Source of the DNA: a virus
Strand: one strand, 5' to 3'
Virus record (IMG/VR): IMGVR_UViG_3300028581_000170
Location: 1 to 29,845 of that record
Length of the DNA stretch: 29,845 nucleotides
Shown: positions 1-29,845 of the stretch, in pieces
Layout of the letters: every line of letters begins with the position of its first letter
Numbering within the stretch: the stretch's first letter is position 1
Position numbers and translations under genes: made by a program
The notes under the pieces: model-generated
Seen by the model: the letters and a program-made list of their open reading frames with translations, nothing else
Told to the model about the DNA's origin: nothing
The model's database searches: none

Positions 1-3000
1 TCTGTTATTAATTTTAATATTTCTCCTCTTACAGCATTTGCTGCTGCACCGCCAGCATTTAATGCATCTATTTGTTTTGCTTCAATTTTAAGTCCAATAG
101 CAAGTGCCTGAAGAATAAGCATTTTATCGTTAATATCTTTAAGTTTTCCTACAGATGCTGGTAATTCTGAATTCATTGTTTTTAATGTTTCGTTTAACAA
201 AACTAAAGCAGCAGGGTTGTTCATTTCTTTTATTTTTAAAGAAATTAAATCAAAAGACTCTGCAAAAGTTTTTGCATCAATTGTTGCATTGCCAAGTTGA
301 CCTTTAATTGATTCTAAATCAGCAGCAAGAACATTTGATGCCATTGATAAAGATTTTTTAGAATTAATACCTTTTGCAAAATCTGTAGAAAATGTATTTA
401 CAACATCATCAATGCTTTTTTTAAAATTATCTTTTCCTTCTTTAGTATTTAAATCAATATTTTTAAAATTAAACTTTAACTCTGTTCTTCCAGCCTCTTC
501 TTGTAAAGCAATAATGATGTTTTGAATTGCTTCTTGTGTGGCGCCTGATCCAAGTAGTCTTAAAGCCATTGTATTAAAAATTAAATTTGCTTCTTTAACA
601 CTTGCATTTTTTAACGTTTTAACGTTGTTTTGAAATTCTTTATCATCTTTAAAAAGTTGTTTTGTTTCTTCTACTTGTGTTCTTTGTTGTCCAACAACAC
701 CGCCAACAGTAGGATTAATTGAAAATTTATTTTTTGTTGGAACAAATCCATAAATTTCTCCTAGTTTTTTAAGTTGTCCCTCTGTTATATTAGCGGCCTT
801 GCCTACGCCTTCAATGGCAAGTCTTTCTTTTTCTCTTGCTTTATTAACTAAATCAACAACCCCCTTCAATGTTATTAGTCCACCTATAACTAACCCAACT
901 GGTCCTAAAAACCTTACAATCATTTTTCCAAATGATAAAAGATTTGGAAGTAGTTTTAAGATTCCTCCAGAAAAAAGACCTGTGGCAATTCTTGTTTTAT
1001 TTGTTCCAGCGATAGTTGTTAATAGTCCAACATTTAATCCACGCTCTGTGGCAAGCCTAAGCATTCCGCTTTGTGTTAATAAACTTGTTACAGCCTGTAA
1101 AGCAAACATTGCTGTTGTTACTTTAAATATTATCCCCGACAGGTCTCCTAATCTACCGCCAGACATTGATGCAATACCTGCAAGAGATGATATTGCAAAA
1201 GAAGAACTCATTAATCCTCTATCAAATGACTTTAGCCTATCATTCATTGATTTTATATTTGTTGCAGTTGTTTTAACACCTTCAGAAATTTGAGGACTCA
1301 TTGCTATATTAGGCCCAACTTGAGAAAGTAGTAATTGTTTTTGTAAATTTCTTCTAATTGATTTATCTGTAGCATCAATTGGATTTCCTGCGCCATATAA
1401 TCTTTCATAGGATTGTGTTGCTTTTGCAGATCTTGTTGCATCAACTGCAGAATTTGCTAATTTTGTTCCAGCGGCGGCAACAGATTTTTGCCTATTAGCC
1501 ATTCCCACTTCAAGACCACGAGCAATGTCTTGACCGATTGGAATTGTTTTTTTAGATGGAGATGCTGATGCTGCCCCTTGCTTTGCACCTTCAATAGCAG
1601 CCTCTGCAACTACTTGTCCTTCTTTAAATGAAGCACCTTTTTTAAGTTCTGCTAAAACTTTTTGCTCTGCAGCAGAGCCAGCACCTGCCTTTTTTCTTAA
1701 ATAAGGCTCAACATATGTTGACTCAGAACTTGCTTGTGGAATATGGGCAAAACTAAACTCTTCCATATTTGATGGAATCGGCAAACCTCTTTGTGAAAGT
1801 TCTCTTGGAAAATTTTTTACAGTTTGCCTTTTTAATGTTTCTCCAGATCTTTCATAAGAAGCCCTTTTGACAACTGTTTCTCCTGCTTCGTTTAATCCTA
1901 ACTCAATTCTTTTTATATCTTTTTGGGTTCTATCACTTGATAATGGAGCAACAAGTTTTCTTAATGCTACAGATAGTTGTTCTGCTTGTTCTGCACTAAT
2001 TTGTGAATTTTGTACTAAGTCTTGAATATGCTGTGCCATTTGAGGATATTGTTTTTCACCAAGTTGCGCTACTGTGGTTATTTTATCGCTAATGCCACCT
2101 TTAAAAATATTAAATATTCCATCTAGTACTGGATTTAATCCTTGCCAAAAATTATTATAATTATCTGATGTTTGTATCATTCCAGCCTTTGCCATACCTG
2201 CAGTTTTTAATGCAGATGCAAAAGATGCTTTAGCCTGTTCATTAAGTTTTAGCCATTCTGGATCCATTCCAAATCCACCAGAGGTATTTCCTGGAGCCAT
2301 CATTGCAGCGGGAGAAAATTGTCTTTGCGTAAATGCTCCACCAAGAACTGTTCCTATTGTTTTTCCAACAATTCCAGTCTTTTTAAATCCAGGTATATTT
2401 CCAGAAATAAGTCCTTCAATTATTCCAGGATACTTCTTGACTGTTTTGGCAGAAATAATTGCCTCTCCATTAGAAGCCATAACTGGAACTGAGTCAGAAG
2501 TTGGTCCTCCAGGTCCTGAAATTATTCCACCCTGTGCAAATTTTTTACCGCCTCTTCCTGGCATCATCATTCCAGGATTATTAAGCATAAATGATTGACC
2601 CGCTCTAGTAGCGCCTTGATATGCAGCAATTAATTTTTGAAGTGCTGCTGTTTCAGCAGTAAAACTTTGTGTTAGTTTTGCATGTGATTGGTCTAATGAG
2701 TGTGCAACAGCGGCTGCCTCAAGTTGCTCTGTATTTAAATATTGAGTCTGTTCTTCAAGAACTTGTGATTGTCCTGTTAGTTTTAAATATCCTTGGCGTA
2801 AAAGCATTACACCTTTAAGTCCGTTTGCAATTGCGTTAGCAATTAAACCAAATGTCATTAAAAAGATTGGACCTATAGCACCTATTCCTACTGTTAAAAA
2901 TGTTATAAGTTTTTTACTTCCATCTGAAAGATTATCAAATTTTTCTAAAACTCCTGCAACAAATTCTACAATTGGTGTTGCTGCTTCTAAAAATGATTTA

Positions 3001-4535
3001 CCAACTGGAACAAGTGCTAATTTAAGATCTTCAACACTCTTTTTAAATTTATTCATTGCAGAATCTGCTGTCATTCCTAATTCTTGTTCTGATAAAGAAG
3101 ATAACTCCTCTACTGATGAATTTGCTAAATCAAGAACACGTGCTGCTTGATTTCCATCTTTTGCTACGTTGGCAAATAAAGTTGACAAACGTGCAAATTG
3201 AAATTTACCAAACATTTGCTCAATAGCCTGTGCCCTATTTAATGGGTCTAGTTGATTAAGGGCTGTTGCAAATTCTATTACAGTTGCTTTAAGATCGCCC
3301 TTGTTTTTTGTTACAATCTCTCTAGCATTAATTCCAAATTGAGCCAGCATTTCAGATGCTTTGCCTGTTGGATTAATTAATGCAGCAAGTCCAGACTTAA
3401 GAGCGTTGGCACCTTCTGATGCATTAATTCCACCTTCTTTCATTGCTGCAATAAAGAATGTTAAGTCTTTTACATCTCCACCCAATTGCTGTATTACTGG
3501 TGCAACTTTTGGAATTGCGGTTGTAATATCATCAAGAGATACAACCGTTTGGTTTTCTACTGCGTTAAGAAAATTAATAGAATCTGCAAGTTTATCTGAA
3601 GACATTCCAAAAGCATTTTGCAATGAAATAGTAGTTTCCAATGCTTTTTGATTATCAATTTGACCAAGAACTGAAAGACGTGTTGCTTCTGTTGTTTGGC
3701 GCTGTAAGTCTACTCCTTGAAAACCTGCTGCTGCTGCTTCTGCTGCCAATCCTACAGTTGCAGAAACAGAAATTCCATATTTTGTAAATTGCTTTCCAAG
3801 TTCTGTAATATTATCTAATGCTGCTTGAGTCTCAGCCTTTGGTGTAAACAAGTCTCCATAAACTTTTTTAAATTTAAGTGCTTGTGCTTCCATATCCATA
3901 AAAGTTTTTATAGCAGTTGAGCCAACAATAGATAGTGGAATTGTAAAACCAACCATAAGTTGGCGTCCAGCCCACTGTGTGTTTTTACCAAAGTTAAGTA
4001 GGTTTGTAGAGCCCTGTTTCATTAACTGATTAAAGAGTGCTTGTTTTTGGGCTGCTATGGCTGTTTTTGTGCCATAGTCTTGCATGTTGAGGCTGGTAGG
4101 TCTAACAGCAATTGCTTCCATTGCCCCACTAGCATTACGACCCATTTTAATATATTGAGTTTGTAATGTTTTAACACGTTCTTCTGCTACTTTTCCAATT
4201 GTGTCAAACTCTGACTTAAACAATCTTCCAAATGTTTTAGTTGATGCCCCAGCATAGCGGAAATACTCCCGCATTGAAAATTTATTTTTTTCTAAAGAAT
4301 TTGTAAAAGATTCTGCACTTGTTCTTACGGTTCTTAGTTCTGCAGAAAATGCACCAATAGAATTGATACTGCCAAGTAGGTTTTTTTGCAGAGACCTTTG
4401 AGCAAGTGCTGCTGATTCACTAGACCTAGAAATAGAAGAGTGAAACTGAGATATTTGTCTTTGTAAAGCCTTTAACTGTGTTAATGCTGCAGACGTATCT
4501 ATATTTACGCCAATATTAGCATTAACATCAGCCAT
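1..4535 (-). CDS. Tail tape measure protein (3' end beyond the window)
   Basis: This reading frame is open from an ATG at 4535 to the left edge, about 1511 residues, and has no stop inside the window, so the protein is longer. An AGAAGG ribosome site lies about 8 bases upstream. Residues about 200-420 resemble the TP901/PhageMin_Tail core (for example the stretch around VQ..GGDVKDLTFFIAAMKEGG). A hydrophobic segment lies near residues 535-568 and another near 1200-1230, as is usual for tape measure proteins that interact with the host membrane. Near residue 670 is the GPGGPTSDSVP..ASNGEAI motif, common in tape measure proteins of many siphophages. Alanine- and glutamine-rich helical stretches fill the rest. 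It follows the two tail chaperones, the standard position. The tape measure sets tail length and is packed inside the tail tube. The family call is secure; total length is unknown. Confidence 0.95.
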   Translation of the reverse strand, partial: MADVNANIGVNIDTSAALTQLKALQRQISQFHSSISRSSESAALAQRSLQKNLLGSINSIGAFSAELRTVRTSAESFTNSLEKNKFSMREYFRYAGASTKTFGRLFKSEFDTIGKVAEERVKTLQTQYIKMGRNASGAMEAIAVRPTSLNMQDYGTKTAIAAQKQALFNQLMKQGSTNLLNFGKNTQWAGRQLMVGFTIPLSIVGSTAIKTFMDMEAQALKFKKVYGDLFTPKAETQAALDNITELGKQFTKYGISVSATVGLAAEAAAAGFQGVDLQRQTTEATRLSVLGQIDNQKALETTISLQNAFGMSSDKLADSINFLNAVENQTVVSLDDITTAIPKVAPVIQQLGGDVKDLTFFIAAMKEGGINASEGANALKSGLAALINPTGKASEMLAQFGINAREIVTKNKGDLKATVIEFATALNQLDPLNRAQAIEQMFGKFQFARLSTLFANVAKDGNQAARVLDLANSSVEELSSLSEQELGMTADSAMNKFKKSVEDLKLALVPVGKSFLEAATPIVEFVAGVLEKFDNLSDGSKKLITFLTVGIGAIGPIFLMTFGLIANAIANGLKGVMLLRQGYLKLTGQSQVLEEQTQYLNTEQLEAAAVAHSLDQSHAKLTQSFTAETAALQKLIAAYQGATRAGQSFMLNNPGMMMPGRGGKKFAQGGIISGPGGPTSDSVPVMASNGEAIISAKTVKKYPGIIEGLISGNIPGFKKTGIVGKTIGTVLGGAFTQRQFSPAAMMAPGNTSGGFGMDPEWLKLNEQAKASFASALKTAGMAKAGMIQTSDNYNNFWQGLNPVLDGIFNIFKGGISDKITTVAQLGEKQYPQMAQHIQDLVQNSQISAEQAEQLSVALRKLVAPLSSDRTQKDIKRIELGLNEAGETVVKRASYERSGETLKRQTVKNFPRELSQRGLPIPSNMEEFSFAHIPQASSESTYVEPYLRKKAGAGSAAEQKVLAELKKGASFKEGQVVAEAAIEGAKQGAASASPSKKTIPIGQDIARGLEVGMANRQKSVAAAGTKLANSAVDATRSAKATQSYERLYGAGNPIDATDKSIRRNLQKQLLLSQVGPNIAMSPQISEGVKTTATNIKSMNDRLKSFDRGLMSSSFAISSLAGIASMSGGRLGDLSGIIFKVTTAMFALQAVTSLLTQSGMLRLATERGLNVGLLTTIAGTNKTRIATGLFSGGILKLLPNLLSFGKMIVRFLGPVGLVIGGLITLKGVVDLVNKAREKERLAIEGVGKAANITEGQLKKLGEIYGFVPTKNKFSINPTVGGVVGQQRTQVEETKQLFKDDKEFQNNVKTLKNASVKEANLIFNTMALRLLGSGATQEAIQNIIIALQEEAGRTELKFNFKNIDLNTKEGKDNFKKSIDDVVNTFSTDFAKGINSKKSLSMASNVLAADLESIKGQLGNATIDAKTFAESFDLISLKIKEMNNPAALVLLNETLKTMNSELPASVGKLKDINDKMLILQALAIGLKIEAKQIDALNAGGAAANAVRGEILKLIT

Positions 4536-4560
4536 CTATTACACCTTCTCTAATATATAA

Positions 4561-4884
4561 TTATTCCTGTGTGCTAAGAATGTCTGTAACAGATGACAAG
4601 TTAATGCCAGATGCTGCTTCAACAATTTTATACACAGTTGGAAGATCAAGAAGATCTTCTAATTTTTGAATGTCTTCAGCCAATTCTGGCTTGTACTGCT
4701 GCATAGCAATCTGTACGCATTCAACTAGCAGGGTCATTGATTTCTCATTATCCTCTGCAACTTTAGCCACCCCTTCAAACTTCTTCATAAACGGACGAAG
4801 AAGAGATATTTTTAGTGGACGAACTGTTATTTTTGTGCCATCAATAAGTGTTACTTGTTCAGGCTCATATGTAGTTGTCGCCAT
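4561..4884 (-). CDS. Tail assembly chaperone, short G-like form
   Basis: A 107-residue protein matching the N-terminal domain of the 231-residue gene just upstream: both start MATT, share PLKI..LR.FM, DNE, LVECV and PT.YKI, and end this domain in A.GI. It corresponds to the short chaperone (lambda gpG-like) that coats the tape measure protein before tube assembly. Unlike typical G genes it has no T-like frame behind it; its stop lies 25 bases before the tape measure start, and its 3' end has no slippery homopolymer. A strong GGGAGGAAA ribosome site precedes the ATG, and an extended -10 promoter lies about 25 bases upstream. I infer that this is a separately encoded abundant short form, replacing the usual programmed frameshift. 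Role inferred from position and similarity to its neighbour. Confidence 0.82.
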   Translation of the reverse strand: MATTTYEPEQVTLIDGTKITVRPLKISLLRPFMKKFEGVAKVAEDNEKSMTLLVECVQIAMQQYKPELAEDIQKLEDLLDLPTVYKIVEAASGINLSSVTDILSTQE

Positions 4885-4908
4885 TGTTTCCTCCCATAAG
4901 TTATTTTA

Positions 4909-4917
4909 ATTATACCA
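4909..4917 (-). promoter_or_regulatory. Extended -10 promoter for the short chaperone
   Basis: Reads TGGTATAAT on the minus strand. A 4/6 match to the -35 box (CTAACA) sits 17 bases upstream. It lies between the long and short chaperone genes, so it would raise the short form above the long one. Expected leader about 18 bases, carrying the GGGAGGAAA ribosome site. Confidence 0.6.
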
Positions 4918-4925
4918 TAGCAGAC

Positions 4926-5621
4926 TTACTTTGTTAGGTCTTCATACTCTAGACCTAAGCCTATTCCAAACCCTGCTTTTTGTGCATTTACACCTTGCAA
5001 TGCCAACACGTCATTACTATCGTTTGTTTTCCCTTTGCTGAATACTCTTGCTTTCATGTCTTCCCACTCTTTTTGTCCTTTATCTTTATTTGATTCTTTA
5101 TCTAAGTCTACCCCCTGAATGGCAGCCATAAACTTTTTTTCTGTATAGTCCAATTCCCTGCTTATTTCTAGTGTTGCCATAATTTCTGGCATAGACAAAG
5201 AAGTCTCTAATTCTTGATAATCTTTCCATATCCCAAGTAAAAAAACCTCAGACTCTAGTTTTGCAAGATCTAGAGTTTCCCAGGTTTGTCCACTATCTAT
5301 TGCTTGTTCTTTAATTGGCTCCTCTATTTTTTTGTTAATTTTAATTCCAGCAGCAGTATCTAAAATTTTGTATATTGTTGGCATATCTATGTTATCTTCT
5401 ACATCTTTAATATTTTTAGAAATTAAAGGATAATATTGTTTCATGCATATTCTAACGCATTCAACCAAAACCTCTATTGCTTCATTATCATTTTTTGTTT
5501 TTTTTATTTCTTGAAATGTTTGCATGAACTCACGAAGATATTTAATCTTTAATGGTATTATTTCTAACTCTGTATTATCAAATAAATGTATTATTTGAGA
5601 ATTATATATTGTCGTTGCCAT
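4926..5621 (-). CDS. Tail assembly chaperone, long G-T-like form
   Basis: This 231-residue protein joins in one continuous frame a G-like domain (residues 1-96, paralogous to the 107-residue gene downstream) and a T-like domain (about 112-231). The T part has the usual TWETLDLAKLESEVF...GIWKDY start, a helical ISRELDYTEKKFMAAIQGVD segment and a C-terminal GFGIGLGLEYEDL. In most siphophages this long product arises only by programmed frameshift from G into T. Here no shift is needed. At the junction (codons 97-99) lies an A7 run on the coding strand; a shift of one base there would meet a TAG stop at once. The ATG has no Shine-Dalgarno site and lies only 9 bases after a TAAAAT -10 box, so the transcript may be leaderless. 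It should bind the tape measure protein and the tail tube protein during assembly. Confidence 0.85.
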   Translation of the reverse strand: MATTIYNSQIIHLFDNTELEIIPLKIKYLREFMQTFQEIKKTKNDNEAIEVLVECVRICMKQYYPLISKNIKDVEDNIDMPTIYKILDTAAGIKINKKIEEPIKEQAIDSGQTWETLDLAKLESEVFLLGIWKDYQELETSLSMPEIMATLEISRELDYTEKKFMAAIQGVDLDKESNKDKGQKEWEDMKARVFSKGKTNDSNDVLALQGVNAQKAGFGIGLGLEYEDLTK

Positions 5622-5630
5622 ATAAACTTA

Positions 5631-5639
5631 ATTTTACCA
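5631..5639 (-). promoter_or_regulatory. Extended -10 promoter for the long chaperone, possibly leaderless
   Basis: Reads TGGTAAAAT on the minus strand, directly after the tail-tube terminator. The ATG at 5621 begins 9 bases after the -10 box, so transcription would start within 0-3 bases of the start codon. No ribosome site is present. The -10 box has one mismatch to TATAAT, so it is likely weaker than the one before the short chaperone. Confidence 0.45.
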
Positions 5640-5640
5640 T

Positions 5641-5673
5641 AAAACAAAAAAGCCCACATCCGAAGATATGGGC
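5641..5673 (-). terminator. Intrinsic terminator after the tail tube gene
   Basis: On the minus strand a 9-bp stem (arms 5665-5673 and 5652-5660, one G-T pair) closes a TTCG tetraloop flanked by C and G, and is followed by six T then GTTTT. This is a textbook intrinsic terminator. It stands 20 bases after the tail tube stop codon and before the chaperone genes, so it limits read-through from a highly expressed structural gene. Confidence 0.9.
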
Positions 5674-5693
5674 TCTAATGTATAGTTAAACTA

Positions 5694-6332
5694 TTATGAT
5701 AATAGGTCTCCGAAGGTACGATCAACGATCTTACCGTATGAGCCTGAAGTATCTTCTGGTAGCAAACGGAATGATACTTCAAACATTGAAGCCTCATCAC
5801 GCTTTGCTGAAACTGTTACGTTTTCAATTGACAAAGCACGGTATGCTGTGTAAACACGTTCCACGAATGGAGAGTCTACGCAATCACCTGTACCAGGTCC
5901 TACTGCAACAATTCCACGCTCTACTGGACATTCACCAATATCTCCTGCAGATAGGTTTAAAACCCGTCCTGTGTGAATTGATTTGTTTCCAGTTAGTTCG
6001 CTATCATTAAATGCTAGAGCCAAGAGAAGATTCTCAAGGGTAGCCTCAGCAAAAGCAGTTGCAAGATTTACTTGCATACCTTGCTTATAAAGTTTAGCAA
6101 CGTCAAGAATTTGATCAACCTGTACTTCACCGAAGTCAGGCTGGAACTGTAATTCAAGACCGTTCATGGTATAACCTACATTTGTATAACCTGCATCATT
6201 AGCAAGGGTTTCCTTGAATGATACTTCTGTACTAAATGTCTCTAGTGTTCCTGGAGTAAGGGTTGTGTCTGCAACAAAAAGTGCTGCAGCACCAACGATA
6301 ATGTTGGTAGACGTTCCACGACTATATGCCAT
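5694..6332 (-). CDS. Major tail tube protein
   Basis: A 212-residue protein placed between the tail terminator gene and the chaperones, the standard place for the tail tube subunit. The sequence is beta-rich and includes GEVQVDQILDVAKLYKQG followed by an acidic-alanine stretch (FAEATLENLLLALA), a pattern seen in actinophage tail tube proteins. The gene has the marks of high expression: an isolated extended -10 promoter (TGTTATAAT) about 60 bases upstream, an AAGGAAGAGGTG ribosome site, and a strong terminator directly behind it. It would stack into hexameric rings around the tape measure protein. Function rests on gene order and general character rather than a diagnostic motif. Confidence 0.82.
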   Translation of the reverse strand: MAYSRGTSTNIIVGAAALFVADTTLTPGTLETFSTEVSFKETLANDAGYTNVGYTMNGLELQFQPDFGEVQVDQILDVAKLYKQGMQVNLATAFAEATLENLLLALAFNDSELTGNKSIHTGRVLNLSAGDIGECPVERGIVAVGPGTGDCVDSPFVERVYTAYRALSIENVTVSAKRDEASMFEVSFRLLPEDTSGSYGKIVDRTFGDLLS

Positions 6333-6394
6333 TTATTCACCTCTTCCTTAAAATAGATATTAAGTTTTTTGGCGTTTTTTGTTTCCTCGCATTA

Positions 6395-6403
6395 ATTATA
6401 ACA
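6395..6403 (-). promoter_or_regulatory. Extended -10 promoter for the tail tube gene
   Basis: Reads TGTTATAAT on the minus strand in the 75-base gap before the tail tube gene. I see no convincing -35 box at 16-18 bases. The expected leader is about 56 bases and holds the GGAAGAGGTG ribosome site. With the terminator at 5641-5673 it would make a one-gene transcription unit. Confidence 0.6.
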
Positions 6404-6407
6404 TCGT

Positions 6408-6986
6408 TTATGTGTATCTTTGAGATGTCCCCAGGGTGTCTATCGTGTGATAGTCATACTCTATAACAAGTTTATTTAAAAATAAAGTTCTGGCTGAGGC
6501 TAGTTCGGCTATATCCCGTGCCTCATCTGCCTGGTATACCTTAATATTATGAAACATTAAATTTGGGGTAATGACATTTTCATTTTCATCCCTTACATCA
6601 TTAGTCGATATCCAGGCATTCAGATCTTGGGCTGCTGAGTCTTCCCTGTCAAGGCATTCAATGATAACTCTTGTTGCATCAAAAAGTTTGCTTAAGTCTG
6701 GAGTATATATAAAATAAACAAGTTGCTCTCTTTTATGCCTATAAAAAGCATTTGGTCTAAACCTAGCCAATCTATCAAACATAACAACAATAGCGTTTGG
6801 GTTATTTTTAATATATACACTATCGTTATATATGTCTTCTATATTTATTGGGCTTTGTGCTGGAAAAAATGGCTGGAATGGATTTGGTCCATCTGGTATT
6901 AATCCAAACTCCTTTAACTCACTATTAATGTAGGCATTAAGAAATGTTGGAGGAAATCCAGTTTGGGTAGAAACATTAAGAGTCAT
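6408..6986 (-). CDS. Probable tail terminator protein
   Basis: A 192-residue protein between the neck protein and the tail tube gene, where siphophages encode the tail terminator that caps the growing tube. The central part (about residues 50-105: a VVMFDR..RFRPNAFYRHKREQLVYFIY segment, then a helix around LFDATRVIIECLDRED) resembles the mixed alpha/beta fold of terminator proteins. The start lies 4 bases after the stop of the preceding gene, so it is probably translated by coupling; its own ribosome site is weak. Assignment is mainly positional. Confidence 0.6.
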   Translation of the reverse strand: MTLNVSTQTGFPPTFLNAYINSELKEFGLIPDGPNPFQPFFPAQSPINIEDIYNDSVYIKNNPNAIVVMFDRLARFRPNAFYRHKREQLVYFIYTPDLSKLFDATRVIIECLDREDSAAQDLNAWISTNDVRDENENVITPNLMFHNIKVYQADEARDIAELASARTLFLNKLVIEYDYHTIDTLGTSQRYT

Positions 6987-6990
6987 GGTT

Positions 6991-7668
6991 CTATTCTACA
7001 CCAATCTTTGCATTGGCAATCCATTTAAAGCCAGTATCGACTCCTTTAGATTTTCCTAGTTTTGATCCAGCCTTGAAGTTCTTTTTATATAGAACTGGCT
7101 TCTTAATATAGTCATATATTCCGCTAGCACGTAAAAAGGACTGTTTAAAATATCTAAGCATAAACTCATCTATTGTTTTTTCAAAAGATCCATTTACATT
7201 ATTTCCTCCAGGATTTGATACAACTATTGGATTTTTAGTAAAGACGGTTTGTCCACCTTCATTAAAAACAAGTGCTTGAGATTTTACTGGTTTAATTGTA
7301 ACTGGAATACCTTCCTCCATGATTTTTGCTTTATTGTAAAATGGAACATTTGAATCTTTTTTTATTGCTGTTGATTGTTTAAAAGTTGAATTAATACTCA
7401 AGCCAAGATTGCTTACAGTGTAGTTAATATTAAATAATCTTGCAGATGGACTTCCAGTTTTATACCACTCATAGACATGATGAAGTGCTGATGGATTTCC
7501 TTTTGCAGAAATATCAACATATGTAGCCATTGCCTGGATTGTTGTTGCACCAAGATTTTTTAAAAAAATTGCTTTTCCTTTTTGGGCACCTTCTAAAAAT
7601 CCAAGAGAATATTGAATAATATTATTCATTTGTTTGTCAAAATTTAATGTATTTGTTTTAACTATCAT
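6991..7668 (-). CDS. Probable neck/tail completion protein (HK97 gp10-like position)
   Basis: A 225-residue basic protein between the head-tail stopper and the tail terminator. The segment around residues 55-85 (SAKGNPSALHHVYEWYKTGSP) resembles the conserved part of minor tail/neck proteins found at this point in actinophage genomes. The C-terminus is lysine-rich (KKPVLYKKNFKAGSKLGKSK). The start codon overlaps the preceding stop codon in a TAATG arrangement, with AGGTG as ribosome site, so it is translationally coupled. It probably helps join the finished tail to the neck. I see no catalytic motif; role is inferred from order. Confidence 0.55.
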   Translation of the reverse strand: MIVKTNTLNFDKQMNNIIQYSLGFLEGAQKGKAIFLKNLGATTIQAMATYVDISAKGNPSALHHVYEWYKTGSPSARLFNINYTVSNLGLSINSTFKQSTAIKKDSNVPFYNKAKIMEEGIPVTIKPVKSQALVFNEGGQTVFTKNPIVVSNPGGNNVNGSFEKTIDEFMLRYFKQSFLRASGIYDYIKKPVLYKKNFKAGSKLGKSKGVDTGFKWIANAKIGVE

Positions 7669-8117
7669 TAGTCACCTACTGTTTGATTCTCTGTCCTGCG
7701 CCAAAGCATCTTAAAAAATTCAACGTTTCCAAATGGTCCAACAAAAGGTTCTACTGTGGCCATTTCATAAATGGTTCCTTTACCAGATCTAGGACCTGCT
7801 GTTTCTCTATAAATAATATCATCACTAGAACTTCTTATATTTGTAACTAATATGTTCGTAATAGCATTTTCAGAATTTGTAGATGATACTCTTGGATCAC
7901 TCTTTGTTCTAGCAATAAGTTTGTTTTCGTATTGTAAAAATGTTTCTGGCTTAATGTCTTCTGTTCCTGCTCCGCCTATACCTGTTGCATTGCAAACTAT
8001 AGTTCTATCAAATACCCAATCTTTCGTTGCCTGTCCATACTGTGTTTGTTTAATAAGTGGATAGTAAATATCAGCCTTCATAGGATATATAAAGTCTGTT
8101 TCTTCACAGCATTCCAT
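7668..8117 (-). CDS. Probable head-tail stopper / head closure protein
   Basis: A 149-residue protein directly behind the connector gene. Its beta-rich N-terminal half (DIYYPLIKQTQYGQATKDWVF, then IVCNATGIG) and its end with PFVGPFGNVEFFKMLW fit the small beta-barrel stopper proteins (SPP1 gp16 class) that close the head after DNA packaging. Its ATG overlaps the upstream stop codon (TAATG) and has an AGGAG ribosome site at good spacing. It overlaps the next gene in the same way, showing a compact connector operon. Assignment is from size, order and general character. Confidence 0.6.
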   Translation of the reverse strand: MECCEETDFIYPMKADIYYPLIKQTQYGQATKDWVFDRTIVCNATGIGGAGTEDIKPETFLQYENKLIARTKSDPRVSSTNSENAITNILVTNIRSSSDDIIYRETAGPRSGKGTIYEMATVEPFVGPFGNVEFFKMLWRRTENQTVGD

Positions 8118-9103
8118 TATAAAACTCCTGGGCGTACAATATTTTCTTTATATTTTTCTAAAACCTTATCTACTAAAATATTGCCAGTACCATCTATTAA
8201 TCTTTTATCATATTCAATTTTGAACTGATCTGTACTATAATTTTTAACATATCTCTTATAATAATCTAATCTTCCACATTTAATATCATCAATTAACATT
8301 AATGTTGCATCTTGAATGTCATAAGGAACTACTTTATATCCAGTTTCTAATAATAAAATATAATCTGCTCCTTCTGGAAATGCAACTCCAGGAACAACAG
8401 TTTGAGTGTGTCCACTATCTTCTGTGTCAAACATACTAATAGAATCTGAATATCCAAGTGGAATACGTGAATACCTTCTTTCTGCACGATTAATAGAGTC
8501 AGTGTCTTCTAGTGGATCTTTGGTGATTGCTGTTTTATCTTTAGTAATTACAAAGGTGTAATCCAATAATTCTGGTCCATCTGCGTTATCTATATCATAA
8601 ACCAATTGTGCATTTTCATATACCTTTAAAATTTTGTGAGTTTTTTTCCAAAGTGGTAGATAGTCATTTCCTTGTCCAACAACCTCTAAATATGTTCTAT
8701 CATAATAAAATCCACCAACTGCTGCATCAATAATTGCTCTTGCTAAATTTTCGTAACCTGCATAAAGTGCTATATCCGTTGCTGTACCAGATATAGCCAA
8801 GGGTGTTGGATCTACGTATGGTCTCATAATTTCTAGATTATCTTGTACTACAATATCACCACGAACCAGATTTTCTCCAGAAGATCCGCCATCTTCATAA
8901 ATTGTTAAAGCATATGATTTGTCATATTTAACAAAATCTTCGCTTAAAGAATAAGTAATTTTTTTACTAGCATTAGACTCTACAGCCTCTTCAATTTCTG
9001 TTAACTCTGCAACGTTCTCAATAACAATTATGTAGTCGGCATTAGCATCTGGAACTGTGTAGGTTACAGAAAGAGGATATGGGGGAAGACGTAATATCTG
9101 CAT
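8117..9103 (-). CDS. Probable head-tail connector (adaptor) protein
   Basis: A 328-residue protein. The central and C-terminal parts look like the gp6-type adaptor that docks under the portal: an ARAIIDAAVGGFYYDRTYLEVVGQG segment near residues 141-165, a GQGNDYLPL turn, and, after about residue 250, a TGYKVVPYDIQDATLMLIDDI helix, the typical 'Y.vP.di..A...l' pattern of adaptors. The N-terminal 110 residues are beta-rich and extra compared with the usual 100-200 residue adaptors, so it may be a fusion with a domain I do not recognise. It starts 2 bases after the preceding gene and its stop overlaps the start of the stopper gene. Confidence 0.6.
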   Translation of the reverse strand: MQILRLPPYPLSVTYTVPDANADYIIVIENVAELTEIEEAVESNASKKITYSLSEDFVKYDKSYALTIYEDGGSSGENLVRGDIVVQDNLEIMRPYVDPTPLAISGTATDIALYAGYENLARAIIDAAVGGFYYDRTYLEVVGQGNDYLPLWKKTHKILKVYENAQLVYDIDNADGPELLDYTFVITKDKTAITKDPLEDTDSINRAERRYSRIPLGYSDSISMFDTEDSGHTQTVVPGVAFPEGADYILLLETGYKVVPYDIQDATLMLIDDIKCGRLDYYKRYVKNYSTDQFKIEYDKRLIDGTGNILVDKVLEKYKENIVRPGVL

Positions 9104-9105
9104 TT

Positions 9106-9459
9106 TTATTTACCGTAGTATGAGGCTACTTCTTCTGCTGGTGCAATTCGTACCAGTTTGTGTGTTAGCCACTTTTCCGATGCCTCCTTTGAGACTATGT
9201 TATACCCCACTTTTAAAGCACCTAGATTATCCATGTGCAAGTTTCTTTCTGAGTATAGGGCTATTTTATTGTCCATATTTTTATTTTTATTTACCTGTTC
9301 TACTGTTTCTTCTTTGTTTTCTGGTGGAAACCAACTAGCAATAATTTCCAAAATTTCAAGTTTAGTATTTGCTTCAAATAATTCTATATTATTTTTCTTT
9401 GCATATGCCTTTAATGCCATTACGGTTTTAGTTGATAATTCTTCCATTGTTAAATTCAT
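9106..9459 (-). CDS. Small protein between capsid and connector, SAP/HeH-like N-terminus
   Basis: A 117-residue protein. Residues about 12-45 (VMALKAYAKKNNIELFEANTKLEILEIIASWF) form two predicted helices with the spacing of HeH/LEM/SAP-like motifs, often seen in small phage head genes at this position. A charged linker of Lys, Asn and Glu follows, then a short alpha/beta C-terminal part. The gene begins a new transcription unit after the capsid terminator, with an extended -10 promoter and a TAGGAGA ribosome site. It may be a head completion or minor head protein; no function is shown by the sequence. Confidence 0.55.
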   Translation of the reverse strand: MNLTMEELSTKTVMALKAYAKKNNIELFEANTKLEILEIIASWFPPENKEETVEQVNKNKNMDNKIALYSERNLHMDNLGALKVGYNIVSKEASEKWLTHKLVRIAPAEEVASYYGK

Positions 9460-9481
9460 AAATCTCCTATGCTTATTTGTA

Positions 9482-9490
9482 ATTATACCA
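9482..9490 (-). promoter_or_regulatory. Extended -10 promoter for the connector/tail unit
   Basis: Reads TGGTATAAT on the minus strand, just behind the capsid terminator. The -35 position falls inside the terminator hairpin and does not match the consensus. Leader about 16 bases with a TAGGAGA ribosome site. Confidence 0.6.
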
Positions 9491-9502
9491 GAATAAGAAT
9501 AA

Positions 9503-9528
9503 GGAGGGTAGTTTTTACGCTACCCTCC
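9503..9528 (-). terminator. Intrinsic terminator after the major capsid gene
   Basis: A perfect 9-bp GC-rich stem (arms 9520-9528 and 9503-9511) with an 8-base loop, followed on the minus strand by the T-rich stretch TTATTCTTATTC. It lies 22 bases after the capsid stop codon. The T tract is broken, so some read-through is likely. Confidence 0.8.
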
Positions 9529-9550
9529 CTAAAATTTGATCCTTTAGATC

Positions 9551-10702
9551 TTAGGAATCAGCACTATCTGAGTCAACATAAGCGACTGCATCTAGTTCTT
9601 CCCATTGGATACCAAAGCGTACAAATACTGTGTATTCAATTGTATCCTTCTTTGGCTTGTATTCACGGTTTACAGTGATGTCTCTTTGGAAACCCCATAC
9701 ACGGTTCTGAGGGAATGTTAAATCAACATAACCTGCAGGGTAGTAAGGAACTTCAAGAACATCTACACCAAGTACACGAGTAGTACGTGTATTACCTAGT
9801 GTCTGTGCTCCACCATCAAGGAATTCTTGACGGTTTGCTTGTGTGCTACCAATACGATCAGCAAATGCTGATGAGATGGCGTCTGCAAGTGTACCGTTGT
9901 TGCGAACAATACCAGCAAAAGCATCAGTACCTGCGTAAAACTTAAGGTTTGACTTAAGTGCACGGTACTTGCGAGGCATTGCTAATAGCAAACCTTGCAT
10001 AACTGATGTGGTGTAGTTGTTGTCTGCAACTGTTGCAGCATATTCGTGAGCATCATTTCCTACTGTTCCACGAGTTTGCTTTACGAAGCCAGGCATGATT
10101 GAAAGGAAGGCATCTGCGCCTGATCCAATACCGTTAATAGCAAGATCTTCAATATCGTTAGCAAATGCATTTGTCATCAAGCGAACTAGATGATCTTCAA
10201 GTGCTCCGCCTTCAATATTGTCTTCAAGTGCTTCAGTTGATACTTCCCAGTCAAGACGAATCTTTTTGGTAGTTAGTTCAACCTTTGAGAATGTTGCGCC
10301 GATGTTGGTGTAGTCTGGTGCTCCTTGTGCTGCTGCACGAATTACACGCTCTCCAACGTTGACCTTTTCAATCTCCATTGTATTTGCTCTCATTGTAACT
10401 TTACGACCATCTTTAGCGAGAACTGTTGCATCCCACACGTAGTCGATGAAGCGACGAGCCTGTTCAGGTGCTAGAATACCACCTGCTGTTCCTGTTGGAT
10501 TTACTGCATTTGCTCCAGATGTTGATCCGAATGCTGCAGTTGCAGTGTTACCTAGTTGTGATCCTACAGACGCTGCTGCTGAATCTAAACCAGTTGCACT
10601 ACCAACACCACCAGAGACGAATCCGCCTTGAGAGTTAATCTCATTGCCTGCTCCGCCTGATCCTGGATAGTTTTTTTCTAGGTCTTTATTTTGTTCCGAC
10701 AT
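9551..10702 (-). CDS. Major capsid protein (HK97 fold, XkdG/PBSX-like)
   Basis: A protein of 383 residues. The first 70 or so are low-complexity Gly/Ala/Ser, fitting a flexible arm. The body has features of HK97-fold subunits: a long spine-helix region around EDHLVRLMTNAFANDIEDLAING, and a C-terminal part with RVWGFQRDITVNREYKPKKDTIEYTVF..RFG, typical of P-domain ends. It follows a protease-scaffold fusion and a PBSX-like portal, and a hairpin terminator lies right behind it. The ATG at 10702 is preferred because AGGAGG lies 8 bases upstream; the GTG nine bases earlier would overlap that ribosome site. It forms the icosahedral shell. Confidence 0.93.
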   Translation of the reverse strand: MSEQNKDLEKNYPGSGGAGNEINSQGGFVSGGVGSATGLDSAAASVGSQLGNTATAAFGSTSGANAVNPTGTAGGILAPEQARRFIDYVWDATVLAKDGRKVTMRANTMEIEKVNVGERVIRAAAQGAPDYTNIGATFSKVELTTKKIRLDWEVSTEALEDNIEGGALEDHLVRLMTNAFANDIEDLAINGIGSGADAFLSIMPGFVKQTRGTVGNDAHEYAATVADNNYTTSVMQGLLLAMPRKYRALKSNLKFYAGTDAFAGIVRNNGTLADAISSAFADRIGSTQANRQEFLDGGAQTLGNTRTTRVLGVDVLEVPYYPAGYVDLTFPQNRVWGFQRDITVNREYKPKKDTIEYTVFVRFGIQWEELDAVAYVDSDSADS

Positions 10703-10730
10703 ATTGTTCACCTCCTAGTGATCTTATATC

Positions 10731-11303
10731 TTATTTGAATAGGTCGGTTGATGTGAGGAAACGACCGCCCCATAGGGATTTCTGAACTTTTGACGGTTCA
10801 AACTGCACGATCTCGCCTAGATCGCCAGACTTGCGGAAAGCGGTGTCTTGTTCTACAAGATCTACTCGCTTGCCAAACTCATTAAAAGAACCCTTAACAT
10901 TGTTTACTTCATCAGATACGGACTTAACCTCACCAGATACACTGTCAAGAGACTTGCTTAATGCAACAACTTGCTCATGAAGAGACTTAATGGTTGTTGC
11001 TAAATCGCCAAAGGCATTTGTAAGAGAATTTTTGATTTCTGCAACTGCTTCAATAATTGCTTCATCAGATTTTGCTACAGCAACTTCTGCTGCAGTAACA
11101 TCTCCCTCTTCTGTTTTTAATTCAGAAGAATCTGCACTGCCGTCTTCTGATTTAACAATAGCAAGTTCTTCAACTGCTACTGCTTCTTCAACGACTGCAT
11201 TAGTTTCTGTTGCTTCTGCAACAACCTCTGCTGGCTGTGCCTCTGGAGCGACTTGAATTTCTTCAACTGCAGTTTCAACTGCTACTTCTGTTGCTTCATT
11301 CAT
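10731..11303 (-). CDS. Nested internal-start scaffold protein (in-frame with protease)
   Basis: An internal in-frame ATG (codon 254 of the protease-scaffold gene) is preceded 7 bases upstream by AAAGGAGGT (11311-11319), the full anti-Shine-Dalgarno complement. Translation from it would give a 190-residue protein of only the acidic and coiled-coil scaffold part, beginning MNEATEVAVETAVEE. This mirrors lambda, where gene Nu3 is nested in gene C. Scaffold is needed in far more copies than protease, which fits a strong ribosome site here and none at the full-length start. Seen: the site and the domain boundary at the same place. Inferred: production of the short protein. Confidence 0.75.
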   Translation of the reverse strand: MNEATEVAVETAVEEIQVAPEAQPAEVVAEATETNAVVEEAVAVEELAIVKSEDGSADSSELKTEEGDVTAAEVAVAKSDEAIIEAVAEIKNSLTNAFGDLATTIKSLHEQVVALSKSLDSVSGEVKSVSDEVNNVKGSFNEFGKRVDLVEQDTAFRKSGDLGEIVQFEPSKVQKSLWGGRFLTSTDLFK

Positions 11304-12062
11304 AGTACTAACCTCCTTTGTAATCTTAATTGTACTAATGCCTTTAGCACTATCAACTAAGAACTTTATTATATCTTTATTATTTTTATCTTCTTTTTCA
11401 ACAAATCCAATGTTTTGCATTTGATTTCCTGATGTAGGGCTTATTTCATTCTCAGAATCTGAAACCATTACAATTCCAGTTTCAGAATCCCAAAAAACAT
11501 TTTCAATTTCTGCTTTTGAAAGATATCCACTAACAATATTTTTTCCATCAACTTTTTCAATAGATACAATATTTGCAAATTGATTTGCTGGATTATCAAC
11601 TAGAGATAACTCAAATAAATCATATTCTTTAATTACACGTATACTCTTATTTAGTTCTTCGTTGTATGCATCATCCCAGTTTTTAATATTTCCACCAATA
11701 GAAAAACCTTTATATGTTCCGTCTAAAACTTTTTCCCATGCATCTTGTGCGCCTTTCGAAACGTATGCTGAAACATATACTCCATTATAAAATTTTTTAA
11801 CTGATGGATCAAAATAACGATCTTCTTTAAATGATACAATTTTTCCAACTGCAGATGGCTGGTGCATCTCACGCAGATTTCCTCTAAAATTCTTAAATGC
11901 TTCAACACTTGACTCTGTTGTTACAATATCACCCTGTTTGTCAATATTATCTAGTGTAGCAAATCCAGAAACTATGCGACGCTCAATATCGATTTTTCCA
12001 ATAGGCATAGATAAGCGAACGCTGTCGCCAATAGTTTCCCAATGAGCCTTATTTATTAACAT
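10731..12062 (-). CDS. Prohead protease fused to scaffold (XkdF/S78-like)
   Basis: A 443-residue protein in two parts. Residues 1-200 resemble the XkdF/S78-type prohead protease: RIVSGFATLDNIDKQGDIV near the start, candidate catalytic His67 (in REMHQPSAVG), Ser121 (in KGFSIGGN) and an acidic residue Asp156 in LSLVDNPAN. Residues about 254-410 are a Glu/Ala/Val-rich acidic segment followed by a heptad-like coiled coil (LHEQVVALSKSLDSVSGEV), as in scaffolds; the C-terminus (LWGGRFL) may dock to the capsid. An in-frame ATG at codon 254 has a perfect ribosome site, so a separate scaffold is likely made too. The full-length start has no ribosome site and lies 9 bases after a TATAAT box, suggesting leaderless translation. 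It cleaves capsid and scaffold during maturation. Confidence 0.88.
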   Translation of the reverse strand: MLINKAHWETIGDSVRLSMPIGKIDIERRIVSGFATLDNIDKQGDIVTTESSVEAFKNFRGNLREMHQPSAVGKIVSFKEDRYFDPSVKKFYNGVYVSAYVSKGAQDAWEKVLDGTYKGFSIGGNIKNWDDAYNEELNKSIRVIKEYDLFELSLVDNPANQFANIVSIEKVDGKNIVSGYLSKAEIENVFWDSETGIVMVSDSENEISPTSGNQMQNIGFVEKEDKNNKDIIKFLVDSAKGISTIKITKEVSTMNEATEVAVETAVEEIQVAPEAQPAEVVAEATETNAVVEEAVAVEELAIVKSEDGSADSSELKTEEGDVTAAEVAVAKSDEAIIEAVAEIKNSLTNAFGDLATTIKSLHEQVVALSKSLDSVSGEVKSVSDEVNNVKGSFNEFGKRVDLVEQDTAFRKSGDLGEIVQFEPSKVQKSLWGGRFLTSTDLFK

Positions 12063-12071
12063 ATCGTTACC

Positions 12072-12080
12072 ATTATACCA
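12072..12080 (-). promoter_or_regulatory. Extended -10 promoter for protease/capsid unit, leaderless
   Basis: Reads TGGTATAAT on the minus strand with a 5/6 -35 box TTGAGA (12096-12101) at 18 bases. The ATG at 12062 begins 9 bases after the -10 box, so the leader would be 0-3 bases. No ribosome site precedes the ATG. Confidence 0.65.
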
Positions 12081-12094
12081 AATATTTTACACTT

Positions 12095-12111
12095 ATCTCA
12101 ATTATTGAGAT
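12095..12111. repeat. Inverted repeat over the portal stop codon and the next -35 box
   Basis: A perfect 7-bp inverted repeat (ATCTCAA / TTGAGAT) with a 3-base centre. On the minus strand the centre is exactly the TAA stop of the portal gene, and the downstream arm holds the TTGAGA -35 box of the protease promoter. There is no T tract behind it, so it is not a standard terminator; it could be an operator or a small RNA hairpin. Confidence 0.5.
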
Positions 12112-13697
12112 GAGCGACCTTCGCCTTGTGCATTACGGCCAGAAATAGTTGTAGTGGAGTCGGAGTTGTTATTTGTTCGTTCTGCATCTCTTTGACGATT
12201 CCCTGCTACATTAGCCCTTGTATCAGTTGCTTGTCTTGCAGACATAACAAATGGCTCATCTCCATCGGCTCTTTGTGGAAGATCTAACTTTTCACGAGCC
12301 TCGTTTGGAGTCATAACCTGTGTTTTTACATAACGCTCAATAATTTGAGATTGAGCAATTTCATCTGTAAGAGTTAGTTCATTAAATTTAAGTTCAAGAA
12401 TATCTGTTTTTTCACGAATAATCTTGCTAACAACTTTTTCAAGATGCTTTTGTGCTGGACGAGATACCTGTTCTTTGAAGGTACGATCTTGAGATAGTGC
12501 TGCTGCAATTCCAGAATCTGCTCCACCAAGTTTAGAAATTGGAACCTGATGTGCAATTAAAATATCATCACGATTTTGCTTGCGATATTCTTTAAATGAT
12601 CCATCTTGAATTCCATTTTCAATAGGGTCCATTTTAAATTCAACCTTGTTATTTTCGGTATCTCCAGGAAGTGGTATGTAAAGAGTTCTGTGTGACTGAG
12701 ATTTAAGTCCAGTTTGTAAAAATCTAAACATTTTATCTTCACCGTCAGAGGATAGTTTTGCACCCTTAAGTGTTACAACATATCTTGGAACAGCCTTGTT
12801 TTCAAAATAGTCAATATTATACTGTGAGGCAAGTTGGTCTCCAATTAAAGAGGGCATTGCTGCCACTATATCTGGAATTCCATAAAATGTGTTTAATGGG
12901 GAGTATTCCTTATAATGAATAATTTCATTTGGACGTGGGTCAGCAGTCATTGGGTTTTTATTCTTTGCCCCAAAGTTTCTAAAGTAAACTACTGAGTTTC
13001 CAATGATTTGTACAAATCCATCATGCAAGCGACGTACACGAACCGTTGTTGCTGGAATATGACCAAGATAGCCAATCTCACCAGTAACGGTTCTGCCTAC
13101 TTCAAGAAAGCCATTTCCTGTAGCCTGAACATCTGTATAAAACTTTTCCATTGTTTTTGTAAATGAGTCATCGTCGTTAAGGTTTTCTAGCCAGTCTTTA
13201 AGTTCTAGTTTCATTCTCTCAATACGATTACGAGCACGATCTACCGCTGCTTGGTCTTCGTTCATTTCAAACCTTAGCATTGTTCTATCTGCAATATCAA
13301 AGCGATATCCTAAACCAACTACGTTTTCCACCTTAGCATCAATAGCAGCATGATTAGCAAATGATGTGTCATAGAAGTTTGCTAGTTCGTACATGTTATA
13401 TGGAGGAGTGATTACATCAAATAATCCGTAACCATTTCTATACACAGTGCCAGGATTAATTGCTTTTGATCCAGCGTCTACTCCTGATGGAGTTGCATTA
13501 GCAGAATCAAGATATTCGTTTGTTGCAAAAGTCATTGCTTTTGTTACATTCCGTGCAATTTTTCTACGGAAGTTTTGTTCTAATCCAGAAAAATCTTTAA
13601 GTTGATCCCAAGATTTATTAAATGGGTCTTGTTTAGAAAATTGGTTTTCATCTTTTTCTTGAGTGTTTAATCCAACTCTTACGTATTCTTCACTCAT
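12102..13697 (-). CDS. Portal protein (PBSX/XkdE-like)
   Basis: About 531 residues. The central part has a typical PBSX-family pattern: IIHYKEYSPLNTFYGIPDI, then IGDQLASQYNIDYFENKAVPRYVV, and a later HQVPISKLG segment followed by the long C-terminal helices. It forms the dodecameric ring at the capsid vertex through which DNA is packaged. The next genes are an XkdF-like protease and an XkdG-like capsid protein, so the whole PBSX-type head order is kept. Three in-frame ATGs (13715, 13706, 13697) are possible and none has a clear ribosome site; I chose 13697 because it overlaps the preceding stop codon within ATGAGTGA, which favours translational coupling. The low-complexity C-terminal tail is Asn/Ser/Thr-rich. 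Confidence 0.93.
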   Translation of the reverse strand: MSEEYVRVGLNTQEKDENQFSKQDPFNKSWDQLKDFSGLEQNFRRKIARNVTKAMTFATNEYLDSANATPSGVDAGSKAINPGTVYRNGYGLFDVITPPYNMYELANFYDTSFANHAAIDAKVENVVGLGYRFDIADRTMLRFEMNEDQAAVDRARNRIERMKLELKDWLENLNDDDSFTKTMEKFYTDVQATGNGFLEVGRTVTGEIGYLGHIPATTVRVRRLHDGFVQIIGNSVVYFRNFGAKNKNPMTADPRPNEIIHYKEYSPLNTFYGIPDIVAAMPSLIGDQLASQYNIDYFENKAVPRYVVTLKGAKLSSDGEDKMFRFLQTGLKSQSHRTLYIPLPGDTENNKVEFKMDPIENGIQDGSFKEYRKQNRDDILIAHQVPISKLGGADSGIAAALSQDRTFKEQVSRPAQKHLEKVVSKIIREKTDILELKFNELTLTDEIAQSQIIERYVKTQVMTPNEAREKLDLPQRADGDEPFVMSARQATDTRANVAGNRQRDAERTNNNSDSTTTISGRNAQGEGRSSQ

Positions 13698-14061
13698 TGC
13701 TACCATACTTGTCATAGGTTTGTCGTGCTGCTACCCAAGCACCATGATCGTTCATGGAAGGAATTAAACCATTCTTCATTCTATCTAATTGCTCAGAATG
13801 CTCTTCCTCGCTAATTCTTGTAAGACCAGGAACAAAAACTGCTTTTCCTTCTCCATCATCGCCATAATACATAGCAGCCTTTTTTAGTTCTGAAATTTTA
13901 GAAATATCTCCACGTTCTGATGGAATATTTAGTATGCTTCCACTTCCGTCAGTAAACCAGGAGCCATTAGATTTTTTGTATACATATAGTCCCCAGTTAT
14001 AGTCTTTTTCTATTACTTTGCGCCGTACATTGCCAACTTTTTTAAGAATTTCATTATCCAT
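13690..14061 (-). CDS. Small pre-portal protein of unknown function
   Basis: A 123-residue protein directly before the portal gene. It has a compact look: NWGLYVYKKSNGSWFTDGSGSILNIPSERGD, then an AAMYYGDDGEGKAVFVPGLTRIS segment, a helix with EEEHSEQLDRMKNG and a C-terminal IPSMNDHGAWVAARQTYDKYG. Proteins of this pattern are, to my knowledge, found just before the portal gene in actinobacterial phages, without a known role. The ATG at 14061 is preferred over the in-frame GTG at 14067, because it lies 7 bases after a TATACT box and would be the first codon of a leaderless transcript; there is no ribosome site. Its stop overlaps the portal start, so the two are coupled. Confidence 0.7.
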   Translation of the reverse strand: MDNEILKKVGNVRRKVIEKDYNWGLYVYKKSNGSWFTDGSGSILNIPSERGDISKISELKKAAMYYGDDGEGKAVFVPGLTRISEEEHSEQLDRMKNGLIPSMNDHGAWVAARQTYDKYGSNE

Positions 14062-14068
14062 AACCACC

Positions 14069-14077
14069 AGTATACCA
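14069..14077 (-). promoter_or_regulatory. Extended -10 promoter for head genes, exactly leaderless
   Basis: Reads TGGTATACT on the minus strand. Seven bases later comes the ATG at 14061, so the A of the start codon would be at or next to the first transcribed base. No -35 box is evident at 16-18 bases. Confidence 0.6.
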
Positions 14078-14079
14078 TA

Positions 14080-17000
14080 TTACAGGGCTAAGGCTGTATT
14101 TGTTGACCAAGTAATGTTTTGATATATTTTAACTTTGTCGGAGTCTATAGTTAATCCATTATCATCGTCAAATATTATTTTATTAGTTCCTATATATGTC
14201 TTATAAACGTCTGATGGATTTATGCCATATAAATCTGATAATCCTATTATCAGGGCACTTCCCCAATTATAGTTATTATTATAGTATGACCAGTCAAAAT
14301 CTACTGATTCATTATTTTTTACCATATTCCAAGACCTTGTTGTGGTTTTTTGAACTTGTTGCAAATTGTTTGCTTGATAATAAGATATATTATTAAATAA
14401 CGCTTTACCATTTAAATTAATAGAGCCTAGGAAGTTTCCAAAATCTAAAGAAGATTTAAAGGATATTCCAAGAGACCCCCACTCTTTAGATGTTATCACT
14501 GGCTCTTTAACTGGAATACCGTTCCAGTAATAAACTATATTGTTTAAAAATGTATTAGATGACACGCTTTTTGCAAAAATTCTTGCTCTAAGTCCAAAAT
14601 CACTATCTGCTACTGAATAAAATTTTACAATGTCATCTTTGTAAACAATTTCAAATAACTCTGTTGGAATGCTTGAAAATTTATTTTCAGGATATCTTAT
14701 CCACATTTGAACCGCACTTATTAAATAATCTGAAGACAATGATTCATTTATTGGAAATGAAATCCCACGACTTTGTAATGACAATATATCTCCAAGAACT
14801 TGTATTCCAGAGTTTTTAGTTAAATACAAATATGGAGTGCTACCCTTATAAATTGCAAAAGGATTTTTAGATTTATAATCATAATATATTCCAGATTTTT
14901 TATATGGAAATAAATTTACTCCAAACCTTGTTCCAATTGGATTAAAGGAGTTGTCATTAAAAGCCTGAGATGCAAATTCCAAACTACGCACAATTGCTGG
15001 TCTATTTAATATTCCACGTACATTAAACTCTAAATGATATACAATTGCTAATTTATTAAAGTCAACAGTTTTCGTTGGGTATATTATTGAATTATTTATT
15101 ATTTCAAACTTTGTATTTTGCCAATCTGGATATTTGTCAATATCGATAATGGAGTTATCTAATACTGGCTGAGTTATTGTAAAATTACTATCTAATAGAT
15201 TAGCGCCATCTTCTATATATTGAAATGTCAAATAACTTTTTATAACGGAATTAGTTGTATCGTATTTGTATAACTTTATAGAGTTCTCTTTGGCATCTTG
15301 ATAGTCATTCCAATTAGTCTTTAACTGATTATCAAAATCATAATATGTCTTTTGAACTGGGTTAGAATAAGTATTGTATAATTCTTCATACGTCCATGAA
15401 GATATTGTCTCTTCTTCAATTAAATTTGTTGGTGATGGAATTGAAATATTAAATTGTAAAAAATCTAAATCGTAGAATTGGTCTCCAGAACTATCTGTTA
15501 CATATTGACCAAAATATGATAATGGCATATAGTCTTCCCAAGATCCAGAAATTCCAATATCTAGAAAATAAAGACCATAAGATTCAATAGGTAGAAGGGT
15601 ATAACTTGATAAATTTTCAATTAATCCAATTGCATTTTCTTCTTCAATTACCCCACTTATAGATAAATCATCAAATATTGCAATTCCATTATTATTAAAA
15701 TAGTTAATAATTTTTAATAAATTTTTTGTTGTTGAAAATCCTACAGAATAAATTCTTCCTAAAAATGTACCAGATAAGGAACCATCCCCTGCAACATAAA
15801 CTTTAAGGTAATTGCGATTCCCAAAAAATGCAGAAACATTGCCACCAAACGAATCTGCCAACAACGTTAAGTTTACTCCAGCAGAAAACAATTGATGCTC
15901 TTCAATTATTGAAGACGTGTATATCTCTTCCTCTATGCCATTATAATATAGTTTATACGATATAACATTGTTTTCTTGCTTAACTATAAAATAGTTATTA
16001 TTTAATTCATTATATATTTTAAAAAGAACTTGTTCTGAATCAAGGTTGTTATTACTAAAAACTCCATAAAACGCATCCACTTGACTATTTAAAATATTAA
16101 AAGTATTAAAATTAAAATAACATGTTTTAGTATTCCAAGTATTATTTGGTCTAAATGTAATAAAGTTATAGTTATTAACTGGTCCAGACTCTTCGTTTTG
16201 AATTTGTTTGTTATCGCTATACAAACTAACAATTGATTTATCAGATGTATAAATGTTTGGAAGTTTATATTCTGGAGTTCTTAATGTATTTTCTGTTGTA
16301 GTTAAATTATCAAAAGATCCTTGCTGCCACTCGGCAAAATTTGGATAATTATAATTTGATGTATAGTCGGCAAACGAATAATCAATAAATGCCGATGTTC
16401 CCCCATATGCTGAATTTATTCCTTCTGGAGAAACAACTCCCTGACCATAAACAAATCTTCTTTTTGCAACATTTAATGGGACCTGATAAGAGTAAATAGC
16501 AACACAATCCAACTCAACTGGAAGTATATCGTCATAAGAATAAAAGCCCAGCCAGTCTTGATTTTTTCCAAATTCATTATATTGTTCTGGTAATTCTAAG
16601 TTATTTGTTTCAATGTTTAAAGATATGACTTCTTCTCCATTTAAAATTAATGTTGCAGAATTTTTAATTAATCTAATTTGTATAAGCATAGGCCTAAACC
16701 ATTCACCAACAAAATGCGATGCAAAAATTTTTCCTATCTTTAATGTTAAAAAACCACTATCTACGTATAGCCCATCATCAGAAGATATCGGTCCAAATAT
16801 TTTTTTAGGTATTTCTGAATTTGAATTAATCCTTGTCCAAAACTCTACTGTATATTCTTTGTGTTGACCAACCTTATTTAAAAAGCCTTTTCCTGGAACA
16901 ATTAATGAAGGCTCGTCTAGTGGGTTTGGATTTAATGTAGTGGCGTTTGATGCTCCATATACTAATGGAATTCCTGTATTTTTTGCTAACAACTTATTAT

Positions 17001-17721
17001 CAACTACCAAGTAGTAAGCGGTGTCTGCTGATATTCCATATGCTGGTGACTCTACACCACTTAATGTGTTTAATGCAATACCTTCTGGCATTAGCGATAA
17101 GTTTAAACCTAAAGACTGAAAGTTAAACTCTTCTGACCATTGACCAACGGTTATTCCATTTAAATAATAAAGATAGTCATTGGGTGTTGATCCACCTTGA
17201 TTAGATGTTATTTTTATCACTACTCTAAAATTTGTATTTTCATTTACAATTTCAGATGTTTTAGAAACAAATATCCAAGAGTTTTTATCTTCTACATTTA
17301 TTTCATAAGTTTTTAATTTTTCAACTACAGTTGATGTCGTTGTATCTGTATACTGAAATCCAATATCGACAGACTTTATATATTCACTATCAATATATAT
17401 ATGGCTACCAACACAAAATGTACCAAGGCTTGAATTTAAATCTGTAAAATTTATTATATCTGGACTGACACAAACTATGTCTGTTGTTTCAGATATCGGA
17501 ACATTTCCTTCTAGTTTATTTAAATCTATATTTGTAAATGGTGCATTCTTATCCAGTGTTTCTAAAGAGGTAGATCCTCCAGTTACTAACCAGGATTCAC
17601 CCATATTCTGATAGTCTGTGTCTATTAAATTTATATAGTCCACTGCCCCGTCTAATGCCCACAAGGCTATTGGGTGTTCAGCAAATATCTTTTCTGCATA
17701 TAAATTTGATGGGTTAGACAT
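14080..17721 (-). CDS. Very large virion-type protein with LamG-like domain
   Basis: A 1213-residue, Asn/Ser/Tyr/Ile-rich protein with few basic residues. It opens with NLYAEKIFAEHPIALWALD, a start I associate with large structural proteins of actinobacterial phages. Residues about 280-430 look like a laminin-G/concanavalin-type jelly roll: EYTVEFWTRIN, a LTLKIGK strand, LIKNSATLILNGEEVISLNI, then LDCVAIYSYQVPL. Further beta-rich repeats of the same kind follow (for example near YQVPLNVAKRRFVYG and the C-terminal WGSLGISFKSSLDFGNFLGSI with LNGKALF). Such domains usually bind sugars, so a receptor-binding or virion surface role is likely. It has an extended -10 promoter and an AGGAG ribosome site, and sits unusually between the B12 cassette and the head genes rather than with the tail tip genes. 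Confidence 0.75.
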   Translation of the reverse strand: MSNPSNLYAEKIFAEHPIALWALDGAVDYINLIDTDYQNMGESWLVTGGSTSLETLDKNAPFTNIDLNKLEGNVPISETTDIVCVSPDIINFTDLNSSLGTFCVGSHIYIDSEYIKSVDIGFQYTDTTTSTVVEKLKTYEINVEDKNSWIFVSKTSEIVNENTNFRVVIKITSNQGGSTPNDYLYYLNGITVGQWSEEFNFQSLGLNLSLMPEGIALNTLSGVESPAYGISADTAYYLVVDNKLLAKNTGIPLVYGASNATTLNPNPLDEPSLIVPGKGFLNKVGQHKEYTVEFWTRINSNSEIPKKIFGPISSDDGLYVDSGFLTLKIGKIFASHFVGEWFRPMLIQIRLIKNSATLILNGEEVISLNIETNNLELPEQYNEFGKNQDWLGFYSYDDILPVELDCVAIYSYQVPLNVAKRRFVYGQGVVSPEGINSAYGGTSAFIDYSFADYTSNYNYPNFAEWQQGSFDNLTTTENTLRTPEYKLPNIYTSDKSIVSLYSDNKQIQNEESGPVNNYNFITFRPNNTWNTKTCYFNFNTFNILNSQVDAFYGVFSNNNLDSEQVLFKIYNELNNNYFIVKQENNVISYKLYYNGIEEEIYTSSIIEEHQLFSAGVNLTLLADSFGGNVSAFFGNRNYLKVYVAGDGSLSGTFLGRIYSVGFSTTKNLLKIINYFNNNGIAIFDDLSISGVIEEENAIGLIENLSSYTLLPIESYGLYFLDIGISGSWEDYMPLSYFGQYVTDSSGDQFYDLDFLQFNISIPSPTNLIEEETISSWTYEELYNTYSNPVQKTYYDFDNQLKTNWNDYQDAKENSIKLYKYDTTNSVIKSYLTFQYIEDGANLLDSNFTITQPVLDNSIIDIDKYPDWQNTKFEIINNSIIYPTKTVDFNKLAIVYHLEFNVRGILNRPAIVRSLEFASQAFNDNSFNPIGTRFGVNLFPYKKSGIYYDYKSKNPFAIYKGSTPYLYLTKNSGIQVLGDILSLQSRGISFPINESLSSDYLISAVQMWIRYPENKFSSIPTELFEIVYKDDIVKFYSVADSDFGLRARIFAKSVSSNTFLNNIVYYWNGIPVKEPVITSKEWGSLGISFKSSLDFGNFLGSINLNGKALFNNISYYQANNLQQVQKTTTRSWNMVKNNESVDFDWSYYNNNYNWGSALIIGLSDLYGINPSDVYKTYIGTNKIIFDDDNGLTIDSDKVKIYQNITWSTNTALAL

Positions 17722-17738
17722 TTTTCTCCTATACCCTT

Positions 17739-17747
17739 ATTATAGCA
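17739..17747 (-). promoter_or_regulatory. Extended -10 promoter for the LamG-like gene
   Basis: Reads TGCTATAAT on the minus strand, in the 35-base gap behind the adenosyltransferase gene. Leader about 11 bases with an AGGAG ribosome site. No clear -35 box. Confidence 0.6.
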
Positions 17748-17756
17748 GGGGAAGAG

Positions 17757-18251
17757 TTAATTTCTAGGAATCCACAACTTTTCGTTACCCTTATTATGAT
17801 ATCTTGCCATAACAAAAAGTAGGTCCGAAAGCCTGTTTAGATATTTTGGAATATTTATATTTAATCCATCTACCTTCCAAACCTCACGTTCTGCCCTTCT
17901 AACGATAGTCCTTGCATTATGAAGAGGTCCTGTAGGCAAAACAAAAGAATGAAGTGGCTCTAGATGCTCATTATAATCATCAATTATATTTTCTAAATAA
18001 GTAATTCTTTCTTCTGATATTGTTATTGTTGGAGCGCCAGAGAGTTCTGCACCTAAGTCAAATAGGTCACTCTGTATTCTGTCTATAATGTCATTATGAT
18101 ATTCCGTCGCCATTCCAATAGCAGAGTTAGCCTCATCTACTGATCCAATTGCTTCAATCAAAAAACTGCTCTTATCTATTCTTTCATTGGTAGCGGTAGA
18201 GGTTTTTCCGTCATCACCAGTTTTTGTATATATACGAGTTAGATGAACCAT
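17757..18251 (-). CDS. Cob(I)alamin adenosyltransferase, PduO type
   Basis: A 164-residue protein with all the PduO-family landmarks: RIYTKTGDDGKTS (residues 6-18, ATP-binding loop), GSVDEANSAIG (36-46), FVLPTG (103-108), RTIVRRAERE (114-123) and YLNRLSDLLFVMARY (137-151). The enzyme transfers the adenosyl group of ATP to cob(I)alamin to make coenzyme B12. Length is slightly below the usual 180-200 because the C-terminal tail is short, but no core motif is missing. The ATG shares one base with the stop codon of the 54-residue gene before it (TAATG). It is the last gene of an operon starting with a B12-dependent ribonucleotide reductase, so it very likely supplies that enzyme's cofactor. An unusual gene for a phage. 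Confidence 0.92.
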   Translation of the reverse strand: MVHLTRIYTKTGDDGKTSTATNERIDKSSFLIEAIGSVDEANSAIGMATEYHNDIIDRIQSDLFDLGAELSGAPTITISEERITYLENIIDDYNEHLEPLHSFVLPTGPLHNARTIVRRAEREVWKVDGLNINIPKYLNRLSDLLFVMARYHNKGNEKLWIPRN

Positions 18252-18415
18252 TAGTGTCCTGTCAAAGAGCGCCAGATATCGATTGTAATTTTATTGGCCA
18301 CATGAAGTGCAGCCAAATTAATGACCAGTTGCAATAGATATTGTATAGTCTTTGGTTTACGCTTTTGTATTGGAAATTGGATAACATTATCCAAATGTTT
18401 ATAGGCTAGTTTCAT
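18251..18415 (-). CDS. Overlooked 54-residue protein in the B12 cassette
   Basis: A short frame fills exactly the gap between the DUF4430 gene and the adenosyltransferase gene. Its ATG overlaps the preceding stop in ATGA, and its TAA overlaps the next ATG in TAATG, so it is coupled on both sides and the operon has no untranslated spacer here. The protein starts MKLAYKHLDNVIQFPIQKRK, is basic in the N-terminal half, and then has an amphipathic to hydrophobic helix (IQYLLQLVINLAALHVA, residues 25-40) before WRSLTGH. I do not recognise a family. The helix is short for a membrane span but could lie on a membrane or bind a partner. Confidence 0.7.
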   Translation of the reverse strand: MKLAYKHLDNVIQFPIQKRKPKTIQYLLQLVINLAALHVANKITIDIWRSLTGH

Positions 18416-18864
18416 GGAAATATAACATTTCCGTTATCTGCAAAAACTAAACCAATAGAATCTCCTGGGCTTAAGAATTGTTGATCAACTGCTAACTGTC
18501 CCCAACCCCACTCTTTTCTAGGAAAAGGAATTGTTTGTTTTTCTTTAATGATTATTGCCCAATATGCTTTTTCTGATGGCATTGTGTCACAAGACTCTAC
18601 CTTTGCATTTGGCAAACCATTAACTCTACATACAACCGATAGACCATATTTCTTAGTGCCTTCTATTTTAAGGTTTGCTTTCTTTAAAACATCTAAAGCA
18701 ATTGCTTTTCCAGATACCTCTATACATTTTGTTGATTTTGTTCCACCATCTAATGGGCCATAATTAATATAAAGATTAACACAACTTTCATCTGGTTTAT
18801 TTATAATTGAAAAACCACCAAGAACTAGCCCAGCAGTTATAGCCAACGTTAATATCTTTTTCAT
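18412..18864 (-). CDS. Exported DUF4430 / transcobalamin-C-like protein
   Basis: A 150-residue protein with an N-terminal signal peptide (KK, then a hydrophobic stretch to about residue 20) and no lipobox, so it would be secreted or remain anchored. The rest matches the plan of DUF4430, a domain related to the C-terminal part of transcobalamin: a first strand VNLYINYG, IALDVLKKA (the 'aldvL' helix), YGLSVVCRVNGLP, SCD, YWAIIIK (101-107), WGWG (119-122) and a final LSPGDSIGLVF. Four cysteines (28, 47, 79, 92) could form two disulfides. It has an AAGGGGGA ribosome site 9 bases behind the B12-dependent reductase gene. In bacteria such domains occur near cobalamin transporters, so a role in B12 capture is inferred; direct ligand binding cannot be shown here. 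Confidence 0.65.
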   Translation of the reverse strand: MKKILTLAITAGLVLGGFSIINKPDESCVNLYINYGPLDGGTKSTKCIEVSGKAIALDVLKKANLKIEGTKKYGLSVVCRVNGLPNAKVESCDTMPSEKAYWAIIIKEKQTIPFPRKEWGWGQLAVDQQFLSPGDSIGLVFADNGNVIFP

Positions 18865-18873
18865 TTTTCCCCC

Positions 18874-20904
18874 TTAGTAAAGTTTAATTTCACAGGCATC
18901 TGTACTGCAATAAGCCTCACCCTGTGCCTCTAGGTTTTCTACTCCATCATAAATTGCGGACCAATCAATCTTTGCAATTTTTCCAACATAAGAGTTATAT
19001 TCTTCTTTTGTAATATTATTATATGGTTGTTGAGGGAATGTTTCATTACCCATTGGCAAAAATGAAACAGCCTTCAATTCTCCTTCATAAAGATGAAGCG
19101 CTGGAGCAACATGTTTTTTTTCTGTTTCCTTATCAAAAGATAGGGTTACAGAAACCCCATTATCAGACCAATATTTTTGAGCGGTTGCTGCCAAACCAAT
19201 TTTTTCAAAAAGACTTACATCTTTTTCAGAACGTGGATGTCCAGATGCTACTGGGAAATATACTACTGAGGTGTTAGCAGAAACTAAGTCTGCTTCAACT
19301 TTATACCCTGCTGCTTTAAATAAATGAAGCATTGGGTCTGTATTTCCAAACCTTATAGCACGTAAATAAAATTCTCCTCCTGGACCCCAATGAACTCCTG
19401 GTGTTGCACCAGATAATAATGATACAGATCCTGAAGGTTTGACGGTAGTTACACGAATTGATTCACGTACACATAGCCATTCTGAGTATGAGTGATCATA
19501 CTGACGAATCCTCTTATACCCTTCGTCCATCCACTTACGAAGTGCTGGCATTCCTTTTGTATCAGCAAAGGATGCAATACCAGTTAGAGATGTTCCAATG
19601 CGACGATTGCGTTGCATAATTCCATTTGTGGTTTGCCAATGTGTTGGCATAAGAGTAACAGTCTTACCGTATAAATATGCAAACTTTAATGTACGAAGAA
19701 AATCTTCTCTATCATCATGACGATTTAGATGAACCTCTACTAATGTACATAATTCGTAAGATTCTAATGGTTGTTCTGCACATGGATTAAAACCCATTAC
19801 ACGATAGTCTTTCCCGTCTGGTGCATCTGCTAGTCTTCCGTAATTACGAGCAACATCTAGCCAAATAAATCCTGGCTCTCCGTTGTCTGCAATTAAATCA
19901 ACATAATCTTCATAGTTTGTTCCAACCTCTGCAGCAATAGAGTTGTTAGACATCCAAGCCCATCCTGGATTTTTTGGATCATAAGAGTTACGTTCTGGAA
20001 AAACCTCTGCATTTTTTAAATTACTAAAATCTTTATCTTCAGGATTACCTAAAGCGAGGGTAGCAGAACGACGAACATTACCAGAAACAACACATGTACC
20101 AATAAGGTTTACAATATCTACTATTGCACGAGAATCAAATTTATCCCCTGCTCTAGATCCTACAATCTTTGTGATACGGTTATGTAAATCTATTAATGGT
20201 TCTGGACCACTGGCTACCCCGCCAAAACCCTTGATGGGTGCCCCCAAAGGCCTAATAAGGTCATATGTGAACTGTTGTATGGGTTGGTTTGGGCGAAGGT
20301 ATGAGTTTATTAATAACCTTACAGATTCAACCCAGCCTTCTCTAGTATCAGGAATTTCATATATTGATGGTGGCTCAGTTGGATCATAAATTACCATTTC
20401 TTTTTCTTGTCCAAGAGTATCAAACCCTACACCTATACCCAACATTAATGCATCCATTACCCAAGAAAATAGGGCGCCAGGATCATTGCGGTCAATATCA
20501 CGAGTAGATACCATCGCACAATTTTGTAGGGAAGCAGAGTTGCGCTTGTCCGTAGTCATAGGAGTTCCAAAAGCCCATAAGCCACGACCAGGAGGTGTCC
20601 ACTTTAAGTTAAATAGACGATCATATGCTTCTTGAGCAGACTTTTGTCCTTTGTTGTCGTTCCAAGGCAGACGATTTTCTTTTGCCCAGTTTTTTTGAAC
20701 TGAATACATACCCTCAATTACACGTTTACAAACCTCATACCACCTTTCTTTTGTACCATCTTCTTTCATACGTGAATAAGTGCGTATAAAGGTTACCTCA
20801 CCAAGAGAGTTTGATCCAGCATCTGAGAATCCAAATGGAGGTGGAGTGTCTTTGTATTTTGCTACGAAGTCTTCTAGTAAACGAAAAGAAAAAATATCTG
20901 ACAT
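18874..20904 (-). CDS. nrdJ: Adenosylcobalamin-dependent ribonucleotide reductase (class II)
   Basis: A 676-residue enzyme of the monomeric class II type (Lactobacillus leichmannii RTPR-like, which has about 740 residues). Visible catalytic parts: GRGLWAFGTP (107-114), Cys129 in SLQNCAMVS, the NPCAEQPLE loop with Asn373, Cys375 (thiyl radical site) and Glu377, Cys386 as partner of Cys129, the PSGSVSLLSGATPG phosphate loop (490-503), and the C-terminal Cys666/Cys671 pair that relays electrons from thioredoxin. It reduces ribonucleotides (triphosphates in the RTPR type) to deoxyribonucleotides without oxygen, using adenosylcobalamin. It heads a four-gene operon ending in a cobalamin adenosyltransferase. 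The ATG follows a leader of about 55 bases with a weak ribosome site. All active site residues are present, so it should be functional. Confidence 0.95.
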   Translation of the reverse strand: MSDIFSFRLLEDFVAKYKDTPPPFGFSDAGSNSLGEVTFIRTYSRMKEDGTKERWYEVCKRVIEGMYSVQKNWAKENRLPWNDNKGQKSAQEAYDRLFNLKWTPPGRGLWAFGTPMTTDKRNSASLQNCAMVSTRDIDRNDPGALFSWVMDALMLGIGVGFDTLGQEKEMVIYDPTEPPSIYEIPDTREGWVESVRLLINSYLRPNQPIQQFTYDLIRPLGAPIKGFGGVASGPEPLIDLHNRITKIVGSRAGDKFDSRAIVDIVNLIGTCVVSGNVRRSATLALGNPEDKDFSNLKNAEVFPERNSYDPKNPGWAWMSNNSIAAEVGTNYEDYVDLIADNGEPGFIWLDVARNYGRLADAPDGKDYRVMGFNPCAEQPLESYELCTLVEVHLNRHDDREDFLRTLKFAYLYGKTVTLMPTHWQTTNGIMQRNRRIGTSLTGIASFADTKGMPALRKWMDEGYKRIRQYDHSYSEWLCVRESIRVTTVKPSGSVSLLSGATPGVHWGPGGEFYLRAIRFGNTDPMLHLFKAAGYKVEADLVSANTSVVYFPVASGHPRSEKDVSLFEKIGLAATAQKYWSDNGVSVTLSFDKETEKKHVAPALHLYEGELKAVSFLPMGNETFPQQPYNNITKEEYNSYVGKIAKIDWSAIYDGVENLEAQGEAYCSTDACEIKLY

Positions 20905-20938
20905 GAATTTTCCAACTTTCTAATAAAAATATAGCGAG

Positions 20939-20959
20939 TACTTTAATAATTGTAAAGTA
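20939..20959. repeat. Inverted repeat at the predicted start of the reductase mRNA
   Basis: A perfect 7-bp inverted repeat (TACTTTA / TAAAGTA) with a 7-base centre. Its outer edge coincides with the predicted +1 of the reductase promoter, so the mRNA would begin with a small stem-loop, or the site could be an operator. No T tract follows, so it is not a terminator. Confidence 0.45.
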
Positions 20960-20965
20960 GTGTTA

Positions 20966-20974
20966 AGTATATCA
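20966..20974 (-). promoter_or_regulatory. Extended -10 promoter for the B12 cassette
   Basis: Reads TGATATACT on the minus strand inside the largest intergenic gap of the window (20905-21078, very AT-rich). A T7A7 palindrome lies just upstream (about 20977-20991) and could act as an UP-like element. No consensus -35 box. Apart from this promoter, the inverted repeat behind it and AT-rich filler, I see nothing else in the gap; in particular no cobalamin riboswitch. Confidence 0.55.
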
Positions 20975-21078
20975 TAATTTTTTTAAAAAAATAAGCATAA
21001 CTAACGAGTATAAACCTTTACTTTATCTTAAAGACTTTGTTTTTAGTTAAGCACTAAAGAATATTTTAATATTTTAAA

Positions 21079-21798
21079 TTAATCTATAATATTCCATTCT
21101 TGTTTTTTTGTTTTTAAAAAAAGTTCATACTGTTCAGAAACTTTATCAATTAATTTTTTTGCATGCTGGTCAGCAAAGTTTTGAAAAAATAATCGTTTTT
21201 CTTTGTACTCTTTAGATTCTTGTTCTTTAATTGGATAAGAGTGAAACCTCATTAATCCATTTTCACCATAATCTTCAAATGTTTTAAAACTGTTTATCAT
21301 TTTATATCTATTAAGTTTTTTAACTTCATGAAATATGTCGTATTTATTCATTATTAAATCATAAATTTTATCTTCATTATTGTTAAAAATTTCTATTGGA
21401 ACACATACTACATTTTTATATTTTTTTTCTAAAGAAAAATATTTTGTAAAATTGTTAATTTCATGAAACAAGTAACGATTAAGTTCTTTAATGGGAAGAT
21501 CTGGTTCATTGTATCCATACATCAACAAAGATGAAACAATGCTTTTTTGTGGATCTCTAAGCGGAACAACATGAATAATTTCTTTATGATGTAAATATTC
21601 TCCATCTTCTATAAAAATATTGGGACTATGATTTTCATCTGCTGAATTAAGTGCTATCCAGTTATTATCAACTGATATAAAATAAAAACTTGATTTTACA
21701 TAGTTGGTTGAACATCTTCTTGGCCCATCCACAAAAAGTACCTTATGCCCTAGGTTTTTTGTTTCTTCAATTAATGTCTTATATGTAAAATATTCCAT
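21079..21798 (-). CDS. Sulfotransferase-like P-loop protein
   Basis: A 239-residue protein. Residues 20-34 (VLFVDGPRRCSTNYV) look like the 5'-phosphosulfate-binding loop of sulfotransferases, with Arg replacing the usual Lys. Residues 79-92 (PLRDPQKSIVSSLL) resemble the 3'-phosphate-binding motif, with Arg81 and Ser89 at the standard spacing. The rest is helical and rich in Lys, Asn and Glu, as expected for the fold. It is the last gene of the oxygenase island and has no clear ribosome site of its own. A sulfotransferase would move sulfate from PAPS to a hydroxyl or amine, which would fit downstream of hydroxylating enzymes; a different phosphotransfer role is possible. The substrate is unknown. 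Confidence 0.5.
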   Translation of the reverse strand: MEYFTYKTLIEETKNLGHKVLFVDGPRRCSTNYVKSSFYFISVDNNWIALNSADENHSPNIFIEDGEYLHHKEIIHVVPLRDPQKSIVSSLLMYGYNEPDLPIKELNRYLFHEINNFTKYFSLEKKYKNVVCVPIEIFNNNEDKIYDLIMNKYDIFHEVKKLNRYKMINSFKTFEDYGENGLMRFHSYPIKEQESKEYKEKRLFFQNFADQHAKKLIDKVSEQYELFLKTKKQEWNIID

Positions 21799-21816
21799 TT
21801 TAACTATAACGTATTT

Positions 21817-22440
21817 TTATTTTTTTAATGTATAACATACATTTAAAACACATCTAAACTGTTTTGTATTTGTTGTGTAGTTTGAGTGAAACTGATGTCC
21901 ATTAAACCTTATTGCTTTTCCTGCTTTTGGGGAAACACTTTTTATAATTTCTGGATTATCCATATTATCACCAAGCCACTTATTATAAAAAACGGTATCT
22001 CCATCAACATTATGAAGATAATACAAAAACACATCATGTTTTATAATTGTATCAACATGAGCATAGTGCAATGAATTGTCATTATCCATGCCAGTGATTG
22101 CTATTCTAGACCTTAAAATTTTGTCATATTTTATATTGTGTTTATTACAAAATTTATCAAAAATATCTTTAAAATCTTTTAGTTCTAAATCACCTAAAAC
22201 CATAAAAAATGGTTTTGAATCTTGGTCGTTAAATGCTAAAGGGGTTTCAGTATATGGGAAAACTCCTTTTTGGCTGTCTTTAATAATTTCAAGACCATTT
22301 GTAACCCTCCATTTAGGCAATGGGGTTTCTTTGTGTCCATTATTTCTAAATATTTTATTAATAAAATCGTGTTGATCTTCTAGTGTTAAAAAATTATCAT
22401 CTTCTATAATGTAATCTTCTGATTTGTTTAATTCTTCCAT
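21817..22440 (-). CDS. 2-oxoglutarate/Fe(II) oxygenase-like protein
   Basis: A 207-residue protein with a jelly-roll oxygenase C-terminal half. Iron ligands: His128 and Asp130 in YAHVDT, and a distal His (His185, or His182) in RFNGHQFHSN; Arg196 in QFRCVLN is placed to hold 2-oxoglutarate. The strands between (HDVFLYYLHNVDGDTVFYNK) are typical of the double-stranded beta helix. Enzymes of this kind hydroxylate proteins, sugars, lipids or nucleotides using oxygen and 2-oxoglutarate. The ATG has an AAAAAGGAG ribosome site, and a TATAAT box (22456-22461) overlaps the end of the gene before, so a weak internal promoter is possible. It differs strongly from the other oxygenases in the island. Substrate unknown. 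Confidence 0.78.
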   Translation of the reverse strand: MEELNKSEDYIIEDDNFLTLEDQHDFINKIFRNNGHKETPLPKWRVTNGLEIIKDSQKGVFPYTETPLAFNDQDSKPFFMVLGDLELKDFKDIFDKFCNKHNIKYDKILRSRIAITGMDNDNSLHYAHVDTIIKHDVFLYYLHNVDGDTVFYNKWLGDNMDNPEIIKSVSPKAGKAIRFNGHQFHSNYTTNTKQFRCVLNVCYTLKK

Positions 22441-22463
22441 TTTTTCTCCTTTTTAATTATACA

Positions 22464-23138
22464 CTATTCTTGACCAGTTGAAGATCTTGCAAAATCTAAA
22501 GGTACGTTATGATACCAATTTGGCAGTGCATACCTTGGACCTTTTGTTATTGGATGAACTTCATGAATATATAAAAAGTTAGATGGAAAAAATAATACAC
22601 TTCCTGGCTCTGGTTTAATTTTAATATTTGACTGTCTAAACTCTAACTCTCCACCTTCATAGTCATTGTTTAAATAAAGCAAAACAGATAAAACTCTTGT
22701 GCTAACCCCTTGATCTTGATGTGCTGGTAAATGTCCAGAATAATCATATCTTAATAAGTGCATATTGCTTTCTCTTGATTTAATATTTTTTTCTGCCCAT
22801 GGATATAACTCTGTTGAGTAGTGAGTTAATGTACTTTCTAGTGCCCCAAACAATTGAGAAGAGATGTTTGTTTGTTCTTTTTTATAAACATCGGTTTCTT
22901 GTATATCTTTTACTTGTGGAATAAATTTTTGTAAACAAAATGTTTCTTTGTTTCCACTTTCGTTTTTCCAAGGAGTCCATGGCCTTACTGAAGTTTCAGA
23001 AGAAGAAATTTTTTCCTCACTCAATCTTTTATCTAAGAATTCAATTTCTGATATCAGTATTTCTGGATTTTTTATTATATTTTTATAATAAACTAAGCCC
23101 AAATCTAAAACTTCAAAATCAACTTTATTTGAATTCAT
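22464..23138 (-). CDS. Prolyl-4-hydroxylase-type 2OG/Fe(II) oxygenase
   Basis: A 224-residue protein that is the most canonical oxygenase of the island. Its C-terminal half reads as a P4H-type domain: His140 and Asp142 in PAHQDQG, then VLSVLLYLNNDYEGGELEF, IKPEPGSVLFFPS, and His192 in YIHEVHPITKGPRY with Arg202 binding 2-oxoglutarate. All three iron ligands and the Arg are present, so it should be active. The ATG at 23138 overlaps the preceding gene by 14 bases; an earlier in-frame ATG at 23195 would give a 71-base overlap and has no ribosome site. P4H-like enzymes hydroxylate proline or other residues in proteins; in phages the targets are generally unknown. Confidence 0.85.
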   Translation of the reverse strand: MNSNKVDFEVLDLGLVYYKNIIKNPEILISEIEFLDKRLSEEKISSSETSVRPWTPWKNESGNKETFCLQKFIPQVKDIQETDVYKKEQTNISSQLFGALESTLTHYSTELYPWAEKNIKSRESNMHLLRYDYSGHLPAHQDQGVSTRVLSVLLYLNNDYEGGELEFRQSNIKIKPEPGSVLFFPSNFLYIHEVHPITKGPRYALPNWYHNVPLDFARSSTGQE

Positions 23139-23718
23139 GATGTTGCGCTTCCCATCTTGGATATTTATCTTCTCCAAGAAAGTCTGGATCTGCATTAGTT
23201 GGAATGCTAGTGTGCATATATAAAGCAGTGTACCTGTGTCCCGCTGTGACTTCGGTTATTCCATGTATATACTCTGATCCAGCACTTGGAAAAAATACTG
23301 CAGAATATTGTTTTGGTTGATACTCAAATCTTTGATTTGGGAAATAAATTTTTCCTCCAGTATATTCAGATTCGTGGTTTAGATACATGATTGTGCTCCA
23401 CTCAATAAAAGGTTCTGGATCTTGTGCGTCTAAATGTAATGCACCCTTCGTTCCCGCTGTCCAGTGTGATCCAAAGGCTTTAAATGTGTATATCGGATTA
23501 ATAAATCCGTTTAACTCTTTGTGCTTTTGGTTTGCAAGGATAGAGTATTTTTTTAATATATTCATGACAATATTGTTGTATGGCAGCGAAGTACCCCCAT
23601 ATCTACCCTTATAGTATTCTGGATAAGGGTTTACTTCAGATGGAAAATTTTGTTCTTTAATTAATACTTCTGCATCTTCTTTTTCTATAAAGTTTTCTAC
23701 TATATTAATTCTATGCAT
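23125..23718 (-). CDS. 2OG/Fe(II) oxygenase, P4H-like
   Basis: A 197-residue protein with a complete 2OG/Fe(II) motif set: His95 and Asp97 in ALHLDAQD, STIMYLNHESEYTGGKIYF (GG turn before a strand), a FFPS strand, His152 in YIHGITEV and Arg162 in GHRYTALYMH. It resembles the following gene (22464-23138) in the order and spacing of these motifs, so the two are probably distant paralogs within one family. A TAGGTG ribosome site precedes the ATG. Its target is unknown; the place next to a glycosyltransferase-like gene suggests a protein or glycan target. Confidence 0.85.
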   Translation of the reverse strand: MHRINIVENFIEKEDAEVLIKEQNFPSEVNPYPEYYKGRYGGTSLPYNNIVMNILKKYSILANQKHKELNGFINPIYTFKAFGSHWTAGTKGALHLDAQDPEPFIEWSTIMYLNHESEYTGGKIYFPNQRFEYQPKQYSAVFFPSAGSEYIHGITEVTAGHRYTALYMHTSIPTNADPDFLGEDKYPRWEAQHHEFK

Positions 23719-23726
23719 TTTAACAC

Positions 23727-24569
23727 CTACACAATCTCTATTTTTTTTAGTACATTATGAAACCTTGTTTCATTTTCAGAATCTATACTGTACGCTGCTT
23801 TATAATATGGAACATCATCAGTTTCAAATGGTAAAAGTTTTAAATTTGATAAATCTATACCATGATATTTTTCAAACTTTTCACCTTTAATCTCTTTATT
23901 TTTTATCATTAGCATAAGTTTATTATACCCGTGATATTTTGAATATGGTAAATATTTTTTTTCTTTATATATTTTATCATAAAATAAATCATTCATGCTT
24001 TTTATTTTAAATCCATGCTCATTAAATAAAATAGAAAGAACTAGTTGATCTCCATATTTTTTTAAAAATTTTGATTTTGATAAAAAAATAGCATTTGACA
24101 TTTTTAAAAAAATAAAATCTTTATTTATCCACTGAGATTCAGTTATTGTTTGTGATATTTTATAATTTTCTTTAATAAAAAATTTATCGATATTTAAAGA
24201 TATTATGTTTTTTCCAGAAACTATATCTTTATCTCCACATTCTTTTATTAATTCGCTATCCCATCCAAATTTAAAAATAGTTGAGTCAGAAATAGATAAA
24301 AAATAATCAAAATTTCCGAATAAACTCATAAGTCTATAATAATAAATTCCTTTTCTATCATCCCACTGAACATGGGTATATTTTATGTTAGAATCTTTAT
24401 TAAATATCTCTGATCTATCTACTGTGTTTTGATCATAAATATCAATAAAAATATTGTTAATAGAATTTTTTTTTAAATTTATGCAAAAATCTAATAAGTC
24501 TTTATTTTTATAAGAATAAAGAAATACTTTAATTTTTTTTATGCTAATGGAATCCAATGCTGTTCCCAT
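23727..24569 (-). CDS. GT-A glycosyltransferase-like protein
   Basis: A 280-residue protein. The N-terminal part fits a GT-A Rossmann-like fold: IKVFLYSYKNKDLLDFCINLKKNS, then IFIDIYDQNT, and a nucleotide-sugar-like region WDDRKGIYYYRLMSLFGNFDYFLSISDSTIF...GWDSELI. This order resembles the GlcNAc-transferase family PF11397 (a YR...L...dYflqiDsH..F...WD pattern), with an SDS in place of a DxD. The C-terminal 100 residues are Lys- and Tyr-rich and not recognised. It overlaps the previous gene by 31 bases if ATG at 24569 is used; TTG at 24557 would give a shorter overlap. The island context suggests that it glycosylates a target first hydroxylated by a neighbouring oxygenase; this is inference. 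Confidence 0.5.
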   Translation of the reverse strand: MGTALDSISIKKIKVFLYSYKNKDLLDFCINLKKNSINNIFIDIYDQNTVDRSEIFNKDSNIKYTHVQWDDRKGIYYYRLMSLFGNFDYFLSISDSTIFKFGWDSELIKECGDKDIVSGKNIISLNIDKFFIKENYKISQTITESQWINKDFIFLKMSNAIFLSKSKFLKKYGDQLVLSILFNEHGFKIKSMNDLFYDKIYKEKKYLPYSKYHGYNKLMLMIKNKEIKGEKFEKYHGIDLSNLKLLPFETDDVPYYKAAYSIDSENETRFHNVLKKIEIV

Positions 24570-25186
24570 CCTTGCATAAGTCCCTTAAATGGAACTACAT
24601 CATATGCAATAGTAATTCTTGGCCCTTCCCAATCCCAATCACCCATAGCATGTGGATGGCCAGTTTCTGAAAGAATTGCACGATTATCTTTATTGTGGTT
24701 TTCAATTACATTATCAAAAACATTATAGTGCGTAATTGATGGCTCTGCCTTGACCGCATAATAACCATGAAACCATGGGGCTCCTCTGCCACCATGTTCG
24801 TGCCAGTCTAGTTTACCAATATGGTTATAATTTATATTAAACCATGCCTGTGTCCAAAATTCTTCTTTTTCAAAATCTATTTCATAGTGGTTACAAGCAT
24901 CAATTGTCATTGACCTAACAGACTTAAACAGTTTGTGTATTCCTGGATGGTAAAACTGAAATGCATTATACTTGTTCCATTTTGATGTTGTTATGCTTCC
25001 AGCGCCATCCCAAATTGTTTTTTCATTATTGTCATTTTGAAGAATTTCTCCTTTTTCAATTCTGTCATATTGTATTTGTAAAAAATTAGCCAAATCGCCA
25101 AGATCGTTGTCTAGTTGTCTTTCAAAAAACTTGTGTGTTTTGTTAGAGTTTAAACTTATTTGATCTTTAAAGAAATCATTATTCAT
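24539..25186 (-). CDS. Divergent 2OG/Fe(II) oxygenase-like protein (HxH variant)
   Basis: A 215-residue protein. The second half has a jelly-roll oxygenase layout: WHEHGG (His129 and His131 on either side of Glu130), APWFHGYYAVKAEPSITHYNVF, and a late GHPHAMGDWDWEGPRITIAYDVVP with candidate His177/His179 and Arg190. The usual HxD is missing; an HxH near SG-YY is known in the PF13759-like family, so it may be a member of that group, or an inactive relative. The ATG at 25186 lies one base after the upstream stop codon and has AAAAGG 7 bases before it; a longer version starting at 25258 would overlap the previous gene by 71 bases and is less likely. Confidence 0.6.
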   Translation of the reverse strand: MNNDFFKDQISLNSNKTHKFFERQLDNDLGDLANFLQIQYDRIEKGEILQNDNNEKTIWDGAGSITTSKWNKYNAFQFYHPGIHKLFKSVRSMTIDACNHYEIDFEKEEFWTQAWFNINYNHIGKLDWHEHGGRGAPWFHGYYAVKAEPSITHYNVFDNVIENHNKDNRAILSETGHPHAMGDWDWEGPRITIAYDVVPFKGLMQGWEQHWIPLA

Positions 25187-25187
25187 T

Positions 25188-25898
25188 TTAATACCTTTTC
25201 CTTTGCCAAGTAGTTTTTTTGTAATGTCCCGTGATATGAGACCTTCTTTTTTCTTCACGTATCCTATGTTTTAAAACTGATTCTTCTGATAAATCAATTT
25301 CTAGATCCCACTCCTCTCTTTTAATTGGTATCATTTGAAATATGGGAGTCCCCTTTTCTATTTTACCAATAAAATTTCTTTTAATAAATAAAGGAATAAA
25401 TGCTGGTAGCGCCCAAATATCAGAGTCAACAATTGCTGATGGAACATAAAATGGTAAATCTGGTCTGTTTAGTGGGTGCGTAATTATAGTTGAGTAATCC
25501 TTTGGTGTTTCCCAGTACCAATTCATTTTAACACCAAACTGTATTGGATGACAGTCTTGTGGTATTGCTTGATCAACATCTGGACGTATATCCATAATAT
25601 TTAATTCTGCATTCCAAGAAACTATCGGTTTTCCATCTTCTTTGATATCAACATATACATCATCCTCTAAAAGATACATATATCCAGATGTCATGGCATC
25701 TAAAAATGGCAAACATAGTTTTGTTGAAACATCTGAGCCATCAGATCCACGATCATTAATTGGATTTAAATATTCTAAATCGTGACTAGTCCCATGCCTA
25801 TATCCAGCCAAATCCTTATACCATTCTGGAATAACAGATTTTGATTTTACTGGAACAACCTTGTCTTTTTGTTCTTTATTGCTATCAAGGCCAACCAT
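25188..25898 (-). CDS. DUF6065-like protein, paralog 1
   Basis: A 236-residue protein related to the 251-residue gene at 27122-27877: both have IPEWYK near the start, a K.C..(I/F)(L/S)D.....GY segment, a central aromatic 'P...G..MNW' or 'INMIWL' strand, a 'FIKRNF.GKI.KGTPIFQMIP.KRE' or 'FVKKNYKGIIKKGTPLIQVIPFKRE' strand pair, and a basic C-terminus. The order of these pieces resembles DUF6065 proteins of aquatic phages, a beta-rich family without known function. I chose the ATG at 25898, just after the preceding stop (TAAAATG, the same arrangement as the next gene's start); ATG at 25916 is also possible. No catalytic motif is visible. Confidence 0.5.
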   Translation of the reverse strand: MVGLDSNKEQKDKVVPVKSKSVIPEWYKDLAGYRHGTSHDLEYLNPINDRGSDGSDVSTKLCLPFLDAMTSGYMYLLEDDVYVDIKEDGKPIVSWNAELNIMDIRPDVDQAIPQDCHPIQFGVKMNWYWETPKDYSTIITHPLNRPDLPFYVPSAIVDSDIWALPAFIPLFIKRNFIGKIEKGTPIFQMIPIKREEWDLEIDLSEESVLKHRIREEKRRSHITGHYKKTTWQRKRY

Positions 25899-25899
25899 T

Positions 25900-26547
25900 T
25901 TAAACACTTTCTTCATATTCTTTTATAACTCTCTCTTGAATATCTTTATTGTCAATAATTATATCGTACATTATAGTGCCAATATCAACTATACCATATT
26001 TTTCTGTTTTCATATGTTCCCCGCTATTTTTTATTGAAAAATCTATAAAGGGTGTATTTATAAAAAAATCATCAAAATTTCTTTTAAAAAATGCTATTTC
26101 TTTTGTATAAACATCAAAAATTTTGCTACTTGATTGAACCTTAAAAATACCATCAAATTCTATTGTCCAAGGAACATAAAATTTATAAATTTTTTCATTA
26201 TTTAAATTATTATAATTAGATGAAGATGGATAAAACTGTCTTTGCCAACATTTATCAAGCATATATAAAGATTCTTTTTTATTTTCAACCCAAATTTCGG
26301 CATGTGTTTTTTGTCTTAAAATTATTTTATTATCTTGTTTAATTAGTTCTGGCTTATTATAAAAATATTCAACATATGGATTTACTGGAACCAATATTTT
26401 ATTTTTATATTTTGTTTTTAGTAGACTGCTATTTGAAAATTGTGAAATCATTTTTGATTCTTTAACTAATTCACTAAAACTTTTATTTTCTGAATTAATC
26501 CAATATTTAGATCCAAGCCTATTGTTATTTTCAAATAATGAAACCAT
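25900..26547 (-). CDS. Unknown protein of the oxygenase island
   Basis: A 215-residue, Lys/Asn/Phe-rich protein that I do not recognise. The C-terminal half (VPWTIEFDGIFKV, KEIAFFKRNF, FIDFSIKNSG, VDIGTIMYDIIID) has the rhythm of a beta sandwich and loosely recalls the DUF6065-like neighbours, whose 'KGTP..Q.IP' strand could correspond to its IGTIMYDIII. It may be a third, far-diverged member of that group. Its start shares a base with the upstream stop codon (TAATG), and its stop lies one base before the next start, so it is tightly coupled to both. Confidence 0.55.
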   Translation of the reverse strand: MVSLFENNNRLGSKYWINSENKSFSELVKESKMISQFSNSSLLKTKYKNKILVPVNPYVEYFYNKPELIKQDNKIILRQKTHAEIWVENKKESLYMLDKCWQRQFYPSSSNYNNLNNEKIYKFYVPWTIEFDGIFKVQSSSKIFDVYTKEIAFFKRNFDDFFINTPFIDFSIKNSGEHMKTEKYGIVDIGTIMYDIIIDNKDIQERVIKEYEESV

Positions 26548-27125
26548 TATAGATAAATATTTTCATCAAAGTTAAATCTAAATATTATGTTAGTAATAAA
26601 TTCCTGATCATTAAACTTTTTAAACAATCTTGAATGCTTTTGTTGATTACCCCAAAAAATAAGCGCTTGATTGTCTGATAACACATAATCTACATTTTCT
26701 ACACGTATTGCCCAATCAGTATTTGATTCTAATTGATAATCAACCATAATTGTATCTTTGTCTTCGGTATGATCTATATGCTCAGTAAGTTTTGGGTTGC
26801 CTAAATTTTTATTATACATCATAACTGTTGAAGACTTGCAATATTTATATCCAATTAAATTATTTTCTACAAGTTTTTCAGATATTTCATTAATAATTTT
26901 TTCTGGTATTTTTAAGTTTTGTAAATCAATTCTTGCAAAATCTGATTTAACAACACCTATGGTGTCTTCTTTTTTATGAACATACCTGGGGTCTTCTTTT
27001 TTTAATGAATAATGAGTTCCAGATTCTACCCAAATGTTTTCTCTTTTTAATTCTAAATTGATAATATCTTTTATTAAAAGAATGCTTTCTTGTGTCAATA
27101 AATCATCTATTACTATATTTTTCAT
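26547..27125 (-). CDS. 2OG/Fe(II) oxygenase-like protein
   Basis: A 192-residue protein with His116 and Asp118 in TEHIDHTEDKDTIMVDYQL, RVENVDYVLSDNQALIFWG as the central strands, and His164 in QQKHSRLF as distal iron ligand. The usual Arg for 2-oxoglutarate is not obvious at the expected distance (Arg183 in NIIFRF is a candidate), so the cosubstrate site may differ. The ATG overlaps the upstream stop by 4 bases (ATGA). It is quite unlike the other oxygenases in sequence. Substrate unknown. Confidence 0.68.
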   Translation of the reverse strand: MKNIVIDDLLTQESILLIKDIINLELKRENIWVESGTHYSLKKEDPRYVHKKEDTIGVVKSDFARIDLQNLKIPEKIINEISEKLVENNLIGYKYCKSSTVMMYNKNLGNPKLTEHIDHTEDKDTIMVDYQLESNTDWAIRVENVDYVLSDNQALIFWGNQQKHSRLFKKFNDQEFITNIIFRFNFDENIYL

Positions 27126-27877
27126 TTGTATTTTTTAGACTTCCAAAATAAATTTTTATATCCAGAACTAAAACTTGTTCTTATTGTTGCATCTTGCTCG
27201 TCTAATTTTTTTACAATATCTGGATCTCTTATAATTTCATAATTAAAATCTTCTCTTTTAAAAGGTATTACTTGAATTAAAGGAGTTCCTTTTTTAATGA
27301 TTCCCTTATAATTTTTTTTAACAAAAAATGAAAATAAACCAGTACTTAAAAATTCATCGGTATCTATTACACCTGGAACTGACATCAATGGAGACTCGTC
27401 TCCTAACATTGGATTTATAAATAAACAACTATATCCAGGCTTAGTTTTAACTAACCAAATCATGTTTATTCTTAATAAATCTCTTACATAAAAATCTTTA
27501 TCAATAGGCATTTTTTCATACTGAAATTCTTTATGATGTCCAGTTACTGCTCTTGTAAAAACATGATATGATCCAGGAACTTCTTGTTTTAATGTTTGTC
27601 CATCTGTAGTATCCAAATAAATATCAAATGGTGCTTTTAAAATATATCCCATTAATAAAACATCTGATATTGCCATACATTTTTTAACTGTTATATTTTG
27701 AAATCCATTTTTTGGCGTTTTATCATTGTCTTGATATGAAAACTGTGACTTATACCATTCTGGAATATTTTTTGATAATGGCTCTGGCTCTGGGAATGCT
27801 TTACCCATTTTTGGTAGTGAAGAAATAAAAGAAATATTGTAATCTTTTTTATCAATATTTTCTTGATCGTTTGCCAT
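27122..27877 (-). CDS. DUF6065-like protein, paralog 2, first gene of the island
   Basis: A 251-residue protein, paralogous to the gene at 25188-25898 (shared IPEWYK, GY, 'F.VKKNYKGIIKKGTPLIQVIPFKRE' and basic ends). The middle part (INMIWLVKTKPGYSCLFINPMLGDESPLMSVPGVIDTDEF) has the 'g.s.lf.~P......pG.~dtd' order seen in DUF6065 proteins of marine and freshwater phages. It has an AGGGGG ribosome site about 8 bases before the ATG and is the first gene behind the strongest promoter in the window. The two paralogs frame an oxygenase and an unknown protein. Function unknown; a beta-sandwich binding or structural role is possible. Confidence 0.5.
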   Translation of the reverse strand: MANDQENIDKKDYNISFISSLPKMGKAFPEPEPLSKNIPEWYKSQFSYQDNDKTPKNGFQNITVKKCMAISDVLLMGYILKAPFDIYLDTTDGQTLKQEVPGSYHVFTRAVTGHHKEFQYEKMPIDKDFYVRDLLRINMIWLVKTKPGYSCLFINPMLGDESPLMSVPGVIDTDEFLSTGLFSFFVKKNYKGIIKKGTPLIQVIPFKREDFNYEIIRDPDIVKKLDEQDATIRTSFSSGYKNLFWKSKKYK

Positions 27878-27897
27878 AAATACCCCCTAACAAAACT

Positions 27898-27926
27898 ATT
27901 ATATCAGATAGATATTAGTGTGGCAA
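27898..27926 (-). promoter_or_regulatory. Strong promoter for the oxygenase island
   Basis: On the minus strand TTGCCA (27921-27926, 5/6 to consensus), 17-base spacer, TATAAT (27898-27903, 6/6), with TGA completing an extended -10 (TGATATAAT). It overlaps the 3' end of the Hint-domain gene. Leader about 14 bases with an AGGGGG ribosome site. The best promoter match in the window. Confidence 0.8.
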
Positions 27927-29180
27927 AGATTCCAAAACAAGCATTTGTTCTGTAAAGAAGTTATCATGTGGTTCACAGTGAATTGAAATATTATTTTGAT
28001 CAACAGCAATATCTTCAACAATTTCAATATCTACAAAGTCATTTGCTTCATAAGAATATCTTTGATATGTATTGTCTATTTCATCTACTTTTATAAACTT
28101 TATGACAGCATCTTTCTTTGTTAAGATATAGTGTGTTGGAGTAAATATGTCTCCATCTATATAAACATATGTTGATCCAGAGTTTTGTAGAACAGATGTA
28201 ACAGTTGTTTCTACAATGTTTGCAGTAAAGTTGTCTGGGTTAGATGTCCAAGATAACCATTCTTGATCATCCATTCCTGATGGAATGTCTAATCCTAAAA
28301 GAACATCCCCTACTTCAACCTCTCCAGCAGGCTTTAATCCATTTGGAGTTCTAACTTTTGTTGCAACATCGATTGAGTTAGACCAACCAGCACTAAACCC
28401 ATATCCACCGCCACCGCCACCAGGTCCAAAGTAGGCTCCACCGAATGAGAATACTGGTGGTGCTGGTGAGAATCCGAATGGAGTAAATCCAAACGGACTA
28501 AATCCAAACGGAGCAGGAGCAAATCCAAACGGAGAAAATCCAAACGGAGTAAAGGAGAATGTTGTAGTTATATTATTTGATGAACTAGATGTTCCAGAGT
28601 TTCCATTAGCATTTGTTGCATAAACAGTGTATGTTTGTGCTGTTCCTGCTTCTTGACCAACTGCTACTGATGTAGATGCAGTTGATCCAGATTTACCATC
28701 ACTTGATGCCCAAGTGTAACCAGTTATTGCTGATCCGCCATCTGCTGGTGCTGACCAGGAAACGTCATCTTGATTAGCATTTGGAGATGAAGCGCTTGGT
28801 GCTGAAGGAGTTGCTGGTACAGTTGTTGCTGTAACAGAACTAGATGGTGAAGATGCTTCTGATGTTCCAACAGCATTAGTTGCAGTAACTGTAATAGTTG
28901 TAACTACTCCAGAGCCAAACCCTGTAATTGTTAAAGGAGATGATGAACCTGTTGCACTATGTGTTACGCCATGCACGGAACAATATCCAGAGGCTGTAAA
29001 AGATGTTATTTCTGCTCCATTATTTGAGCCTGCTGTAAAAGTTACAATTACAGCACCATTATTATATGGGCGAGCAGTTCCAACGTTTGATGCAGAAACA
29101 CTTACAGGTGCACTAGGCCTTCCTGCACCTTGAAAACCAAGGCCTCTAACACTTGCTGATCTGCCACCAATTATAGGCAT
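27915..29180 (-). CDS. Tail-tip/fibre protein with two Fn3-like domains, PFGF repeats and Hint domain
   Basis: A 421-residue protein in four parts. Residues about 22-120 and 123-208 are Thr/Ser-rich beta sandwiches of Fn3 type (PSAPVSVSAS..., VTATNAVGTSEAS; PATPSAPSAS..., VYATNANGNSGTS). Residues 209-250 contain PFGF repeats, followed by a glycine run (252-259). Residues about 266-418 look like a Hint (Hedgehog/intein) domain: Ser269-IDVATKVRTPNG as block A, KPAGEVEVGDVLLGLD, TPTHYILT (347-354, His350) as block B, and a final HDNFFTEQMLVLES. The usual C-terminal His-Asn is absent and the domain ends the protein, so splicing is unlikely; N-S acyl shift or cleavage remains possible. It follows a tail-fibre-like gene and has an AAGGAG ribosome site. 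Probably a virion surface protein. Confidence 0.75.
   Translation of the reverse strand: MPIIGGRSASVRGLGFQGAGRPSAPVSVSASNVGTARPYNNGAVIVTFTAGSNNGAEITSFTASGYCSVHGVTHSATGSSSPLTITGFGSGVVTTITVTATNAVGTSEASSPSSSVTATTVPATPSAPSASSPNANQDDVSWSAPADGGSAITGYTWASSDGKSGSTASTSVAVGQEAGTAQTYTVYATNANGNSGTSSSSNNITTTFSFTPFGFSPFGFAPAPFGFSPFGFTPFGFSPAPPVFSFGGAYFGPGGGGGGYGFSAGWSNSIDVATKVRTPNGLKPAGEVEVGDVLLGLDIPSGMDDQEWLSWTSNPDNFTANIVETTVTSVLQNSGSTYVYIDGDIFTPTHYILTKKDAVIKFIKVDEIDNTYQRYSYEANDFVDIEIVEDIAVDQNNISIHCEPHDNFFTEQMLVLESLPH
28471..28550 (-). repeat. Tandem 15-base repeat encoding PFGF units
   Basis: Five copies of a roughly 15-base unit (plus strand AATCCAAACGGAGTA with few changes, starting near 28471, 28486, 28501, 28522 and 28537), the third and fourth separated by 6 extra bases. 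They encode PFGFS, PFGFA, PFGFS, PFGFT and PFGFS. Near-identity at DNA level suggests recent slippage or duplication. Confidence 0.8.
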
Positions 29181-29191
29181 TTATTTTCTCC

Positions 29192-29845
29192 TTATGCAAA
29201 TCTTGTCTGTGAACCGAATACCGTAAAGGTTGCGCTTCCTGTCTTTACTATTGTGTAAGAGTAAATATCAATACTGTTTGCATTTCCTGCAGATGGTGCT
29301 GTTCCGTTTTGCCATTTTGGAGTTACTGCTGATCCATCAACTGTAAATCCAGTTGCACTGTATGGAGTTCCTCCGTTTGTTGCAAAAAATACAACTGTAA
29401 TAGAGTCATTTGTTGCAAGACTATTATTTAAAGTATTGCTTCCATCACCACGAACATTGAGTGTCCAATTGCCAGTAGCATTGCCAGTAGAGTATAGAAC
29501 TCCACTTGTTAAAACATCTAAGTTAACTGTTCCAGATGCACCAGTTCCAGAAACTGACCATCTTTCTTCTGGTCCTGTTAAGATTGGATTAACTTCTACT
29601 GCATTTGTAAGTGTTGGTGCAGTTGCAAATACTAGTGATCCAGATCCAGTTTCATCTGAGATAACTCCTGCAAGTTCTGAAGAAGATGTTGCAGCCAGTG
29701 CTGAAATCTTGCTTGCTGTAGTAATACCATTTGTTACTGTTGCAGCATTTCCAGTGTACTGTGTTGCTGATAGAACTTCAGTTCCATTAATTTTTAATAC
29801 CTTGCCAGAAGCAAGATCCATGTGCTCAGAAGATGTCCATGAATC
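29192..29845 (-). CDS. Tail-fibre-like protein, C-terminal part (5' end beyond the window)
   Basis: The frame remains open through the right edge (the eight codons before the ATG at 29821 read DSWTSSEH), so the ATG is probably internal and the gene starts outside the window. The first visible residues, SWTSSEHMDLASGKVLKINGTEVLSA, are a typical tail fibre linker (SEHLdLA.GK.YkInGtsVLs). A Ser/Thr/Gly-rich beta region follows, and the last 90 residues (about 120-209 from the ATG: NVRGDGSNTLNN, SITVVFFATNGGTPY, ANSIDIYSYTIVKTGSATFTVFGS) form a compact sandwich seen at the ends of phage fibres and sheath-like spikes. It probably contributes to host recognition. Functional family well supported; the exact role is not. 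Confidence 0.75.
   Translation of the reverse strand, partial: DSWTSSEHMDLASGKVLKINGTEVLSATQYTGNAATVTNGITTASKISALAATSSSELAGVISDETGSGSLVFATAPTLTNAVEVNPILTGPEERWSVSGTGASGTVNLDVLTSGVLYSTGNATGNWTLNVRGDGSNTLNNSLATNDSITVVFFATNGGTPYSATGFTVDGSAVTPKWQNGTAPSAGNANSIDIYSYTIVKTGSATFTVFGSQTRFA

Follow-up and report, generated by a model that had tools for sequence, protein, structure and literature searches.

The locus analyzed here raises the question of why a phage would carry, in one tight operon with an adenosylcobalamin (AdoCbl)-dependent reductase, an adenosyltransferase and two small proteins. The window, a stretch of viral DNA of 29,845 nucleotides (IMG/VR record IMGVR_UViG_3300028581_000170), had been interpreted in a first-pass annotation as encoding a set for B12 use, activation, and capture. 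We consider it likely that this optional cassette raises the supply of AdoCbl to the phage's own B12-dependent ribonucleoside-triphosphate reductase (RTPR). No description of a phage B12-capture set was found in the literature searched. Viruses bearing RTPR are common in plankton, and regulation of host B12 uptake by them has been suggested, not demonstrated; enhanced uptake, in particular, is only a suggestion in that work (PMC10547690).

Layout, conservation, and optionality of the cassette

The four genes span positions 20904 to 17757, all on the minus strand. The first, nrdJ (18874..20904), encodes a monomeric class II (AdoCbl-dependent) RTPR of 676 amino acids, and it is followed by genes for a 150-amino-acid protein (18412..18864), a 54-amino-acid protein (18251..18415), and a PduO-type ATP:cob(I)alamin adenosyltransferase of 164 amino acids (17757..18251). 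The open reading frames and their junctions are as first described: 9 bases lie between nrdJ and the 150-aa gene, which overlaps the 54-aa gene by ATGA, while the latter overlaps pduO by TAATG. Directly after pduO, on the same strand, the positions of the open reading frames place a 1213-aa gene (14080..17721). No B12 riboswitch was found within the window.

IMG/VR contains 54 distinct sequences with all four genes. Gene order is identical in 54 of 54, and the start-stop overlap between orf54 and pduO is invariant among them. Median dN/dS values (0.055 for PduO, 0.09 for nrdJ, 0.25 for the 150-aa protein, and 0.28 for the 54-aa protein) reveal purifying selection on all four genes. Given the common order, the invariant overlap, and these dN/dS values, the arrangement is beyond chance.

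The cassette is also optional. It is absent from 48 of 72 close nrdJ relatives and from every one of the 62 L314-type relatives whose sequence extends far enough downstream, and cassette-free relatives have an empty site, with a homologue of the 1213-aa gene directly after nrdJ. This census rules out a requirement for the cassette in every phage that carries this nrdJ. Partial versions exist too: three phages carry only a 53-aa gene behind nrdJ, and in five others (L313, L316, L317, L320, and L323), PduO is missing.

The reductase, the adenosyltransferase, and the putative host

The product of nrdJ scores 358.1 bits against TIGR02505, above the curated cut-off of 340.05, and it matches phrog_367 with an E value of 4e-141. 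In an alignment with the Lactobacillus leichmannii RTPR (1L1L), residues C129, C375, C386, C666, and C671 fall on catalytic positions, and the redox-active and thiyl-radical cysteines are all present. The profile score and these cysteines support the use role originally assigned to an AdoCbl-dependent reductase. The closest isolate is Actinomycetia phage DSL-LC01 (60.5%).

PduO had been described as complete, and it passes the cut-offs of both TIGR00636 (149 bits; cut-off, 108) and PF01923 (159 bits; cut-off, 24), with the Mycobacterium tuberculosis ATR 2g2d as its best PDB match (E value of 9e-33). Family membership and the motifs TKTGDDG, VDEANS, ARTIVRRAER, and NRLSDLLF support a role in activation, at the level of the family, for this predicted adenosyltransferase. 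Across the cassettes, the PduO slot has been filled from two sources, one of which is nested in the PduO clade of the host order. Matches to PduO in 50,697 records of isolated phages are distant and come mostly from unannotated, possibly host-derived records.

The cassette phages probably infect freshwater actinobacteria; an actinobacterial host is supported by WhiB, present in 5 of 11 records of such phages. Among these bacteria, acI-B is a predicted AdoCbl auxotroph (PMC5574706). In the putative host order, an AdoCbl-dependent ribonucleotide reductase (RNR) exceeds the cut-off in 101 of 121 genomes, and PduO is found in 115 of 121. Because these hosts nearly always have both genes themselves, the phage PduO would add dosage rather than a missing step.

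A candidate capture pair and its cellular relatives

In the 150-aa protein, an N-terminal segment is hydrophobic, the four cysteines at 28, 47, 79, and 92 are conserved, and no lipobox is present. The protein had been annotated as an exported DUF4430 protein related to transcobalamin. The Pfam assignment did not hold: neither the window protein nor any of 17 relatives matched DUF4430 (PF14478) at an E value of ≤10. Sequence searches against Pfam, NCBIfam, PHROGs, and the PDB returned nothing useful for either small protein. The SCO2322 family (NF040672) gave no match to the 150-aa protein, and the Aurantimicrobium homologue reached 21.1 bits, below the cut-off of 85. The protein was also absent from the 50,697 isolated-phage records.

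The relationship to transcobalamin survives on predicted structure together with a weak match (P = 2.7e-4) between the phage/actinobacterial and lactobacillal exoprotein profiles. When an AlphaFold2 model (pLDDT of 85) was compared with the PDB using Foldseek, the top 12 matches were 3u7z and transcobalamins only (probability, 0.99 to 1.00; next match, 0.33), with E values of only 3e-3 to 4e-2. For 3u7z, the TM score (target) was 0.68 to 0.71 at an E value of 3.5e-3. A shallower alignment gave the same leading matches. The protein is, therefore, predicted to adopt a DUF4430/transcobalamin-like fold, for which the best matches are 3u7z and the C-terminal (beta) domain of transcobalamin, a member of the SLBB superfamily with which it shares 11 to 16% identity.

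Gene context supplies a further line of evidence. All 40 named cellular homologues of the 150-aa protein are encoded directly upstream of an EcfT-type gene in ECF transporter loci, and an S-component-like gene was located in 38 of them. In 4 of the 10 cellular loci read in detail, metH adjoins the operon; a search of nine actinobacterial ECF loci gave no cobalamin riboswitch. Fold, EcfT context, and the lactobacillal gene order described below thus lend indirect support to corrinoid capture by the 150-aa protein.

The 54-aa protein, a predicted membrane miniprotein that ends in IDIWRSLTGH, has one predicted helix and no Pfam match, and relatives keep versions of 44 to 54 aa. It has cellular counterparts. 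The closest cellular relatives of the 150-aa protein are encoded in actinobacterial genomes of ~1.2 Mb, which we infer to be acI-like, and each is followed directly by a 53- to 56-aa protein resembling the phage miniprotein (hhalign P = 0.0019); these counterparts rank 1, 2, and 5 among 101 small TM-like host open reading frames. The acI-like pair (G162, G132, G235, G481, and G453) has the order and sizes of the phage pair, likewise lacks a lipobox, and is the sister of the phage clade, with the nearest kin in the order of G162 (joint support, 100/99). Phage and cellular 150-aa proteins share a common ancestry. The cellular pair differs in that it retains an insert that phages lack, has an 8-bp gap where the phage genes overlap, and adjoins neither RNR nor PduO in the three loci read. 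Within the putative host order, only 6 of 121 genomes contain a 150-aa relative, and an Aurantimicrobium-type S component was absent from the three acI-like genomes checked. Since the acI-like relatives occur with the same small partner, the actinobacterial host lineage is the probable source of the phage pair. The first EcfT helix (YRxVFGG versus WRSLTGH) was considered as an origin for the 54-aa protein and rejected, as profile comparison gave P = 0.24.

Might only PduO and RTPR matter, with the pair serving another ligand or being a passenger acquired with the region? B12 is a candidate ligand for the ECF transporters in actinobacteria, diverse ligands are bound across the wider superfamily (PMC1796856), and some phages carry the 53-aa gene alone or lack PduO. 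Nevertheless, we find this explanation unlikely: the five PduO-less phages keep the pair behind nrdJ, the leading fold matches are transcobalamins, both small genes are under purifying selection, and the order is shared with the lactobacillal CbrT operon.

Proposed function and comparison with known systems

Import of B12 by ECF-CbrT is proven, and in Lactobacillus delbrueckii the cluster reads nrdJ-cbrS-cbrT-pduO (PMC5997447). In L. intestinalis, the order is nrdJ-DUF4430-CbrT-PduO, where the exoprotein belongs to PF14478 and CbrT was identified by 6fnp. In L. rhamnosus, a DUF4430 protein neighbors rtpR, and the proteome lists an "additional lipoprotein component of putative cobalamin ECF transporter" (PMC9963975). 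That the cassette has the gene order of these B12-scavenging lactobacilli suggests that an infecting virus increases the amount of B12 available to itself. The resemblance could instead be a coincidence of two independent B12 clusterings, with the phage set acting through AdoCbl dosage by PduO alone. The hosts' own RNR and PduO, as well as the weakness of the exoprotein profile match, would fit such a coincidence, yet agreement at four positions, membrane component included, and the separate cellular evidence tying the 150-aa family to ECF loci make it highly improbable.

Of the use-activate-capture set first proposed, use stands, activation stands at the family level, and capture is supported indirectly; on the other side, the set includes no recognized transporter and is not general among nrdJ relatives. 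We propose that the phage RTPR would be a new AdoCbl sink during infection. Held on the outer side of the membrane by its N-terminal helix, the 150-aa protein would bind corrinoid via its transcobalamin beta-domain-like fold and pass it to the B12 import machinery of the host, the uptake system through which a cassette with no recognized transporter would have to act. The 54-aa protein, because it stands in the CbrT slot, may be the membrane partner that couples the 150-aa protein to this importer. PduO would then adenosylate the imported cobalamin, and AdoCbl would reach the reductase. Such a cassette would have combined a pair from the actinobacterial host lineage with a PduO acquired at least twice. 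A bolder version, which we advance tentatively, is that the captured exoprotein and the WRSLTGH miniprotein form a vitamin-uptake enhancer that re-programs the host importer, with the miniprotein as a minimal S-component substitute or adaptor, by an import route that acI-like actinobacteria would share.

B12 receptors, such as BtuB, can serve as phage receptors. The pair might accordingly be a surface moron for superinfection exclusion that occupies or blocks a host B12-uptake complex used as a receptor by competitors, its place by nrdJ being historical. A predicted membrane-anchored exoprotein with a one-helix protein, optional insertion, and faster evolution of both than of PduO and nrdJ are in line with exclusion. 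We regard it as quite improbable, however. A phage that blocked B12 uptake would deprive its reductase of cofactor, the lactobacillal operon with this gene order is a nonviral salvage operon, and the pair, usually accompanied by PduO, lies behind two types of AdoCbl-dependent RTPR, the second 28% identical to the first.

The cassette provides concrete candidate genes for viral regulation of host B12 uptake and ties them to a proven bacterial import cluster. It also points to an unrecognized uptake pair in acI-like freshwater actinobacteria, whose B12 transport is poorly known.

Besides the acI-like pair and the transcobalamin beta domain, three known systems frame the cassette. First, class II RTPR genes of mycobacteriophages and virioplankton share its reductase family. 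Second, actinobacterial loci of the form exoprotein, EcfT-EcfA-EcfA', and S component (e.g., Aurantimicrobium, Cryobacterium, and Agromyces) encode a homologous exoprotein (29 to 41% identity) just ahead of membrane components, as in the phage; however, they are cellular transporter operons whose exoproteins frequently carry a lipobox-like cysteine, and neither RNR nor PduO was seen in those read. Third, the lactobacillal cluster shares both gene order and tight junctions across RTPR, DUF4430-type exoprotein, membrane component, and PduO. There, the phage exoprotein matches its position by predicted fold, not by Pfam, and lacks the lipobox; the third position holds a 54-aa one-helix protein in place of the 174-aa S component CbrT; and the whole set sits on a phage, with no ECF module in the cassette.

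Composition and conservation of the cassette

The phage window encodes, on the minus strand at 20904-17757, an operon-like cassette in the order nrdJ, a 150-aa ORF, a 54-aa ORF, and pduO. The gene set and junctions described in the first-pass annotation were borne out: the genes are separated successively by a 9-base gap, an ATGA overlap, and a TAATG overlap. Both enzymes were also correctly named, as the adenosylcobalamin-dependent reductase (RTPR; 676 aa) and the adenosyltransferase PduO (164 aa) pass curated cut-offs, and the cysteines of the former align with those of Lactobacillus leichmannii RTPR. Elsewhere, the 29,845 bases of the window carry viral genes for a portal, a head protease, and head proteins. 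Three adjoining genes (21817-23718) resemble 2OG-Fe(II) oxygenases in PHROG or Pfam searches.

The 150-aa protein had been called an exported DUF4430 protein akin to transcobalamin. It has no match in Pfam, NCBIfam, or PHROG, but its predicted fold does lead to that group. Two AlphaFold2 models built at different alignment depths (pLDDT 75 and 85) were compared with the PDB; for the better model, the top 12 matches are 3u7z and transcobalamins at probabilities of 0.99 to 1.00, and the 13th falls to 0.33. Because the E values are 3e-3 to 4e-2, support for this predicted fold is good but not overwhelming. The PDB describes 3u7z, which we take to be a DUF4430 structure, as a putative metal-binding protein. 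Transcobalamin-like domains belong to the soluble-ligand-binding beta-grasp superfamily (PMC1796856).

IMG/VR searches returned relatives of the 150-aa protein (51) and of PduO (238, of which the best 80 were retained). The gene set recurs in other viral genomes: all 54 distinct sequences carrying the four genes have them in identical order, each with the start of pduO overlapping the 54-aa stop. Median pairwise dN/dS rises from 0.055 for PduO and 0.09 for nrdJ to 0.25 and 0.28 for the 150-aa and 54-aa genes, respectively. Relatives of the small protein (44 to 54 aa) have a single hydrophobic helix and an almost invariant C terminus, IDIWRSLTGH. Among PduO loci without the 150-aa gene, ten start inside the cassette, and six (L117 and L119-L123, of which L120 is short) have no other cassette genes nearby. 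A different phage arrangement is seen in L117, L119, and L121-L123, where a close PduO (80 to 87%) lies among other replication-type genes with no nrdJ.

Cellular kin, putative host, and probable origin of the candidate capture pair

One scan of 84,980 species identified 40 cellular relatives of the 150-aa protein, all actinobacterial by record title. An EcfT-type gene lies directly downstream in 40/40 loci; it bears ABC ATPase domains in L126, L128, and L134, and its start in L126 resembles CbiQ. For 38 of the loci, an S-component-like gene could also be placed; the contigs of L125 and L131 are short. Among ten loci examined in detail, four have a metH-like gene next to the operon, namely those of Aurantimicrobium (L126 and L130), MWH-Ta3 (L134), and Agromyces Root81 (L137); a family search backs the metH identity in L126 only. 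The ECF-type transporter and transcobalamin-like exoprotein adjoining metH at these loci constitute a candidate Microbacteriaceae B12 importer. PduO was absent from two genomes checked among those with such loci.

Among 395 genomes of the class covered by a wider search, 70 encode a 150-aa-type protein. The form closest to that of the phage occurs in three of these, single-contig genomes of 1.16 to 1.24 Mb, and in three others from their order (6/121), whose size and G+C content (0.41 to 0.44) suggest acI/Nanopelagicales. Four cysteines are common to the phage and acI-like forms, as might be expected of an exported protein with disulfide bonds. Five of the six acI-like loci have an ORF of 53 to 56 aa, ending in WRxWGGH(Y) or similar, that begins 8 bases after the 150-aa-type gene. 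When 101 small transmembrane-like ORFs were ranked by the phage 54-aa profile, three of these miniproteins came 1, 2, and 5, and the phage and cellular profiles align over their full length (P 0.0019). Sequence evidence alone is weak, but position, length, topology, and motif combined make homology likely. In a tree of the 150-aa family, the phage sequences group in a single clade whose sister is the acI-like set (joint support 100/99). Because cellular forms keep an insert absent from the phage forms, transfer from cell to phage is the simplest direction.

The candidate capture pair (the 150-aa and 54-aa proteins) and one PduO type have their closest kin in a single actinobacterial order, the nearest isolate by nrdJ is a phage infecting an actinobacterium, and WhiB is present in 5 of 11 cassette records checked. 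In this putative host order, 115 of 121 genomes encode PduO, and 101 have a B12-dependent reductase above the cut-off. The host of the window likely uses and scavenges B12.

Optional cargo behind nrdJ

The cassette is optional cargo, as indicated by a census and an empty site. Among 72 close nrdJ relatives with downstream room, drawn from best-scoring loci rather than at random, 20 carry the whole cassette, 1 is without PduO, 3 have the small gene only, and the other 48 have no cassette gene. Where cassette-free loci were examined, nrdJ is directly followed by a homolog of the next window gene. A second RTPR type (28% identical) bears the capture pair in L314, L315, and L320, and the cassette is absent from 62/62 of its best relatives with downstream room. 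No PduO follows the pair in L313, L316, L317, or L320. A 53-aa relative stands alone behind nrdJ, with neither the 150-aa gene nor PduO, at L325:3305-3466, L330:5069-5230, and L334:2071-2232, and may therefore act with a host partner. Phages acquired PduO at least twice: a quick tree sets the main phage clade apart on a long branch of its own, and PduO of the L018, L025, and L051 cassettes nests within the clade formed by the putative host order.

In two loci, L311 and L312, a WhiB-type gene is inserted after nrdJ and before the 150-aa gene; in L311 it was confirmed as PF02467. At L304:3397-3777, a SpeD-like S-adenosylmethionine decarboxylase ORF directly follows a long-type PduO (47.7 bits, under the 75.65 cut-off).

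Proposed function and the lactobacillal precedent

Most likely, the capture pair would raise corrinoid capture and import, and PduO would turn the imported corrinoid into the cofactor that the phage RTPR requires. Three acI-like genomes checked yielded no S component of the Aurantimicrobium type. The first-pass annotation had the phage controlling its own B12 supply, which is too strong; as the host usually brings a PduO and a reductase of its own, the gain would be one of dosage and timing. Its broader interpretation, a set for use, activation, and capture, is partly supported and is strengthened by a lactobacillal precedent that it did not cite.

The Lactobacillus delbrueckii cluster is nrdJ-cbrS-cbrT-pduO, and B12 is imported by ECF-CbrT (PMC5997447). 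Neighborhoods of nrdJ were also checked in lactobacillal plasmid records. In L. intestinalis, nrdJ is followed, with near-overlapping junctions, by DUF4430 (matching PF14478), an ECF S component (E 6e-63 to CbrT 6fnp), and PduO. In L. reuteri, PduO comes after nrdJ and DUF4430 with an intervening IS element; L. plantarum Lp900 has nrdJ, PduO, DUF4430, and the S component; and in L. plantarum MF1298, a hypothetical gene separates nrdJ from PduO. For L. rhamnosus, a DUF4430 protein is reported to adjoin rtpR, and the table concerned also lists a further lipoprotein component for a putative cobalamin ECF transporter (PMC9963975). Between the phage/actinobacterial and the lactobacillal exoproteins, profile alignment is weak (P 2.7e-4). 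Given the L. delbrueckii and L. intestinalis clusters, the phage cassette therefore has the gene order of a B12 salvage operon, except that a one-helix miniprotein occupies the third slot, where these two have CbrT.

Follow-up and report, generated by a model that had tools for sequence, protein, structure and literature searches.

A conserved phage gene cassette of oxygenases, a glycosyltransferase and DUF6065 proteins with a candidate role in tail protein modification

We describe a ten-gene cassette in a viral DNA fragment of 29.8 kb (IMG/VR record IMGVR_UViG_3300028581_000170, positions 1 to 29,845; the window), in which oxygenases, one glycosyltransferase, two DUF6065 proteins and the marker protein g3 are encoded as a conserved operon, often next to a repeat-bearing tail protein. 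Because the gene order is conserved in dozens of contigs and dN is below dS in all ten genes, this arrangement is more than a chance assembly; the cassette is real and its genes are functionally coupled. As to function, we propose that the cassette hydroxylates and then glycosylates a virion fibre, foremost the repeats of the adjacent FN3-Hint protein. Judged from sequence, we give this reading an even chance of being correct. It names a candidate substrate that can be checked by mass spectrometry and, if true, would bring phage virions into the range of hydroxylation-dependent protein glycosylation.

Organization and conservation of the cassette

Ten collinear ORFs, closely packed and overlapping at most junctions, occupy positions 21079 to 27877 on the minus strand, exactly where the first-pass annotation had placed a ten-gene island. 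The features are as follows, in the direction of transcription.

29192..29845, minus: tail-fibre/virion structural protein, running past the window end (phrog_5906, phrog_6002)
27915..29180, minus: upstream tail-type protein, candidate substrate; FN3, PFGF-type repeat, C-terminal Hint domain
27898..27926, minus: extended -10 promoter ahead of g1, TTGCCA-17-TGnTATAAT (11/12 consensus positions plus TG)
27122..27877, minus: g1, DUF6065/phrog_7084 paralogue a, 251 aa (phrog_7084 E 2.4e-42; dUTPase fold inferred from g4)
26547..27125, minus: g2, probable 2OG-Fe(II) oxygenase, 192 aa (motif level: invariant H116-x-D118, H164, R166)
25900..26547, minus: g3, 215 aa (invariant DKxxxRQFYPS; tightest cassette marker)
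25188..25916, minus: g4, DUF6065/phrog_7084 paralogue b, 242 aa (phrog_7084 E 3.3e-28; predicted dUTPase fold)
24539..25258, minus: g5 (OX5), 2OG-fold oxygenase, 239 aa (predicted fold; HxH motif)
23727..24569, minus: g6, GT-A-type glycosyltransferase, 280 aa (PF11397, 24.2 bits against a curated cut-off of 21)
23125..23718, minus: g7, P4H/P3H-like 2OG oxygenase, 197 aa (PHROG 2OG families)
22464..23195, minus: g8, 2OG-FeII_Oxy_3 oxygenase, P4H-like, 243 aa (PF13640 E 7.7e-18)
21817..22440, minus: g9, phrog_274-type 2OG oxygenase, 207 aa (phrog_274 E 1.5e-17)
21079..21798, minus: g10, possible sulfotransferase, 239 aa (motif DGPRRC[SA]TNY only)
18874..20904, minus: class II ribonucleotide reductase, RNR (phrog_367 4e-141, PF17975/PF21995)

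With the tail protein on one side and the RNR/packaging genes on the other, the cassette is preceded by a promoter of its own, so both the private promoter and the tail-gene neighbourhood claimed in the first-pass annotation were confirmed. The -10 element of the g1 promoter is kept in the relatives L083, L084 and L085, and in the relative L086 a terminator-like hairpin is followed by a stronger promoter, with perfect TTGACA-17-TATAAT. The RNR gene follows directly downstream after some 170 bp and has a promoter-like site of its own. The island may form one transcription unit coding for a protein-tailoring pathway.

Identical order of all ten genes was found in four other contigs (L057, L035, L028 and L082), and across dozens of contigs the order is kept and the content differs between lineages. 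In 35 non-redundant loci from a g3-centred search, DUF6065 and glycosyltransferase genes were present in every case (35/35), P4H-like genes in 32/35 and OX5 in 30/35. The fastest-evolving gene, g10, occurs only alongside a complete cassette. A hypervariable cargo site, where unrelated genes pile up and act independently, could explain this fast evolution, the lineage-dependent content and a composition unlike that of the flanks (24 to 31% G+C in the island versus 32 to 41% in most flanking genes). However, this explanation is largely refuted by the 35/35 co-occurrence and conserved order in the g3-centred loci and by purifying selection on all genes, and we regard it as highly improbable. The first-pass annotation had named independently acting genes that do not co-occur elsewhere as evidence against its reading; the reading passed this check, as the genes recur in fixed order.

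All 11 long relatives encode WhiB; therefore, the hosts are probably actinobacteria, presumably water-dwelling. This probable host, the two DUF6065 proteins with their predicted dUTPase fold and the Hint domain had been missed by the first-pass annotation.

Enzymes and companion proteins

Five genes had been called oxygenases in the first-pass annotation. The call is clear by profile for g7, g8 and g9 and is backed by a predicted fold for g5; for g2 it stays at motif level, with weak matches to phrog_2954 (E 0.0033) and to the g7 profile. When compared with structures, the g7 profile matched P3H1 (E 9e-8) and P4H (1.3e-5), and its iron triad and 2OG-binding arginine are conserved (H95-x-D97, H152, R162). 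The PF13640 domain of g8 is full-length, with HxD/H in the conservation line, and PDB profiles gave P4H (2.1e-6) and, weakly, LH3 (0.002). Invariant residues in g9 are H128-x-D130, H185 and R196. The AF2 model of g5 (pLDDT 80.5) matched 3bvc (Z 15.7) and 2rg4 (Z 15.3) best, followed by PHD2 and other 2OG enzymes, and the predicted fold is the double-stranded beta-helix. Its invariant residues (H153-x-H155, H201, H203, R214) include HxH in place of the canonical HxD, as is likewise seen in the 2OG proteins gp160 and gp162 of cyanophage S-RIM44. The g5 family, for which no curated model was found, has 101 relatives in viral contigs, and a sequence-relative search returned none among cultured phages.

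The GT-A-like gene of the first-pass annotation was upheld, as g6 passes the PF11397 cut-off. We take PF11397 to be the Gnt1 family. The alignment spans only residues 52-112 and is a match at family level; the g6 family alignment comprised 16 members. PF11397 was found in 10 of the 12 phage records searched versus 0 of 14 control genomes. The sulfation arm was not supported: g10 gave no sulfotransferase match in Pfam, PHROG, NCBIfam or PDB profiles, and hhalign comparison with a true sulfotransferase, a PF13469 protein, gave 0.2%, so that the resemblance is one of motif only. An APS-kinase-like protein (PF01583) encoded by relatives was taken as a lead and not as evidence for sulfation, as its N-terminal part alone matches and it lies 55 kb away in the relative G001.

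The AF2 model of g4 (pLDDT 79.6) retrieved in Foldseek a top list consisting entirely of dUTPase/dCTP deaminase (Dcd) entries (best E 4.6e-4), and a VIA comparison with the dUTPase fold gave Z 9.7 and an rmsd of 2.8 A over 125 aligned residues. As g4 itself gives no Pfam match, its DUF6065 membership was assigned through its family, 10 of whose 37 members match PF19541 (best 3.5e-7). The dUTPases carry five sequence motifs, including RS(S/G) (motif 2) and a Gly-rich motif 5. The g1/g4 family shares with dUTPase/dCTP deaminase the predicted fold and the D-x-D at the motif-3 position and additionally keeps only a GTPxxQ-like motif 4, but motifs 2 and 5 are not conserved, being absent in the 37 DUF6065-family sequences. 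Hydrolase activity of g1 and g4 is unlikely on this sequence evidence, and the pair are probably non-hydrolytic partners for substrate or ligand binding. In short loci, no oxygenase cluster was seen beside Caulobacterales DUF6065 genes, whose copies look like lone chromosomal genes, and a literature search for DUF6065 returned no paper. For g3, which has 191 relatives, no family or PDB-profile match was found in Pfam, PHROG or PDB profiles; a relationship to DUF6065 was not accepted, as the profile comparison was weak (11%).

The predicted dUTPase fold could also point to DNA hypermodification, with TET/JBP-like pyrimidine hydroxylation, capping by the glycosyltransferase or a carbamoyltransferase, and DUF6065 and RNR managing nucleotide pools. 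An RNR adjoins the cassette here and lies near DUF6065 in HRTV-10 and S-RIM4, relatives carry a carbamoyltransferase, g8 weakly matches PF12851, and there is a known carbamoyltransferase for 5hmC (PMC8670742). Nevertheless, the 11 long relatives, of 86-125 kb, yielded neither a thymidylate-synthase/dCMP-hydroxymethylase family gene (PF00303) nor a C5-methyltransferase (PF00145), an argument against cytosine hypermodification; g7 and g8 fit P4H better than TET, five different oxygenases would not be needed, and the dUTPase motifs are mostly lost. We consider DNA as the substrate quite improbable.

Candidate substrate and proposed pathway

The tail protein upstream of the cassette matched PF00041 (5.4e-4) and the minor tail protein family phrog_6977, its family profile hits intein/Hint, and it carries a conspicuous PFGF-type repeat. 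An FN3-repeat-Hint tail protein with repeats of PFGF, GAF or HYAGF type is often found upstream of the cassette. In 34 of 45 loci, no protein scored higher for aromatic/Gly-Pro repeats than the upstream repeat protein; control ORFs had a 99th percentile of 13. P4H-like genes were present in 19 of 26 loci with Pro-containing repeats versus 0 of 6 with Pro-poor repeats, a correlation uncorrected for phylogeny that may reflect one clade. These sequence features make the repeats plausible acceptors; a search of the literature on phage tail fibres returned no report of hydroxyproline.

Hydroxylation of fibre repeats with subsequent glycosylation is the reading we favour, as hydroxylases of P4H type occur together with a PF11397 glycosyltransferase and repeats rich in proline. 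The P4H-like and other 2OG oxygenases would hydroxylate side chains, and the glycosyltransferase would then put a sugar on the new hydroxyl, comparable to the action of Gnt1 on Skp1 hydroxyproline in protists. Further caps might come from optional enzymes, g10 here and an O-carbamoyltransferase in some relatives. From this gene set we infer each reaction, its substrate and the roles of DUF6065 and g3. A virion fibre is the substrate we favour: the Pro/Phe/Gly repeat in the neighbouring FN3-Hint protein comes first, and collagen-like phage fibres are a second candidate. In favour of this choice, the long relatives G009 and G010, in which the core cassette is located elsewhere, retain Hint and DUF6065 beside RNR, and both encode collagen-like proteins. 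Of the stepwise decoration suggested in the first-pass annotation, the pairing of P4H-like hydroxylases with a PF11397 glycosyltransferase and plausible repeat acceptors is retained and sulfation is dropped.

Several points weigh against fibre repeats as the substrate. A Hint protein lies within 5 kb of the cassette in 3 of the 35 g3-centred loci, and g10 is profile-negative. The Hint protein of G009 is without a strong repeat. In the L064/L072/L077 lineage, the cassette has terminase-like, endolysin-like and signal-peptide genes nearby and, after it, a gene for a NodU-type O-carbamoyltransferase; enzymes of this class are best known to act on small molecules and glycans. This setting, together with a separate block of sugar-transferase-like genes in G001, would suit decoration of something secreted or carried on the host surface (a cell-wall glycan, a small glycolipid or a secreted peptide) rather than the virion, serving superinfection exclusion or envelope remodelling. 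However, the window and many relatives have the cassette inside the tail/packaging module, behind the repeat-bearing tail protein, and the PF11397 and P4H-like members suggest protein substrates; we judge a host-surface target unlikely, if worth keeping in mind. The most complete form of the fibre reading, in which actinobacteriophages would perform a full multi-enzyme, eukaryote-like hydroxyproline/hydroxylysine glycosylation and capping on the Pro/aromatic-rich repeats in a tail protein of FN3-Hint type that processes itself, with DUF6065 binding the substrate, is tentative and on the unlikely side.

Comparison with known systems

Among the closest parallels are cyanophages, which as precedents lower the novelty of the cassette. 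The cultured cyanophage S-RIM44 (NC_047734), which infects Synechococcus, has a related island at 101.8-112.8 kb, also between tail fibre and neck/packaging genes, and shares four families: DUF6065, OX5, g7 and g9 (HMM E 2.6e-18, 5.7e-6, 2.6e-5 and 9.4e-12). Its own extras are two flavin-dependent tryptophan halogenases, JmjC_2 and a DUF6445-like protein, and no homologue of g2, g3, the glycosyltransferase, g8 or g10 was detectable in the stretch tested. Cyanophage S-SCSM1 has 24 2OG oxygenase genes (PMC9602691); a stretch of about 9 kb around its virion tail-fibre genes holds at least 6 annotated or homologous 2OG genes. The oxygenase density that struck the first-pass annotation, five genes in the island, is therefore not unique. 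The 2OG genes of S-SCSM1 are scattered through a 229-kb T4-like genome, and the accessible text describes no conserved cassette of DUF6065, g3 and PF11397 (PMC9602691). The earlier statement that a pathway of this breadth was undescribed is weakened by these comparable sets and holds insofar as they come without a worked-out function. For cyanophage 2OG genes, a role as auxiliary metabolic genes has been proposed (PMC3037559; PMC9602691). Tuning of host 2-oxoglutarate/nitrogen status or synthesis of a small molecule would, however, leave the fixed order with the glycosyltransferase, DUF6065 and g3 and the tail-module placement unexplained; moreover, the proposal involves cyanobacterial NtcA, whereas the hosts here are probably actinobacteria. 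We find this role very unlikely for the cassette.

The chemistry of hydroxylation followed by glycosylation has precedents outside phages. In Dictyostelium and Toxoplasma, Skp1 is modified by the P4H-type PhyA and then by the Gnt1 GlcNAc-transferase on hydroxyproline (PMC3515798); unlike the cassette, this pathway is eukaryotic, cytosolic and regulatory, acts at one site and uses other accessory enzymes. The Mimivirus/LH3 type of collagen lysyl hydroxylation and glycosylation offers a case of collagen-modifying enzymes encoded by a virus (PMC9546862), to which the weak LH3 match of g8 and the collagen-like proteins of cassette relatives bear a likeness, whereas g8 and the glycosyltransferase are here separate small proteins.

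Layout and conservation of the cassette

In the 29,845-base virus record the structural genes lie on the minus strand, with portal, protease, capsid and tape-measure genes transcribed after the ribonucleotide reductase (RNR) and cobalamin adenosyltransferase.

Genes around the island, in transcription order
29192-29845, minus strand, tail-fibre-like protein
27915-29180, minus strand, FN3/Hint tail-type protein, 421 aa
27877 down to 21079, minus strand, ten island genes (g1 to g10)
18874-20904, minus strand, class II RNR
17757-18251, cobalamin adenosyltransferase, with the RNR (PF01923, E 1.2e-46)

The adenosyltransferase, located near the class II RNR, probably supplies its cofactor. A 1213-aa protein (14080-17721) next to the portal gene is kept in most relatives and had no Pfam or PHROG match.

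The ten-gene island is one unit. All ten genes occur in identical order in related loci L057/L083, L035/L084, L028/L085 and L082, and L086 retains 8 of the 10 positions in a similar arrangement. dN was below dS for all ten genes, with the least constraint on g10, which was found in the four complete islands only. So that sampling would not depend on g5, a further set of loci was gathered around g3, a marker of the cassette (35 non-redundant loci, at least 3 kb on each side, genes counted within 5 kb). DUF6065 and a glycosyltransferase (GT) accompanied g3 in 35/35 loci, prolyl 4-hydroxylase (P4H)-like genes in 32 and g5 in 30, usually in the order g3-DUF6065-g5-GT-P4H. An extended -10 promoter lies between the Hint gene and g1. 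Since promoter-like matches overall showed no excess over shuffled sequences (37 seen versus 54 expected), weight was placed on conservation: three relatives share the island -10, and in L086 a terminator-like hairpin is directly followed by a perfect TTGACA-17-TATAAT.

Oxygenases and accessory proteins

The product of g8 is a PF13640 oxygenase (Pfam, 7.7e-18) whose closest solved structures are prolyl 4-hydroxylases, with LH3 lower in the list, and g7 matched PHROG 2-oxoglutarate/Fe(II) (2OG) families as well as prolyl 3- and 4-hydroxylases. g9 falls within phrog_274, a family labelled "endonuclease V", but it has an invariant HxD...H...R, and its homologue in cyanophage S-RIM44 scores to PF13640. 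g2 retains HxD...H with weak profile support. The most abundant island member is g5: viral contigs yielded 101 relatives, cultured phages none, and no family match was usable. AlphaFold models it as a double-stranded beta-helix of the 2OG type (nearest 3bvc, Z 15.7, and 2rg4, Z 15.3); its iron motif is HxH, not HxD, as in the S-RIM44 2OG proteins gp160 and gp162.

Phage proteins called "DNA endonuclease V" or "ferrochelatase" in phrog_274, phrog_2954 and phrog_3531 appear to be 2OG oxygenases, with an HxD...H pattern and a PF13640 match for gp159 (S-RIM44, L088: gp157 at 16019-16612, gp159 at 14715-15350); published phage ferrochelatase/2OG pairings may therefore be misread.

g6 scored above the PF11397 cut-off in Pfam, and g3 matched neither a known family nor a PDB profile. 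The paralogues g1 and g4 belong to phrog_7084, corresponding to Pfam DUF6065, and the predicted g4 model has a dUTPase fold. Most dUTPase motifs are not conserved in this family, suggesting that DUF6065 probably binds rather than hydrolyses. In HRTV-10 (Halorubrum virus, L087) and cyanophage S-RIM4 (L089), DUF6065 genes adjoin or lie near RNR, as in the window. A second DUF6065 locus in genome G002 (L097, 8448-16690) clusters DUF6065, a flavin tryptophan halogenase, a genuine PF13469 sulfotransferase, a PF11397 glycosyltransferase and a 2OG-like gene.

The first-pass annotation regarded g10 as sulfotransferase-like, an assignment that failed each profile test run; a P-loop-like motif, DGPRRC[SA]TNY, was the sole feature found. 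Another conserved protein (L072 14948-15709, L077 15607-16368, G001 91224-91985), in which the N-terminal part resembles APS kinase, is a possible lead for sulfate-donor supply.

Proposed pathway and candidate substrates

From sequence, the simplest reading would be a stepwise modification, in which g7/g8, perhaps also g2, g5 and g9, would hydroxylate proline or other residues, g6 would then glycosylate them, and optional caps differing between lineages would follow. Precedents are Skp1, where a P4H acts before a GlcNAc-transferase on hydroxyproline (PMC3515798), and mimivirus collagen modification (PMC9546862). The last-step genes are g10 in the window, flavin halogenases in S-RIM44 and at the second G002 locus (there with the sulfotransferase and PF11397 glycosyltransferase), and O-carbamoyltransferases in L064 and L072; their interchangeability fits a tailoring system.

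NodU-type O-carbamoyltransferases directly downstream of the oxygenase/GT cassette
L072, 12114-13538
L064, 12890-14350

Hypermodification of DNA by the cassette enzymes is disfavoured because PF00303 and PF00145 are both absent from the 11 long relatives searched, even though a carbamoyltransferase acting on 5hmC is known (PMC8670742).

For protein tailoring, the tail protein directly upstream is a candidate substrate with only moderate support. It ends in a Hint domain (family profile to inteins, 2.5e-5; PF14890, 2.1e-6 in three members). Ahead of this domain is a low-complexity repeat, which reads PFGFSPFGF in the window and PFGFTP, PFGAFGF or HYAGF/YHGF in relatives. When ORFs were ranked within each locus by a simple aromatic/Gly-Pro score, it was the top repeat scorer in 34/45 loci. 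Moreover, P4H-like genes occurred in 0/6 loci with proline-poor repeats versus 19/26 with proline-containing ones (Fisher p 0.0019, not phylogeny-corrected). The assignment is held at this level because the Hint gene lies within 5 kb in only 3/35 g3-centred loci and the Hint locus of G009 has no strong repeat (GAF in G010). In these two long genomes the core cassette lies elsewhere, and Hint and DUF6065 still stand beside RNR. Both encode collagen-like proteins, which are candidate alternative hydroxylase substrates.

Collagen-like Gly-X-Y proteins of cassette-bearing phages (type GPPGPQGPAG..., GIQGTQG...)
G009, 106069-106788 (L349)
G010, 84931-85662 (L354)
G001, 14584-16998 (L091)

FG/GAF/HYAGF low-complexity repeats of variable length lie just ahead of Hint in the window (27915-29180), the Hint proteins of L002-L054 and G010 (102492-104270, L355); the FN3-Hint repeat protein is possibly a self-cleaving or phase-separating fibre element.

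Hosts and known systems

WhiB was present in 11/11 long relatives and, among 14 controls, in Corynebacterium only, suggesting that the hosts are probably actinobacteria; freshwater acI would be a guess, based on the C-terminal motifs that secreted proteins carry.

Several 2OG genes near tail fibres are already known in cultured cyanophages; S-SCSM1 has 24 (PMC9602691). Four families, and the genomic position, are common to the S-RIM44 island and that of the window. As far as these searches show, the new elements are a conserved cassette in phages that probably infect actinobacteria, the g5 and g3 families, the predicted dUTPase fold for DUF6065 and, with moderate support, the link between cassette and Hint/repeat tail proteins.
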